This document shows, one piece after another, positions 1-64,000 of a stretch of DNA of 64,000 nt (position 1 is its first letter; each line of letters starts with the position of its first letter). Location of the stretch: contig JAEEZX010000018.1 of NCBI GenBank assembly GCA_016292045.1, forward strand, positions 22,249 to 86,248. The letters run 5' to 3'. The notes below the pieces were generated by a model. The model had not been told where the DNA came from. It made no database searches and worked only from the letters and a program-made list of their open reading frames with translations. The translations under genes and the position numbers were made by a program. This stretch comes from Bacteroidaceae bacterium. GTDB lineage: Bacteria > Bacteroidota > Bacteroidia > Bacteroidales > Bacteroidaceae.

Positions 1-1758
1 GGCTTGTTATGGTTTTAGCGCTTTCTGTGACACCGACTGCATCCACGAGGAAGAAACAGTCCTTACTATAGGCATTTGGAGTAACATTGTGTAACACATC
101 ATCGTCAATGGTTCGCACTCCACGCCCTTTCATCTGGATATACAATGGTTCTGAAGCCACGTCTCGCATGAAGATAAGTACTTCAAGTGGCTTGACATCC
201 GTTCCCGTTGCCACCAGCGTACAGGTAACGGCAATGCGGAACTCCTTGTCGTTGCGGAACTGACGTATCAACTCGTTGCTGTCACCTGCTGAGTAGGTTA
301 TCTTTTGCACGAACTTGTCATCAGAACGGCCAAATACTTCTTTCGCAATACGTACAATGTTGTTCGCATGGTTCTCGTTGAGCGCAAAGATGAGCGTCTT
401 AGGCAGATAGTCCATATTCGGCTCACGCTGAGGGTCGATGAACATCTCCGTATAGACAGCATCACGATAGGTTTCAAGCACCAGTTTGATTTGAGCAGGA
501 TTGATGATACTGCGGTTCAGTTCCTCTCGTGTATAGTGCCTTGTTTCCTCATTGCGAATGGTTTCTACTTTACCCGTGTACCGCGTTTCCCGTTTCAACT
601 TGTCACCTTTCAGAATGGCACCACCGTTTTCTGTCGCTTCTGTTCTGATACGATAAATGCGGGCATCCACATTCACTCCGTCTGTGATAGATCTATCTAA
701 CGTGTAGTTCACAACACGGTTATTGTTGAAGAAGGCCATCGTCTCAGGAACAGGCGTTGCCGTGAGACCTATCATCTTGGCTGTATTAAAGTATTCCAAG
801 ACTCTGCGCCAGTTGCCATAAATTGAACGGTGGCACTCATCAATGATGATAAGGTCGAAGAAATCCGGAGGTAGTTGAATCTGACCTGTCAACTGCACTT
901 CTCCTGTTGTGGTATCTTCATCGTCGTCATCATCGTCAGTTATTTCCTGTCCTGTGAGCAGAGAGAAAAGACGTTGAATTGTGGAGATGACAACATTACT
1001 GTCTGAAGGAACCTTGTTAGACTTTAGGCGATTGACTATATAAATGGTATTGAAGGGGTCGCCATTCTCAGTCAAACGGAACATACCAAACTCTCCTTCT
1101 GCCTGTTTTCCCAGGTTGTTGCGGTCCACCAAGAAGAGTATACGTTTCATTGGTGTATAGGCAAGGAAACGATATGACGCCAAACAAGCTGTATATGTTT
1201 TTCCGGCACCTGTGGCCAAAACAATCAAAGCACGATTCTGTCCTGCACGGAAACTTTTTTCCAGTTCCGTAATAGCATCATACTGGCAGTCGCGCAATCC
1301 TTTTTGCTTCAGAGTTGGCAAACCTGCGTACGGGTCTTCAATGCCCAACATCTTGACGATTTCCTTAGGTGTATGAATGCGATTCATCTCTATGAGATTA
1401 CCGTCTTCATCACGGAAGTCGCGGAAGAATGTTTCTTCCCCGTTTGACTGATATATGATAGGAAGAGGACGGGAGTAAGCCTTATAGCATTCGGGCACAC
1501 CACGGGCATATAGTTCTGCTTGCTCACAAACAACATCGGTAGTGACATCAACCTCTTTCCGTTTTGCCTCAAGTACGCCAACCGCCATACCATTGATAAA
1601 CAGAAAGTAATCCGCTTCCCGATTGCGGTTTAAAAGACCTTCTCGAATTGCAGCAGCAGTAAGAGTGGGCGAATAGTCGTCTCTATTCACCACCTCCCAA
1701 CCAGCATCGTCGAACATCTGGTCTATCTTGACTCTAGCTTTCTCTTCAGGTGTCATAA
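1..1758 (-). CDS. Type I restriction enzyme R subunit-like DEAD/DEAH helicase-nuclease (3' end outside window)
   Basis: Minus-strand reading from ATG at 1758 gives MTPEEKARVKIDQMFDDAGWEVVNRDD...NREADYFLFINGMAVGVLEAKRK (PD-(D/E)xK-like), ...ALIVLATGAGKTYTA (Walker A), ...LIIIDECH (motif II), ...MIGLTATP. Not in ORF track because it runs off the window edge. Confidence 0.9.
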
Positions 1759-1802
1759 GCGTCTCTTTCGAATCTTTCGACTGCAAAGGTATATATTATA
1801 GA

Positions 1803-1817
1803 TTCAATTTAGATGAA
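1803..1817. promoter_or_regulatory. Palindromic operator-like site upstream of hsdR-like gene
   Basis: TTCAATTTAGATGAA, 10 bp upstream of minus-strand -7 box TACCTTTG (CAAAGGTA at 1786-1793). Confidence 0.55.
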
Positions 1818-1840
1818 GTTATGTAAAAACATTAAGATTT

Positions 1841-2764
1841 TTATTTCTTTTTTCTCCATTCTTGTTCTTCTTCGTATTTTACCTGCGCTTGCTGAATGGC
1901 TAATAATACTGTTTTCTTATCTTCTTCAGGTGACAAGTCTTTACACCAATATAGGACATCCAGCATATTGTAGATAAGGCTCCTTATCAAGTAAGGTGCC
2001 CTATTCTTTTTGACATCATCATCGGTTTCAGAACGATGAGAGCCCGGATTAGTTATGGCAACACAAGAATGTATTGCTCTTTGAATATAAACGGGTATTA
2101 TCTCTTCCATATATGGCTTTCCTAACATGATACTACATGCAGCAAGATTGGAATTATCATGTTTGACCGTACAAAATCCCCTTTTATATAATCTTGATAC
2201 TACATCGCTCATTATTTTTCTTATATCATTCAATAATGAATTGTTCTGCCACTCTTCATTCTCTAATGCTTTTAAAATCCTCATTAAATCATGCTCAGAC
2301 TCAGGCCAGGTATCAAAAACGATTTGATACTTGTGTCGAATTTGAGTTTCATACATCACATCAGCATTCTTTTTTATATCCTGGATAAGCCTATCCTCGT
2401 CTTTATCCTTCTCATAATATTGGCCTTCATGCTCTTCTGCAAAAGCTGTTCCCGATGCTAAGTCAGGTTGTCCTGTGAAAATATAATAAGGGACATAGCG
2501 AATATGAGCTAATTCGTGAATTTTCTTTATGCTATAAGTTAATCCATCCAATTTGTCAACTTGGGAAGCTGGAGATTTAAACACTTTTGCATCCAATATA
2601 ACACCAGACCATTCTTCGAGATGCTTTTCGAATTTCTCCATTCCCTCTTCGGCATTGGTAGAAGTGACAACCTCAAATCCGTTTTCAGGAAGCTCACAAA
2701 CTTCTTTAAAAGAGATCATGTCTTCCCACTTATCATCTATCCACAATATCCTATACTTACTCAT
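1841..2764 (-). CDS. Response-regulator (receiver domain) protein with C-terminal domain of unknown function
   Basis: N-terminus MSKYRILWIDDKWEDM (acidic DD), GVILDAKVF (phospho-acceptor Asp region), YYIFTGQ (switch Thr). Overlaps the upstream methylase/kinase ORF by 8 bp. Confidence 0.8.
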   Translation of the reverse strand: MSKYRILWIDDKWEDMISFKEVCELPENGFEVVTSTNAEEGMEKFEKHLEEWSGVILDAKVFKSPASQVDKLDGLTYSIKKIHELAHIRYVPYYIFTGQPDLASGTAFAEEHEGQYYEKDKDEDRLIQDIKKNADVMYETQIRHKYQIVFDTWPESEHDLMRILKALENEEWQNNSLLNDIRKIMSDVVSRLYKRGFCTVKHDNSNLAACSIMLGKPYMEEIIPVYIQRAIHSCVAITNPGSHRSETDDDVKKNRAPYLIRSLIYNMLDVLYWCKDLSPEEDKKTVLLAIQQAQVKYEEEQEWRKKK

Positions 2765-5045
2765 CTCCTCTATATATTGGTAGTTTTACGACAACACTAG
2801 TATATTTTTGTCCTCCTCTATCTTTTGTGAAGATATTATAGTTGCCACCATAATGTTCAACAATGCTTTTAACAACATATCCACCGGTTCCCTGTCCGTC
2901 AGAATCCTTTCCCTTTACACCTCTCATTCCATAACGGGCCTTATCCATTCCATCCGGAAGAGGTCTCCCGTTATTCGTAAAATCTATAATATAAAATCCG
3001 TCTTCAACAGAAAGAGTTATCTGAAGTTTATAATGCAGTGATTTGTCTACAAAACCATGAGTGATGGCATTACTGATGATATTGTTAACAAGACGCAAAA
3101 AGTCCGATTTGCCAATAAAAATGGTGGCTTTTCCTTTGGTAACCTCGTTTAGAGCAATATCATCTAGAATAAATGCAATAGAATAGTTGTTGTTCGTCTC
3201 ACTAAAAGATGCTAAAATGGATTTAATATCTAGCGCTTCAGGCTCAGAGAACACATCCTCATCTGCAAGATGTCTTACAATTTCAGAGAGTGTATCAAGA
3301 GCATGCTTTTGACGACCAATATACATTTGAAGCTGAGCTGCTGAATCGTCTGGCAATCTATTAACAAAAGCCTCCATTAACGTCAACGTGTTACGGAGTT
3401 GCGTCATTGGCGTCTTCATGTCGTGCTTACGATTGCGAACCTCAATCATATACTCGGACTTCAACTTATTAATTATTTCTTGAAGTCCCAGTTCTTTAGC
3501 CTTAGCCAATTTTGAAACCTCAGAAGCCTCACGGAAAATATTCGTCTGCTCATTCAAAGGAGGAAATGATATTCTGGTGTCCAGAATATCTTCTCTCCTA
3601 AAACGAAGAATTGAGGAGCCGGCAAACGGCAACTTCTTTTTGGATAATTCCCAACAAAGGTATTCCGGATCTAAGCCATTGAAAGCAAGTTTATAGCCAT
3701 ATACATGAGGATGTAGATATACAGGTTCCTCCGGCGAAGCCACACAGTATGTCGGCTTTAATTTTCCTATTGAAGAAAAAAGCAAAACCGGCTCTTCAAC
3801 CATTACAGCTCTTTCAGGTATTTCAGATTCTTCAAAACTGCTTGGAGAAATGAAGTAGTGAAAATCTTCAGAAGCCAGGCTAGATATATTCACCACGCGT
3901 CCTCTTTCCTCTTTTAGGGGGGGCACCTGCTTATGGGAAATAGGCGTCAATACTTCCCTCAACGTTTTCACGAGATAGCCCTGGGGAACATCCTCTTCTT
4001 TTTCCAACAAATAAGTCAGGACGTTCCAGGTATATCTTTTCTTCGCAATATCGCCCGCACCGATTTCGATGCACTTATCGTTTTTGCGAGAATGAATAAG
4101 ATTCAAGACCTGTTCAACATCAAGTATCTTCTCCTTGTTGTTTGCGTTGTACTTATAACTGTCACTAGCATCAACAAAAAGGACAGGGTCATCCCCATTT
4201 CTTTCCTTGTTTAGAACAATTAAAGAAGTTGAAACAGCAGAACGGGAATAAATCCCTGATGGTAATTGTACTACCATATCAATCATATTACCATCAACTA
4301 TCTGCTGCCTCAACATGGATACAATCGAATTTTGATGAGAACAAACACTTGATGGCATTATATAGTATGCGTGCTTAGTGCGGCTTTCGATGAAGCGCTC
4401 TAACACATACTGTTCTGTGGTCTTTGAGTTAATATGATGATAATTAGGCAAAGATCTCAGACTCATTCCAAATGGAGGAGTTGAAACAATACAATCTGCG
4501 CCATGAGTGTTCCAGGCTGACACAGAATCACCGCATATAATTCCGCTATAATCGTATCCGTTTAATTCAAGCCTCATTTGCGCCATCTTACAAACGGACG
4601 TATCAAGCTCCTCACCATGATAATCATGGATAAAATCCGCAATTCCGTATGAGGCTAATCCGGCAAAGGGATTGTAAATGGACTGATATTTCTTCTCCTC
4701 GATTAATTTCAATACCAATTCAGTCACTTCGGATGACTGAATCGACAACCCCCAATAAGTATCAGAAATATAATTCTCAATGAACTTTTCTGTACAAATT
4801 GGAAGGATTTCCTTGTAATTATTTCCACAGGCTTCTTTAATCTTCTCAATGTATGTCGACTCCTCCTCTGTAACTTCTTCGTGATCAAATTGTGTGAATG
4901 ACCTCTTTACCTTACAGAGCAAAGACATGGCAGACAGAAATCTCTCATCTATGTTACTATAATGAGAACGTAACTTTATTATATAATCAATTACAATATA
5001 GTAAACGACATCTGCCTGGCTGGAATTTGACATACTCATAAACAA
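2757..5045 (-). CDS. N-6 DNA methylase / HsdS-like segment / histidine kinase (HATPase_c) fusion
   Basis: N6-methylase motifs (PFAGLASYGIADF; STPPFGM as NPPF-like motif IV), HsdS-like 'ISFPPLNEQTNIFREASEVSKLAKAKELGLQEII', then H-box-like 'RNRKHDMKTPMTQLRNTL', N-box 'NNIISNAITHGF', G-boxes 'GMRGVKGKDSDGQGTGGYVVKSIVEHYGG'. Confidence 0.85.
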   Translation of the reverse strand: MFMSMSNSSQADVVYYIVIDYIIKLRSHYSNIDERFLSAMSLLCKVKRSFTQFDHEEVTEEESTYIEKIKEACGNNYKEILPICTEKFIENYISDTYWGLSIQSSEVTELVLKLIEEKKYQSIYNPFAGLASYGIADFIHDYHGEELDTSVCKMAQMRLELNGYDYSGIICGDSVSAWNTHGADCIVSTPPFGMSLRSLPNYHHINSKTTEQYVLERFIESRTKHAYYIMPSSVCSHQNSIVSMLRQQIVDGNMIDMVVQLPSGIYSRSAVSTSLIVLNKERNGDDPVLFVDASDSYKYNANNKEKILDVEQVLNLIHSRKNDKCIEIGAGDIAKKRYTWNVLTYLLEKEEDVPQGYLVKTLREVLTPISHKQVPPLKEERGRVVNISSLASEDFHYFISPSSFEESEIPERAVMVEEPVLLFSSIGKLKPTYCVASPEEPVYLHPHVYGYKLAFNGLDPEYLCWELSKKKLPFAGSSILRFRREDILDTRISFPPLNEQTNIFREASEVSKLAKAKELGLQEIINKLKSEYMIEVRNRKHDMKTPMTQLRNTLTLMEAFVNRLPDDSAAQLQMYIGRQKHALDTLSEIVRHLADEDVFSEPEALDIKSILASFSETNNNYSIAFILDDIALNEVTKGKATIFIGKSDFLRLVNNIISNAITHGFVDKSLHYKLQITLSVEDGFYIIDFTNNGRPLPDGMDKARYGMRGVKGKDSDGQGTGGYVVKSIVEHYGGNYNIFTKDRGGQKYTSVVVKLPIYRGDE

Positions 5046-5094
5046 TCTCTGACTACAATTTTTCTGATTTCGGCTGCAAAGGTACTGTGTGTAT

Positions 5095-5111
5095 GTTCAA
5101 TCTAAATGAAC
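5095..5111. promoter_or_regulatory. Palindromic operator-like site upstream of methylase/kinase gene
   Basis: GTTCAATCTAAATGAAC, just upstream of minus-strand TACCTTTG (CAAAGGTA at 5077-5084). Confidence 0.6.
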
Positions 5112-5179
5112 CTATTCATATTTTTGTAAATTTTCTTTTATTCGGCCTTAAAATTCTTCTCTCTGGAGCGTTGGACATA

Positions 5180-6121
5180 TCACTTCAACTTAGTAACGGG
5201 ACCCTTCAATGCTGAGACAAAACACTTTGTCTTTTCGAGGTCGTCAGCAATGATTGCAGGCCATTCTTCCTCAGGATTGTTATAACCACCCGGGAAGTCC
5301 GTTCGGATGGATGTTACTCGATAGCCTTCCAACTCCTCCCAATTAAGTCCGGGACCATAAGCTTTATCTATTTGCTCTCTGTCCTTCATAAGTTTATGTA
5401 AGATGTCGAGGTTTTCTGCCTCAGAATCCTTGCCCCTGTCTATGCGCAACTCGCAACGGACATTGTCTTTTGTCACCCACAGAGTCCACTGAACACCACC
5501 TATACCAGTACCACTCGAAATGAAACTATCCTTGGTGGCTGATGAGTTCCTAAATGCAGACATCGTTTTGTCTGCCTTAAACACTTTGAGTAATTCCGTC
5601 CAGAACTTGAAACGCATCTCGTGACGACGAGTCTCCTGGCGCTTAATCTCACCTTTCTCACGAGTCTCTCTGGAAGGAGCAGACTTTATCGTGAACAGCG
5701 GACCTAAAGGAGAATCACCTATACGGATAAGTTGCAATTCGAGTAGATAGAAATCGCAACCGTTGTCTGTCTCATTAAGCCAATTTATGGCTTCAACATG
5801 TTCCTGCTTGGCTTTTTCAACAATCCATATAGCCACCTTTGCGTTGAAAGCCGTTCGATAGGTGATAATCTTACCAAGATGGTCATGATTGGAGTCACCA
5901 AACTGATTCTCGATAACAACACCAGAACCATCCTCTAATTCTGCCTGAATATCCACACGGAAATTCTCAGAGGTTTGTTCTGTAATGGGATTCACCAACT
6001 TCAGATGGATAGTTTCTGAAACGTATTCCAAATTGTCTGCAAGCCAAGGAGTGAAATCTCCTGATTCACTTTTGAAATGACTGCGAAGCCGAATGTTTTC
6101 TATCTTACTTATTTTACTCAT
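5180..6121 (-). CDS. DUF4268-type protein with PD-(D/E)xK-like N-terminal region
   Basis: Translation 'FRVDIQAELEDGSGVVIENQFGDSNHDHLGKIITY' (D...ExQ nuclease-like core) and C-terminal 'RHEMRFKFWTELL...RCELRIDRG' resembling DUF4268. Confidence 0.6.
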   Translation of the reverse strand: MSKISKIENIRLRSHFKSESGDFTPWLADNLEYVSETIHLKLVNPITEQTSENFRVDIQAELEDGSGVVIENQFGDSNHDHLGKIITYRTAFNAKVAIWIVEKAKQEHVEAINWLNETDNGCDFYLLELQLIRIGDSPLGPLFTIKSAPSRETREKGEIKRQETRRHEMRFKFWTELLKVFKADKTMSAFRNSSATKDSFISSGTGIGGVQWTLWVTKDNVRCELRIDRGKDSEAENLDILHKLMKDREQIDKAYGPGLNWEELEGYRVTSIRTDFPGGYNNPEEEWPAIIADDLEKTKCFVSALKGPVTKLK

Positions 6122-6158
6122 GTTTTTCTGATTTCGATGGCAAAGGTATAGAAAATAT

Positions 6159-6175
6159 GTTCAATCTAAATGAAC
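6159..6175. promoter_or_regulatory. Palindromic operator-like site upstream of DUF4268-type gene
   Basis: GTTCAATCTAAATGAAC, identical to 5095-5111, just upstream of CAAAGGTA at 6141-6148; abuts the WYL stop codon. Confidence 0.6.
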
Positions 6176-7171
6176 CTATTCATATTTTTGCAAACTTTCT
6201 TTTATTCGACGTAAAATTTCCTCTCGTAAACTCTCTGGAGACTGCACGACAACACGACCACCATAAGACAACAGAAGCTGTATCAACTCATAGTTCGGTA
6301 TCACACGGATAGAGATGACTGCGCTGCCGTCTTCCCTCTTCTCTACAACCTCCTGAGTACTGTGGATGGGCTTGGAAAGAATATAAGGCAACTGCTCGGC
6401 ATTGACCCACAATACGACAGTCTGTACTTCACCATCCGTCGGCACAGTAACACCAACCACATTGTCAAAATAATGAGCAAAGTCAATAGTGGTATTGGGG
6501 ATGAAACGAGTCTTAACAGGAGCGATGGATCTTATGCGGTCGAGAGCAAAGTTAGACAAGCTCTTATAAGTCTCGTTGTAGGCTATCAGAAACCAACGCT
6601 GGTTGTACTCTTTAAGATAATAAGGATGTATGACGTCTTCCAAGATATTGTCACTCTTGTAGCTCATATAAGTTATCTTGATGGGCTTCTTAGTGGTAAT
6701 AGACTTGAAAAGCGGAGTAAACATGGATATTCCCTTCAACATTTTGTTGTCACCAAAACCGACAGTAGGCTCCATCTTTGTGCTAACCGTCGTCTGAATA
6801 CGGGCAAGCATTTCCTCCACCCATTCAAAACCGGGCATTCCCTCGAAGCGACGGAGCAAAGAGAGAGACTGAGAAAGCTGCACAATCTCATCCTCGGTAA
6901 GCGGAGTCTTGAAAATAGAGAAAGTGGAGTCCTCATATCGATATCTTATCTCACGTCCTACACGTATCTTCTCTACAACAACATGCCAGCGGTTTTCAAT
7001 AGCAGCTATATCGTTACGTATAGTATTCAGAGCGGAGAGCGGCGCTTCTCCACGTTGTTCAAGAGCATCATTGCATTTGTCAAATATCTCCTGGGTAGAG
7101 TATCCCCTTCTGGTGTGGAGACACCTGTCAATGATGATTTCTCTAAATGCTCCGTTCTTGACGTTTGCCAT
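6176..7171 (-). CDS. WYL-domain transcriptional regulator (HTH + WYL)
   Basis: Translation MANVKNGAFREIIIDRCLHTRRGYSTQEIFDKCN...(HTH), 'PIKITYMSYKSDN...IHPYYLKEYNQRWFLIAYNETYKSLSNFALDRIRSI' typical WYL. ORF track begins at 7210; the internal ATG at 7171 is more typical. Confidence 0.85.
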   Translation of the reverse strand: MANVKNGAFREIIIDRCLHTRRGYSTQEIFDKCNDALEQRGEAPLSALNTIRNDIAAIENRWHVVVEKIRVGREIRYRYEDSTFSIFKTPLTEDEIVQLSQSLSLLRRFEGMPGFEWVEEMLARIQTTVSTKMEPTVGFGDNKMLKGISMFTPLFKSITTKKPIKITYMSYKSDNILEDVIHPYYLKEYNQRWFLIAYNETYKSLSNFALDRIRSIAPVKTRFIPNTTIDFAHYFDNVVGVTVPTDGEVQTVVLWVNAEQLPYILSKPIHSTQEVVEKREDGSAVISIRVIPNYELIQLLLSYGGRVVVQSPESLREEILRRIKESLQKYE

Positions 7172-7201
7172 ATATCTTATTTTCTTTCTTGTTCCGTTAA
7201 C

Positions 7202-7220
7202 TATTGACAATTGAGAATTG
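7202..7220. repeat. 7-bp-period tract (TTGAGAA-like)
   Basis: TATTGACAATTGAGAATTG. Confidence 0.45.
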
Positions 7221-7242
7221 GGTTATTGTTTATGGATTTCAT

Positions 7243-8634
7243 CTAATTTTTCTCAAGTTCCTCAATAAATCTGTCAAAGTCAGATAGGAATGTCTTATCT
7301 TGTAGCCTCCAGAACTTTTCGTATTCTCCCAACGCTTTGGCTTCGGCTTCCTCATGACTAATAGAACCGGCATCAGGCAGAACTTCTCGATCTGATATCT
7401 GTAAATATCGCTCCAACAGAGTTTTCCAGTCTGTCATTTTCATAATGATATGACGTCGCGCTCTGTCCTCTGCCATATCCAGAAAGGCTGTTGTCAGCAG
7501 ATTAAGGCTTTCTATTTCCTTTTCCGACAAGTAATTCTTGGCAATAGTCACATCGCTTTTCACCACCCGTCCATCAGGGGCATTCTTCCATGTAGTAAGC
7601 CCCATGTGTGGTTTCTCGGCATTAGCACGATTGTAAACAATCTCTGCTGCCGTTTGGTGGCTTACAGCATAGTGCATCATGTTTTGCACCGTCTTGTAGA
7701 ACGTTTTTGTCACCTCGCTCTTGGGGTCGTAGTCGCTGCTGCACTCGGCATAGATATCCGTTATCTTCTGATAGTAGCGACGCTCAGAGGTACGAATCTC
7801 GCGGATGCGATCCAGCAAGTCCTCAAAGTAGTCGGCACCAAACGGATTCTTTCCTTTTAACCGCTCATCGTCCAGTACGTATCCCTTTTGGATGTATTCC
7901 TTCAACACCTCGCGAGCCCAGATGCGGAACTGAGTTGCCTCATAGCTGTTTACGCGATAACCAACAGAGATGATAGCATCCAAATTATACAGCAGAACGC
8001 CCTGTTCATCGCAATTGTCCGACGGAATTCGAATTTTTCGAATAGCTGTGGACATTTGCAATTCTCCGCTTTCAGCTAACTGTGTCAAATGATAATTAAT
8101 AGTTGAAAGAGCAACATTAAACAACTCTGACATTCGTTTCTGCGAAAGCCAGAACGTTTCATTGCTATAGAGAACGCTCACGTTCACCTTACCAGTACTT
8201 GAGCGGTAAATAAGCACATTTCCTTCAACGCTTGTCGCCAACTCCGAAGAACCTATCTTACTCATGAAATAGTCCTTGGCAACATTAGCAATAGGTTTCT
8301 TTGGGTCTGCGTTCAAGGAAACTGCAATACAAGCTGTACGAGACAATAAGACGGACTTCACCTCGCGGTAGCCTCCATTGTTCAACTGAGCCATTTCCTC
8401 AACCTCAACCATATGTTCCTTCAGGTCAAGGCCCTTCTCCTGTTGCAGGAACGTAGCAACCTTATCCATAAGTCGCTCGAAGTTCCAGTATTTCATATAG
8501 CCCATCAGTCGCGCCAGTTTACGCGAGTTCCACCACTCATGACCTTCAGCATCCACCTCCTTGATAACATCAAAGGGCGACAGCATTTCTTCAGGATTAA
8601 ACAATTCGTTTTTTATATTCTTGTCTTCTGACAT
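7243..8634 (-). CDS. DinD-like (BRO-N) N-terminal domain fused to RhuM-family protein
   Basis: 'FDVIKEVDAEGHEWWNSRKLARLMGYMKYWNFERLMDKV' matches DinD-type N-terminus; 'STGKVNVSVLYSNETFWLSQKRMSELFNVALSTINYHL...YNLDAIISVGYRVNSYEATQFRIWAREVLKEYIQKGYVLDDERLKG' matches RhuM. Confidence 0.8.
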   Translation of the reverse strand: MSEDKNIKNELFNPEEMLSPFDVIKEVDAEGHEWWNSRKLARLMGYMKYWNFERLMDKVATFLQQEKGLDLKEHMVEVEEMAQLNNGGYREVKSVLLSRTACIAVSLNADPKKPIANVAKDYFMSKIGSSELATSVEGNVLIYRSSTGKVNVSVLYSNETFWLSQKRMSELFNVALSTINYHLTQLAESGELQMSTAIRKIRIPSDNCDEQGVLLYNLDAIISVGYRVNSYEATQFRIWAREVLKEYIQKGYVLDDERLKGKNPFGADYFEDLLDRIREIRTSERRYYQKITDIYAECSSDYDPKSEVTKTFYKTVQNMMHYAVSHQTAAEIVYNRANAEKPHMGLTTWKNAPDGRVVKSDVTIAKNYLSEKEIESLNLLTTAFLDMAEDRARRHIIMKMTDWKTLLERYLQISDREVLPDAGSISHEEAEAKALGEYEKFWRLQDKTFLSDFDRFIEELEKN

Positions 8635-8734
8635 CTTTGGTTCTAATATATGCTGTTTTGAGTGTTCTTATGGTACTAATATTACACTATTTCAAGCCAA
8701 ATTTACGAATTTATTTTGAAAATATAGGATATTC

Positions 8735-8765
8735 GTCTAAAGTCTAAGGTCTAAAGACTAAAGTT
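8735..8765. repeat. 7-bp tandem repeat (GTCTAAA)n
   Basis: GTCTAAA GTCTAAG GTCTAAA GACTAAA GTT. Confidence 0.75.
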
Positions 8766-8932
8766 TTTTCGACTTGTCTGTTGTAATGGCACACGGAAAG
8801 TACTGAAAGCAGCAGAAAAGTTGTGTTCAACGGTCCTTTGCTTGTCCCTTGCTTGCACCTACGAACGACGGCGGAACGACCTTCCTACAGATGGCTGAAG
8901 GAGCGGGCGAGTGAGAAATGGCGCCCAAAAAA

Positions 8933-8980
8933 TATTCAGAATAATCGGAGTAATCTGAATAATCGGAGTATTCGGAGGGC
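8933..8980. repeat. 9-bp tandem repeat
   Basis: ATAATCGGA GTAATCTGA ATAATCGGA GTATTCGGA plus flanking partial copies. Confidence 0.7.
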
Positions 8981-8986
8981 GCCTCT

Positions 8987-10585
8987 TTAAGGTTTAGAAG
9001 TAAGATGAACCCTCCTGCCCCTGTGGATGTAGATGCCCTTCCTGGTGGGTTTGCCGGTGAGACGGCGACCGTTGAGGTCGTACCATTCTCCATTGAGAAT
9101 TGATAATTGATAATTGAGAATTGAGAATTCACCTTGAACCGTCCTTACGTCTGTGGGGGCGCCGCAAATCCAGTTGAACACATCGCCATAGAGCTTGGCC
9201 GCAAGAAGATCCACCAGAAATACTGTGCCGGCATCGAAGTGGTCGCCTTCGCTGAAGGTGTCATCCAGACTGTACATGTCACGGCAGAGAGGATGGGCGC
9301 CCTGGAAGACAAGATAGTTGCCGTAGGGCACTATGATGTCGCACTTGGAGTGGAAAAACTGTATGCGGTGGTGCGGCTCCCAACCCGTGCTGACAGCATT
9401 GTCGGCCAAAGCCACGTGCAACGCCTGGGCAGCGTTGGCAGGATGCTCGGGCACATGGTGGAAATTGGAGGGGTCGGAAAAGTAGTCGTAAACATCCTTG
9501 GTGAACATCTTCTCCAACTTGCCCCACACCTTGCCCGACGAGGGGCTCTCAAAGAGTTCGGCCATCTGCTCGGGCGTGTAGTGGCGGCCGAGAGTGTCGA
9601 GGCCCTCCTGCAGCTGATTGTACCATTTCTTAGATATATCGTCCGCAGAATAGGCCTTGCTGTCTATCCAGCCGAGCACGCCCGTGTCGAGTATCTGCCG
9701 GGAGAGGAAATCCTCGTAATTGTAAGGCGCCATGGCGGGATGAGAGTCGTACATGCCCTTAATGATGAGAGGCATCACCACCGGATATGTGACCACACCC
9801 TTGCGATGGGGCGTCTGCACGCCGTAGCTCGTGCCGTCGTCCTCGAGATAGAAGATAACGGTGTTGACAAGGTCGTAGGGACCGTCGCCGCAAATGGAGC
9901 CCTGAAAACGCAGTTCGTCGGCATAGCCTCCCTCCTCTATCAGGCGCTGTGTGGCCAGACTGACGGCACCTCCCTGCGAATATCCCATGCAGAAGGAGCG
10001 CCAGTCGCTCTTCATAGGCAGAAGTGCAGGGACGGTGCCCTCGGAGACGGTCTTCTCGTAGAGCTTCAGTCCGTAGCGGACAGCGTCCAGCACCTGCTGC
10101 GCCGTGGTGCGCTGCGAGAGATAGGGATGCGGAAGGTCGCGGGTGACGCCGTAGCCCTCGTAGTCGGGGGCAATGATGATGCAGCGGCCCGCATAGTCGG
10201 CAGAACCGCCCGACGAGGCGCTTCCGTAAGTACGGCCCGGCATCGCCTCCAGCAGGCCCTGTTCCTGGGAAAAACGTTCCGTGGTGCTTGGCCGTGCGTA
10301 GTTGGCGGTGATGGTGATGTGGCAGTAGATATGGAGGCTCTCGATGCTGTCGGTATCCTGCCTGTCGGAGGGCGTCCATGCAAAGAGTGCCGAGGAGAGC
10401 ACTATCGGTTCACCCTGGACGTTTACCGAAGGATAGTTGAAAGAATATACAGTGCAATTGTCTGCACTCGCTATCTGCGTCAGCGTCTCGGAGGGCAACG
10501 CTCCCCCGCCCTGCTGCGCACGAATCCCCTGCTGCATCACCAGCAGAAAAAGGAGTAGTCCTAACCTAATAATAGATTCTCTCAT
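8987..10585 (-). CDS. Secreted alpha/beta-hydrolase (lipase/peptidase-like) with C-terminal 'YDLNGRRL..KGIYI' tail
   Basis: Signal peptide [24 protein letters not shown]; 'FCMGYSQGGAVSLA' nucleophile elbow; C-terminal 'WYDLNGRRLTGKPTRKGIYIHRGRRV' typical of secreted Bacteroidetes proteins. Start chosen at the internal ATG at 10585. Confidence 0.75.
   Translation of the reverse strand: MRESIIRLGLLLFLLVMQQGIRAQQGGGALPSETLTQIASADNCTVYSFNYPSVNVQGEPIVLSSALFAWTPSDRQDTDSIESLHIYCHITITANYARPSTTERFSQEQGLLEAMPGRTYGSASSGGSADYAGRCIIIAPDYEGYGVTRDLPHPYLSQRTTAQQVLDAVRYGLKLYEKTVSEGTVPALLPMKSDWRSFCMGYSQGGAVSLATQRLIEEGGYADELRFQGSICGDGPYDLVNTVIFYLEDDGTSYGVQTPHRKGVVTYPVVMPLIIKGMYDSHPAMAPYNYEDFLSRQILDTGVLGWIDSKAYSADDISKKWYNQLQEGLDTLGRHYTPEQMAELFESPSSGKVWGKLEKMFTKDVYDYFSDPSNFHHVPEHPANAAQALHVALADNAVSTGWEPHHRIQFFHSKCDIIVPYGNYLVFQGAHPLCRDMYSLDDTFSEGDHFDAGTVFLVDLLAAKLYGDVFNWICGAPTDVRTVQGEFSILNYQLSILNGEWYDLNGRRLTGKPTRKGIYIHRGRRVHLTSKP
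9093..9130. repeat. 7-bp tandem repeat (GAKAATT)n inside coding sequence
   Basis: GAGAATT GATAATT GATAATT GAGAATT GAGAATT. Confidence 0.8.
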
Positions 10586-11384
10586 GCACATCGTGGTCGT
10601 CCATATAGCAGGGATGCACGGGACCGTAGCCGTGACCGAACTCATACTCCGCACCGAGGCGGATGGCACGGTCGATAAACTCCTCACCCTTGTCCACAGC
10701 ATCCTTCAGAGCCAGGCCCTTGGAGATATACGTGGCAATGGCAGAGGAAAAACTGTCACCTGTGCCGTTGACATTGTGCGTATCGATGCGCTCCTTGCGA
10801 TAGCAGGTCACGAGGTCCGTCTCGCGGTCGTAGAGCACATCCATGAGTCCGTCGCCGTCAGCAAGGCTCTTGACGATGACAGAACAGCCGTATTCGCCCA
10901 AAGCCCTCACCTCGCGCTCCCCTATACGGGAGACACCGAGCAGGACCTGAGCCTCGTAGCGGTTGGGCGTGATGAGAGCGGCCTGCGGAAAGAGCAGCTC
11001 CTTGTAGGCCTCGATATTCTCATCAGGGCAGAGCTGCACACCGTTGGAGTCGACCAGAACGGGGTCGATGACCTTGGGAATATCAGGATAGTCGCGCAGC
11101 TTGGCAGCCACTCCGCGAATAATGTCGATGGAGGGGAGCACACCCGTCTTGATGCACTCCGCCCCTATGTCCGAGAGAAACGATTCCGTCTGGCTCACCA
11201 CAAGGTCGGCAGGCAAGGGAGTGATGCTCTTCACTCGCGTGGTGTCCTCGTCGACAATACCCGTGAGAGCACATGCAGCATAGCCTCCGCACGCAGTAAT
11301 AGCCTTAATATCAGCCTGCATGCCGGCACTGCCTAAAGGTTCACTTCCGGCAATGAGAAAGACCTTGTGGAGCCTCTTTTTCAT
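10566..11384 (-). CDS. thiD: Bifunctional hydroxymethylpyrimidine kinase/phosphomethylpyrimidine kinase
   Basis: [41 protein letters not shown]...DPVLVDSNG...[15 protein letters not shown]-type PfkB/ThiD signature. Start overlaps the purT stop (ATGA). Confidence 0.88.
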
Positions 11385-12544
11385 TTCACAGTGACTTTTG
11401 CTGCGAGGGATTTGCACTTGTCGCGCAGAGCGTCCTGAGAGGCATCGAGAGTGTCCCAGCAGACAACCACACCCATGCGTCGACCCACGTGGGCCTCGGG
11501 TTTGCCGAAGATGCGCAGATAGGTGTTGGAAGCGGCGCAGACATCCTCCATACCCGTGTAGTCGGGACACTTGCTCTCCACACCCGAGAGGATGACGGCG
11601 GAGGCTCCCTGACGCTCCTGAGTGATTTCAGGAATGGGCAGACCGAGCACGGCACGGCAATGGAGCTCGAACTCGGAGAGATTCTGCGTGCCGGCCAGCG
11701 TCACCATACCTGTGTCGTGGGGACGGGGGCTCAGTTCGCTGAAGAGCACACCCAGCTTCTCGCTGATGAAGAACTCGACGCCCCAGATGCCGGCACCAGT
11801 GAGGGCGCGCGTCACCTTGTCGGCCATCTCCTGTGCAGCCTTCAGATGCTCTGGTTTCATGGCGCGGGGCTGGAAGCTCTCGCGATAGTCGCCGCCCTTC
11901 TGCACATGGCCTACGGGAGCACAGAAGAGGGTCTTGCCGCTCTTCTGCGTCACGGTGAGCAGCGTTATCTCGTAGTCGAATGGAATGAATTCCTCCACGA
12001 TGACCTCCATGATGTCGCCGCGCGCACCGGCACAGGCAGCATCCCAGGCAGTCTGCAGTTCGTCGGGACTGTCCACCTTGCTCTGGCCGTGACCGGAGGA
12101 AGACATCAGGGGCTTGATGATACAGGGGAAGCCGATTTCGCGGGTGGCAGCCTGCAGCTCCTCGAAACTGGTGGCATAGCGGTAGCCTGCGGTCTTCAGG
12201 CCGAGCTCCCTGGCTGCCAGTTCGCGGATGGACTTGCGGTTCATCGTGTAGTTGACGGCACGTGCGGAGGGCACCACCTGTATGCCCTGCTTCTCGCAGT
12301 CGTAGAGACGCTCCGTGCGGATGGCCTCCACCTCGGGCACGATGATGTCGGGCTTCACTTCGTTTACCACCTTCATCAGGGCATCGCCGTCGAGCATGCT
12401 GAACACGCGGCACTCGTCGGCCACCTGCATCGCAGGAGCGCCGGCATAGCGGTCGCAGGCCACAACGTACTGACCCTTGCGCTTGCAAGCGATGGTGAAT
12501 TCCTTACCCAGTTCGCCGGAACCTAAAAGCAAAATCTTTTTCAT
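11381..12544 (-). CDS. purT: Formate-dependent phosphoribosylglycinamide formyltransferase
   Basis: ATP-grasp protein [43 protein letters not shown]..., '[11 protein letters not shown]', '[12 protein letters not shown]'. Confidence 0.9.
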
Positions 12545-12554
12545 AGTACTGTAT

Positions 12555-13775
12555 TTATTTCTTCTTGATAATGTCGTTCTCCTGAGCCTCGAAGAAATGC
12601 GTCCCCTGCAGGGCGTCGGGCATATACTGCTGCTGCACCCAATGGCCGGGGAAGTCGTGAGGATATTTGTAGCCGTCGCTGTAGCCGAGGTCCTTCATCA
12701 TGGATGTGGGAGCGTTGCGCAGATGCAGCGGCACAGGAAGATTGCCCGTCTCCTTCACACGCTCTATCGCCGTGTTGACAGCCATATAGGCGGAATTGGA
12801 CTTGGGCGACGTGGCAAGATACACGGTAGCCTCCGCAAGGGGTATGCGGCCTTCCGGCCAACCTATCTTCTGGCAGGCGTCGAAGGCGGCATTTGCCAGC
12901 AACAGCGCGTTGGGATTGGCAAGACCTATGTCCTCGGAAGCAGATATCACAAGGCGTCGCGCAATGAAGCTGGGGTCTTCCCCGCCCTCTATCATGCGTG
13001 CCAGCCAATAGAGCGCAGCATCGGGATCGCTGCCGCGTATGCTCTTGATGAAGGCCGAGATGATGTCGTAGTGCATCTCGCCGTCCTTGTCGAAAGCCAG
13101 GGGATTCTGCTGCAGCAGCCGGGAAACGACGGCATCCGTCACCTCCGTGCTGCCGCTGTTGTAGACGAGGTCCAGGATGTTGAGCAGCTTGCGGGCATCG
13201 CCGCCGCTGTAGCGCAGCAGAGCAGCCGTCTCCTTTATCTCTATGTTCTTCTCGCGCAGATAGATGTCCTCCCTGATGACACGACGGGCAAGAGAGAGCA
13301 GGTCGTCGTCGGAAAGAGGCTTCAGCACGTAGAGCTGGCAGCGCGAGAGAAGAGGACGTATCACCTCGAAGGAGGGATTCTCCGTGGTGGCTCCTATCAG
13401 AGTGACGACACCCTGCTCCACAGCGCCCAGAAGGGAATCCTGCTGCGACTTGGAGAAACGGTGTATCTCGTCGATGAAGAGTATGGGAGTGTGGGTGTCG
13501 AAGAACGTGCTGCTGCGGGCCTTCTCTATCACGTCGCGCACGTCCTTCACTCCGGAGGTGACGGCGGACAGCGTATAGAAGGGCACATTGAGCTGGGAGG
13601 CGATGATGGTGGCGAGCGTCGTCTTGCCCACTCCGGGAGGCCCCCAGAGGATGAAAGACGAGATGCGGCCGCTCTCAATCATGGTGCGCAACACAGCCCC
13701 CGGACCGACCAAATGGCTCTGTCCGATATACGCATCCAGTGTGCGTGGGCGCATTCTTTCTGCAAGCGGTTGCAT
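12555..13775 (-). CDS. rarA: Replication-associated recombination ATPase RarA/MgsA
   Basis: [26 protein letters not shown]...[13 protein letters not shown]...[15 protein letters not shown]; start placed at 13775. Confidence 0.9.
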
Positions 13776-13787
13776 TCTGCGGACAAA

Positions 13788-13868
13788 AGTACAAAAAAAA
13801 TATGAAATGAGAGAATTGCATTCAGTTTTTTTTCGTAATTTTGCAGCCGAAATACAAGACAACAAAAC
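13788..13868. promoter_or_regulatory. Divergent promoter region rarA / glnS
   Basis: TACTTTTG on the minus strand (rarA) and TAATTTTG on the plus strand (glnS), fitting the Bacteroidetes -7 consensus TAnnTTTG. Confidence 0.55.
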
Positions 13869-13875
13869 AACAGAT

Positions 13876-15633
13876 ATGGAGGACGTCAAAGAAAGTCTCA
13901 ATTTTATAGAAAAAAGAATCAAGGAAGATCTGGCCAACGGCCGCAACGGAGGACGACTGCAAACGCGCTTCCCGCCCGAGCCGAACGGATATCTGCATAT
14001 AGGCCACGCAAAGGCCATCGCAATGGACTTCGGAGCCGCACGTAAATTCGGAGGCACGTGCTATCTGCGCATGGACGACACCAATCCCCAGAAGGAGGAT
14101 ATGGAATACGTGAGAGCCATCGAGAAGGATATCAAGTGGCTGGGCTTCGAATGGGGCAAGGAGGTGTACGCCTCCGACTACTTCCAGGACTTGTGGGACT
14201 TCGCCGAATGGTGCATCCTCAACGACAGGGCATACGTGGACGAGCAGACCTCGGAGGAGATAGCCGCACAGAAAGGCACACCGACGGAACCCGGACAGAA
14301 CTCACCCTATCGCAACAGACCTGCGGAGGAGAGTCTGCGCCTGTTCAGGGAAATGAATTCCGGCAACGTGGAGCCGGGCAAGATGATACTGCGCGCAAAG
14401 ATCGATATGGCATCGCCCAATATGCATTTCCGCGACCCCATCATGTATCGCGTGCTGAATATGCCGCACTGGCGCACAGGAAACAAATGGAACGCCTACC
14501 CCATGTATGACTTCACACACGGGCAGAGCGACTATCTGGAGGGGGTCACCCACTCCATCTGCACACTGGAATTCGTGCCTCACCACGAGCTCTACGACCT
14601 CTTCGTCACATGGATAAAGGAATGGAGAGGCGACGAGGGAGACATCGAGGACAACAGGCCCCGCCAGTTTGAGTTCAACAAGCTGAACCTCAACTACACC
14701 CTGATGTCGAAGCGCAATCTGCTGATACTCACCAACGAGGGCGTGGTGAGCGGATGGGACGACCCCCGCATGCCGACCATCTGCGGAATACGTCGCAGAG
14801 GATATTCTCCGGAGGGCATTCTCAACTTCATCGACAAGATAGGCTACACCACATACGATGCCCTGAACGACATCAAACTGCTGGAGGCTGCCGTGCGCGA
14901 AGACCTCAATACGAGAGCAACGCGCGTGAGTGCCGTAGTAGACCCCGTGCGTCTTGTCATCACCAACTATCCGGAAGGCAAGGTGGAGGAGCTCACCGCT
15001 GTGAACAATCCGGAACTGCGCGACGCAGAAGGAAATACTGTGACGGAGGGCAACACCCACACGATACATTTCTCACGCGAACTCTACATCGAGCGCGAAG
15101 ACTTCATGGAGGACGGCGGCAAGAAATTCATGCGACTGGGTCCCGGCAAGGAGGTCCGGCTGAAGAACGCCTATATCATCAAGTGCGACGAAGACCCCGG
15201 GAAGTGCATCAGGAAAGATGCCGACGGACGCATCGTGGAGATATACGCAGAATACGACCCCGAATCGAAGAGCGGAATGCCGGGTGCCGACCGCAAGATA
15301 AAGGGCAAGACGCTGCACTGGCTCTCCGCTCCGCACGCTGTGCCCTGCGAAGTGAGGGAATACGACCAGCTGTGGACCTGCGAGAATCCGAGGGATGCTA
15401 TCAAGCAGTATGAGGACGAACACGGAGTGAGAGGCATAGAAGCTATGCGCCCCTTCCTCAATCCGGACTCCCTGCGCATTAACAGGAATGCGTTCGTGGA
15501 GGAATATGCTGCGTCGCTGCCCGAACTCACATATCTGCAGTTCCAGCGCATCGGATACTACAACGTAGACCCCGACTCCACTCCGGAGCATCCCGTATTC
15601 AACAAGACCGTAGGACTGAGGGACAGCAAGTAA
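13876..15633 (+). CDS. glnS: Glutaminyl-tRNA synthetase
   Basis: MEDVKESLNFIEKRIKEDLANGRNGGRLQTRFPPEPNGYLHIGHAKAIAMDFG; 'VVSGWDDPRMPTICGIRRRGYS'. ATG at 13876; the ORF-track extension to 13588 is spurious. Confidence 0.95.
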   Translation: MEDVKESLNFIEKRIKEDLANGRNGGRLQTRFPPEPNGYLHIGHAKAIAMDFGAARKFGGTCYLRMDDTNPQKEDMEYVRAIEKDIKWLGFEWGKEVYASDYFQDLWDFAEWCILNDRAYVDEQTSEEIAAQKGTPTEPGQNSPYRNRPAEESLRLFREMNSGNVEPGKMILRAKIDMASPNMHFRDPIMYRVLNMPHWRTGNKWNAYPMYDFTHGQSDYLEGVTHSICTLEFVPHHELYDLFVTWIKEWRGDEGDIEDNRPRQFEFNKLNLNYTLMSKRNLLILTNEGVVSGWDDPRMPTICGIRRRGYSPEGILNFIDKIGYTTYDALNDIKLLEAAVREDLNTRATRVSAVVDPVRLVITNYPEGKVEELTAVNNPELRDAEGNTVTEGNTHTIHFSRELYIEREDFMEDGGKKFMRLGPGKEVRLKNAYIIKCDEDPGKCIRKDADGRIVEIYAEYDPESKSGMPGADRKIKGKTLHWLSAPHAVPCEVREYDQLWTCENPRDAIKQYEDEHGVRGIEAMRPFLNPDSLRINRNAFVEEYAASLPELTYLQFQRIGYYNVDPDSTPEHPVFNKTVGLRDSK

Positions 15634-15654
15634 ACACAGAAAGGAAAGACTGAA

Positions 15655-16563
15655 TTGAAACAGGACGAATATTTTGAAACACAGGACTTTCGTGACCTGC
15701 TGAAGCAATACGAAAGGGAACGTCAGGCTGGTCGTCGCATCTATATGGATGCCGACGATCTGGCCGACATTGCCGAATACTATATCAACAACAAACGGGA
15801 AAAGGAGGCACGCAGAGTGCTCGCAGACGCTATGCTGCTGCATCCCGGAAATCCTGAGATAATGTTTCTCAGAGCTGAGATGATGTTCGACGGCGGCAAG
15901 GTGGAGGAAGCACTCGATGCCACTCGCCAGATATTGCTCAACCACCCCGACCACACGACGACGAAGGAACTGTATCTGGAAATTCTCCTCGACCTGCAAT
16001 ACTGCAACGAGGCTGTTCATGTGGCCAACGAACTGCTCAACCGGGATGCGTACAACGCAGAGGTGTGGCACATGCTGGCTGACGCACAGTCGGCGCTGGG
16101 GCATTTCGACGACGCACTGGAAAGCATAGAATACGGCATATCGGTGAATCCCGACGACCACGACCTGTGGCACGCAAAGGGTGTGGCGCTCATACAGCTG
16201 GAACGCTTCGAGGAAGCCAGCGTCATACTCTCGGAATATCTTGAGAAGCATCCCGACGACGACCACGCGCTGTACAACCGCGCTATCGCCCTCACATGTC
16301 TGGAGCGCTATGAGGAGGCATCCGAAATGCTCGATCTCGCCACGCTGGCATCCAAAGGACGCTCCACAGAGCAGACGCAGATATATCTTCAGCAAGCATA
16401 TATCGAAGCAAAACTCGGACACAGGAACGAGGCTCTGCTGGCACTCGACCTGGCAAAGGAGGCAAAACAATTATGCCCCCCGACTGGCGGGAGGCATAAC
16501 GAAGCGATGGAAGATGCCGACTACGAGAACATCAAGGCTCAAATCCTTGATCTGCTACATTAG
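15655..16563 (+). CDS. Tetratricopeptide repeat protein
   Basis: Repeated TPR-like units (e.g. AYNAEVWHMLADAQSALGHFDDALESIEYGISVNPDDHDLWHAKGVALIQLERFEEA). Start codon is TTG. Confidence 0.8.
   Translation: MKQDEYFETQDFRDLLKQYERERQAGRRIYMDADDLADIAEYYINNKREKEARRVLADAMLLHPGNPEIMFLRAEMMFDGGKVEEALDATRQILLNHPDHTTTKELYLEILLDLQYCNEAVHVANELLNRDAYNAEVWHMLADAQSALGHFDDALESIEYGISVNPDDHDLWHAKGVALIQLERFEEASVILSEYLEKHPDDDHALYNRAIALTCLERYEEASEMLDLATLASKGRSTEQTQIYLQQAYIEAKLGHRNEALLALDLAKEAKQLCPPTGGRHNEAMEDADYENIKAQILDLLH
16471..16499. repeat. REP-like palindromic unit inside TPR coding sequence
   Basis: TTATGCCCCCCGACTGGCGGGAGGCATAA: arms TTATGCCcCCCG / CGGGAGGCATAA are inverted repeats with one mismatch. 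Confidence 0.6.
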
Positions 16564-16968
16564 GCTGTCGAATTCAAAAGGTTTGGATGTGCGATAGGCC
16601 ATACCTGTCATCACAGCCAGCACTTCCCCGTTACCGTTCTTGATTTTTATCTCAACGTTGGGCAGTTTGTGATGCTCAGCCACTTCTGTGCATTCAGCCG
16701 TAACGGTCTCTCCCAGGCGGGCGCTCTTGACAAAAGAGATTCCATTGTTGATTCCTACGGAAAGTATACCGCAGGAATTTGCAACTGCAGCAAATGCCAA
16801 ATCACCAAGCGTGAACAGCACACCTCCCTGACACACACCGGCGCCGTTGAGATGGCGCTCTTCCACCGTGAGTTCCGTGCGGGCATAACCCTTGCGTATC
16901 TCAACAATACGGCAACCTATCTCCGAAGCAAAGACATCGCCTTTTGAGAGGCGTTCAAGCAAACTCAT
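16555..16968 (-). CDS. Hotdog-fold thioesterase (PaaI family)
   Basis: 'ERHLNGAGVCQGGVLFTLGDLAFAAVAN' hotdog/PaaI signature. Confidence 0.85.
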   Translation of the reverse strand: MSLLERLSKGDVFASEIGCRIVEIRKGYARTELTVEERHLNGAGVCQGGVLFTLGDLAFAAVANSCGILSVGINNGISFVKSARLGETVTAECTEVAEHHKLPNVEIKIKNGNGEVLAVMTGMAYRTSKPFEFDSLM

Positions 16969-17353
16969 GCAGACCCTTTTCCTTTATTATTTTCTTTGTA
17001 AGCTCCGTATCGGAGGTGCGGAACACGAGTATGCCCTTGCCGGAAACGAGGAAGGAATAGATGTAGGAGATGCTGATACCACCCTCCGTGAGGACAGATA
17101 TCACATTGGCTGCCTCACCGGGTTTGTCTTCCAGCACGATGGCAAACACCTCCGACATCGTGACAACCATACCCTCATTCTTGAGCACGGAATATGCTTT
17201 GTCCGGATTGTCGCACACAACACGATAGATACCGAAGTCCTGAGTGTCTGCTACCATAGATGCAATGATCTGAATCTCGGCATTCTTCATGACATTCAGG
17301 ATATTGAGCAGAGTACCACTCTTGTTCTCAATAAAGATAGATAACTGTTTCAT
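16955..17353 (-). CDS. ACT-domain protein
   Basis: 'MKQLSIFIENKSGTLLNILNVMKNAEIQIIASMVADTQDFGIYRVVCDNPDKA'; second ACT repeat 'FAIVLEDKPGEAANVISVLTEGGISISYIY'. Confidence 0.85.
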   Translation of the reverse strand: MKQLSIFIENKSGTLLNILNVMKNAEIQIIASMVADTQDFGIYRVVCDNPDKAYSVLKNEGMVVTMSEVFAIVLEDKPGEAANVISVLTEGGISISYIYSFLVSGKGILVFRTSDTELTKKIIKEKGLHEFA

Positions 17354-18667
17354 TTACTGATATACTTTACGTTTGTCAACAACACGGACGGCCTTGCCTT
17401 CACTCACAGGGAGACTGCCCTTTGAGACGAGACGCACGATGGGTTTCAAAAGGATTTCGTCGCCTAACTGATGACGTATTTCCTTCTCCAATGACTGCAA
17501 CTTTGCGAAGTCGTCGGTACCCTCGTTTACCTCTACCTCTACGGTCATCTGGTCGTTGTTGTCCTCTGTGCTCAGAGTGATGAGATAGTTGGAACCCAAC
17601 TCGGGGAACTTCATCAGTATCTTCTCAATCTGAATCGGGAAGATGTTGACGCCACGAAGCACAATCATGTCGTCGCTCCTGCCCTTCATTCTGTCAAGAC
17701 GCACGTGATTGCGTCCACAAGGACATGTGCGTCCGAGCACACGTGTGAGGTCGCGCGTGCGATATCTGATAAGGGGCATAGCCTCACGACGGATGCTTGT
17801 CAGCACGAGTTCGCCAATCTCTCCGTCGGGTACGGGCTCCAAGGTGTCGGGATCTACAATCTCAACGATATAGTAGTCTTCCCAGAAATGAAGACCGTTC
17901 TGCTCCTTACACTCAAAACCGACACCGGGACCGCACATCTCGGACATACCGAAAGAGTTGTAGGCCTTCACGCCGAACATATTCTCGATACGCTTGCGCT
18001 GCTCCTCAGAGTGAGGCTCGGCACCGATGGCAAACACCTTCAGTTTTGTGTCCTTGCGGGGATCGACACCCTGCTCCTGCATCACCTCGTAGAGACGGGT
18101 GAGATACGACGGGATAGCATGAATGGCTGTCGTGCCGAAGTCCTTAATGAACTTAATCTGACGCAATGAGTTACCTGCAGCTGCGGGAACGGTGAGCATA
18201 CCCAGACGCTCTGCACCATACTGGAAACCGAGACCGCCTGTGAACATACCGTAGCCGGATGAGTTCTGGAATACGTCGTCAGGACGCAGACCTACCATCC
18301 AGAGATTACGGGCCACCTGATTAGCCCACTCGTCGAGGTCGCGCTGCGTGTGGAGAATCACGGTAGGATTACCCGTCGTGCCGCTGCTGGAGTGCAGACG
18401 CACGCATTCGCTCAGGGGCACAGCAGCAAGTCCGAAGGGATATGTGTCTCTGAGGTCCTGCTTAGTGGTGAAAGGAAGCTTGCGCACATCCTCTGGAGAA
18501 TTGATGTCCTCAACGCTGAGGTTCATCTCCTTGAACTTCTTTGCATAGAAAGGAACATTCTTACAATGTTCGAAAGTTTCACGCAGACGCTCCGTCTGCA
18601 GCTTGCTTATCTCCTCCCGCGAGAGGGTCTCGTATTCGGGATGGAGATATGGTGATTTAACATCCAT
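17354..18667 (-). CDS. paaK: Phenylacetate-CoA ligase
   Basis: 'RLHSSSGTTGNPTVILHTQRDLDEWANQVARNLWMVGLRPDDVFQNSSGYGMFTGGLGFQYGAERLG', 'GRSDDMIVLRGVNIFPIQIE'. Confidence 0.9.
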   Translation of the reverse strand: MDVKSPYLHPEYETLSREEISKLQTERLRETFEHCKNVPFYAKKFKEMNLSVEDINSPEDVRKLPFTTKQDLRDTYPFGLAAVPLSECVRLHSSSGTTGNPTVILHTQRDLDEWANQVARNLWMVGLRPDDVFQNSSGYGMFTGGLGFQYGAERLGMLTVPAAAGNSLRQIKFIKDFGTTAIHAIPSYLTRLYEVMQEQGVDPRKDTKLKVFAIGAEPHSEEQRKRIENMFGVKAYNSFGMSEMCGPGVGFECKEQNGLHFWEDYYIVEIVDPDTLEPVPDGEIGELVLTSIRREAMPLIRYRTRDLTRVLGRTCPCGRNHVRLDRMKGRSDDMIVLRGVNIFPIQIEKILMKFPELGSNYLITLSTEDNNDQMTVEVEVNEGTDDFAKLQSLEKEIRHQLGDEILLKPIVRLVSKGSLPVSEGKAVRVVDKRKVYQ

Positions 18668-19964
18668 GGTCTATGTGAAATTGTTTGATGCGTTGTGTGA
18701 AAAGTGTCTCTTGCTCCTTGCGGAAGAATGATGTGCAGATGCGGACACCCTGCTGTGTGGACCCCATCGTGTCCAACGGGAATACAGCGATACCGTATGT
18801 CATCAGTTCGCGGGTGAGCTCCAGATCTGTCATACCGGGATACTGCACGGTGAAATAGAATCCGTCTGCAAGAGGAGCACCCATATCGTTGTCGTACACC
18901 AGATAGAAACCGTTGGCAAGCAGCACGTCTTTCATGAACTTTGCCCTGCGACCGTATTCCTTCACATCATCGAGGAAGTTGTATGCTCCGCTGACAGCTG
19001 CTTCCATAAGTGCTGCCATAGCGTGCTGTACGGAATGCGTGGTGCCGCTGGAGAGCGTATACATCAGACGTCCTACGAAGAAATCTCCGAAAGCCCCCAC
19101 TCCGAAATTCTTCTGCAAGGGAGCGAACACACGATGGAAGAGTTCGTTGGAGATACACGTCACACCGATACGCTGACCTGCATAGGAGAAAGCCTTCGAA
19201 GCTGAAACCCACAGCACGTAGTTGTCTGTGTAGCGGGCCACCGTTGCCTGATAAGGCGCCTCATAGGGATGAGAGAGGTCGCGACGGAAATCCATTGCGA
19301 AATATGCCAAATCCTCCAGCACAATGACATCGTGCTTCGTGGCGAGCTGGCCGATACCCTTGAGTTCTTCCTCTGTGAAACACACCCAGGATGGGTTGTT
19401 GGGATTGGAGTACACAATGGCACAGATATTGCCCTTGGAGATAATCTCCTCGAGTTTCTTTATCAGTTCTGCACCGCGATAGTTGTAGATGTCGAGAGCT
19501 TCGTGCTTAAGGCCTATCACATCACACTGGGTCGTCTGCACAGGGAAACCCGGCTGTATGAGCAGCACGGTATCCTGCTTTGAACCGGCGAAAGCATGAC
19601 GGATTGCCATAAACGTGGCGAAGGTGCCTTGCATGCTGCCCGTTGTGGGCACACATCCCTCCGCATCGATATCCACACCGATGAAAGCCTTCACAAAATC
19701 AGAAGCCGCCTTCTTGATGCGAGGTATACCCCCGTTGGGAGGATATATCGTAGCGCATCCGGAGCGAAGAGCTTCCGCCTCTGCTTTCATTGCGATTTCA
19801 GAAGGTTTCAAACCAGGCACACCCATCTCCAGATGGATTACCTCCTCGCCCGTCTTTTCTTCAATCTGCTTGGAGAGCGCCTGTATATCACGAATGGTGG
19901 CCTGAGAAAAATCCCCAAGCCCCATTCCGTCTATAATCCTGTTTACTTGTTCTTTATCAAACAC
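18657..19964 (-). CDS. PLP-dependent class I/II aminotransferase
   Basis: 'VYSNPNNPSWVCFTEEEL', 'VLEDLAYFAMDFR', 'VSASKAFSYAGQRIG' (PLP lysine). Confidence 0.88.
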   Translation of the reverse strand: MFDKEQVNRIIDGMGLGDFSQATIRDIQALSKQIEEKTGEEVIHLEMGVPGLKPSEIAMKAEAEALRSGCATIYPPNGGIPRIKKAASDFVKAFIGVDIDAEGCVPTTGSMQGTFATFMAIRHAFAGSKQDTVLLIQPGFPVQTTQCDVIGLKHEALDIYNYRGAELIKKLEEIISKGNICAIVYSNPNNPSWVCFTEEELKGIGQLATKHDVIVLEDLAYFAMDFRRDLSHPYEAPYQATVARYTDNYVLWVSASKAFSYAGQRIGVTCISNELFHRVFAPLQKNFGVGAFGDFFVGRLMYTLSSGTTHSVQHAMAALMEAAVSGAYNFLDDVKEYGRRAKFMKDVLLANGFYLVYDNDMGAPLADGFYFTVQYPGMTDLELTRELMTYGIAVFPLDTMGSTQQGVRICTSFFRKEQETLFTQRIKQFHIDHGC

Positions 19965-20000
19965 GATAAACTGTGAATATTTAGTTATGAGATTAAATTG

Positions 20001-21311
20001 TTAGTGCCAATTCGAGAAGTCGCGCTTATCGTTCACATGTTTAGCCTTGCCAGTGGAGCGTTCGATTGTGCCAGGCGGCTGAATGTGAATGTTGGGTTTG
20101 ATACCGGTGAGAGATACCAGACGGTCGTAGAGCGGCTTGATGAACGGCATCTGCTTGCCGGGATTGGGCGAGAAGAACTCTTCGCGCAACTCGACGTCGA
20201 GATCGAATGTATCCTCGTTGCCCTTGCGGTCCACCGTGATGAAATACTGCGGAGTGAATGCAGGGAATTCTGTGAGCACCGTCTCTATCTGGCTGGGGAA
20301 TACGTTTACACCGCGAATGATGAGCATATCGTCGCTGCGACCCAGCACCTTACCCATTCTCACGGCTGTACGGCCGCACTTACAGGGTTCGTAGATAAGG
20401 CTGGTGAGGTCGCGGGTGCGATAGCGAAGGATGGGCATAGCCTCCTTGCAGAGCGAAGTGATTACCAACTCGCCCACTTCACCAGGAGCAACGGGCTTCA
20501 GGGTCTCGGGATTGAGTATCTCGGGCAGGAACATATCCTCCCACACGTGTGTACCGTCCTGATATTCGCACTCACCGCCCACACCGGGACCGCACATCTC
20601 CGTGAGACCGTAGATGTCGATGGCCTTGATGTGGAACTTGGCTTCCAGTTCGCGACGGATGCCCCATGTCCAAGGCTCTGCGCCGAAGAAACCGACACGC
20701 AACTTCAGCTTGGAGACATCCACCTTGTTCTTTTCCATCACCTCGGCAAGGTGCAGGGCATACGAAGGAGTGCAGCAGATGGCAGCTGTGCCCATGTCCT
20801 GCATCAGCATAATCTGCTTCTGCGAATTACCGGCAGAGGTGGGCAACTGCACAGCACCCAGCTTGGCTGCTCCGTCGTGGGCACCGAGTCCGCCTGTGAA
20901 GAGGCCGTAGCCGTAGGCCACCTGCACCACATCGCCGGGACCTATATCACCCACAGCCAAAACGCGGGCAACACACTCGCTCCACATATCGAGGTCGGCT
21001 TGTGTGTAAGTGCCGACAACAGGTTTTCCCGTGGTACCGCTGGAAGCGTGTATACGGCGAATCTCGCTCATGGGAACAGCCTGCAAGCCGTAGGGATATT
21101 CATCACGCAGGTCGTGCTTTGTTGTGAAAGGCAACTTGGTGACATCGTCAACAGACTTGATGTCTTCCGGCTTCACACCCAGTTCGTCCATCTTCCTCTT
21201 GTAGAAGGGGACATTCTCGTAGCATCGCTTCACGGTGGCAGCCAGCCTCTCGCTCTGCAGCTTTCTCATGTCCTCGCGGGACATGCACTCCATTTTAGGA
21301 TTGAAAATCAT
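20001..21311 (-). CDS. paaK: Phenylacetate-CoA ligase (second paralog)
   Basis: 'RIHASSGTTGKPVVGTYTQADLDMWSECVARVLAVGDIGPGDVVQVAYGYGLFTGGLGAHDGAAKLG', 'GRSDDMLIIRGVNVFPSQIE'. Confidence 0.9.
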   Translation of the reverse strand: MIFNPKMECMSREDMRKLQSERLAATVKRCYENVPFYKRKMDELGVKPEDIKSVDDVTKLPFTTKHDLRDEYPYGLQAVPMSEIRRIHASSGTTGKPVVGTYTQADLDMWSECVARVLAVGDIGPGDVVQVAYGYGLFTGGLGAHDGAAKLGAVQLPTSAGNSQKQIMLMQDMGTAAICCTPSYALHLAEVMEKNKVDVSKLKLRVGFFGAEPWTWGIRRELEAKFHIKAIDIYGLTEMCGPGVGGECEYQDGTHVWEDMFLPEILNPETLKPVAPGEVGELVITSLCKEAMPILRYRTRDLTSLIYEPCKCGRTAVRMGKVLGRSDDMLIIRGVNVFPSQIETVLTEFPAFTPQYFITVDRKGNEDTFDLDVELREEFFSPNPGKQMPFIKPLYDRLVSLTGIKPNIHIQPPGTIERSTGKAKHVNDKRDFSNWH

Positions 21312-21331
21312 ATCTGTAAGTATAGTTTAAT

Positions 21332-21907
21332 TTACATTCCGCATGCCTTCACTCCTGCGTCGAAGGCCTTCAGGTTGGCTTCCACCACCTGCTCTCCCTT
21401 GCGGGCGAACACCGTAGCGATGGCCTCGCGAAGACTCTCCACAGAGAGAATACCGATGGCAGGAGCAGCCATACCCAGCAACACCATGTTGGCACCGCGG
21501 GGATTGCCGCAGTCCTTTGCCACAGTCTCGATGTCGAGCTTCACACTGGGAAGAGTGTCCAGCTCCTTCTGCATGGCATCCTCGTCGGGATAGTTGGGGA
21601 TATTGACGAAAGGCTTCGAACTTGTCACTATCCTGCCCTCTTTGCTCAGGTATGCAAGATAGCGCATCGACTCCATGGGTTCCATAGAGATGATGAGATC
21701 GGCACCGGCCTCTGCAATGAGGTCGCTCCAGATGGGCTCGGTGGACAGACGCAGATTCGACTGCACGTCTCCGCCGCGCTGACTCATGCCGTGCACCTCA
21801 GCCTGCTTGAGATAGAGACCGGCCTTTGTGGCAGCCTCGCCTATGATGGTTGCGATGGAGAGAATGCCTTGTCCTCCCACACCGCACAGTATGATATCCT
21901 TTTTCAT
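21332..21907 (-). CDS. iorB: Indolepyruvate oxidoreductase subunit beta
   Basis: MKKDIILCGVGGQGILSIATIIGEAATKAGLYLKQAEVHGMSQRGGDVQSNLRLS. Start at the internal ATG 21907. Confidence 0.88.
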   Translation of the reverse strand: MKKDIILCGVGGQGILSIATIIGEAATKAGLYLKQAEVHGMSQRGGDVQSNLRLSTEPIWSDLIAEAGADLIISMEPMESMRYLAYLSKEGRIVTSSKPFVNIPNYPDEDAMQKELDTLPSVKLDIETVAKDCGNPRGANMVLLGMAAPAIGILSVESLREAIATVFARKGEQVVEANLKAFDAGVKACGM

Positions 21908-23481
21908 TGCTTCTTGGCTCTTGCGTGACGGGCGAAAGTCTGGATACACTCTCTGCGAGGTATGATGACGGAAACACCCTTGTATTCGATTTCTTCCTTT
22001 ATCACCTTTGTGATTTCAGGCATGTTCTTGGGCAGGGGCACTACGACGCGCACGTGCTCGGGCTCTACGCCAAGTCCCAGACAGATTGCCTCGAACTTAT
22101 TGGTTCCGGCAGAATCCTGTCCGCCTGTCATACCCGTTGTCAGGTTGTCGGAAATAATCACCGTGATATTCGACTTGTCGTTCACGGCATCCAGCAAACC
22201 TGTCATACCGCTGTGTGTGAATGTGGAGTCGCCAATCACAGCAACGGCAGGGAACAGACCTGCATCGGCAGCACCTTTGGCCATAGTGATGCTGGCGCCC
22301 ATATCCACACAGGAAGAAAGACTCTTGAAGGGAGGCAGAGCACCCAGAGTGTAGCAACCGATGTCGCCAAACACCCTATGGTCGGGATAAGATGCCAGCA
22401 CTTCGTTGAGCGCTGTGTAGACATCCCTGTGACCGCAGCCCTGACAGAGCTGAGGGGGACGCGCAGCCATATTCTGCGCAGCGGCAAACACAGCACCGGT
22501 CTCCTTACCCAGAGCCTTTGCCACGCTGTCGGGAGTGAGTTCGCCCGTTCTGGGAAGATCGCCGGTCAGACGTCCCTTGACGGGATAACCGGCACCCAGC
22601 AGGCCCTTCACCATCTCCTCCACAACGGGCTGTCCGTCCTCAATCACCATCAGACAATCGCACTTAGCAGCCAGAGCCTTGATTTTATCCTCGGGCAGAG
22701 GATACTGTGATATCTTCACCAGATTGGCCTCATTGCCGACAGCCTCCTTCACATAGTTGTATGCGATACCGCAGGCAAGGATACCCATCTTCGAGGATGA
22801 AGACTCCACCTTGTTGTATACACTCTCCTCAGAGGCAGCCTTCATGGCATCCTGCTTCTCCAGCAGAGCGACATACTTTCTGCGGGCTATGCCGGGCAGA
22901 AGCACCCAGGCATCCGTAGAAGGAGACAGCGGCTTCTCGGCAACGGGCTCTGTGATTTCCACAGCGGCACGGGAGTGGGCCAGACGGGTCACAACACGCA
23001 ATACAACGGGTTCGCCGATGCGCTCTGAGAATTCGAAGGCAGATGCCATCATGTCGTAAGCCTCCTGCTGATTGGAGGGCTCGAAACAAGGCACAAGAGC
23101 AAACTTGGCATAGAAGCGCGAGTCCTGCTCGTTCTGCGACGAGTGCATCGAGGGGTCGTCGGCGGCGAGCACCACCAGACCGCCCTTCACACCTGTGATG
23201 GCACTGTTTACAAAAGCGTCGGCACAGACATTCATACCCACGTGCTTCATACACACGAGAGCTCTCTTGCCGGCATACGACATACCTAAAGCGGCCTCCA
23301 TCGCGGTCTTCTCGTTGGTACACCAGCGGGAATGCACTCCGCGCTCCTTGGCCAGAGGATTGTTTTGGATAAATTCTGTAATTTCGGTGCTGGGCGTTCC
23401 AGGGTAAGCGTAAACGCCACTTAAGCCGGCATTAATCGCTCCCAAGGCTATCGCTTCATCACCTAAAAGAAGTTTTTTCAT
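21904..23481 (-). CDS. iorA: Indolepyruvate ferredoxin oxidoreductase subunit alpha (TPP-dependent)
   Basis: MKKLLLGDEAIALGAINAGLSGVYAYPGTPSTEITEFI...; TPP region 'DIGCYTLGALPPFKSLSSCVDMGASITMAKGAADAG', 'GDSTFTHSGMTGLLDAVNDKSNITVIISDN'. Confidence 0.9.
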   Translation of the reverse strand: MKKLLLGDEAIALGAINAGLSGVYAYPGTPSTEITEFIQNNPLAKERGVHSRWCTNEKTAMEAALGMSYAGKRALVCMKHVGMNVCADAFVNSAITGVKGGLVVLAADDPSMHSSQNEQDSRFYAKFALVPCFEPSNQQEAYDMMASAFEFSERIGEPVVLRVVTRLAHSRAAVEITEPVAEKPLSPSTDAWVLLPGIARRKYVALLEKQDAMKAASEESVYNKVESSSSKMGILACGIAYNYVKEAVGNEANLVKISQYPLPEDKIKALAAKCDCLMVIEDGQPVVEEMVKGLLGAGYPVKGRLTGDLPRTGELTPDSVAKALGKETGAVFAAAQNMAARPPQLCQGCGHRDVYTALNEVLASYPDHRVFGDIGCYTLGALPPFKSLSSCVDMGASITMAKGAADAGLFPAVAVIGDSTFTHSGMTGLLDAVNDKSNITVIISDNLTTGMTGGQDSAGTNKFEAICLGLGVEPEHVRVVVPLPKNMPEITKVIKEEIEYKGVSVIIPRRECIQTFARHARAKKQ

Positions 23482-23513
23482 ATTTAAACGATTTTTTTTG
23501 CGTAAAATCGCGA

Positions 23514-23542
23514 CAAAGATAGTAAAAATTTTCGTAACTTTG
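23514..23542. promoter_or_regulatory. Divergent promoters iorA operon / transporter
   Basis: CAAAGATA at 23514-23521 (TATCTTTG on minus) and TAACTTTG at 23535-23542 (plus). Confidence 0.55.
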
Positions 23543-23582
23543 CGCCCCAGAGTACTTGAAAACCTCTTTAAAAACAAGATTT

Positions 23583-24278
23583 ATGTTAAAAAACCGCTCA
23601 GTGAGCGTATCCTTCATGCTGATGGGGATACTTTTTTGCTCCTGTTTAATCATCAGCAACCTTCTAAGCGTTAAGCTGCTCCGAATAACAGACTCTCTTT
23701 CCATCTCGGCAGCCATCATCATTTTCCCTGTGACATACATCCTCAACGACTGTATCGCGGAGGTGTGGGGCTATCGCAAGGCGCGCCTTATTATATGGAT
23801 GGGATTTCTCATGAATTTCTTCTGCGCAGCTGTGGGAATGATAGCCGTCGCTCTTCCTGCCGCCGACTTCTGGAAAGCAAATGAGGCTCACTTCGACTTC
23901 ATGTTCACGCTGGCTCCGCGAGTTGCAACCGCATCGTTGGCCGCATTCCTCGTGGGCAGTTTCCTCAACGCTTATGTTATGTCGCGCATGAAACTCTCTA
24001 GCGAAGGACGTCATTTCTCCGTGAGAGCCGTCGTCAGCACACTTTGGGGCGAAAGCGCAGACAGCTGCATCTTCTTCCCGTTCGCCTTCTGGGGACTCAT
24101 GCCGCCCGACGAACTGCTGAAACTCATGGTGATGCAGGTGCTTCTCAAGACGGCCTACGAAATCGTCATGCTGCCCGTCACTTATCGTATTGTGATTGCC
24201 GTGAAGCGATTCGAAGGCACAGATGTGTTCGACAAGGATCTCAAGAGCTACAACCCCTTCCATCTGTCCGACCTCTAA
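23583..24278 (+). CDS. Queuosine precursor transporter (YhhQ/VUT family)
   Basis: MLKNRSVSVSFMLMGILFCSCLIISNLLSVKLLRITDSLSISAAIIIFPVTYILNDCIAEVWGYRKAR, typical of the VUT family. Start set at ATG 23583. Confidence 0.82.
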   Translation: MLKNRSVSVSFMLMGILFCSCLIISNLLSVKLLRITDSLSISAAIIIFPVTYILNDCIAEVWGYRKARLIIWMGFLMNFFCAAVGMIAVALPAADFWKANEAHFDFMFTLAPRVATASLAAFLVGSFLNAYVMSRMKLSSEGRHFSVRAVVSTLWGESADSCIFFPFAFWGLMPPDELLKLMVMQVLLKTAYEIVMLPVTYRIVIAVKRFEGTDVFDKDLKSYNPFHLSDL

Positions 24279-24394
24279 CTGTAAGATGTTTTTACACGGA
24301 TTCTTGGCCAAGCAAACCTTCTGACAGAAAATTTCCGCTCACATTTTCAACAAGTTACAATTTTGATAAGCTCTTTCAGCCTGTTCTCAGACTC

Positions 24395-24427
24395 CCTGCA
24401 GAGTCGCTGCAGAGTGCTTGCAGAGGC
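24395..24427. repeat. 11-bp tandem repeat (CTGCAGAGTnG-like, three copies)
   Basis: CCCTGCAGAGT CGCTGCAGAGT GCTTGCAGAGG. Confidence 0.55.
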
Positions 24428-24595
24428 TTAGAAACGCTATTTTTTGTAAAATATTATGAGTGGCGAAGAGAGGATGCTGCAAGGAGGAAGAAAGGCGCTA
24501 AAGTTCACACAATCACAAAAAAATGGCATAAAATCTCTCCAAAGGAGCGTTATTTCACATTTTTTAGTTAACTTTGCGCTGGATTTTGAGAAAAA

Positions 24596-27562
24596 ATGGC
24601 ACAAACGGGCAAGTTAACACTACGCGACACCGCATTCGTTGACTTAATGCAGAAACGCATTTTCAACGTGCTCATAGTGGCAAATCCCTATGACGCATTC
24701 ATGCTTGAAGACGACGGACGCGTGGATGAAAAGATATTCTCGGAATACACGAAACTGGGTCTGCGCTTCCCTCCCCGATTCCTGCAGGTGGCATCAAGGG
24801 AAGAGGCAGAGCAGACAATAGCACGCGTCGGTGTGAATCTCATAATATGTATGCCAGGCACAGACGGCAGCAGCATATTCGACATCGCCCGCAGTATCAA
24901 GACCGACCACCCAACCATACCGATTGTGGTGCTGACGCCGTTCTCGCACGGTATCACAAGCCGAATGCAGAACGAGGACCTCACACCCTTCGAATACGTC
25001 TTCTGCTGGCTGGGAAACACAGAACTGCTGCTCTCCATCATCAAGCTGATTGAGGACCGCATGAATCTTGAAAACGACACGAGAGCCGGAGTGCAGATGA
25101 TACTTCTGGTGGAGGATTCCATCCGTTTCTACTCCAGCCTCCTGCCGATGCTCTATAAGTTTGTGCTCCAGCAGTCGCTGGCATTCGCCACAGAGGCGCT
25201 CAACACAAGCCTTGAAACGCTTCGCATGAGAGGACGTCCGAAGATTGTGCTGGCGCGAACATACAAGGAAGCGTGGGAGCTCTACACAAAATACGATGAC
25301 AACCTGCTCGGAGTGATATCCGACTGCCGTTTCCCCATGGAGAGATGGTATCCATCGGCAATGGACACAAGAGCGGAAACTCTTAATCCGGAAGCTGGAC
25401 TTCAGCTGCTGCAGGCCATACACGAGACAAGCCCCTACACGCCGCTCATCATGGATTCCTCCGATACCGACAAGATGGAGGCGGCGCACAACATTGGAGC
25501 GCATTTCATCGACAAGAACTCCAAGGCGATGGAACACGAGTTGCGCAAACATATGAGGCGCTTCTTCGGTTTCGGCGATTTCGTGTTCAAAGACCCGCAG
25601 ACGATGCAGGAGGTGGCACGAATACACAATCTTAAAGAGCTGCAAGACAGCATTATGACGCTTCCTGCTGATTCTTTACTTTACCATATTTCGCACAACA
25701 ATGTGTCACGATGGCTGGCCTCAAGAGCCATCTTCCCCGTGGCTGAATTCCTGAAGGGAATCACGTGGGAAAGGCTGCAGGATGTGGATGCACACCGACA
25801 GATTATCTTCGATGCAATTGTGGCTTACAGGCGCATGAAGAACCGCGGCGTGGTGGCAGTATATCAGAGAGACCGTTTCGACCAATACTCCAATTTCGCA
25901 CGTATCGGTGAAGGAAGTCTTGGCGGCAAGGGACGTGGTCTCGCTTTTCTCGACCGTCTGCTGAAGGACAAACGCTCTGATTTCCTCATGATACCCAAGA
26001 CGCTCGTGCTCTGCACGGATATCTTCGACGAATTCATGGAGAACAACGACCTCTACGGCATCGCTCTCTCGGATCGCAGCGATGAGGAAATACTTCAGGC
26101 CTTCCTGGAAGCAAAACTGCCCGAACACCTGCTGGGCGACCTCGAAGCCTTTCAGGATGTTGTTGGCGGCCCGCTCGCCGTGCGTTCGTCATCACTCCTT
26201 GAGGATGCTCACTATCAGCCCTTTGCCGGAATATATTCCACCTATATGGTGAGATACGACAAAGAGAACAATCCTGAGAGTCCTACTTCCAACCTGAGAC
26301 GTCTGGCGCAGGCCATCAAAGGTGTCTACGCATCTGTATATTACAGAGGTAGCAAGGATTATATGACAGCTACCTCAAACGTCATCGATCAGGAAAAGAT
26401 GGCTGTCATCTTGCAGGAAGTTGTGGGCGAAGAGCACGGAGACCGCTTCTATCCGACGATATCTGGTGTGGCACGCAGCATAAACTACTATCCCATCGGT
26501 GACGAGCGTGCCGAAGAAGGCATCGTATCTCTGGCAATGGGATTGGGTAAGCACATTGTGGACGGAGGCACAACGCTACGCGTGTGTCCTGCGCATCCCG
26601 ATCAGGTGTTGCAAATGTCGGAGATGGAGATTGCTTTGCGCGACACACAGACATCATTCCTCGCGCTTAGCACAAAAAAGACGGAGGCAAATATGAGTGT
26701 GGACGACGGATTCAACCTCGTTCGGGTACCCGTGAGAGAAGCTGAGGGCGACGGAACGCTGCAATGGATATGCTCCACATTCGATCCGATGGATCAGCGT
26801 ATATACGACAGCTACTACGAAGGACGCAACCGCAAGATAATATCTTTTGCCGGAGTGCTGCAGAACAACGTGTTCCCCCTGCCCGAACTTCTGCGCGAAG
26901 TGCTCGATATGGGACAGAATGCTATGCGCCGTCCTGTCGAGATTGAGTTTGCCGTGAATCTGCACGCAGACAAGACCGGCGAGTTCTACCTTCTGCAGAT
27001 ACGTCCTATGGTGGACAACCGTTTCCAGTTGGACGAAGACCTGAGAACTGTCTCTGACGATGTCTGTCTGCTGCGCTCCCACAATGCCATCGGATTCGGT
27101 GTGTGGAATGACATACAGGATGTTGTCTACGTTCCCACAAAAAACTTCTCTCCTGCCAAGAATACCCAGATAGCAGAGGAGGTGGATAAGATAAACCGCA
27201 AACTGCTCTCGGAAGGCAGAAAATGCCTGCTTATAGGTCCTGGACGCTGGGGCACATCGGATCCCTGGTTGGGCATCCCTGTGAAATGGCCGCATATTTC
27301 TTCTGCGCAGGTGATTGTGGAAGCCGGAATGGACAGCTTCCAGGTGGATCCCTCGCAGGGAACGCATTTCTTCCAGAATCTCACGTCGTTGGGTGTCGGG
27401 TATTTGACCATCAATGCATTCTCAGGCGACGGACTTTGGCGTGAGGAGTTGCTGAACGACATGCCTGCTGAAATGGAAACCGAACACGTGCGCCTGATAC
27501 ACCTTCAGCAACCGCTCACAATAAAAATTGACGGACAAAAGAAGGAGGCGATTGTAGTTTAG
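24596..27562 (+). CDS. PEP/pyruvate-binding (PPDK_N, ATP-grasp-like) domain protein with N-terminal receiver-like region
   Basis: N-terminus 'RIFNVLIVANPYDAFML...IICMPGTDGSSIFDIARSIKTDHPTIPIVVLTPFS' receiver-like; 'GEGSLGGKGRGLAFLDRLL...PLAVRSSSLLEDAHYQPFAGIYSTYMV' PPDK_N-like; 'VEIEFAVNLHADKTGEFYLLQIRPM'. Upstream TAACTTTG promoter. Confidence 0.8.
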   Translation: MAQTGKLTLRDTAFVDLMQKRIFNVLIVANPYDAFMLEDDGRVDEKIFSEYTKLGLRFPPRFLQVASREEAEQTIARVGVNLIICMPGTDGSSIFDIARSIKTDHPTIPIVVLTPFSHGITSRMQNEDLTPFEYVFCWLGNTELLLSIIKLIEDRMNLENDTRAGVQMILLVEDSIRFYSSLLPMLYKFVLQQSLAFATEALNTSLETLRMRGRPKIVLARTYKEAWELYTKYDDNLLGVISDCRFPMERWYPSAMDTRAETLNPEAGLQLLQAIHETSPYTPLIMDSSDTDKMEAAHNIGAHFIDKNSKAMEHELRKHMRRFFGFGDFVFKDPQTMQEVARIHNLKELQDSIMTLPADSLLYHISHNNVSRWLASRAIFPVAEFLKGITWERLQDVDAHRQIIFDAIVAYRRMKNRGVVAVYQRDRFDQYSNFARIGEGSLGGKGRGLAFLDRLLKDKRSDFLMIPKTLVLCTDIFDEFMENNDLYGIALSDRSDEEILQAFLEAKLPEHLLGDLEAFQDVVGGPLAVRSSSLLEDAHYQPFAGIYSTYMVRYDKENNPESPTSNLRRLAQAIKGVYASVYYRGSKDYMTATSNVIDQEKMAVILQEVVGEEHGDRFYPTISGVARSINYYPIGDERAEEGIVSLAMGLGKHIVDGGTTLRVCPAHPDQVLQMSEMEIALRDTQTSFLALSTKKTEANMSVDDGFNLVRVPVREAEGDGTLQWICSTFDPMDQRIYDSYYEGRNRKIISFAGVLQNNVFPLPELLREVLDMGQNAMRRPVEIEFAVNLHADKTGEFYLLQIRPMVDNRFQLDEDLRTVSDDVCLLRSHNAIGFGVWNDIQDVVYVPTKNFSPAKNTQIAEEVDKINRKLLSEGRKCLLIGPGRWGTSDPWLGIPVKWPHISSAQVIVEAGMDSFQVDPSQGTHFFQNLTSLGVGYLTINAFSGDGLWREELLNDMPAEMETEHVRLIHLQQPLTIKIDGQKKEAIVV

Positions 27563-27580
27563 AGTTTAGAGTTTAGAGTT
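27556..27580. repeat. 7-bp tandem repeat (TTTAGAG)n
   Basis: GTTTAGAGTTTAGAGTTTAGAGTT overlaps the stop of the preceding gene. Confidence 0.75.
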
Positions 27581-27597
27581 AAAAAGATAATTTAAGT

Positions 27598-28773
27598 ATG
27601 TTGAACAAAAAAATCACTCTTTTGGCATTGTGTGCATTCACGATGCAGAATCTGTTTGCTCTCAACAACGGGAGCGATGCAGACGAAAACACCTTCACAC
27701 CCGCAGAAGAAACGTCCTATCATCAGGATCCGCAGTCGAAAAGTATGAAGGAAGTGCTCAACCCCGTAATGGAAAAAGCTCCCGACTGGACTAAAGATGT
27801 GGCCGACCGTATCAAGCTGCACGGTTATGCCCAAGGTGCTTACATCTACAACAACGCCAACGGCGAAAACAGAAACAGCTTCGACATGAAGCGCGTCATC
27901 TTCTGGGTGGATGCCCGCATCACACCGCGCTGGTCGTTCTCCTTCATGCACGACTTCATGTCCGTAGTGCAGGAATACTACACTGATTTCAGCTTCTTCA
28001 AAAACAAGAAATATCTGACGGTGCGCTTCGGACAGTTCAAGCACGCCAGCACCTACGAGAATCCCCTTTCTCCCACCGGATTGGAAACCATTGACGTCTA
28101 TTCCGAGGGCGTTGTCTATCTGGCAGGATGCGGCAGCGACCGTATGTTCGGCACCTCCTACGGCCGAGAAATGGGTCTGGCACTCTACGGCGAAGCCGCT
28201 AAAGGCAAGTTTGCATACAATTTCCAGGTGCTCAACGGCTGCATCATCAACAAATTCGACAACAACAACCAGAAGGATATGGTCCTGCGACTGGAATACC
28301 GTCCTGTGAAGGGTCTCAATATCGTGGCCACCGGTCGCGTGGGACGAGGCCAGAATATGCTCAACTTTGAATCACCCATAACCGGTATCGGTGCCGGCGA
28401 GCGCTATGTGCGCAACCGCTATTCTTTCGGCGGCGCTTACGATTGCAAATGGATTCGCCTTCACGGTGAATATCTGGAGGGTAAGGACGGACCCACAAGC
28501 TCCCGTGGCGGCTATCTCACAGGCAGTGTTCCCCTGGGTCTGAAGGGTTTTGAGAGCGTCTTCTCTTACGACTACTTCAACTATAACGTTTCAAGGGGTT
28601 ACGATCAGCACAAAGCCGTTGTCGGATTGCAGTATTGGTTCTTCAAAAAGTGCCGTGTGCAGGCACAGTACATTTACAAGTCGGCCGTTATCAACGGCGG
28701 CTTAACCGGATGCGAATACGTGCGTGGAGACAATCACGGCGTACAGGTACAGTTACAGGTTCGCTTCAACTAA
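27598..28773 (+). CDS. Outer-membrane porin (phosphate-selective porin O/P-like beta-barrel)
   Basis: Signal peptide MLNKKITLLALCAFTMQNLFAL; 'FWVDARITPRWSFSFMHDFM', 'YLTVRFGQFKHASTYENPLSPTGLETID', C-terminal 'VQVQLQVRFN' barrel strand. Confidence 0.75.
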   Translation: MLNKKITLLALCAFTMQNLFALNNGSDADENTFTPAEETSYHQDPQSKSMKEVLNPVMEKAPDWTKDVADRIKLHGYAQGAYIYNNANGENRNSFDMKRVIFWVDARITPRWSFSFMHDFMSVVQEYYTDFSFFKNKKYLTVRFGQFKHASTYENPLSPTGLETIDVYSEGVVYLAGCGSDRMFGTSYGREMGLALYGEAAKGKFAYNFQVLNGCIINKFDNNNQKDMVLRLEYRPVKGLNIVATGRVGRGQNMLNFESPITGIGAGERYVRNRYSFGGAYDCKWIRLHGEYLEGKDGPTSSRGGYLTGSVPLGLKGFESVFSYDYFNYNVSRGYDQHKAVVGLQYWFFKKCRVQAQYIYKSAVINGGLTGCEYVRGDNHGVQVQLQVRFN

Positions 28774-28790
28774 AACAATCTCTATAAATT

Positions 28791-30317
28791 ATGCTAATAA
28801 AAATAAGCCTCACCATCATATTTCTGATGGTAATGATTGGAGTGGGTCTGTACTCACGTAAACAGGCAAGCAGCGTAGACGGTTTCGTACTTGGCGGACG
28901 CAATGTAGGCGGCTGGCTCACAGCCTTTGCTTATGGTACGAGTTATTTCTCCGCAGTCGTATTCGTAGGCTACGCAGGACAGTTCGGATGGAAGTACGGT
29001 ATGAGTGCTTCGTGGATTGGTGTCGGAAATGCTGTTATCGGTTCGCTTCTCGCATGGCTCGTGCTGGGCAAACGCACAAGACAGATGACACAGCAGTTGC
29101 AGTCGCGCACGATGCCCGACTTCTTCGGTTCACGATATGGAGACGAAGGACTTCGCGTTGTCGCATCCATCATCGCTTTCGTCTTCCTTATCCCATACAC
29201 CGCAGGTGTATATATGGGTATCTCAAAACTCTTTGAAATGGGTTTCAACATCCCTTATAGCTATTGTGCCATCACTATGGCCATTCTCACTGCTGTATAT
29301 GTCATACTCGGAGGATATAAGGCTACTGCCATCAACGATTTCATTCAGGGCCTCATCATGCTCTTCGGTATTGTAACCGTTATTGCCGTAGTGCTCAACA
29401 GTCAGGGAGGTCTGCATGCAGCGTATGAAAGTATGCTTGCACAGGTGCCCAATAACGACGACCTCACTCAGCGCGGTGCGGATTTATACAAGAACTTCAA
29501 GCCCGGCGACTTTGCTTCGTGGTTCGGTCCTAATCCCATGAGTCTTTTGGGCGTAGTAATTCTCACATCACTGGGCACATGGGGATTGCCGCAGATGGTG
29601 GGTAAGTTCTACTCCATCACTGACGAAAGCGCTATTCGCAGGGGTACAATCATTTCTACCGTCTTCGCACTCGTCGTGGCAGGCGGATGTTATTTCCTCG
29701 GCGGTTTCGGACGCCTCTTCATGAAGACAGCATTCAATACAGAGACAGGCAAGTTTGCTTACGACAACATCGTACCGACTATGCTTGAGACGCTTCCCGA
29801 CATTCTTATCGCACTCGTCGTTTTGCTTGTGCTCTCAGCCTCTATGTCAACATTGGCAGGTCTGGTACTCACATCATCGTCTACAATGACGCTCGACCTA
29901 ATCTATCGCGATAAGAAGGCGAATGACAAAGAAGTACGTGAGGGAGAAATCGATGATACCGTACACGGCAACATCGAAAAGCGCAAAGTCATCGTGATGC
30001 GCGTGTTGATTGTCTTCTTCATCGTCATCTCTGTGATGATAGCCATGAATCCGCCACAGTTCATCGCCCAGCTTATGGGCATCTCGTGGGGAGCTCTTGC
30101 AGGAGCATTCCTGGCTCCTTTCATGCTGGGACTCTACTGGAAAGGTGTCACACGTCAAGCTGTGTGGGCATGCTTCATCTGGGGTGTCGGCATCACCGTG
30201 ATAAACATGATGACTGGAAATGCTCTAATGAACCCCATCGACTGCGGTGCTGTCGCAATGCTGGGCGGATTCCCGGTTGTATGGATTGTCAGCTTGCTGA
30301 CTCCTACTCGACAGTAA
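28791..30317 (+). CDS. Sodium:solute symporter family protein
   Basis: 'VDGFVLGGRNVGGWLTAFAYGTSYFSAVVFVGYAGQFGWKYG' SSS-family signature, many TM segments. Confidence 0.88.
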   Translation: MLIKISLTIIFLMVMIGVGLYSRKQASSVDGFVLGGRNVGGWLTAFAYGTSYFSAVVFVGYAGQFGWKYGMSASWIGVGNAVIGSLLAWLVLGKRTRQMTQQLQSRTMPDFFGSRYGDEGLRVVASIIAFVFLIPYTAGVYMGISKLFEMGFNIPYSYCAITMAILTAVYVILGGYKATAINDFIQGLIMLFGIVTVIAVVLNSQGGLHAAYESMLAQVPNNDDLTQRGADLYKNFKPGDFASWFGPNPMSLLGVVILTSLGTWGLPQMVGKFYSITDESAIRRGTIISTVFALVVAGGCYFLGGFGRLFMKTAFNTETGKFAYDNIVPTMLETLPDILIALVVLLVLSASMSTLAGLVLTSSSTMTLDLIYRDKKANDKEVREGEIDDTVHGNIEKRKVIVMRVLIVFFIVISVMIAMNPPQFIAQLMGISWGALAGAFLAPFMLGLYWKGVTRQAVWACFIWGVGITVINMMTGNALMNPIDCGAVAMLGGFPVVWIVSLLTPTRQ

Positions 30318-32214
30318 CGCTCTTTGCAAGGTTACGGGGTTGATCCACATTCAGCCCCTTAGCCACAGCAACATGATATGACAACAATTGAAGAGGTATC
30401 ACAGACAGTAGAGGCACCAGCCATCCTATTGTCTGTGGTATTTCTATAATATCCTCCACGATTTTCTTCACCTGCTCATCTCCCTCTGTCACCACAGCAT
30501 AAATGTGTCCGCCACGTGAATTTATTTCCTGCATATTGGAGATAATCTTTTCGTAAAGAGCATGGTGTGTGGCAACAAATACTACCGGCATCTGCTCATC
30601 GACAAGTGCGATAGGTCCGTGTTTCATCTCAGCAGCAGGATAACCTTCCGCATGAATGTAAGATATCTCCTTCAGCTTCAATGCTCCCTCAAGAGCCACA
30701 GGGAAGTTCCATCCGCGGCCCAGATACAGGCAATTGGAAGCTTTTGCAAAACGCTGGGCAATGGCTTTAATCTTATCATTCTGCTCCAACACCTTCTTTA
30801 TCTTTTCGGGTATCTGAATCAGTTCGTGAATCGTCTCATCATATTCCTTCTGCGACATCGTACCCTTTGCAAGGCCCAACGCCAAAGACAGCATCGCAAG
30901 AACAGTTACCTGACCCGTAAATGCTTTTGTTGAGGCAACGCCTATCTCCGGCCCCACATGAATGTAAACGCCTGTATGGCTCTCGCGTGCAATACTGCTT
31001 CCCACTGCATTAACAATACCAAACACCAGTGCGCCGTGTGCCTTTGCCTGTTCAATGGCAGCCAAAGTGTCTGCCGTCTCACCGCTCTGCGATATAGCCA
31101 TAACAACATCGTCCGGTTCTATCACAGGGTCACTGTAACGAAACTCTGATGCATATGCCACCTCCACCGGGATACGGCAGAAATGCTCTATATACTGTTT
31201 ACCTATCAAACCGGCATGCCACGATGTGCCGCAAGATACAATGATGATACGTCGGGCGCGAAGCAATTCTCTTCTGTGTTGCGTCACAGCCGAAAGCACC
31301 ACCTGCAAACCGCTTTCCGGTCCCTCGTGACCTCTATATGCAGACGAATATGGAGACTCTACTATACGACCGCTCATACAATCCTTTAGTACGTTCGGCT
31401 GATCGAAAATCTCCTTGAGCATAAAGTGGTCGTATCCGTCGTGATCAAGCATAGACAGATCGAGATTCACCTCTTTCACTTCGCCCTTGGTCTCTTCACC
31501 TTGAAGGTTGTATATCTTGATGTCTTTGCCTCGCGACACTACAGCCACTTCCTCATCCTTGAGATATATAATTTGTTTCGTATATTCTGCTATCGGAGAG
31601 GCATCGGAAGCCAGGAAATACTCCGAGTGGTCTTCCACCACACCGATGGCCAGAGGCGAACTCTTACGGGCACAAACCAGTTCATCCGGATGATTGGCAT
31701 CTATAACGGCTACAGCATAGGCACCGAATACCAGTTTGAGAGCATTGCGCACAGCCTCGCTCAGTGAACATTGTTTCAGATTCTGGGTATATTCTATGAG
31801 TTGCACCAGAACCTCCGTATCCGTCTCACTCTTGAAATGAAATCCTCTCTTCTTCAACTGTTCGCGCAATGTAGCATAATTCTCAATGATACCGTTGTGC
31901 ACCAGTGTGAGACGTCCGGATTCAGATACATGCGGATGAGCATTAACCTCTGATGGAACACCGTGAGTGGCCCATCTTGTGTGAGCTATACCCAAAGTAC
32001 AACTCTTCGTGATGTCTTCTCCTTCCGAAGAAGCTTTCATGACTACATCCTCCAGGTCCGACACCTTGCCCTTGGCTTTATATACATGCAGACCTTTATC
32101 ATTCATCAGGGCACACCCTGCAGAGTCATAGCCTCTGTATTCCAAACGATGCAATCCCTTTATAAGAATCGGGTATGCTTCTCTCTTACCGATATATCCA
32201 ACTATTCCACACAT
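30304..32214 (-). CDS. glmS: Glutamine--fructose-6-phosphate aminotransferase (isomerizing)
   Basis: MCGIVGYIGKREAYPILIKGLHRLEYRGYDSAGCAL ... PRNLAKSVTVE canonical termini. Confidence 0.96.
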   Translation of the reverse strand: MCGIVGYIGKREAYPILIKGLHRLEYRGYDSAGCALMNDKGLHVYKAKGKVSDLEDVVMKASSEGEDITKSCTLGIAHTRWATHGVPSEVNAHPHVSESGRLTLVHNGIIENYATLREQLKKRGFHFKSETDTEVLVQLIEYTQNLKQCSLSEAVRNALKLVFGAYAVAVIDANHPDELVCARKSSPLAIGVVEDHSEYFLASDASPIAEYTKQIIYLKDEEVAVVSRGKDIKIYNLQGEETKGEVKEVNLDLSMLDHDGYDHFMLKEIFDQPNVLKDCMSGRIVESPYSSAYRGHEGPESGLQVVLSAVTQHRRELLRARRIIIVSCGTSWHAGLIGKQYIEHFCRIPVEVAYASEFRYSDPVIEPDDVVMAISQSGETADTLAAIEQAKAHGALVFGIVNAVGSSIARESHTGVYIHVGPEIGVASTKAFTGQVTVLAMLSLALGLAKGTMSQKEYDETIHELIQIPEKIKKVLEQNDKIKAIAQRFAKASNCLYLGRGWNFPVALEGALKLKEISYIHAEGYPAAEMKHGPIALVDEQMPVVFVATHHALYEKIISNMQEINSRGGHIYAVVTEGDEQVKKIVEDIIEIPQTIGWLVPLLSVIPLQLLSYHVAVAKGLNVDQPRNLAKSVTVE

Positions 32215-32225
32215 ATAAATATCTT

Positions 32226-33374
32226 TTAGTTATTATTATTTTCTTTAATCAAATCATATCCCATTTGAGGAATCAAGTCACCGATGGCTTCGTTCACGAG
32301 TTTTATTGTACGTGGCTCATATGAGTAACTGTTCTTCTTGTATCTCCTCTGTGATTCAATGTATTTTCTTATCCGGGGTTCTGCTTCCTCCCAGTTGGGA
32401 AGTGACAGTTTTTCGTATACAGACTTTATCGTCTCATAGGGATTGTGCTCTATGTCCTCAAACTTCACCTCCATCAGATGTCCTTCGGGAATACATTTCT
32501 TCTGCTCTTCGTACGCAAAATACAATTCACGATATGCATAGAGAATATTCTGTTCCAGCTCCTCCATCGTGATGCAATTCCATTGAAGAGGTACCATCGT
32601 CTCCGAGATGAAAGCCCTGCTGGATTCAAACACCGTATAAGGATTGCGACGCAAGTGCAAGAAACGCGCCTCGGGGAACATTTCCGTCAGTATCTTCACT
32701 TTTCCCGTATGTGGAGGATTCTTCGACAAATACTGCAATCTGTCATATTTATATCCTTCTGGATGAAGATTTTCCGTATTCCATATTGAGATCTTTACAA
32801 GCTTCTGGAATTGCTCCTTAAATTCTTCTGTTTCCTCTCTCGTCGCTTTCTTCATTGTGAGGAAACGGTCGCAGTATTCGCGCATCGACTTAGGAAACAC
32901 CCAGAAATTGTAATAGGTTATCGGACATGTATTCTGCAATGCAAATTCCTCCTCCTGCGGTTGATCCACAGAGAGAGGCATGTAATCTGTCGGGCGACGC
33001 TCGGGAATTGCCAGATTCATGAAGAATTTGAAAAGCCACTGCCATCTCATCATCAGGTGGGGAAAACAAGTCTGATACGTAGTAGTGTGAGCAAAATGAG
33101 GATCCTGGGCGAAGATATTGTGCACGAAAGTTGTACCAGAGCGCCAGTGTCCCAAAATGAAGAACGGGTCGCATCCGAGCGGCTTGTCTGATAACAATCT
33201 CTGGTATTTACGCTCCTGACCACGACCGAACAGCCACAGAATCTTCTGCAGCAGCGAGGTGAGACGATAGCAGAACAGTCTGTCCTCATCTATCTCCCTT
33301 CCCTCTACGATGCGGCGCAAAGTTTCTTTGTCGGCACCAACGAGAGTATTTACAGGTAGTCTATCGTAATTCAA
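32226..33374 (-). CDS. PAPS-dependent sulfotransferase
   Basis: '[26 protein letters not shown]' (5'-phosphosulfate loop) and '[21 protein letters not shown]' (3'-phosphate motif). Confidence 0.85.
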
Positions 33375-34782
33375 TGTCTATATTCTGTTTACGTAATGAT
33401 TCTATTACTTTTTCCAACGCCTCACGATGCTCCTCGCCTATTCCGAGAACTTTCATGTCGATGACAGGTCGGGAGAACTTTGTTGCATCGCTCTGCCTTG
33501 CCGACTCGATTATCATACCCACAGCCGAGGTATTGTTCGTAATGGGGTCAATGAGTATAAAACTGCCCATAGCTCTGTTCTCTTTGTATGCATCGAAGAA
33601 GAGAGGCTGCGCCGTCTCAATCTTCACCTCTCCTATTGTGTTCAGCGTAAATGGGCGGGCGCTCTCATGCTCCATCGTGTTGACGTTGACAATATGGTCG
33701 ATGGCCGTTATCTGAGCACGTGTGGTGCGTGTTGTCTGCTTTAGGAAGAACTGCTTCGTCTTGTCCATCACTTCCTCATCCATCCACACCAGCATCGACC
33801 TGAATGCACGCGACATCATCGGTTTCTCTGCTGCCGTCTTCACAATCATTTCACCTCTCGAGATATCAATCTCGTCCTCCAGACATATTGTCACCGACTG
33901 TGGACAGAAAGCCTCTTTCAAATCTCCGTCGTAGGTCACGATGCGACTCACCTTGCTCTTCTTCATCGAAGGCAGAGCCGTCACCTCATCTCCCACTCTC
34001 ACCACACCGCTTGCCACCTTGCCGCAGAACCCGCGGAAATCAAGATTCGGACGCAGTACGTATTGCACCGGGAAGCGGAAATCCTTCATATTTCTGTCCA
34101 GATCTATAGGAACATTCTCAATGAAAGCGAGCAGCGACGGTCCCTCATACCATGACATATTATCCGAACGCTCCACCACATTGTCTCCGCAGAGAGCAGA
34201 GAGAGGTATGCACGTCACATCCTCCACTCCCAAAGCATCCGTAACAGCCAGATACTCTTCACTGATTTTCTTGAATACATCCTCGCTGTAATCCACAAGG
34301 TCCATCTTGTTCACGGCAAGCACTATATGCTTGATACCGAGCAGCGAGACGAGATACGTGTGACGTCGGGTCTGTGTCACCACACCTGTGCGTGCATCCA
34401 CAAGGATGATTGCCAGATTGGCTGTGGAGCCGCCCGTAATCATATTTCTCGTATACTGCTCGTGTCCCGGAGTGTCGGCAATGATGAACTTACGTTTGTT
34501 GGTGGAGAAGTAGCGGTATGCCACATCAATGGTGATACCTTCCTCACGCTCAGCCTTCAATCCGTCCAGCAGCAAGGCATAGTCTATCTGTCCCGCTCCT
34601 GCATTTCCCACGCGGCGCGAATCGCGCTCCAATGCCGAAAGCTGATCCTCATACAGTTTCTTGGAGTCGAAGAGCAACCGTCCTATCAGCGTAGACTTAC
34701 CGTCGTCCACGCTACCGGCTGTCAGCAGTCGCAGCAGCGATTTCTGCTCGTCTTGATCCAGATAAACCTTTATATCTTTCAT
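33361..34782 (-). CDS. cysN: Sulfate adenylyltransferase subunit 1 (GTPase)
   Basis: '[42 protein letters not shown]...[29 protein letters not shown]'. Confidence 0.93.
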
Positions 34783-34801
34783 TTCCAATCCTTCTTCTCC
34801 G

Positions 34802-35707
34802 TTAGAAATAGCCCTCGCGTTTCTTCTGTTCCATTGATGCCTCCTGGTCGAAGTCGATAACACGTGTGGTGCGCTCGCTCTTCGTTGTAGTCATCATCTC
34901 CTCCACTATTTCCTCTATGGTGCTCGCCTCGCTCTCCACAGCTCCTGTCAGCGGCCAGCATCCCAACGTGCGGAATCTCACCATACGGGGCTTCACAAGC
35001 GGCAGATATTCCTTCGGCAGACGTTCGTCGTCGGCCATAATCAGGTTGCCGTCTATCTCCACACAGGGACGCTCCTTGGCGTAGTAGAGAGGCACGATAG
35101 GTATCTGCTCCAGACGTATATACTGCCATATATCCAGTTCCGTCCAGTTGGAGAGCGGGAACACTCGGATACTTTCCCCGCGATGGATACGCGTATTGTA
35201 TATATCCCACAGTTCCGGGCGCTGTCTCTTGGGGTCCCACTGGTTGGCTCTGTCGCGGAACGAGAATATTCTCTCCTTCGCCCTGCTCTTCTCCTCATCG
35301 CGGCGGGCTCCCCCGAATGCGGCATCGAATTTATGTTTTGCCAGCGCGTCCAGCAGCGCCTTTGTCTTCATCAGGTCGGTATGCACCTTACTGCCGTGAG
35401 TGAAAGGGCCCACACCCGCATTGAAAGCTTCCATATTGGATTCCACAATGAGATTCCACCCGTGCTCCCTGGCATACGAATCGCGGAATTCTATCATCTC
35501 GCGGAATTTCCACTTGGAGTCGATATGCATCAGAGGGAACGGCACCTTACCCGGAGCAAAGGCTTTCTCTGCCAGTCGCACCATCACACTGGAGTCCTTG
35601 CCGATACTGTAGAGCATCACGGGATTCTCAAATTCAGAAGCCACCTCCCTTATGATGTGGATGGATTCTGCCTCCAGTTCCTTCAAGTGGCTTAGTTTAT
35701 ATGACAT
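34802..35707 (-). CDS. cysD: Sulfate adenylyltransferase subunit 2
   Basis: '[20 protein letters not shown]', '[18 protein letters not shown]', '[13 protein letters not shown]'. Confidence 0.94.
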
Positions 35708-36278
35708 AAGACAGTAATCTGTTTATTGACACCTCCAGACTCTCCTTCGATGTGTCAATACTCACCTGAGGATTCCGGGGTTCTTCATATGGTGCCGACA
35801 CACCCGTGAAATCTTTGATAGCCCCCTGACGTGCTTTGGCGTAGAGTCCCTTCACATCGCGCTCCTCACATACCTCTATCGGCGTGGACACATACACTTC
35901 CACGAAGTCCTCCTCTCCTATTATCTCCTTTGCCATCTCACGCAAGTCGCGCGTGGGAGAAACAAAGGAACACAGCGTAATTATACCTGTTTCCTTAAAT
36001 AGACGCGCCACTTCGGCCACTCGTCTGATGTTTTCCTTCCTGTCTTCCTGAGAAAACCCGAGCCCTGCGCAAATTCCTCCTCTCACGTTGTCACCGTCAA
36101 GCAACCGGCACACTCTACCTTTCCTGTAGAGCTCGCGCTCCAGAGCCAGTGCCAGCGTGCTCTTCCCGCTGCCCGAGAGACCCGTAAACCACAGCACACA
36201 ACCTTTTTGCTGCAGCAGTCTTTCGTGGTCTTCCCGCGTGAGCATTCTGTCGGTAATAGGATATATCTCAGATGTCAT
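35697..36278 (-). CDS. cysC: Adenylylsulfate kinase
   Basis: '[41 protein letters not shown]...[26 protein letters not shown]'. Internal start 36278 preferred; ORF extends to 36317. Confidence 0.92.
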
Positions 36279-37584
36279 AGATGAGAGGAATAAGCAATAC
36301 TGTAAGCACGAATGCAATGATATTCAGCGGCAGACCGACACGAAGGAAATCCGTGAAACGGTATCCTCCTTCGTTCTGCACGATGAGGTTTGTCTGATAA
36401 CCTATCGGTGTGGAGAATGCCGCCGATGCGGCCACTGCGATGCACACGCAGAAGGGCATCGGATCCACTCCCAACTGATTTGCCACAGACAATGCCAGAG
36501 GGAATCCCAAAGCCGCTGCAGCGTTGTTGGTGATGAGTTCGGTGAAAACATTGGTGATGGCGTAGAGCACCACCAGCATCATATATATACCGCCGTGATT
36601 CATCGCCACCTTCTGCGACATCTCGATAACGTAGGATGCCAGGAAGTCGGCAAATCCGGAATTCATCATTCCCTTCGATATTCCGAAGGCGCAGGCGATA
36701 GTGATAAGTATGTCCCACGAGATATATCTGCTGTAGCGGCGCGTGCTGAACATGCCCGTCCATGCCATGATGATACTGGTGACGGCGGCGAAGAAGAACA
36801 TATCCAGACGAAACGTCGGCAGCGCCTCTCGCATGAACGGCAATTCGCCCACAGTGGCCCCTGCCACCATCAGCACCAGCAACACCAGCGCCATCCATCT
36901 TTTCCTTTTCGACATATACGTATCGTCCGATACATCCCGTATATTCTCTTCATCTATTTCCTTTCCCGGGTTGTCGGGCAGCAGATAACGCGACACACAT
37001 ACGATGTACGCAAGACCTCCCAGACACACAAAGATACCCACCTTTGTCATCTCAAACATCGACAGCCCCTCCATACCGGCATCCTCCTGCATACCACGCA
37101 CCACAAGGTTTGTCGACGTACCAATCAGCGTGCAAATGCCGCCAAGTATTGTAGCATACGACAGAGGTATCAGCAGTTTACTTGCAGAAAGTCCCACCTT
37201 GTTTGCCCACGTGCGTAATATCGGGGCGAATATCACCACCACTGGTGTATTGTTGAGGAAGGCGGAGATAAAACTCACCATCGGGAATATTCTCATTGAA
37301 GCCATCGTGAGACTGCATCCCTCCTTGGGCATCATCCGATGGATGATACTTTCCAGCACGCCGCTCTGCCTCACACCTTCCGACACGAGGAAAAGCAAGG
37401 CCACCGTAATCATACCCTTGTTGGAGAAGCCCTCAAGACATTCTTTCGGAGAGAGGATACCGAAACAGAGCATCAGCACCACGACCGTGAACAATACCAA
37501 TCCAGGACGCATTTTGTCTCGGATCAGTGCCCATACCATGAAGATGAGCAGCAAGAGTGTTATGACAGACTCTGTCGGCATCAT
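36268..37584 (-). CDS. SLC13/DASS-family permease (candidate sulfate transporter)
   Basis: Polytopic protein, 'SFISAFLNNTPVVVIFAPI', 'LIPLSYATILGGICTLIGTSTNLVV', 'ITNNAAAALGFPLAL'; first gene of the sulfate-activation operon. Confidence 0.85.
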   Translation of the reverse strand: MMPTESVITLLLLIFMVWALIRDKMRPGLVLFTVVVLMLCFGILSPKECLEGFSNKGMITVALLFLVSEGVRQSGVLESIIHRMMPKEGCSLTMASMRIFPMVSFISAFLNNTPVVVIFAPILRTWANKVGLSASKLLIPLSYATILGGICTLIGTSTNLVVRGMQEDAGMEGLSMFEMTKVGIFVCLGGLAYIVCVSRYLLPDNPGKEIDEENIRDVSDDTYMSKRKRWMALVLLVLMVAGATVGELPFMREALPTFRLDMFFFAAVTSIIMAWTGMFSTRRYSRYISWDILITIACAFGISKGMMNSGFADFLASYVIEMSQKVAMNHGGIYMMLVVLYAITNVFTELITNNAAAALGFPLALSVANQLGVDPMPFCVCIAVAASAAFSTPIGYQTNLIVQNEGGYRFTDFLRVGLPLNIIAFVLTVLLIPLIYDI

Positions 37585-37649
37585 CTAAAACACAATGCGA
37601 GACCAGCCTTGTTATTTACGTCAGACAATGATCTCGCATCAACTCTTTG

Positions 37650-37722
<73 letters not shown>

Positions 37723-37820
37723 GTTCTCTTAACCGGGCGCAAAGGTACGTTATTTTTTTTTATTACACAAAATAATGTAAAAAAAGTTTAATCACTGACC
37801 CAACTTTTCTTATTTTTTCG

Positions 37821-37828
37821 TATATTTG
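37821..37828 (+). promoter_or_regulatory. Bacteroidetes -7 box TATATTTG for the SGNH hydrolase gene
   Basis: TATATTTG matches TAnnTTTG, 7 bp upstream of the ATG. Confidence 0.5.
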
Positions 37829-37835
37829 CACCGTT

Positions 37836-38981
37836 ATGAGACATCTAAATACCATTCTTTTTCTCCTATTGTCGCTCATTTGCAGCGCCGGAGACTTTCC
37901 CGTGATGAGCAAACGTGTGCTCTCCTGTCCCCTTCCCGACGGCAACTACCTCGTCACCGTCACCATCGGCAGCAAGAAACGTGCAGCCTCCACCACCGTG
38001 CGTTGTGAGAGCCGTCGTCTCCTCTGTGAAAACGTTGCCACGCGCAAGGGAGAAATCACAGCCCTTTCATTTCTCGTCAATAAGCATTCACCCGTCATCT
38101 CCGCCACAGAGCGCGTGAAGATAAAGAAGCGCGAGGAAAGCAAGCTCAACTGGGACGATGTCCTCTCCCTCGAGATAACGGGCGACAATCCGGCCGTCGT
38201 CGACATACGCATCACTCCCGACACCCTCAGCCCCACCATCTATCTCTGCGGCAATTCCACCGTTGTAGATCAGGACGAGGAACCCTGGGCCTCGTGGGGA
38301 CAGATGCTGCCGCGCTTCCTCAACGAGAAGATTGCTGTGGCCAACTATGCCGAGAGCGGTGAGACGGCTTCCACCTTCTGCTCTGCCCTTCGTTTCAAGC
38401 GCATCCTCAAGGACCTCAAGGCCGGCGACTACGTAGTGATGGAGTTCGGCCACAACGACCAGAAACAGCGTTTCCCGGGTGCCGGAGCCTACTACAACTT
38501 CACCCACACCCTCAAGACGATGATTGACGAGGTGCGCCTTAAGGGTGCCACACCCATACTCATCTCGCCCACTCAGCGACGCTCCTTCAAGGACGGACGC
38601 ATACAGGAGACACATGCCGACTATCCCGAGGCTATGGAAGCTTTGGCTCGTCGTGAAAAAGTCACCTTCATCGACCTTCATTCCTACACCCGCACGCTCT
38701 TCGAGACCTGGGGCGAGGAAGGCTCCAAGAAGGGTTTCGTGCACTATCCCGCCAACACCTATCCCGGTCAGGACAAACCGCTTGCCGACAACACACACTT
38801 TAATCCCTACGGAGCCTACGAGATTTGTAAGTGCGTGCTTCACGGCTTCAAGGAGCAGGGCATCCTTACCGACTACTTCCGCGACTTCAACGACTTTGAC
38901 CCCGCACATCCCGACCCCGTGGAGAGTTTCCACTGGACGGAGAGCGACCAAATAGACACCCTGAAACCCGATGGCAACTAA
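37836..38981 (+). CDS. SGNH/GDSL hydrolase, rhamnogalacturonan acetylesterase-like
   Basis: 'TIYLCGNSTVVDQDEEPWASWGQMLPRFL', 'VMEFGHNDQ', 'DNTHFNPYGAYEI' (SGNH blocks). Confidence 0.85.
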   Translation: MRHLNTILFLLLSLICSAGDFPVMSKRVLSCPLPDGNYLVTVTIGSKKRAASTTVRCESRRLLCENVATRKGEITALSFLVNKHSPVISATERVKIKKREESKLNWDDVLSLEITGDNPAVVDIRITPDTLSPTIYLCGNSTVVDQDEEPWASWGQMLPRFLNEKIAVANYAESGETASTFCSALRFKRILKDLKAGDYVVMEFGHNDQKQRFPGAGAYYNFTHTLKTMIDEVRLKGATPILISPTQRRSFKDGRIQETHADYPEAMEALARREKVTFIDLHSYTRTLFETWGEEGSKKGFVHYPANTYPGQDKPLADNTHFNPYGAYEICKCVLHGFKEQGILTDYFRDFNDFDPAHPDPVESFHWTESDQIDTLKPDGN

Positions 38982-39969
38982 GCTGCGCATCTTTCTCATC
39001 CTCGTGCTTGTCGCTGTCATAGCAGCGGCCGGAGCCGTTTATTCCGTCTTTGCTCCTTGCCGCGAAGGCGATGAACCTCTCGTGCTGAACATCTATCCCT
39101 CCACCCCGCTATCCGAGGTGCGCCGGCAACTTGACGGAGGCATAGGGTTCGACCTCGCATGCCGTCTCTTCAAGTACGGGAATCCCCGCACAGGACACTA
39201 TGTCATTCCCGCCCGGACTTCGTGGCTCAACGTTGTGCGTATGTTGCACAATCACACGCAGCAGCCAATCCGTCTCACACTCCCCTCTGTACGCACGCTC
39301 GACCAGTTGGCTTCCTTCCTCGGCAGCCGTCTCATGGCCGACAGCGCAGATTTCGCCTCCGTCTTTCATTCCGCAGAGGGCCTTGATTCCATAGGATATA
39401 CGGAGGAGACGCTTCCCTCGCTCTTCATACCTAATACGTATGAGGTGTGGTGGGACACATCGGTTCCCGTTTTCATCGGGCGTATGCAGCGCGAGCACGA
39501 CACATTCTGGAACGACGAGCGTCTTTCCCTTGCCCGTCAGCAGGGACTCACTCCCGTCGAGGTGGCCACGCTTGCCAGCATCATCGACGAGGAGACTGCC
39601 AACAACGGGGAGAAACCCATGGTGGCAGGTATGTATCTCAACCGTCTTCGCACGGATATGCCCCTGCAGGCCGACCCCACGGTGAAGTTCGCCCTGAAGG
39701 ATTTCGCCCTGCGCCGCATCCTTCACGCACATCTTGCTGTGGAGTCACCTTATAATACATATATCAACAAGGGTCTTCCTCCCGGCCCCATCCGTATCGC
39801 TTCCGTTGCGTCTATTGATGCGGTACTTCATGCTGTAGAGCATCCTTATCTGTATATGTGTGCCAATTCCGATTTCTCCGGCACCCATGTCTTCGCCGTC
39901 AGCTATTCAGACCATCTGAAGAATGCCCGTATATATCAACGTGCCCTTAACGAGCGTAATATACATTAA
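38971..39969 (+). CDS. mltG: Endolytic murein transglycosylase
   Basis: '[46 protein letters not shown]...[30 protein letters not shown]' YceG signature. Confidence 0.93.
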
Positions 39970-39992
39970 AACATTTCCTCACCGTAAAAAAA

Positions 39993-42443
39993 ATGTTTAA
40001 GACTTCCATTACGGCCCTGTGCCTGACAGTATCGCTTACTTCCGCAGCTCAGAGGCTGCATTATGACAAACCCGCCGTCTATTTCGAGGAGGCGCTTGTG
40101 ATTGGCAACGGCACCGTTGGCGGCACCGTCTATGGCGGTACGGAGCAGGACAAGATATCTCTCAACGATATCACGCTCTGGACGGGCGAACCTTGCAACA
40201 TGAAAGTCTATTCTCCCGATGCCCACAAGAGCATTCCCGCCATCCGCGAGGCTCTGCGCAAGGGAGACTATCCCGAGGCCGACCGTCTCCAGCATGACGT
40301 GCAGGGACACTATACGCAGAACTATCAGCCCCTTGGACTTCTCACCATAGATTACCTCGACACCGCTGCGGCTGTCACCGACTACCGTCGCTGGCTCGAT
40401 ATCGGTGAGGCTACAGCACACACCACATGGCAAAGAGGAGGCTGTAAATACACAGCCGAGTATTTCGCCACGAATCCCGATTCCGGCCTCGTCATCCGCA
40501 TCACCACCGACAATCCCGATGGCATCAGCGCCCGCGTGGGTCTCACGAGTCAGCTCCGCAGCGAGGTGCGTACCGAGGACGGCAACACGCTGGTGAGAGA
40601 AGGCTATGTCGCCTACTCTTCCATGCCAAGCTATGTCGGCGGTATGGACCGCTTTGCCTATGACCCCGAGCGAGGTATGCGCTTCTGCACGAAGGTGCAG
40701 GTGGAGGCCTCCGGTGTCCGCACGGAGGGCAACAGCGTTGTGGTGGACGGTTCGCGCGAGGTTGTCATCCGCATGGTGAACGCCACTTCCTTCAACGGTT
40801 ACGACAAGGACCCTGTAAAGGAGGGCCGTCCCTATCGTCAGCTGGCCGATGCCCGCATGAATCATCTTAAGGCCTCGTCATACGATGTCCTGAGAGCGCG
40901 CCACATCGCCGACTACAAGAGCATCTACGACCGCGTGAAACTCTCTCTGGGCATATCCCGCAACGATTCGCGCCCCACCGATATAGTGCTTCGCGAGTAT
41001 CTCGATGAGGGCATCTTCAATCCCGACCTCGAGGCACTCTATTTCCAATACGGCCGCTATCTGCTCATCTCATGCTCCCGCACTCCCGATGTGCCGGCCA
41101 ATCTGCAGGGCCTGTGGAACGAGAAAATACTGCCTCCCTGGTCGTGCAACTACACCTCCAATATCAACCTCGAAGAGAACTATTGGCCGGCCGAGACGGC
41201 AGCTCTGCCAGAAATGCATCTCTCGCTTCTCACCTTCATGAAGGAACTGCAGCGCTCCGGCGAACTCACCGCCAAGGCCTACTACGGTGTGGACAAGGGC
41301 TGGTGTCTGGCTCACAACACCGACATCTGGGCGATGACCTGCCCTGTGGGTTTGCACAGCGGCGACCCTCAGTGGGCCAACTGGAATATGGGCGGCGCGT
41401 GGGTCAGCACTCACATCTGGGAGCACTACACCTTCTCGCTCGACCGTGATTTCCTCAGAGAGTACTATCCCGTGCTCAGGGGCGCAGCCGAGTTCTGCCT
41501 GGGTTGGCTCATCCCCACAGGAGATATGGACGTTGAGGGCAAGGAGTATCTCATCACAGCTCCCTGCACATCTCCCGAGAACGACTACGTGACGCCCCAG
41601 GGCTATCACGGCCGCACGTTCTACGGCGGTTCTGCCGATTTGTCCATGATACGCGAGTGTCTCACCGATGCCCGCAATGCCGCTCTTGTGCTGGGTATTG
41701 ACAATGATTTCGTTGCTCAGGCCGATAAGGCTCTCTCGCGTCTGCAGCCTTATAAGATAGGCAGGAAGGGCAATCTTCAGGAGTGGTTCTACGACTGGGA
41801 CGATGAAGACCCTCACCACCGCCATCAGAGTCATCTCTTCGGTGTATATCCCGGTCACAGCCTCACCGACGGCGTGAACAGCGTGGAGGATATACACAAG
41901 GCTGCCCACAAGTCTCTTGAGCTTCGCGGCGACCGCACCACAGGCTGGAGCACGGGTTGGCGTGTGAATCTCTTTGCCCGCCTCCGCGATGCCGGCAGTG
42001 CCTACCACATGTATCGCAAACTGCTCTCCTACGTGAGTCCCGACGGCTATCGCGGTCCTGACGCCCGTCGTGGCGGCGGCACCTACCCCAACCTCCTGGA
42101 TGCCCATTCGCCTTTCCAGATCGACGGCAACTTCGGCGGCTGCGCCGGTGTGATAGAGATGCTAATGCAGAGCAACTACACTGTCAACTCTCAGCCCTCA
42201 ACCCTCAGCCCTCAGACATCAATTGAACTGCTCCCAGCCTTGCCCGCCAACTGGAAAGACGGTTCTGTCAGCGGCATTCGTGCGCGCGGCGGCATCACGG
42301 TGAGCATGAAGTGGAAAGACGGCAAGGTCACCTATATCGCCCTCACCGCTCAGCAGCCTTGCAGCGTCGCCCTCAGTTTTAACGGCCTCACTAAACAACT
42401 CACGCTGAAGAAAGGCGAGAACAAAATTAAACCTTCTTTCTGA
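39993..42443 (+). CDS. Glycoside hydrolase family 95 (alpha-L-fucosidase/galactosidase-like)
   Basis: '[44 protein letters not shown]', '[31 protein letters not shown]', '[20 protein letters not shown]' typical GH95. Confidence 0.9.
42184..42222. repeat. 7-bp tandem repeat (CTCARCC)n inside GH95 gene
   Basis: CAACTCTCAGCCCTCAACCCTCAGCCCTCAGACATCA. Confidence 0.75.
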
Positions 42444-42472
42444 TTTGGAAACGCAAGGAATGCGTTGAATAA

Positions 42473-42943
42473 TTACAGTATCGCCTCCATTCCTGTTTTC
42501 TGCACCGTCATCCCCATCTTTTCATAGAAACGCATGGCGGAATCGTTGCCTCCCCAGACATTCAGGGTTATGTTGTAGCAGCCTTCCTTTTTTGCATATT
42601 CGCGCACGTAGTCATAGAGCGCCTTTCCGATACGTTTGCCGCGGGAAGCTTCGTCTACGCAGATGTCGTCGATGTAGAGCGTCTTGATGTCCTGCAGCAG
42701 CCGGTGGTTTTTCACCTCTTTTATCTGGCAGAATGCGTGCCCCACCACTTTCCCGTCGTCGTAGACGAAGATGGGGCTGTTTTCGTCCCGGATGATATCT
42801 TCCAGTTCCGCTTCGCTGTATTTCGGCGTGTTTCCCTTGAACAGGTCTGGACGTATCGCGTTGTGCACGGCGTCTGCCTGATACAGCAATGCTATCAGCC
42901 CTGTGATATCTCTTTTCTCTGCTTTTCTAATCATTTTTTGCAT
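42473..42943 (-). CDS. GNAT-family N-acetyltransferase
   Basis: 'LYIDDICVDEASRGKRIGKALYDYVREYAKKEGCYNITLNVWGGNDSAMRFYEKMGM'; upstream CAAAGGTA promoter near 42969. Confidence 0.88.
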   Translation of the reverse strand: MQKMIRKAEKRDITGLIALLYQADAVHNAIRPDLFKGNTPKYSEAELEDIIRDENSPIFVYDDGKVVGHAFCQIKEVKNHRLLQDIKTLYIDDICVDEASRGKRIGKALYDYVREYAKKEGCYNITLNVWGGNDSAMRFYEKMGMTVQKTGMEAIL

Positions 42944-42983
42944 TTATAATATTATGTCTTTTTCGCCACAAAGGTACGAAAAA

Positions 42984-43014
42984 GTTAAGAGTGAGGAGTG
43001 AAAAGTGAAGAGTT
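42984..43014. repeat. 7-bp-period tract (GTgAgGA-like)
   Basis: GTTAAGA GTGAGGA GTGAAAA GTGAAGA GTTTTTT. Confidence 0.6.
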
Positions 43015-43077
43015 TTTTTGGTTTTCTGGACACAAAATATTCGTGTCGCGAATGTCGCAAATGTCGCAACAGCAAGA

Positions 43078-43100
43078 AAGCCGCTGATTTCCAGCGGCTT
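43078..43100. terminator. Hairpin, possible terminator
   Basis: AAGCCGCTG-ATTTC-CAGCGGCTT perfect 9-bp stem, no strong T-tract directly after. Confidence 0.4.
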
Positions 43101-43180
43101 CCCTTCTTACATCTTACTTCTTATATCTTCCCTCAGCCTTCAGACATCAGACTTCCCCTCTCATTTATCATTTATCATTT
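43101..43180. repeat. Composite 7-bp-period tract
   Basis: ATCTTAC TTCTTAT ATCTTCC CTCAGCC TTCAGAC ATCAGAC TTCCCCT CTCATTT ATCATTT ATCATTT. Confidence 0.65.
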
Positions 43181-43272
43181 AGGCGTAGCCGAAAGTAGGT
43201 TTTCTTGTTTTTTTCTGTGAGATATTTCTGTGATTTCTGATGTCACAGGTGTTACGAATTATAAAAGATTAA

Positions 43273-44022
43273 TTACAACCCTCTTTTATCTGTCTTCCGA
43301 TTTTTTAACTCATCCATATAGCCCGCTGTTACTATTCCTGATGGTAGCGCAATAATAGCGATGCCAACCATAGAGGATATTATACTAATAGTTCGGCCTA
43401 AATCAGAAATCGGATATATATCTCCATAACCGACAGTAGTAAGTGTGGATGCGGCCCAATAAAATGCATCAAAAAAATTTCTAAAAAGATATTGTCCTGT
43501 TCTTGGGTCAATTTCTTCTTCCGCATTAAACATAATTAATGCAGTAATGAATACATAAAAAACAGCTAATGAAAGAACTGTACACAATATCTTCTTTTGC
43601 TTACGGATGACGGACAAAATAATACCTAACGGTTCAAAGTATCTAATAAATTTTATAACTCGTAGAACTTTTAATAGGCGCGAAAAACGCATGACCTTGA
43701 AAGTCGGACTGAGAAGATTTAAAGTAGGAAGGATTGTCAACAAGTCTATCACAGCCATTGGCGTAAAAGGATAATAAAGGTATGCGACAAAACCTTTCTT
43801 ATTAGAATTGAGGTCTGCTGTAATCCATCTAAAAATATAGTCTATAATGAAACATGAGCCGGAAAACAAATCAAAATACCAAAATAATCGATATTGTTCT
43901 CGGAACATCAATGGTATAATACCTATCACAATAGCGAGAAGCATCAACCAATCATATAAACGAGATATCAAACTCTCATTTTTATGGTCTATAAGTTTCT
44001 TTATATATTTACGAGTTCCCAT
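43273..44022 (-). CDS. Voltage-gated-like potassium channel / ion transporter
   Basis: 'AFYWAASTLTTVGYGDIYPISDLGRTISIISSMVGIAIIALPSGIVTAGY' pore; S4-like 'RFSRLLKVLRVIKFIR'. Start at MGTRKYIKK (44022). Confidence 0.9.
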   Translation of the reverse strand: MGTRKYIKKLIDHKNESLISRLYDWLMLLAIVIGIIPLMFREQYRLFWYFDLFSGSCFIIDYIFRWITADLNSNKKGFVAYLYYPFTPMAVIDLLTILPTLNLLSPTFKVMRFSRLLKVLRVIKFIRYFEPLGIILSVIRKQKKILCTVLSLAVFYVFITALIMFNAEEEIDPRTGQYLFRNFFDAFYWAASTLTTVGYGDIYPISDLGRTISIISSMVGIAIIALPSGIVTAGYMDELKNRKTDKRGL

Positions 44023-44142
44023 ACTATTTTTTGTGTGCAAAATTACAAAAAAGAGATTATATTCAAGCAATCTAGTTAAAGAAAAACACAAAACAAAGAA
44101 CAGAATGTTTTAATTCTACGATTTAATGATTATCTTTGTAGT

Positions 44143-44997
44143 ATGAAAAATTACAGACTATCCATAATCGTTTCGTTATTGCTCGCAATAGTAATAGGCT
44201 TTAACGTCAATGGTTCTACCTCCAAATATGTTAAAGGTGCACCTATTTCTTCATTTGCAACGCCAGAAAGTAAGGACGTAAATGCCCAACAAACATTTAC
44301 TCCTTTGATAGCTTCCATAGATTTGCCTTTACCTCTAAAAGATGTATCAGAACAACTATTATATAGGAAAGCGTATATTGTTTCATACAATAAGGACAAC
44401 AGAATTCCGAACTGGGTAGCATGGCATCTTACAAGTGAACATACTTATGGTGATGTAAAACGTCTTGGCAACGCATGGCACGAAGATACAGACGTTCCTA
44501 CTCCGAGGGCTTCTCTTGCAGATTATAAAGGAAGCGGATGGACACGCGGCCATATGTGTCCTGCTGGTGATAACAAATGGAATAATGATGCCATGTATGA
44601 ATCGTTTTTGTTTACTAACTGTTGTCCTCAGAATGCTAATTTGAATAGTGGCACATGGAACCAGATAGAAACGTCATGTCGTCGATGGGCTGAAAAATAT
44701 GGTGATTTGTATATCGTTTGCGGTCCAATACTTTTCCGACAAGAACATGAAATGATTGGAGAAAATAAAGTGATTGTTCCCGAGGCTTTCTTCAAAGTTA
44801 TCGTGTGTTTAAAAAAAGGAAAAGAACAGGGTATCGGTTTTATTTGTAGGAATAATGACGGCAATCGAAATAAAGACTTATATATTAACACGATCAAACA
44901 AGTTGAACGAATTACAGGTATAACCTTCTTTCCTCACCTACCTGAACGTATAGCAGATAAAGTTAAAAATAAAGCAGATATTAACGATTGGGAGTAA
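44143..44997 (+). CDS. Secreted DNA/RNA non-specific endonuclease
   Basis: Signal peptide; 'GSGWTRGHMCPAGDNKWNNDAMYESFLFTNCCPQNANLNSGTWNQIE' NUC1-type active site (RGH). TATCTTTG promoter upstream. Confidence 0.9.
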   Translation: MKNYRLSIIVSLLLAIVIGFNVNGSTSKYVKGAPISSFATPESKDVNAQQTFTPLIASIDLPLPLKDVSEQLLYRKAYIVSYNKDNRIPNWVAWHLTSEHTYGDVKRLGNAWHEDTDVPTPRASLADYKGSGWTRGHMCPAGDNKWNNDAMYESFLFTNCCPQNANLNSGTWNQIETSCRRWAEKYGDLYIVCGPILFRQEHEMIGENKVIVPEAFFKVIVCLKKGKEQGIGFICRNNDGNRNKDLYINTIKQVERITGITFFPHLPERIADKVKNKADINDWE

Positions 44998-45020
44998 TCT
45001 TTGTTTAGTAAAAATATTTG

Positions 45021-46991
45021 TTACAAAATTATTTCTAGCCCCTTTTGACGAAGAGTATTAATGTAGTCATCTAAATTGCGGCTATATACAGAGGTGGGGT
45101 CTGTTGCATCTTTGATAAACTTCAAGAACCTACTAATTAAGGAAAGATATTCGTTGTACCAAGATTGGTCCTCTTTATAGTCATACAAAATATCTGCGAT
45201 AAATAGAATATGTGGAGGTACAGGAACTGTTTCTGTAGGCTTTAGCATGTTACAACAATTTCTATATACAGACTCATATCTGCTTAGCTGTACGAAAGGG
45301 ACTTCTTTTCCTGTATATATTTTAAAAATAACGAGAGCAAAGGGATAGCAATATGGATGCAAATCACCCACGACTTTATAAACATTTTTTATAATCCTAT
45401 AGAAATCCATCAATGAACAGAAGAAAAGCTTTCCTCTGTATGTACTTGTATCTCCATCTCCAGACATCTTTTCAGATAAATTTACCTGAACACCATTGAG
45501 ATTATCATGCCGATTTACGCCCGGATCTACTGACAACAAATCCATGAAAGCATAAAAGTCATTCATATATTGACGCGCCCTTTCATATAACGCTACCGGA
45601 TCTACATTAAAAGCCTTAAAACTTGAATTTTCGAACTGCAGATTAGTTTTTTGGGGCTTCGTCGTATCTTCTATGTCATCAACTTCATTAAGAACATTGC
45701 GATATCTTTTATCTACAATAACTGTCAATGAATTAGTGGCTTTTGCTTCCTTTATGGCCTGTTTTAAGTCTTCAGAATTACTAATTATTTTACTAATTTT
45801 TTCTGCATCACCTATAGGCAAAAGAATTAAATTTGGATTTGATGCTAAGAGTGCAGAAGTTTTTATTACATCATCTATTCTCTTTCGAAAATCAGATTCT
45901 GGAATTATCTCTATGGTTGATTTCTTGTAATCAATCACATTTGGATGACTAAAAAAATCCTGTAATGGATAGAGCGAAGAGAATGATATTGCAGAAAAAG
46001 ACTTCCGATCAAACTCAACCCAATAATAAGCAGAAAAACCAGTCACCACAGACAAACGCACTAAAGACACATTTACCGATAAATTAAACAAGTGTCCTGC
46101 AAGATAGTATGATATGCCTAAAAGGGTGTTAACAGTATCTGTGTCAAGTTCCTTCTTGAGTTTATCTTTAATACTTATCTTTCCTGAAGATAATGGCACG
46201 GCTTTCTTGTCTGGAACATATATCATAGAAGGCAGAGAGGCTATTGCATTAATTATGCCACCTTCTTTGTTATAATCAACATCTAAGGTTATGTCAAATG
46301 GAATTTGGGAGTCAAGTTTTACGTTGAGTGCAGATATTTGTTGCTTAACATAGGTATCGTCACCATACAATTCATCCTCAAGTGCCTTTTTACTCTCGTT
46401 ATATTCTCTTAGAAAACTCTCATTTGTCTGGGCTTCAACACATGACTGTATAGTTTCATGATACAGCTTTAATTCCTCCCAATTTGACATTCGCTCATTA
46501 AACTCTTCTTCTAATGTATCTGATACAAAAGAACTTTTCTTGGATGAATTGCGGCTCCAAAGAGAGAAAAATTTAAAATTTGCTTCTTGTTGTAAATCAT
46601 ATGCAACTTCACCTTTGCGAGGAATTGGAAGAGTAAAGGGTTCTCTTTTATATTGCTTAATTGCTAATTTATTTAGCTGATTTTCAACAGAAGTTCGACT
46701 TTTGGGACTAAGCGTTTTTTTTGACAAATATATATAGGCATTATTCCACCCCACTATGGCTTGCAACATCTCTTTTGAAACTTTGACAATTGCATCCTTA
46801 TACAAAGGACTTCGTTTGGCTGCACCATCATGAAGCGAGTACGCAGAACCATCTATAGTCAGATTGTACTCACCATCTTTAGCTAACATCACTTCGGCTC
46901 TGTGCGAGCCATAAGAACGTGTATTAAACGAAAAGGATTGGCGAATAACCATCGGAACCCCAAAAATACCTTTTTTTATTATTATCTTCAT
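45021..46991 (-). CDS. Hypothetical protein (656 aa)
   Basis: Long single ORF with plausible composition; own -7-like TAGCTTTG upstream near 47005. No family recognised. Confidence 0.7.
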   Translation of the reverse strand: MKIIIKKGIFGVPMVIRQSFSFNTRSYGSHRAEVMLAKDGEYNLTIDGSAYSLHDGAAKRSPLYKDAIVKVSKEMLQAIVGWNNAYIYLSKKTLSPKSRTSVENQLNKLAIKQYKREPFTLPIPRKGEVAYDLQQEANFKFFSLWSRNSSKKSSFVSDTLEEEFNERMSNWEELKLYHETIQSCVEAQTNESFLREYNESKKALEDELYGDDTYVKQQISALNVKLDSQIPFDITLDVDYNKEGGIINAIASLPSMIYVPDKKAVPLSSGKISIKDKLKKELDTDTVNTLLGISYYLAGHLFNLSVNVSLVRLSVVTGFSAYYWVEFDRKSFSAISFSSLYPLQDFFSHPNVIDYKKSTIEIIPESDFRKRIDDVIKTSALLASNPNLILLPIGDAEKISKIISNSEDLKQAIKEAKATNSLTVIVDKRYRNVLNEVDDIEDTTKPQKTNLQFENSSFKAFNVDPVALYERARQYMNDFYAFMDLLSVDPGVNRHDNLNGVQVNLSEKMSGDGDTSTYRGKLFFCSLMDFYRIIKNVYKVVGDLHPYCYPFALVIFKIYTGKEVPFVQLSRYESVYRNCCNMLKPTETVPVPPHILFIADILYDYKEDQSWYNEYLSLISRFLKFIKDATDPTSVYSRNLDDYINTLRQKGLEIIL

Positions 46992-47142
46992 AGTACAGTC
47001 TATTGTTAAGCAAAGCTACAATTATAAATAAATAATGAAAATAATCGCATTAGATTTCAGAGGAAAATGAGAAATAAAATACCAGATTTCATTGCACGCT
47101 TTATATTTTAATAGGGAGACCTGGAGATTTCATTATTTATAT

Positions 47143-48252
47143 TTATACGGTTACTAAGTTAATAATATTTAGCACAAATGAACAGTCAAATCCCTGGAAG
47201 ACAAGACGTTTAACATTATTCCCATCTCGTTGAACCTCCATTCCGTCAGAATATGGATTAATACCGATTATCTTGCTGTAAGGAACCTTGATGCTCCGAG
47301 TTTGTCCCATGAAAATAATATTCTTATTAGTTACATATAGACTCCCCTGCCCCATATTCTCCATATAACTTGTTTCTACAGGATGTCCTTTGAATCCACC
47401 CGTACGATATCTAACACCTTTCATAATCCTAAAAGAAAAACCGCCATAACTACCTACCATCTCCTTTTTTATCTTTTCTTGGTACATAGTAACATTATTG
47501 TAGCACCAAAGCGCATCCTCGCCTTTGGTAAGAATAATAGGTGCATTAATAACATATCGTGGGTGACGACCTGCTTGAATATCGCCGAGTATATATGACT
47601 GACCAAGTTCTTCTATTTGGGTTCCCTGCAACGAAGCAGGAAGGTTGATAAGTGAAAGTCCAAGCGTGGATACATATTCTTCAACTTTTTGTTGTTCGGC
47701 AGAAGTCATATAACCATCTTTGAGGAAATTCTTCCCTGCTTGTCCCAACATTTCATAATATACATCTTGTTCTTGCTGGTGAGAAATAGGAAGTGTGTTT
47801 ATCACCTGCTGCGAAATCTGTATAGAGCGTTGTAATGTTTTCTGATTTGTGAAATATTCTGCCATAAAACCACGTATCATTTTCTGGCATAGTCTATCAA
47901 GTGCGCCAGATGAGTTAACAGTCTGATACGATACCCCTATGTTATTTAGAAAATCTTTTACTAAGGCCAATAGAGATGAGTGAAATGGCCAATGAATGGT
48001 GTTAGTCCATTCGTCTATACATTTCCCTGATGAATTACCTATATCTTCATTGGATATAAAATTGTTTTGGGAAACGTTAGCAACAACTTTTCTCAACTCT
48101 CCAATCTGGATAGCATTCATAAAATAAGAGCGCAACGCCCCTTCTAACAATGTTATACCCTGTTTATACTTCTCTTCACATTCCTTATGAGAATGAGAGA
48201 ATAGTCCTGCGCTCTTACCACAATATTTGCATGTTCCCATTGGCGTAAACAA
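47143..48252 (-). CDS. Zinc-finger-like N-terminus plus PH-like domain protein
   Basis: 'CKYCGKSAGLFSHSHKECEEKY' and C-terminal 'GSLYVTNKNIIFMGQTRSIKVPYSKIIGINPYSDGMEVQRDGNNVKRLVFQG' PH/bPH-like. Confidence 0.6.
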   Translation of the reverse strand: MFTPMGTCKYCGKSAGLFSHSHKECEEKYKQGITLLEGALRSYFMNAIQIGELRKVVANVSQNNFISNEDIGNSSGKCIDEWTNTIHWPFHSSLLALVKDFLNNIGVSYQTVNSSGALDRLCQKMIRGFMAEYFTNQKTLQRSIQISQQVINTLPISHQQEQDVYYEMLGQAGKNFLKDGYMTSAEQQKVEEYVSTLGLSLINLPASLQGTQIEELGQSYILGDIQAGRHPRYVINAPIILTKGEDALWCYNNVTMYQEKIKKEMVGSYGGFSFRIMKGVRYRTGGFKGHPVETSYMENMGQGSLYVTNKNIIFMGQTRSIKVPYSKIIGINPYSDGMEVQRDGNNVKRLVFQGFDCSFVLNIINLVTV

Positions 48253-48253
48253 C

Positions 48254-50059
48254 TTAAACCAATTTTACTGAAATTGTTCTGTTCTCTGTTTGATATTGCC
48301 GTTGTGGATATTTAATCACTTCGGTATATATTTCATAGATTGCATTTAGAGCGAACTTACATCCTTCTTTGGTGTAATTTTTTTGTTTGACAGTTTCTAT
48401 GATTTTCGAAAAATCATCCACTTGATATGTTGAGATTATCAAATCAACCACTTTTTGTAATTCCCAATATGCTTTTTCGTATTCTTCCAGTTCTAACAAA
48501 GCGTCAAAACTATTAAGAGCATGGAGCATATATTCTTTAGATGACGGATTAATCTCCTTTTTATCAATAAAGAGTGAGAAATTATAGCATAAAGAAGCTA
48601 TTCCTGCTTTTCTCTTCTGCGGAATGACGTTCTGGGGCTCTTTAACTTTATTGAATGTTCTTACTTTGTCAAGGAAGGTAAATATAGATTCATCCGAAAT
48701 TATATCGCTATAGGTTACAGGTTTGGTTAAATAAAGACCTTGAAGAGATTTTGCACGACTTAATGCCACATATAATTGTCCTGGAGCAAAGATATGACTA
48801 TTTAAATCTAAAATGACTTTATCGTAAGTTTGCCCTTGAGCTTTGTGAATAGTAAAAGCATAAGCTAACTTTAAAGGGAATTGCTTGGTTTTCTGTATGA
48901 AGGGTGACTTTTTCACTAATCTATGCTTTGTTTGATCATATTCCATCTCATAACGATATTCGTTCATTTGATTGAACTTATATCTATCATTAGGATTAGG
49001 GCATTTTACAATTGAATTGTCATCCAACCTAATTGTAAAATAATCACCATTAAAGTCCTCAATTGTCCCGAAATCACCATTTATATATCCCCAATACCTA
49101 CTACTTTTGCATAAAACGACCCTTGCGCCTCGTTTAAAGCGTAACTGCGAGTCATATTCAGATGGTACAATTATTTCGCAAATATCTTCATTAGAAGGCA
49201 AATCACTATGCATTAACACGACATTACCAGTACCGTCCTTTTTTTGTATTGTGTATTCAGCATCTATTGTTGTTATCTGCCCAGGAAGTCCCGACAACTT
49301 CTGGGTATTTACTTGTCGAACTTCCTCATTGGATGATGCTACATATACAGCATCATTGGGCAAAACGTCTGTTACTCGGCTGTTTATCGCATCCATTATT
49401 GATACCTTTTCTTCCGGGGTTAAAGGCTTTCTAAATGCATCCAGTATTTTAACGAAAGAAGGGTCATTTGATTGGCGGTAGGATTTATTCAATTCGAATA
49501 ATTTAATATTGGGAATCTCCTTCTGTACAATATGGCTATTAAAGAAATAAATACCGCCATATTCTTTTTGAAGATACTCCATAACAGCATCATCACTAAC
49601 TATAGGTGGAAGTTGAAACATATCACCTACTGCAACAAATGGAATACCACCAAAAGGTTTACAATTATTTAATGCTTTTTGACAAATCTGATTCATCATC
49701 TCACAAAGGTCTGCACGAACCATAGAAATCTCATCAACAATAAGCATTTTAATTCCTCTTAGGCTCATACCAAATGGGAGAAGATTAGTACTATTCAAAT
49801 TACCAGGATTTTGGTATCCTTCGTCTAAGTCATCCAATGCGCCATGGAAAAAAGAGTGAATTGTTCTAGCTCCCAGATAAAGAGAAGCTGCAAGGTTGGT
49901 TGGTGTCAGCACTTGGCAACCACGAATCTCAGATATTAGTTTCTTGATGAGATGTGTTTTTCCGCTTCCTGCCTTACCATGAATAAAGGTTATACCAGAT
50001 GGAATGGTTCTCAAATACATGAGAACATCGTCTTGAGTCGTATTTGGCATGTTTTGCAT
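48254..50059 (-). CDS. Pif1/RecD-like SF1 helicase
   Basis: 'GITFIHGKAGSGKTHLIKKLISEIRGCQVLTPTNLAASLYLGARTIHSFF' Walker A; 'MLIVDEISMVRADLCEMMNQI'; 'FAYAFTIHKAQGQTYDKVILDL...QLYVALSRAKSLQGLYL'. Confidence 0.88.
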   Translation of the reverse strand: MQNMPNTTQDDVLMYLRTIPSGITFIHGKAGSGKTHLIKKLISEIRGCQVLTPTNLAASLYLGARTIHSFFHGALDDLDEGYQNPGNLNSTNLLPFGMSLRGIKMLIVDEISMVRADLCEMMNQICQKALNNCKPFGGIPFVAVGDMFQLPPIVSDDAVMEYLQKEYGGIYFFNSHIVQKEIPNIKLFELNKSYRQSNDPSFVKILDAFRKPLTPEEKVSIMDAINSRVTDVLPNDAVYVASSNEEVRQVNTQKLSGLPGQITTIDAEYTIQKKDGTGNVVLMHSDLPSNEDICEIIVPSEYDSQLRFKRGARVVLCKSSRYWGYINGDFGTIEDFNGDYFTIRLDDNSIVKCPNPNDRYKFNQMNEYRYEMEYDQTKHRLVKKSPFIQKTKQFPLKLAYAFTIHKAQGQTYDKVILDLNSHIFAPGQLYVALSRAKSLQGLYLTKPVTYSDIISDESIFTFLDKVRTFNKVKEPQNVIPQKRKAGIASLCYNFSLFIDKKEINPSSKEYMLHALNSFDALLELEEYEKAYWELQKVVDLIISTYQVDDFSKIIETVKQKNYTKEGCKFALNAIYEIYTEVIKYPQRQYQTENRTISVKLV

Positions 50060-50061
50060 AT

Positions 50062-50937
50062 TTATATCGCTTTTAGTCCTTGATAATTTCGCATTGAAGT
50101 ACCAAATAAGCCACAACATTCAAACCTGACAGAACAATCATTGCAGATGTCAAGATATCGGGTCTTCCAATCAGAAATACTCCGTGTCGCAAACCTGTGA
50201 TATTCAGTAGGTAGCAAACAAAGAGGAATATTGTATATAGCGACTGGTATATCCCAGTCGTCAAGTTCTTTAACTGCCCTACATAATTGACTGGCGTAAT
50301 CAATTGGCTCCACCCAAATAGTCTCGGCATTTTTTGATGCCCAGCCAGTATCTTCCATGCCCATAAAGGCAACCCATGAAACGAAATATAAGTTTTTGAA
50401 AATGTATTTTGCCAACTGAGGTAGCCGATAGTAATTAAGTTTGTTTATAACAATTCTCAACTCAATAAGAATACCCTCGTTAGCAAGGTTGTATATTCCA
50501 AGCATTGTTTCGTTAAAAGCGCCTTTTGCCCCAGAGATAATGTCATGGTCACGGAAGAAATCTGAATGTAAGGGAACACCTATAAAAACCTTATCCTCAC
50601 CTGCAACTTTTAGTTTATGGACAAATTCATTATCACTAAACGCACGACCATTGCTAAGCACGTGAATGTCTGTAAGTGGCAATTCTTTTCTAACCAGAGA
50701 GACGAGTTCTATAAAGCTATCTCCTGCAAGAGTTGGTTCGCCACCCGTAATACACACAACCTTTGTTTCCTTTGGAGCGGACTTAATGAGTTTAATATTC
50801 TGATTGAAACAAAAATTGAAATCATCGTCTTTTTGTGGAGGTTGGCAACACATTATACAATGATTGTTACATTGGCTTGTAACAAACAAAACGTTACTAT
50901 TGGAATCTATTTCAAATCTCTCTTTCATTTCACCCAA
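50062..50937 (-). CDS. hxsC: His-Xaa-Ser system radical SAM maturase HxsC
   Basis: 'NVLFVTSQCNNHCIMCCQPPQ' radical SAM CxxxCxxC with PP; 'CITGGEPTL'; C-terminal Cys cluster 'CNDCSVRFECCG'; neighbourhood. Confidence 0.82.
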   Translation of the reverse strand: MGEMKERFEIDSNSNVLFVTSQCNNHCIMCCQPPQKDDDFNFCFNQNIKLIKSAPKETKVVCITGGEPTLAGDSFIELVSLVRKELPLTDIHVLSNGRAFSDNEFVHKLKVAGEDKVFIGVPLHSDFFRDHDIISGAKGAFNETMLGIYNLANEGILIELRIVINKLNYYRLPQLAKYIFKNLYFVSWVAFMGMEDTGWASKNAETIWVEPIDYASQLCRAVKELDDWDIPVAIYNIPLCLLPTEYHRFATRSISDWKTRYLDICNDCSVRFECCGLFGTSMRNYQGLKAI

Positions 50938-52325
50938 CGTCTAAAAATTGGTAACACTTCATCACCTCGTTCAACAATTAAAGAAAAGAGATACTCAATA
51001 ATTGCCTTGTTTTTTTCACATACCAGCGACGTCGGTCTGAAACCATACATATCACCTTGAGTTGAATGATGACGCACAGGGTCGGCCCCACAATATACTT
51101 TTATTGGACATGAAGAACATCCAGCTAAAGCCTCATTAGCCCAAATCTTCCCCATCCTCTTTGCTACAGAACCGCAGAACACATCTTCATACTTGTCTGT
51201 CACCTTGCCCAAACGGAAAGAATAGTCATGTATTTCTGCTAACATTCTTGATTCATCTGAAGCATATACATAACCGTCGTAGTTGTAAACTATCACCGAA
51301 TTAATTGTCCCAGCAGGAGATTGTAGATCTACAAAACCCGTAGTATATGGCGTAAGCATCTTCCTTAATATTATTGAAGCATATTCTTCACGAAAAAAGA
51401 TACCATGCTTATTTATTTCTATTATATAGTCAACAGCCGTCTTGTAAAAACTGATAAATCTCTGGTTATATCTCTTCCAATCTTCATTTTGGGCAGCAAG
51501 TCCATAAGGGTTTAGGGCTCGTAAAAATATTCCATTAAAGCCATCACTTACATACTCATCAACAATTTCTTTTGGGTAATCAAGAGCCAATTCTGACGTT
51601 GTCATCAATGCAGAAACAAATTCGTTACCCAAAACAGCACGAGCCTTGTTTATTCCTGCGATAGTTTTTTCGTAACTATCTTCTCTTCCACGATTTTTAT
51701 TATGTATGTATGAAGGTCCGTCAAGTGATGTTGAAATCAGTATATTATATTGTTTGCATAGTTCCAACATATCATCAGAAAGTTTTCTGCAATTTGTGCA
51801 CAGAACATAAGTCAGCTTGCGATTCTTCTCTTTATTTATTTCTTCTGCTGTTTCTATTCCATGTCTAATCAAGTCTATTTCCAAACTTGGTTCACCACCT
51901 TGAAATTCCATCGTTAGATTAGGAGATGGAGAATGAAACATCATCTGAACTGAAGCTGTCATATCTTCTAAAGACATGGAACAATGTTTGCTCGTTTCCT
52001 CTTGACTTGAAGCCTGACAATAAATACAGTTTTGGTTGCATCGAAGGGTAAGAACAAAAATGTGTAGTGATGTTTTATCATCAAGAAATCCTTTCTTTGT
52101 TCTTAATCTTGAAGCATAAATATCAAGTAAAGATGGTAATATCTCTTCTGTAACAAAAAAATTAGATACTAACGTCTTATATAAATCCTCGTCGGATATA
52201 GAATGACTTAGTATTTTCTGCACAGTACCAATTGGGGTAATTATAAAATCCCCCAACTCGTTTATCAGAATTTCGTGGTTTAAAATTGTGATAAAATTGA
52301 ATGGTAACAATGCATATTTTCTCAT
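50925..52325 (-). CDS. hxsB: His-Xaa-Ser system radical SAM/SPASM maturase HxsB
   Basis: N-terminus 'YALLPFNF...LINELGDF'; 'LTLRCNQNCIYCQASSQ' radical SAM; 'EFQGGEPSL'; SPASM-like 'CSSCPIKVYCGADP...C'. Confidence 0.85.
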   Translation of the reverse strand: MRKYALLPFNFITILNHEILINELGDFIITPIGTVQKILSHSISDEDLYKTLVSNFFVTEEILPSLLDIYASRLRTKKGFLDDKTSLHIFVLTLRCNQNCIYCQASSQEETSKHCSMSLEDMTASVQMMFHSPSPNLTMEFQGGEPSLEIDLIRHGIETAEEINKEKNRKLTYVLCTNCRKLSDDMLELCKQYNILISTSLDGPSYIHNKNRGREDSYEKTIAGINKARAVLGNEFVSALMTTSELALDYPKEIVDEYVSDGFNGIFLRALNPYGLAAQNEDWKRYNQRFISFYKTAVDYIIEINKHGIFFREEYASIILRKMLTPYTTGFVDLQSPAGTINSVIVYNYDGYVYASDESRMLAEIHDYSFRLGKVTDKYEDVFCGSVAKRMGKIWANEALAGCSSCPIKVYCGADPVRHHSTQGDMYGFRPTSLVCEKNKAIIEYLFSLIVERGDEVLPIFRRWVK

Positions 52326-52612
52326 TCTAAAATTTCCTCTTCAGTCAATTCGTCAAATTCACCAAACGCTTTTGCGTACAATATGGTTTTTATGTACTTT
52401 GTTTCTTCATCGATTTGATTACGCAATTTGTAATCGTTTAGTTTCTGATAGAATTCTAAAAGGAACTGTTTTTCGTCTTGCACTCCATCGATAGTCAATG
52501 TTTCTATAGTGCCTTGTATGGAACGTTGTATAGCATATCGAGAAGAAAACCAATATACTACTGTAGAAATACAACTATCTGAAAATATTTTTCTATCGAT
52601 CTTAAGCGTCAT
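52322..52612 (-). CDS. hxsD: His-Xaa-Ser system protein HxsD
   Basis: Small protein with 'FYQKLNDYKLRNQI', matching the LLNDYxLRE motif of HxsD; located between hxsA and hxsB. Confidence 0.82.
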   Translation of the reverse strand: MTLKIDRKIFSDSCISTVVYWFSSRYAIQRSIQGTIETLTIDGVQDEKQFLLEFYQKLNDYKLRNQIDEETKYIKTILYAKAFGEFDELTEEEILE

Positions 52613-53475
52613 TTCTTAAAATTCTTAAGCTTTGTTATGGTTGGAGTATCAGGAATACCCGTCACATCTAATTTATTGTATGCTTGGAACATCTTTAGTG
52701 CCATTGCAAGCTCATCATTAAATACGGCGTTGCCTGACTTATATTCCAGTTTAGAGGATTCTGGGGCATATCCGGCCGTAGTCAGTAATGTTATGAGCGT
52801 AGACACATCATATCCAGCGGTTCCTTTAGATATATCCCGAAAGCCTAATTCGATTGTTGTTTTGTTCACATCCCATGTCTGAAGCGCAACTGATGTAGTG
52901 TTATCAACAATTCCTGTTACCTTCAGCCCCGCATCCTGCTGGAAATGCTTAATTGCGGCAGAAATATTGGTGTCGCAAATAGCATAACCGGATTTCTTTG
53001 TTATAGAATTCCTTTTAAGATAATAGTTGGAAACAAGTAAGTCCACCAGTTTATCTACATCTGCTCCATAAATTCCAGCCTTAATAACACGATCGCCAAA
53101 AGAGTAAGTTGCAACCGTTTTTGTTGGCTTAGAATAAGAACTAGAAGAGCTACTAGAAGAGCTTCCAGACGAGCTACTTGAATAATGAGAGTAATGAGAA
53201 GAATGTGAACTTGAATAATGAGAAGAATGAGAAGAATGTGACCGATGACTACTATGCGATCGGTGAGCACTAACCATAGACATACGTCCCGTTGGAACTA
53301 TCTTTACCACATTCTTATATATACGGTGCTTGATTTCCTTTATTTGGTCAGTATCATCATCTTCTGGTTCAAAACTCGGAAGAAATGGGTCCTGCGCTTT
53401 GGCTTCCGTATGTATAAGTGACATAACGGAACTAAAGAGTATGGATTTAAAAATTTTCTTTGTTATCTTGCTCAT
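52609..53475 (-). CDS. hxsA: His-Xaa-Ser repeat protein HxsA (exported, two peptidoglycan-binding-like domains)
   Basis: Signal peptide MSKITKKIFKSILFSSVMSLIHTEAKA; 'AHRSHSSHRSHSSHSSHYSSSHSSHYSHYSSSSSG'; two PG_binding_1-like units ending 'AIKHFQQDAGLKVTGIVDNTT' and 'ALKMFQAYNKLDVTGIPDTPT'. Confidence 0.9.
   Translation of the reverse strand: MSKITKKIFKSILFSSVMSLIHTEAKAQDPFLPSFEPEDDDTDQIKEIKHRIYKNVVKIVPTGRMSMVSAHRSHSSHRSHSSHSSHYSSSHSSHYSHYSSSSSGSSSSSSSSSYSKPTKTVATYSFGDRVIKAGIYGADVDKLVDLLVSNYYLKRNSITKKSGYAICDTNISAAIKHFQQDAGLKVTGIVDNTTSVALQTWDVNKTTIELGFRDISKGTAGYDVSTLITLLTTAGYAPESSKLEYKSGNAVFNDELAMALKMFQAYNKLDVTGIPDTPTITKLKNFKK
53134..53265 (-). repeat. His-Xaa-Ser / poly-Ser coding repeat of HxsA
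   Basis: Codes HRS HSS HRS HSS HSS HYS SS HSS HYS HYS followed by Ser-rich segment. Confidence 0.9.
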
Positions 53476-54656
53476 AGTTCCTTGTTTTTAATAAAGTTCA
53501 ACCAATAATCGTCTGGAGATAGTTTCATAAGTTCATCCAATAGTTTCTTGCCAGCCTCATTCAATTTACCTTTATTCGCTGAAACATTTAGGATTAAGGT
53601 GTTCCTACCATTATTCACCCTATTAATGATGTCCTGTTCTACGCCATCTAACTTTTCTTGAAGACTAGCCCGGACAGAAGAAGGTATGTCAAGTTGTATA
53701 AGGCTGTTTAGAGCTTCTTTTGCCTGCAAAAGGTAAGAGTTGTCGGACTTACCTTTTTCTATTAACTTATCTGTAACCTTTTCCATCTTTTGGAAGGCAT
53801 TTTCTTTATATGAAGAACGATTAAACGCATCATAGTTTGTGTAGGCTTCTAAATAAGATGCAAATGCCTGATCGTACAAACCTGATGACACATAAGAATC
53901 ACCTTTCTGAACGGTTTGGTTAAACGTCTCTATCTTTCCTAAAGATAAGACATAAGAAATTCCATTTAATCCACCAAAGAGTATGATCGTGACAATGAGT
54001 GCAACCGTTATATAGACTTTTACTCTCAAAGAGGATGTGTCTTTGTGATGTGCCTGTAAAACTTTTTCTCTCTCTTGGATGCACCAATCTGAATCACTAG
54101 TTTTTAGCGCTTCACTCAGAATTTTTATTTTACCTTCTACAAAGGAGAGTTTTGTTAAGGCCGATGCTGGGTAATATGCTGATGTCTTAGCAGGAATAAC
54201 CAATAATGTATCTAATAATCTGCGATACTCCGTCTTCTGCGCATTTAATTCCCCTTTTAAATCAGAGATGATGTTTGTCTTATTTATGTGTTTCGCGGAA
54301 TAATCATCATTTTTATTTCCAAGAGTATATTCTGGAATGATATCGGATAAACCAAGACCATATACAATTGATGACAACAAATATGCTACAATTTCTTTTT
54401 GAAATCCAAAGTTCTGACAAATTTCTGCTGTAAATACATTTATTTTTAAGTTCCAGTCTTCTTTTACACCCAGTAATTTCTCACCATATCCGGCTTTAAG
54501 TATTGTCCGAAGAACTTGTTTTGCTGCAGGAATATCGTCGAAGGAAGCAACATCATCAAGAATGTTAGATAATCTAATGTTCTTGACGACATCACTACCG
54601 TATTGCAGAATTACCCCTTTAATGGATTCTGGCAGTATCTTATTTTGCTTCGCCAT
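53472..54656 (-). CDS. Hypothetical membrane protein with one TM segment and helical repeat-like C-terminus
   Basis: Hydrophobic 'VKVYITVALIVTIILFGGLNGISYVLSL' followed by TPR-like 'GDSYVSSGLYDQAFASYLEAYTNYDAF'; 4-bp overlap with hxsA. Confidence 0.7.
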   Translation of the reverse strand: MAKQNKILPESIKGVILQYGSDVVKNIRLSNILDDVASFDDIPAAKQVLRTILKAGYGEKLLGVKEDWNLKINVFTAEICQNFGFQKEIVAYLLSSIVYGLGLSDIIPEYTLGNKNDDYSAKHINKTNIISDLKGELNAQKTEYRRLLDTLLVIPAKTSAYYPASALTKLSFVEGKIKILSEALKTSDSDWCIQEREKVLQAHHKDTSSLRVKVYITVALIVTIILFGGLNGISYVLSLGKIETFNQTVQKGDSYVSSGLYDQAFASYLEAYTNYDAFNRSSYKENAFQKMEKVTDKLIEKGKSDNSYLLQAKEALNSLIQLDIPSSVRASLQEKLDGVEQDIINRVNNGRNTLILNVSANKGKLNEAGKKLLDELMKLSPDDYWLNFIKNKEL

Positions 54657-55809
54657 TTTTATGTAATTCTTTAGAAAGACTAAGCGACAATTGTTGCATT
54701 AAAGCCTCATGCTTAAATAAAAGTTTGTTGCGTTCCTCATTTGCACGTTCAATATCTTGACGTGCATAAGCTGCTTCTATCTTGTCCTTTTCATTATCTG
54801 TTCCTGCATCTTCGAGATAATCGAGCTTTTGGGTAAGTTGTTTTATTCGTTTGTCTGTTGTTTGAACCTTATCTGTTACTAGTTTTATCTGGTATTGGAT
54901 AAACTCTACTATATGAGTTTGCAGAGCATTCAAGTTGTATATGAAAGCAACGGACATATCATCTTTACTTCCGATTGCACTTAGCTGGGGAAGTTCTTTC
55001 TCAATAGACTTGACAGTTTCCTCGCGTCCATCATTAACAAGCATCTTTATAACTTGAATATAGAAGTTTACTAGATTCTCTATCTCACCAAAAGAATCAT
55101 CTATACCATCAGACCCTAAAAAAACTGCCATTGGGAAATGACCGTCACCCTGATAACAGTACCGAAACTCATTAATTGCCCCAGAATCACAAATAGATGT
55201 CGTTTTATTTAGGAAACAACGATCGTCCCAGGGAATAGGCTCCATCCACAAGGGGTCCTCTTGAAAGGATATACATTTACCATCACCCAAATGAAACGCA
55301 AACCAATAATCAGATGTTTGCGCATAAGCCATTAGTGTACAACCATATATTTTCTCGAAGGTTTCGCTAGTAGAGAGTTCATTAATATATTTGGGATCAA
55401 CATGTTGTTGTTCCCACTCGCTAATAGTTGTGTTAGCTGCGTGCTCTGCGATTTTCTGATTCCATTGATAGATAATCGATGAGAAAAGTTGGCGGAATGC
55501 TACATCTATAGGTGTTTGTTTTTTGACAACTTCTTCTGAGGTTATAGCTTCCTGCGCCGTAAATGGCTTACTTATAAATAAATTCTTATCGATATTTTCA
55601 ACGAAAGTCCTGACAGTATCAAGAATTACTTCTGTTGCCATGCGAGAACCTACATCACTACGAAAATAGCGTTCGCCCCCATGGCCGTCACACACGACAG
55701 CAATAGCAAGTCCATTTTCATAGACGGCATGGAAGGAGGCATCCTGACAAGGCTTATTATCAGCCTTATGGCTTTCTCCCTGACATGAGAAGGAATAGCT
55801 TTCTATCAT
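54640..55809 (-). CDS. PP2C-family protein phosphatase
   Basis: 'SCQGESHKADNKPCQDASFHAVYENGLAIAVVCDGHGGERYFRSDVGSRMA', 'LGDGKCISF', 'LGSDGIDDSF', 'SKDDMSVAFIYN'. Confidence 0.88.
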   Translation of the reverse strand: MIESYSFSCQGESHKADNKPCQDASFHAVYENGLAIAVVCDGHGGERYFRSDVGSRMATEVILDTVRTFVENIDKNLFISKPFTAQEAITSEEVVKKQTPIDVAFRQLFSSIIYQWNQKIAEHAANTTISEWEQQHVDPKYINELSTSETFEKIYGCTLMAYAQTSDYWFAFHLGDGKCISFQEDPLWMEPIPWDDRCFLNKTTSICDSGAINEFRYCYQGDGHFPMAVFLGSDGIDDSFGEIENLVNFYIQVIKMLVNDGREETVKSIEKELPQLSAIGSKDDMSVAFIYNLNALQTHIVEFIQYQIKLVTDKVQTTDKRIKQLTQKLDYLEDAGTDNEKDKIEAAYARQDIERANEERNKLLFKHEALMQQLSLSLSKELHKNGEAK

Positions 55810-56562
55810 TTATCCCCAATCATCAATATATTGGCTACTGTCAATAGTGGAAGTTGAATCAGATGTTTCTGCACCATCAATATTTTGAGTTGCATCTTGA
55901 ATGTCCTTAACAACCTGTTCCTGTTTTGTTATTTCTCCTGCTGTACTACTCTTACTTCCAATTTGAGATGATGTAACCGCAACAACTCTAATGATTTGTT
56001 TAAGTGCGTCAATATTATGAACAGTAATAACAGCTTCCGAGGAACCCGTAAATTCTTTCAAGACATCTTTATCTGCATCGTCACCAATTGCAATCGCAAT
56101 TTTTATGGCCGACTTGAACCAATTATTAGCTTTTAATTTTGCTAAACCACTATTGTAGTCATCGGTTGGTCCACCATCAGAAAGCAGAATTATAGCTGGT
56201 GCAAAAGAGCCACTGGCAGACTGCATGAATCCACCAGAACGCGACAACTTAGAAGCTAATTCTGAACAAGCAGCTCCTAATGATGTCAGCCCACTTGCAA
56301 CAACATCCTGCCAAATGAAGTCTTTCGCTAATTTTGGCTCATCGTATAGCCAATTAACTCCATTAGAAAATTCTAAAGCAGCTACTTTAATCTCTGCATC
56401 AGGATTGGTCTCAGAAATGTCATTAAGCATTGGTAACACATTAACAACGGCATCATTTACTGCACCAATCTTGTTTCCTTCCATACTTCCAGAAGTATCA
56501 ATCAGGAAGAAAAGTGTCATCGTCCTACGAGGAACACTTACGGTTTCGTCTAAAAGTCCCAT
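55810..56562 (-). CDS. von Willebrand factor A domain protein (TerY-like)
   Basis: 'TLFFLIDTSGSMEGNKIGAVNDAV' MIDAS; 'IILLSDGGPTDDYNSGLAKLKANNWFKSAIKIAIAIGDDAD'. Confidence 0.88.
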   Translation of the reverse strand: MGLLDETVSVPRRTMTLFFLIDTSGSMEGNKIGAVNDAVVNVLPMLNDISETNPDAEIKVAALEFSNGVNWLYDEPKLAKDFIWQDVVASGLTSLGAACSELASKLSRSGGFMQSASGSFAPAIILLSDGGPTDDYNSGLAKLKANNWFKSAIKIAIAIGDDADKDVLKEFTGSSEAVITVHNIDALKQIIRVVAVTSSQIGSKSSTAGEITKQEQVVKDIQDATQNIDGAETSDSTSTIDSSQYIDDWG

Positions 56563-56585
56563 ACTATTTTTATTTGTTTTTGATA

Positions 56586-57893
56586 TTATGCAATTACTTC
56601 ACCCTTTGTTCCCGCTGCCTCTTTGATACTTGAGCCAAAAGAAATCTTCAAACCATTCAAAATTGGTAAGAATTCATTTGGATTTACGACTTTTACCTTT
56701 CCGCTTGGAGTATCTATATGCCAACAGGATTGAGTAAGATTTCTTATTACAAGCAGATTTTTGTCCGATGGAAAGAAATCTACTTCTGCATCTGGAGTGT
56801 TATCATGATTTATATATAGTTTTGTTCCTGCTGTTAATATTAAACTTCTATTGTTTAATTTCAGTTGTTTTGTAACGTCGATATCATCACCACAGTTAAT
56901 ACATTTAAATTTATTATCCTCTATATCAACAAATGTTTCTTCATGACAATGGGGACAAACGACTAACTCATCGCGCACTTTTGAAATAATTCTCTCCCAC
57001 TCTTGTTCAATCATACGAGTGTTTGGGTGCCATAGCTTCTCTTCACTAAATTGGTCAATAAAAGTTTTTTTAAGTGTTGACGGGAATAAGGGCCATCTCT
57101 TTATTACATTTTGATGTACACCTCTCACCGGTAGGTTAGACTTGTCTGATGGACTATAAATAAAAATAGCCTCGCTGCCATAAAAGCGCTTCTCAAATGT
57201 CTCTGTCATACAAGGACAAGCAACAACCTTAGCCCCTTCAAAAGGGTGGTTGGCAAAGAAAAGCATAAACAATATGACAGAAAGTGAGAATCTATCACTA
57301 TATTTATCTGGAATACCACCAGCAACAATCTCGGGAGCCATATAACGAGCCTTACCCATAATGCCAGATTTTTCACCCTGTGGCATCACATTATCATTGT
57401 CACAAATTAGCACATCGCCATCTGTAGGACGAATAAAGAAGTTACCATCATTCAAATCTTGGTAACTATACCCAAAACGGTGGAGCATCATAAAGCCATT
57501 ACAAATTTTCATTGCCGCTGCAAGCATTGCATTAAATGACTTAAAATTCTTCCGAGCGAGTAAGTAGTTACCAAACTCAAAGTAGTCAGAGGGACGCAAC
57601 TTCATGATATAGCCAAAACTACCATTTTCTTTCTGGGTCAAATATTCTGGCCAAATAAATGCATCAGAAGGTGCACCCTGTCGAATATTACGTTCAAGAT
57701 TCTTATAAAATTTTTCGTCTGGAGGTGTTATATACCATTTCAATGCCATTCGTTGGCCATCCAAATCAACAAGATAAACAATACCCTGTCCCCCTCGTCC
57801 TAATTCTTTTATAACCGTAGCCTGATTTCCAAACGTCAGATTTACTCGTGCCCCTTTCTTTAGTTCCATACTCATAACTGTATTAATAACCAC
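56586..57893 (-). CDS. Ser/Thr protein kinase-like protein with C-terminal zinc ribbon
   Basis: 'ELGRGGQGIVYLVDLDGQRMALKWY', catalytic-loop-like 'YSYQDLNDGNFFI', 'GKARYMAPEIVAGGIPDKYSDRFSLSVILFMLFF', zinc ribbon 'CPHCHEETFVDIEDNKFKCINCGDDI'. Confidence 0.87.
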   Translation of the reverse strand: MVINTVMSMELKKGARVNLTFGNQATVIKELGRGGQGIVYLVDLDGQRMALKWYITPPDEKFYKNLERNIRQGAPSDAFIWPEYLTQKENGSFGYIMKLRPSDYFEFGNYLLARKNFKSFNAMLAAAMKICNGFMMLHRFGYSYQDLNDGNFFIRPTDGDVLICDNDNVMPQGEKSGIMGKARYMAPEIVAGGIPDKYSDRFSLSVILFMLFFANHPFEGAKVVACPCMTETFEKRFYGSEAIFIYSPSDKSNLPVRGVHQNVIKRWPLFPSTLKKTFIDQFSEEKLWHPNTRMIEQEWERIISKVRDELVVCPHCHEETFVDIEDNKFKCINCGDDIDVTKQLKLNNRSLILTAGTKLYINHDNTPDAEVDFFPSDKNLLVIRNLTQSCWHIDTPSGKVKVVNPNEFLPILNGLKISFGSSIKEAAGTKGEVIA

Positions 57894-58254
57894 CTCCTCT
57901 TAGATCAAAAGAATCTGCGGCTTCCAATGTTCCAGACTTATGGCAGTTGGGGCAAGTCACCCGTTCTTGACCATGCCAGCAAACTACAGAGTTACAGTTA
58001 CCGCAAATATAAAAACGCTTTTCTCCACAATAAGGACAACCTGGGAAATGTTGAGCTAAAGATATAGTACCATGTACCTTTTTACTATCAAAACCTTCCC
58101 TGTGTGCCTTTGCCTTATCAATTTTAAATGCCCACACGAATTTTAGGTTGCCCTTATAAGGATCAACCGTTATGCCAAAAGGTCGTCGTGTTTCTTCACA
58201 TTGTGCCAATATAGCAAATGCTTCTTCACTTATTTTTTCAATTTCCATAACCAT
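57883..58254 (-). CDS. Zinc-ribbon protein (TerY-C-like)
   Basis: 'GCPYCGEKRFYICGNCNSVVCWHGQERVTCPNCHKSGTLEAADSFDLRGGGY'. Confidence 0.75.
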   Translation of the reverse strand: MVMEIEKISEEAFAILAQCEETRRPFGITVDPYKGNLKFVWAFKIDKAKAHREGFDSKKVHGTISLAQHFPGCPYCGEKRFYICGNCNSVVCWHGQERVTCPNCHKSGTLEAADSFDLRGGGY

Positions 58255-58693
58255 AGCAAATCGAGAATAAATGTTGACGTTTTCATTTCTCTCGTTATTT
58301 ATGTGTTTTTTAGCCTAGATTTAAGCGTTTCCGCAACAAATATACATTTTTTTTTTGAAACACACAAAAAAACTCATGCGTGCGGGCGCAAAATTCTATA
58401 AAAAAGATGTTTTGTGATGCGATTTGGCGAAGTTGTTATTTGTTTATATGGAAAAGCACTTATCTTTGCAAACAAAAATGCTACCCTACGTTACATCCAA
58501 CAGCCTAAGCCACTTCTTTCATGAGAATGTGTAAGATAGACTGAAAAGAATTTGTAAATTAGACACACAGAAAACAAAACAAGATGCAAGATAATATACA
58601 AAACAGCATAAACAAACAACACAGAAACATAAAAAAAGACGTAAACAAAAGACGAAAATAATTCACGATTTTCTTTGCCAGTTGGAGAAAAAA

Positions 58694-58701
58694 CCGTACA
58701 T
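58694..58701 (+). promoter_or_regulatory. -7-like box TACATTTG upstream of 134-aa gene (approximate position)
   Basis: 'ccgTACATTTGcgcc' matches TAnnTTTG. Confidence 0.45.
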
Positions 58702-58730
58702 TTGCGCCATAAAATTTAAAATATAATAAT

Positions 58731-59135
58731 ATGGCACTACAAACATTAAGTGCAAAACGCTTCCAAACGAAGCTGAAAGCAACAATACAAAGCTCTGGGC
58801 GACTGAGTTTTACGGACAAGACATCAAAGGAACTCCAGTTCGAAAGCGGTTCCCGGGTGAAGTTCCTTTTCGACGACGAGAGCAAAGAACTCTATATGGC
58901 CAAGATGAGCGGCAACGATGAAGACGCCTTCGAGGTGAGAGCATCCGGCAGCTACTTCTACGTGGCAACAAAGAGACTTTTCGACGAACTGGAATTCGAA
59001 TACAAGAAAAAGAACATCATGTTCGACCTCGTGCGCAAACCCGCATTGGACGAAGAAGTGGGCGGAGAAGTATATAAGATGAACAAGCGCACACTGCCGC
59101 GACGCGAGAAAGAAGATGCGGATGACGCTGAATAA
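58731..59135 (+). CDS. Hypothetical protein (134 aa)
   Basis: ORF with promoter-like sequence upstream; directly followed by the 375-aa ORF. Confidence 0.7.
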   Translation: MALQTLSAKRFQTKLKATIQSSGRLSFTDKTSKELQFESGSRVKFLFDDESKELYMAKMSGNDEDAFEVRASGSYFYVATKRLFDELEFEYKKKNIMFDLVRKPALDEEVGGEVYKMNKRTLPRREKEDADDAE

Positions 59136-59138
59136 TAG

Positions 59139-60266
59139 ATGCAAAGTATAGAAGACGCCATATCCGATGTGTTCCTGTGGCTGACAACGGCAAGGAACGC
59201 AAGCTCCTCGTCAGGGATGAAATATCATCTGGCGGGGATTGCTGCTGACATCGCGGGGCTGGCCCAGAGACTGCACGATGAAGTGCTGGAAAGGGTCAAG
59301 CAGGACGCGGTGATGGATATCGGCATCAACTTCGCTGCGCTCTCGCAGAGGCTTCTCACGATGGAGCTGGAAGAATACGCCCAGCCCGAAGTGCAGGAAG
59401 AGCAGCTGCAGGTGACCGAGGCACTTGGCGGTCTGAGCGCCGTGGTGGAGGAAATCATCGCACAGCTGGATCGCCACCATCGCGATGAGGAGTTCGTGCG
59501 CCTGTATGAAAAGGAAAAGAACAACTATATGGCATCGGGCGCGGCACGCTACTCGCGCAAGAGGTTCGAGGAATGGAAGGACAACAGCTGCAACGGAGAG
59601 CCCACGCTGGAGGACATCGAGGACTACCGGCTGGAGAAGCTGCTGCAGATGTTTGGGACGGGTGTGTTCAACGGCGTCGTGGAGCATATCATGAGAGCCA
59701 AGCGCTATCCCGGCGAGATAGATTTCGACCAGCTGGAGCCCAACCCGAAAATAACGAAAAGCGCCGTGCACCACTACACGGCCCTGCGACGGCTGGTAGA
59801 TTACGAAGACGGCTGCCTGAAGGTGAATCCCCTGCACGTCGGCAAATACTTCTACAACAACCGCAACGAGGAGAACGCAAAGGCCCATCGAACGTGTTTC
59901 CTGAAATACATGCACAAGGTGGAACTGTCGCAGCAAGAGCTTCGCAAACTCATGCAGAAGGAGGGAAAGAGCGCCAGCTACGGGCTATGTCACGAGGAGG
60001 CGGAGACGCTGGAGACGGAGCTGTTTCACTTCATTCACCCCGAGATAGAGGAAGAAGAGGCCAGGCGCATCCACAATGCAATAAAGCGACTGGTGGTCAA
60101 CCAAAAGGTGCAGGATATATGCATCTATCTGAAAGAGCAGAGAGAAAAGGGCAAATTGCTGCTGCCGCAGAGTCCGGGTACAGCATACAAGGAGCTGCAG
60201 AGAATGGGAATGCCGTGCGGCGAGGGATACAGCGAAAAGTATTTCTACAGTTGCTATCTGAAGTAG
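59139..60266 (+). CDS. Hypothetical protein (375 aa), mobile-element associated
   Basis: Long ORF, tight spacing to preceding gene, followed by a terminator hairpin. Confidence 0.7.
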   Translation: MQSIEDAISDVFLWLTTARNASSSSGMKYHLAGIAADIAGLAQRLHDEVLERVKQDAVMDIGINFAALSQRLLTMELEEYAQPEVQEEQLQVTEALGGLSAVVEEIIAQLDRHHRDEEFVRLYEKEKNNYMASGAARYSRKRFEEWKDNSCNGEPTLEDIEDYRLEKLLQMFGTGVFNGVVEHIMRAKRYPGEIDFDQLEPNPKITKSAVHHYTALRRLVDYEDGCLKVNPLHVGKYFYNNRNEENAKAHRTCFLKYMHKVELSQQELRKLMQKEGKSASYGLCHEEAETLETELFHFIHPEIEEEEARRIHNAIKRLVVNQKVQDICIYLKEQREKGKLLLPQSPGTAYKELQRMGMPCGEGYSEKYFYSCYLK

Positions 60267-60293
60267 CAGATTAAAAGATAAACAAAAAAGAGA

Positions 60294-60325
60294 AGCATCA
60301 GAATGAAAGTTCTGGTGCTTTTTTT
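60294..60325 (+). terminator. Rho-independent terminator
   Basis: AGCATCAGAA-TGAAAG-TTCTGGTGCT stem followed by a T-run. Confidence 0.75.
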
Positions 60326-60350
60326 GTGTCTTGTGATGACGTCGCAGGCG

Positions 60351-60390
60351 ACATTACAAGAAACTACGAGAAACTACAAGAAACTACAAG
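60351..60390. repeat. 10-bp tandem repeat (AAACTACAAG)
   Basis: ACATTACAAG AAACTACGAG AAACTACAAG AAACTACAAG. Confidence 0.75.
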
Positions 60391-60535
60391 ACGGCCCTTT
60401 CAAAAGCCACCCTACCCCCGACAAAACCCCGTACCTTTGCAGCGGACAAACGACTAGTCTACTTGTCTACTTTCGGCTTGCCGAATGAGCGCGAGCGAAG
60501 CCGAAGCGAACTAATAACTCGTAAACTAATAAAAA

Positions 60536-60811
60536 ATGGAAACAAAAATTTTAAAAGTAGTGAAGTGCGGAGAAAAGATTTCCGTGCAGAGTGAGAAAGC
60601 CGACAACAAAGTGCTGGACAAACGAACTATCGTCCTGCAAGAGCTGGGAGGCAAGTATGAAAACAAGTACGTGGTGACCGCCTTCGGCACACTTGCCACA
60701 CTGCGATTCGAAGACGGATGTCTCGTAGCTGCAACGCTGCGCTTCCAGACGCACGAGCACAATGGAGCGGAGTATCAGGACGTAACAGCAACGGATATTG
60801 TTGCAATGTAA
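60536..60811 (+). CDS. Hypothetical protein (91 aa)
   Basis: ORF METKILKVVKCGEKISVQSEKADNK...; upstream TACCTTTG near 60431. Confidence 0.65.
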   Translation: METKILKVVKCGEKISVQSEKADNKVLDKRTIVLQELGGKYENKYVVTAFGTLATLRFEDGCLVAATLRFQTHEHNGAEYQDVTATDIVAM

Positions 60812-60820
60812 AGCCCCCGA

Positions 60821-60836
60821 GCCCCCTAAAGGGGGC
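60821..60836. terminator. GC-rich hairpin, possible terminator
   Basis: GCCCCC-TAAA-GGGGGC. Confidence 0.45.
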
Positions 60837-60929
60837 CTTAACCTGAGTTGAGGTCGAGGGAATCAATTGAGCACCGAAAGGTGTAGGGCCCTTTCTCAAA
60901 ACTTCTTCTCGCAAATTCAACTCAAAAAA

Positions 60930-61331
60930 ATGAAAACAACAAACGAAAACACAGTACGTAACATCATCAAGAAAGTTACAAAGAGAGAGATCACATTGAA
61001 CGGTATGATGACCTTCGGCCAGACGGAAAGCGGTATGCACGTCATGGACTTCAAATGCTGCGAGGACACAGAGCTGGAGGAAGTGGTAACAAAATGCAAG
61101 GTGCAGCGCATGAGAGACGGAAACGTCTATATCTCGGAACTGCCCCGACGCATCAAGAGTAAACCAATCTTCCGCGAGGACAACAGTTCGCTGACGCTGG
61201 GCAAGGACGGCAAGTTTTACTTCGTGTTCACAATGCCTGAGCAGCTGGTGACCGAACTGCCCGCACAGCTGATGCGCCAGGCTCGCGCCATCGCCAGAAA
61301 GATGATGAAAAGCCTTATAGAGAAGAAGTAA
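60930..61331 (+). CDS. Hypothetical protein (133 aa)
   Basis: ATG at 60930 (MKTTNENTVRNIIKKVTKREITLNG...); the ORF-track start at 60867 appears too early. Confidence 0.65.
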   Translation: MKTTNENTVRNIIKKVTKREITLNGMMTFGQTESGMHVMDFKCCEDTELEEVVTKCKVQRMRDGNVYISELPRRIKSKPIFREDNSSLTLGKDGKFYFVFTMPEQLVTELPAQLMRQARAIARKMMKSLIEKK

Positions 61332-61553
61332 AAAATCTGTATCCTAATGTTTCAGTTTCAGTATTTCAGTTTTTTTTCAGAATTCAGCTATACATCAAAT
61401 TCTCTTTTTTTAATCTTATAACTAATTAATAATAAGTAATATATATGGAAATAATATAAATAAAGAGAGAATTGATACCACCAAAAAAGAAACTGAAACA
61501 ACTGAAACTGAAATATCTATCCAATTTATATTCATCTAAAAAGCAAAGAACCA

Positions 61554-62906
61554 ATGAAATACGACATTAGCAAGACCTCTGCTCCCGCCATGCCGAACCT
61601 CGGAAAAGGGACAGAATGCATCAAACTGCTACTCTCACAGGCCTCAAATGACATGCACGAACCCCTTGTTCCGATGTTCTTCCCCATATTTGGCGCACAC
61701 ATCAGCGGAGCAGAATTTCAGTATCCTGACAACAGTTGGAAGGAAATGACGGGAATGATGGGCAATCTGGTGGCGAAAAGCGGCGACAACAAAGGCCAAT
61801 TGACAACTCTTGCAAAAGCCATCTGTCGCGACTTCATCAAGCACGACAAGGAAGAAACAGACAAGCTGCGGGAATGGCAGAAAAAGAAACAGACCGAACC
61901 GGACAACAAGAAGAAAACTCCCCGACCGGACGTGGCCTTCTGGTTTCCGCCTGTTGACACCACCAAACCCGCCTTCCTGCAGAACGCGATGGCACTTGAG
62001 GATCAGGGAGGCCGCACGCAATACTTCAACCTGCCGGAGGTGGAGATGGCCGAAAACCTGTGCGGCGGACACAAGAACGTGTCGCTGATGCTACGCAACA
62101 TCTACGACCGCGCCCAGGCCGGAGCCCTGCGTGCAACGTCCGACGGCGTGACGGGCAACCCTATCCTTCGGGCCTGCATCACAATATCGTCCAACCCCAT
62201 CTCTACGCGCAAGTTCTACAAAAACGAACTATACAACGGTACCTTCGGGCGAATGGTGTTCAGTTACAAGCCGCGAGGCAACCGCAACGGAAAGATACCC
62301 CGACAGGGAAAGTACCCGGATGAGTTCTACGAGCAGCTGGACGAATACATCGCACGCCTCGACCTCTGCAAAGGGCGCTACATCATCAGGCCGCTCAACA
62401 AGCTGACCGACCGTCTGGCCGAGGATATGGCTTCGCTGGCCGATTTGGCAGACGACGACCTGCTGTTTGAAATGTCGCATCGCGCGCTGGTGTCAGCTTG
62501 GAAGGCCGGATGCATCATGTGGGTGCTCAACAATCAGACGTGGACAAAGCCGATGAGCGACATGGTGGAATGGCTGGTGTATCACGACATCTGGAGCAAG
62601 ATGCAACTCTTTGCCGACATGCTTGGCAATGATGACGAGCACATGAGCGAAGTGCAACGACGCGGCCCGAAGAACATGCTGGACAGTCTGCCCGACACGT
62701 TCAACGAGGTGCAGCTAGAGGTTCTTCGCGAGAGTACAGGTAAACCAAAGGATGGCACAAAACGCCAACTATATGTATGGATGAACAGAGGTTTTGTTGA
62801 GTATTCTGCACAAACAGGACTGTACTCCAAGACAGCGAGCTATCTTGGAGTGACCAGCCTCTCCCCAGTCGCCTCAAGGGAAGGGAGTGAAAATCCAAAT
62901 GTATAA
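61554..62906 (+). CDS. DUF3987-like mobile-element protein
   Basis: 'MKYDISKTSAPAMPNLGKGTECIKLLLSQASNDMHEPLVPMFFPIFGAHISGAEFQYPDNSWKEMTGMMGNLVAKSGDNKGQLTTL', followed by CHC2 primase. Confidence 0.55.
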   Translation: MKYDISKTSAPAMPNLGKGTECIKLLLSQASNDMHEPLVPMFFPIFGAHISGAEFQYPDNSWKEMTGMMGNLVAKSGDNKGQLTTLAKAICRDFIKHDKEETDKLREWQKKKQTEPDNKKKTPRPDVAFWFPPVDTTKPAFLQNAMALEDQGGRTQYFNLPEVEMAENLCGGHKNVSLMLRNIYDRAQAGALRATSDGVTGNPILRACITISSNPISTRKFYKNELYNGTFGRMVFSYKPRGNRNGKIPRQGKYPDEFYEQLDEYIARLDLCKGRYIIRPLNKLTDRLAEDMASLADLADDDLLFEMSHRALVSAWKAGCIMWVLNNQTWTKPMSDMVEWLVYHDIWSKMQLFADMLGNDDEHMSEVQRRGPKNMLDSLPDTFNEVQLEVLRESTGKPKDGTKRQLYVWMNRGFVEYSAQTGLYSKTASYLGVTSLSPVASREGSENPNV

Positions 62907-62933
62907 TCAAGCCCAATGCCCCAATAATGGTAC

Positions 62934-62951
62934 TTCCCCCTTGAGGGGGGA
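62934..62951. terminator. GC-rich hairpin
   Basis: TTCCCCC-TTGA-GGGGGGA just upstream of the primase. Confidence 0.4.
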
Positions 62952-62971
62952 GTTAGAGAGGGGCTCTAATT

Positions 62972-63877
62972 ATGAACAAACTAGAACTTCAAGAGCTCCG
63001 CGACCTTCCTATTGAGGGGGTCGCGAAGCGACTCGGACTCCAGGTGGAGCAGCACAAAAGCCTGTGCCCGTTTCATGAAGACCACACCCCCAGCCTGTCA
63101 TTCAAGGTGAGCCAAAACACCTGCCGTTGCTTCGTGTGTATGACACAGTCAATAGGCACCATCGATCTGGTGATGCGGCATCTTAACAAGGACTTCAAAG
63201 AGGCCTGCCGATGGCTGGCAGACGAGAACTGTGTCATCCTTGATGAGTGGAAACCTGCCAAGACAGATGAGGTACAGAAGCCGTTTGATGCGACAAAGTA
63301 TGAGCACTTCTTCGAGCGGCCTTGGTTGAACGAAGAGGCACGAAAGTTCCTCTTTGAGGAGCGCAGGATTGACCCAAGGGTAGCGAGCTGGTGCCGGTTG
63401 ACATCATGGAAAAATCGTAGTGGAATACCATGGCTGCAAATACCTTACTTCAATCGTGAAGGCAGGCTTGTTGGTATCCAGAACAGAAACCTGATAAAAG
63501 GTGCTACGCCTCGCTTTAGATTTCCTCAGGGGTCACAATGCAGCATATACAATCTGCCCGTGCTGAACCTGCTGCAGCCAGGCGAGGCGCTATACATCAC
63601 GGAAGGATGCTCGGACTGCTGGGCAATGCTCTCCTCCGGACACAAGGCAATAGCAATACCGTCCGCTACCCTACTCAAACCCCGGGATGTGGAACAATTA
63701 TCAATTCTCAATTCTCAATTGTCAATTAGCTTCCATATGTACCCCGACCGCGATGCGCCCGGCGAACGGCTCTTCATGCAACTGCAAAGCATGCTGCCCT
63801 CGTTGGAACATCATCAGTTGCCTCCGGACTGTAAGGATTTTAGCGAGTATTATCTTAATTTGAAACTTGGAACCTGA
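62972..63877 (+). CDS. CHC2 zinc-finger / Toprim DNA primase
   Basis: 'SLCPFHEDHTPSLSFKVSQNTCRCFVC' CHC2-type finger; 'LYITEGCSDCWAMLSSGHKAIAIPSA...YPDRDAPGERLFMQL' Toprim. Confidence 0.88.
   Translation: MNKLELQELRDLPIEGVAKRLGLQVEQHKSLCPFHEDHTPSLSFKVSQNTCRCFVCMTQSIGTIDLVMRHLNKDFKEACRWLADENCVILDEWKPAKTDEVQKPFDATKYEHFFERPWLNEEARKFLFEERRIDPRVASWCRLTSWKNRSGIPWLQIPYFNREGRLVGIQNRNLIKGATPRFRFPQGSQCSIYNLPVLNLLQPGEALYITEGCSDCWAMLSSGHKAIAIPSATLLKPRDVEQLSILNSQLSISFHMYPDRDAPGERLFMQLQSMLPSLEHHQLPPDCKDFSEYYLNLKLGT
63695..63729. repeat. 7-bp tandem repeat (CAATTMT)n inside primase gene
   Basis: CAATTAT CAATTCT CAATTCT CAATTGT CAATTA. Confidence 0.8.
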
Positions 63878-63879
63878 AT

Positions 63880-64000
63880 ATGAAAGCGATGTATAAATCA
63901 GAACTGGCACGGCTGGCTGGCGTTAGCTCCAACACGTTTCGCAGGTATCTGAACTCGCGCAGAGAAGTTCTTGCCGAAATGGGTGTGAAGCCACGCGCCC
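63880..64000 (+). CDS. DUF4248-like small protein (partial, runs off window)
   Basis: ATG at 63880: MKAMYKSELARLAGVSSNTFRRYLNSRREVLAEMGVKPRA... Confidence 0.6.
   Translation, partial: MKAMYKSELARLAGVSSNTFRRYLNSRREVLAEMGVKPRA

What the first reader, a model, noticed from the sequence alone, without database searches (positions are those of the whole stretch)
47143..58254. His-Xaa-Ser (HxsADBC) peptide-modification system in one operon with a TerY-P-like kinase/vWA/PP2C set and a Pif1-like helicase
Seen: eleven same-strand genes with overlapping or abutting junctions (57893/57883, 56562/56586, 55809/55810, 54656/54640, 53475/53472, 52612/52609, 52325/52322, 50937/50925). The order is zinc ribbon, Ser/Thr kinase with zinc ribbon, vWA, PP2C, TM/repeat protein, HxsA, HxsD, HxsB, HxsC, Pif1-like helicase, PH-like protein. 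Established: HxsA-D is a family-defined but functionally uncharacterised system in which two radical SAM enzymes are predicted to modify HxS repeats; TerY-P triads (vWA + PP2C + kinase, with TerY-C zinc ribbons) are predicted stress/defence signalling modules. Inference: cytoplasmic phospho-signalling and a modified exported repeat protein form one system, possibly an envelope-stress or anti-phage response with the helicase as an intracellular sensor or effector. I cannot confirm whether this exact combination has been described.
Basis: partly seen in the sequence, partly recalled or inferred. Interest (0 to 1): 0.93.

Follow-up and report, generated by a model that had tools for sequence, protein, structure and literature searches.

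The report
Kinase triad wired to HxsADBC operon
In a group of gut and rumen bacteria, enzymes that chemically modify a histidine/serine-repeat protein of the cell envelope are inherited as one mobile unit with an internal protein-kinase/phosphatase switch and a membrane protein that could join the two, a combination for which I found no earlier description and which probably senses envelope attack or stress.

Summary
The genes are there as described, and the combination is real. HxsB, HxsC and HxsD pass NCBI's cut-offs; kinase, vWA and PP2C are intact; nearly all junctions overlap or abut. Kinase-vWA-PP2C-TM protein-HxsADBC recurs contiguously in eight other Bacteroidales loci (two more are cut by contig ends), and all these HxsB proteins that could be placed fall in one fully supported clade. 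Elsewhere Hxs occurs without the triad, and the triad without Hxs.

Two corrections. The unit is larger: a sharply AT-rich island (about 43.0-58.7 kb, 33-40% GC; flanks 44-59%) also holds a 656-aa protein, a probably secreted DNA/RNA endonuclease and an ion channel, whose relatives recur next to Hxs. The Pif1-like helicase sits in a variable slot and is not conserved.

Key new link: the TM protein between PP2C and HxsA has an unnamed ~110-aa helical domain, a TM helix and a TPR-like domain. The helical domain is missing in two related loci without the triad, and elsewhere is fused to a helicase-nuclease beside the same triad.

Best reading: a transmembrane phospho-signalling system reading an exported, peptidoglycan-bound, radical-SAM-modified protein, probably for defence or envelope stress. 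The function is untested.

The parts
58337..58368 (-). Bacteroidetes-type promoter match TTTG-N20-TATATTTG, about 80 nt before the first gene
   Evidence: consensus match only (0.6 expected per 64 kb, 3 found)
57883..58254 (-). ZnR: 123-aa TerY_C-type zinc ribbon protein
   Evidence: Pfam TerY_C 39.6 bits over cut-off 28.4; homologues at the triad in L022, L025, L027, L032, L033, G609
56586..57893 (-). Kin: Ser/Thr-type protein kinase with C-terminal zinc ribbon (likely start at an in-frame ATG 6-8 codons in)
   Evidence: Pkinase; GRGGQG, ALK, QDLNDGN and DND motifs and the Cys pairs kept in the aligned homologues
55810..56562 (-). vWA: TerY-like von Willebrand A protein with intact MIDAS motif (DTSGS, SDG)
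   Evidence: VWA 39.2 bits; 73-90% identical in other triad loci; motifs
54640..55809 (-). PP2C phosphatase (CDGHGG, SDGIDD, DDMS present)
   Evidence: PP2C_2 92.1 bits; motifs
53472..54656 (-). TMp: proposed bridge. Residues 5-116 unnamed helical adaptor domain (AD); 126-202 helical; 208-237 TM helix; 239-393 TPR-like domain ending in conserved PDDYWLNFIKxK
   Evidence: model mean pLDDT 88.6, pTM 0.45
52609..53475 (-). HxsA-type protein: signal-peptide-like N-terminus, nine H-x-S triplets (residues 71-99), two PG_binding_1 stretches
   Evidence: below the curated HxsA cut-offs
52322..52612 (-). HxsD
   Evidence: TIGR03976 73.1 bits over 50
50925..52325 (-). HxsB radical SAM maturase (CxxxCxxC plus C-terminal cysteines)
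   Evidence: TIGR03978 563.7 bits over 370
50062..50937 (-). HxsC radical SAM maturase
   Evidence: TIGR03977 342.8 bits over 267.9
48254..50119 (-). Pif1/Dda-like SF1 helicase; variable cargo slot, not conserved (likely start ATG near 50059)
   Evidence: PIF1 71.2 bits; phrog_325 Dda-like 232.5 bits; not at this place in other loci
47143..48252 (-). PHl: N-terminal zinc finger, helical bundle, C-terminal PH-superfold domain
   Evidence: model and Foldseek matches to pICln/Dcp1/Ran-binding PH folds, E about 2e-3; present in most triad loci and in G632
45021..46991 (-). 656-aa protein of unknown fold; homologues near Hxs in triad loci
   Evidence: no Pfam match; phrog_38135 80.7 bits
44143..44997 (+). 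Endonuclease_NS nuclease with N-terminal hydrophobic segment (probably exported)
   Evidence: PF01223 187.2 bits; 9 of 33 Bacteroidales Hxs loci against 0.2 expected
43273..44091 (-). Ion_trans-type ion channel (likely start at the ATG near 44022)
   Evidence: PF00520 94.6 bits; 9 of 33 Bacteroidales Hxs loci against 0.12 expected
43000..58700 (.). AT-rich island (33-40% GC; left flank 52-59%, right flank 44-55%) that bounds the unit

Best explanation
A laterally acquired, clade-specific signalling unit of Bacteroidales that spans the cell envelope. Proposed working: HxsB and HxsC (with HxsD) modify the His-x-Ser repeats of HxsA in the cytoplasm; HxsA is exported and held at the peptidoglycan by its two PG-binding domains. 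TMp sits in the inner membrane with its TPR-like end in the periplasm, next to HxsA, and its N-terminal adaptor domain in the cytoplasm. A change at HxsA (damage, a bound phage or other insult, or a redox/metal change) is passed by TMp to the kinase/PP2C/vWA switch, whose state is then read by PHl and by effectors: the ion channel, the exported nuclease, and a variable cargo slot (here a Pif1/Dda-like helicase; elsewhere adaptor-domain FtsK, TPR and other proteins). Shown: gene set, conservation, shared adaptor domain, island limits. Inferred: membrane topology, direction of signalling, the modification itself, defence or stress as the purpose.
For: Contiguous kinase-vWA-PP2C-TMp-HxsA-HxsD-HxsB in nine loci including the window (L022, L025, L027, L029, L032, L033, G609, G829=L130), plus L026 (contig starts in PP2C) and G801 (contigs broken between PP2C and TMp). 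HxsB tree: all rows labelled triad (11) lie in one 17-row clade with 100/100 support and none of the 53 rows outside it is. TMp carries the adaptor domain in all eleven such loci and lacks it in L023 and L040, which keep TMp-HxsADBC but no triad (Fisher about 0.013, my arithmetic). In G632 the triad has no Hxs and the adaptor domain is fused to a 2302-aa DUF4011/SF1 helicase/REase protein directly beyond PP2C. In 394 Bacteroidales genomes the adaptor domain is strong in six, four of them beside the triad (p about 1e-5 without the window). Kinase and vWA distances follow HxsB distances across nine loci (Mantel r 0.45 and 0.50, p 0.011 and 0.005). Ion channel and nuclease enriched near Bacteroidales Hxs (9 loci each against 0.12 and 0.19 expected). 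HxsA has PG-binding domains; a second HxsA in L029 has a TonB_C end.
Against: No expression, topology or phenotype data. TMp-HxsA, TMp-HxsB and TMp-kinase distances do not correlate significantly, so direct contact of TMp with HxsA rests on gene order and domain logic. The triad is absent from five HxsB clade members (L023, L024, L030, L031, L040) and L043 is undecided, so Hxs works without it. Adaptor domains also occur away from the triad (G756, G818, weakly G570). No PADLOC model matches vWA, PP2C, TMp, HxsA, PHl or the 656-aa protein, and no other known defence system was found in the island. Signal peptide and orientation were judged by eye and by hydropathy only.
Confidence: 0.5

Rival explanations
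1. Output model: the triad is the upstream switch and HxsA is the effector. Phosphorylation of TMp by the kinase triggers maturation, display or assembly of the modified HxsA on the peptidoglycan, for example as a protective or lethal surface structure.
For: Same gene set and conservation; in G632 the place of TMp-HxsADBC is taken by an adaptor-domain helicase-nuclease, i.e. an effector-like protein. In effector-associated-domain systems the adaptor is fused to effectors (PMC7159879).
Against: No catalytic or toxic domain in HxsA; Hxs cassettes stand alone in most genomes and on plasmids and a phage, so HxsA must act without the triad.
Confidence: 0.25
2. Metal or redox homeostasis: the His-rich HxS region binds metal in the periplasm and the zinc-ribbon/vWA triad is a metal-sensing switch, as proposed for TerY-P; not a defence system.
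For: H-x-S repeats are possible metal ligands; zinc ribbons in ZnR, kinase and PHl. CoCoNuT authors cite TerY-P as a hypothesised metal-sensing phosphorylation switch (PMC11090510).
Against: No metal transporter, TerD or TerC-type gene recognised in the island; the recurring partners are nuclease, channel and helicase or helicase-nuclease.
Confidence: 0.12
3. Loose co-selection: two separate mobile modules that share an island and a promoter, without a functional link.
For: Both halves occur alone; seven label changes on the HxsB tree.
Against: Fixed order in divergent loci (HxsB 60-76% identical to the window), 4-nt overlaps at TMp/HxsA in the window, one clade, and TMp losing its adaptor domain exactly where the triad is missing.
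Confidence: 0.1
4. HxsA is the precursor of a released bacteriocin-like peptide and the triad controls its production or immunity.
For: Radical-SAM-modified repeats resemble precursor peptides of RiPP systems (PMC9062424).
Against: Repeats sit in a 288-aa protein with two PG-binding domains, a second HxsA has a TonB_C end; no peptidase, exporter or immunity gene recognised.
Confidence: 0.03

Closest known systems
HxsABCD (His-Xaa-Ser) system, NCBIfam TIGR03976-TIGR03979
   Same: HxsB, HxsC and HxsD over cut-off, order A-D-B-C, H-x-S repeat protein next to them.
   Different: HxsA here is longer, with two PG-binding domains, below the curated HxsA models; and the cassette is preceded by TMp and a kinase/vWA/PP2C triad, which ordinary Hxs loci (Adhaeribacter, Hymenobacter, Leptospira) lack.
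TerY-P triad (vWA + PP2C + zinc-ribbon kinase), as described with CoCoNuT systems (PMC11090510) and in Helicobacter pylori (PMC4978471)
   Same: Three genes, kinase with C-terminal zinc ribbon, TerY_C protein; one homologous locus (G632) has the triad beside a DUF4011/SF1 helicase/REase protein.
   Different: Linked here to radical SAM peptide maturases, an exported PG-binding protein and a TM adaptor; no CnuB/CnuC, McrB or HEPN CoCoNuT gene recognised.
Effector-associated domains (EADs) of Kaur et al. 2020 (PMC7159879)
   Same: Small helical domain repeated on several proteins of one locus and fused to different effectors.
   Different: Centre is a kinase/vWA/PP2C triad, not a MoxR/VMAP or GTPase system; the domain matches no Pfam family, so identity with one of the published EADs is not shown. 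The paper does mention kinase-zinc ribbon/PP2C/vWA genes with actinobacterial GAP1-N2 systems.
Radical SAM genes with vWA-MoxR FtsH ternary systems (PMC7159879)
   Same: A radical SAM enzyme predicted to modify a peptide effector next to a vWA signalling protein.
   Different: AAA+/FtsH-centred and not described as HxsB/HxsC; no kinase-phosphatase pair named there.

Membership tests
HxsABCD system | HxsB radical SAM maturase | tested here: met
   TIGR03978 563.7 of 370 bits
HxsABCD system | HxsC radical SAM maturase | tested here: met
   TIGR03977 342.8 of 267.9 bits
HxsABCD system | HxsD | tested here: met
   TIGR03976 73.1 of 50 bits
HxsABCD system | HxsA by curated model | tested here: not met
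   TIGR03979 28.4 of 121.65; NF038296 31.8 of 48; NF038313 21.9 of 55; filed as HxsA-like on repeats and position
HxsABCD system | Repeated H-x-S motif in the adjacent protein | tested here: met
   nine H-x-S triplets, residues 71-99; core invariant in 16 sequences
HxsABCD system | Radical SAM modification of the repeats | not testable with these tools
   needs mass spectrometry; Fe-S cysteine motifs are intact
TerY-P triad | TerY-like vWA protein with MIDAS | tested here: met
   VWA 39.2 bits; DTSGS and SDG motifs
TerY-P triad | PP2C phosphatase | tested here: met
   PP2C_2 92.1 bits; motifs
TerY-P triad | Ser/Thr kinase fused to zinc ribbon | tested here: met
   Pkinase 52.1 bits, CPHC...CINCG pairs
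TerY-P triad | TerY_C zinc-ribbon protein (optional) | tested here: met
   PF15616 39.6 of 28.4 bits
TerY-P antiphage system of Gao et al. 2020 | Match to PADLOC profiles; kinase with OB-fold | tested here: not met
   no PADLOC match for vWA or PP2C, kinase only to PD-T4-6/MADS-type kinases; zinc ribbon instead of the OB-fold named in PMC11090510. Whether PADLOC holds TerY-P models was not checked
Type II/III-A CoCoNuT | McrB/McrC-type CnuB/CnuC and CnuH/CnuE genes | tested here: not met
   none among Pfam matches of the island proteins
EAD-type adaptor system | Same small domain on several proteins of one locus, fused to effectors | tested here: met
   20 ORFs, up to five in one locus (L026), fused to FtsK and TPR proteins
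EAD-type adaptor system | Identity with a published EAD | tested here: inconclusive
   no Pfam match; no solved homologue beyond designed helical repeats; published EAD sequences not compared

The most novel reading that the evidence does not exclude
A so far unnamed class of envelope-spanning bacterial immune or stress system in which a radical-SAM-modified, peptidoglycan-bound repeat protein is the outside sensor, a single-pass adaptor protein carries the signal, and a TerY-P kinase/phosphatase switch drives exchangeable effectors through a shared adaptor domain. It would give the Hxs modification its first biological role.
Probability: 0.35. Interest if true: 0.88.

Novelty: new variant of a known kind. 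Interest (0 to 1): 0.72.

Why it matters
HxsABCD has been a defined protein family system without a known role, and TerY-P triads have mostly been seen with intracellular restriction-like genes. A conserved operon that ties both through one membrane protein gives each a testable partner: what the Hxs modification is for, and how a TerY-P switch could receive a signal from outside the cytoplasm. The shared adaptor domain also gives a handle for finding further effectors in Bacteroidales.

Tried and rejected
Pif1-like helicase as a core sensor or effector: rejected, it is in no other triad locus at that place and shows no convincing adaptor domain (best domain E 0.17). Chance neighbourhood: rejected by the recurring order. 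Triad only with Hxs: rejected (G632, G779, G642). Adaptor domain only with the triad: rejected (G756, G818, weak G570). Relation of TMp to HxsA by profile comparison: none. PDB fold matches of TMp: only weak TPR-type matches, E 0.1 or worse. Viral-contig scan with HxsB: only two remote radical SAM hits. Flanking GH95 gene as a marker of an empty site in relatives: only distant paralogues, so no empty site was shown. The 2012 TerY-P paper (PMC4104200) is not held, so prior description of this combination there could not be excluded. Own simplification to note: L028 is labelled triad in the tree because its genome has a triad-Hxs contig (L130), but L028 itself is a second, truncated Hxs copy.

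Full report
Observation. The eleven genes are present as described, with HxsB, HxsC and HxsD over NCBI's curated cut-offs and VWA, PP2C, protein kinase, TerY_C, PG_binding_1 and PIF1 over Pfam's. HxsA is recognised by position, nine H-x-S triplets and two PG-binding stretches, but stays below the curated HxsA models. Most junctions overlap or abut. A single Bacteroidetes-type promoter match lies before the first gene on its strand.

Limits. Base composition changes sharply at about 43 kb (58% to 35% GC) and at about 58.7 kb (37% to 55%). The AT-rich stretch also contains a 656-aa protein (45021-46991), an Endonuclease_NS nuclease (44143-44997, other strand) and an Ion_trans channel (43273-44091). 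The closely similar loci G609 and L032 have HxsC-PHl-656-aa homologue-channel in that order, with a nuclease just beyond the first gene on the other strand. I therefore take the unit as about 43273-58254. HxsB over the family cut-off occurs in only 2 of 61 relatives and 15 of 394 Bacteroidales genomes, and the other same-genus carrier (G031) has Hxs without the triad: the island looks laterally acquired.

Conservation. A scan of 85,462 species genomes with an HxsB alignment gave 80 loci. tblastn and HMM mapping, with whole-genome searches, give kinase-vWA-PP2C-TMp-HxsA-HxsD-HxsB contiguously in nine loci including the window; L026 begins inside PP2C and G801 is split between PP2C and TMp. All are Bacteroidales. 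In the HxsB tree they fall in one clade of 17 with full support; none of 53 rows outside carries the triad. Seven label changes are needed, so gain followed by several losses, or repeated exchange, both fit. L031, an isolate (Prevotella lacticifex), has a CHAT-TPR protein in the locus instead.

Separate occurrence. Hxs stands alone on Adhaeribacter, Hymenobacter and Leptospira plasmids and in a Leptospira phage. The triad stands without Hxs in G632, G779 and, more distantly, G642. Co-occurrence in 393 genomes other than the window: 2 of 5 kinase genomes have HxsB, expected under 0.2 (hypergeometric p 0.011), and where contigs allow the two lie within 5 kb.

The bridge. TMp has an N-terminal domain of about 110 residues shared by 20 ORFs in the loci fetched. 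All are in triad loci or in L043, whose contig is cut at HxsB. L026 has five copies, L022 three, fused to FtsK and TPR proteins. In L023 and L040, which have TMp-HxsADBC but no triad, TMp lacks the domain and keeps the TM and C-terminal part. In G632 the domain opens a 2302-aa protein with DUF4011, AAA_11, AAA_12, REase_MTES_1575 and DUF3320 beside the triad. AlphaFold2 gives a confident helical model (mean pLDDT 88.6; pTM only 0.45, so relative domain placement is unsure): adaptor 8-101, helical 126-202, TM 208-237, TPR-like 239-393. PDB comparison shows only TPR-type matches. This pattern is what one expects if the adaptor belongs to the triad and the other end to HxsA; it is inference, not proof.

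Effectors. Channel and nuclease each occur in 9 of 33 Bacteroidales Hxs loci, with 0.12 and 0.19 expected from their frequency in 37 relatives. They also occur in Hxs loci without the triad, so they go with Bacteroidales Hxs in general. PHl goes with the triad, including G632 without Hxs; its C-terminal half has a PH superfold. The slot between HxsC and PHl is variable; the window has the Pif1/Dda-like helicase there.

Mechanism. I commit to an input model: modified, peptidoglycan-bound HxsA as sensor, TMp as transducer, triad as switch, channel, nuclease and variable cargo as effectors (about 0.5). The output model with HxsA as the effector is the strongest rival (0.25). Metal homeostasis, loose co-selection and a released peptide are less likely. 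Defence against phage is plausible from the partners and from published links of TerY-P to restriction-type systems (PMC11090510), but nothing here tests it.

Known or new. HxsADBC membership is met for B, C and D and not by model for A. TerY-P triad membership is met by domain content. No paper in the held library describes the combination, but the library lacks the founding TerY-P paper and most subscription journals. I rate it a new variant, built by joining two known kinds through an undescribed adaptor protein.

Noticed in passing
L045, L049, L050, L067, L068, L084, L056 downstream of HxsC; also L026, L027, L028: GDSL/SGNH hydrolase with WD40-like repeats, MBOAT O-acyltransferase and carbamoyltransferase genes recur directly after HxsC in other Bacteroidota (8-10 loci): perhaps O-acylation or carbamoylation linked to Hxs.
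   Followed up: partly
L113:7060-13968 (G632): Adaptor domain fused to a giant DUF4011/SF1 helicase/REase_MTES_1575/DUF3320 protein next to the triad, without Hxs.
   Followed up: partly
L129:9321-10838 (G756) and L128:11508-12812 (G818): Adaptor domain on a protein with metallo-beta-lactamase-like HxHxDH and HHG motifs (read by eye) and on a multi-TM protein, away from any triad.
   Followed up: no
L029:8957-9706: Second HxsA-type protein whose H-x-S region is followed by a TonB_C domain instead of PG-binding domains.
   Followed up: partly
L031:6309-9695: Prevotella lacticifex has a CHAT-TPR protein between its HxsA-like gene and HxsD, in the clade where relatives have the triad; a CHAT-TPR protein also lies near the triad in G642.
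   Followed up: no
L130 and L028 (same genome, G829): Two different Hxs copies in one genome, one with the triad.
   Followed up: no
plasmids collection, H23 onward: HxsB-like genes (about 31% identical) on 316 Klebsiella plasmid records, 270 of 340 hit plasmids typed conjugative.
   Followed up: no
L017 (KF114877.1): A Leptospira phage genome carries a whole HxsADBC cassette.
   Followed up: no
window 45021-46991: The 656-aa protein has no Pfam match but hits a phage protein family of unknown function (phrog_38135, 80.7 bits).
   Followed up: partly
window 14470-14564: tRNA-Asp call of 95 bases, unusually long for tRNA-Asp.
   Followed up: no
window 62972-63877: CHC2 zinc-finger DNA primase-like protein right of the island, resembling phage or mobile-element primases.
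   Followed up: no
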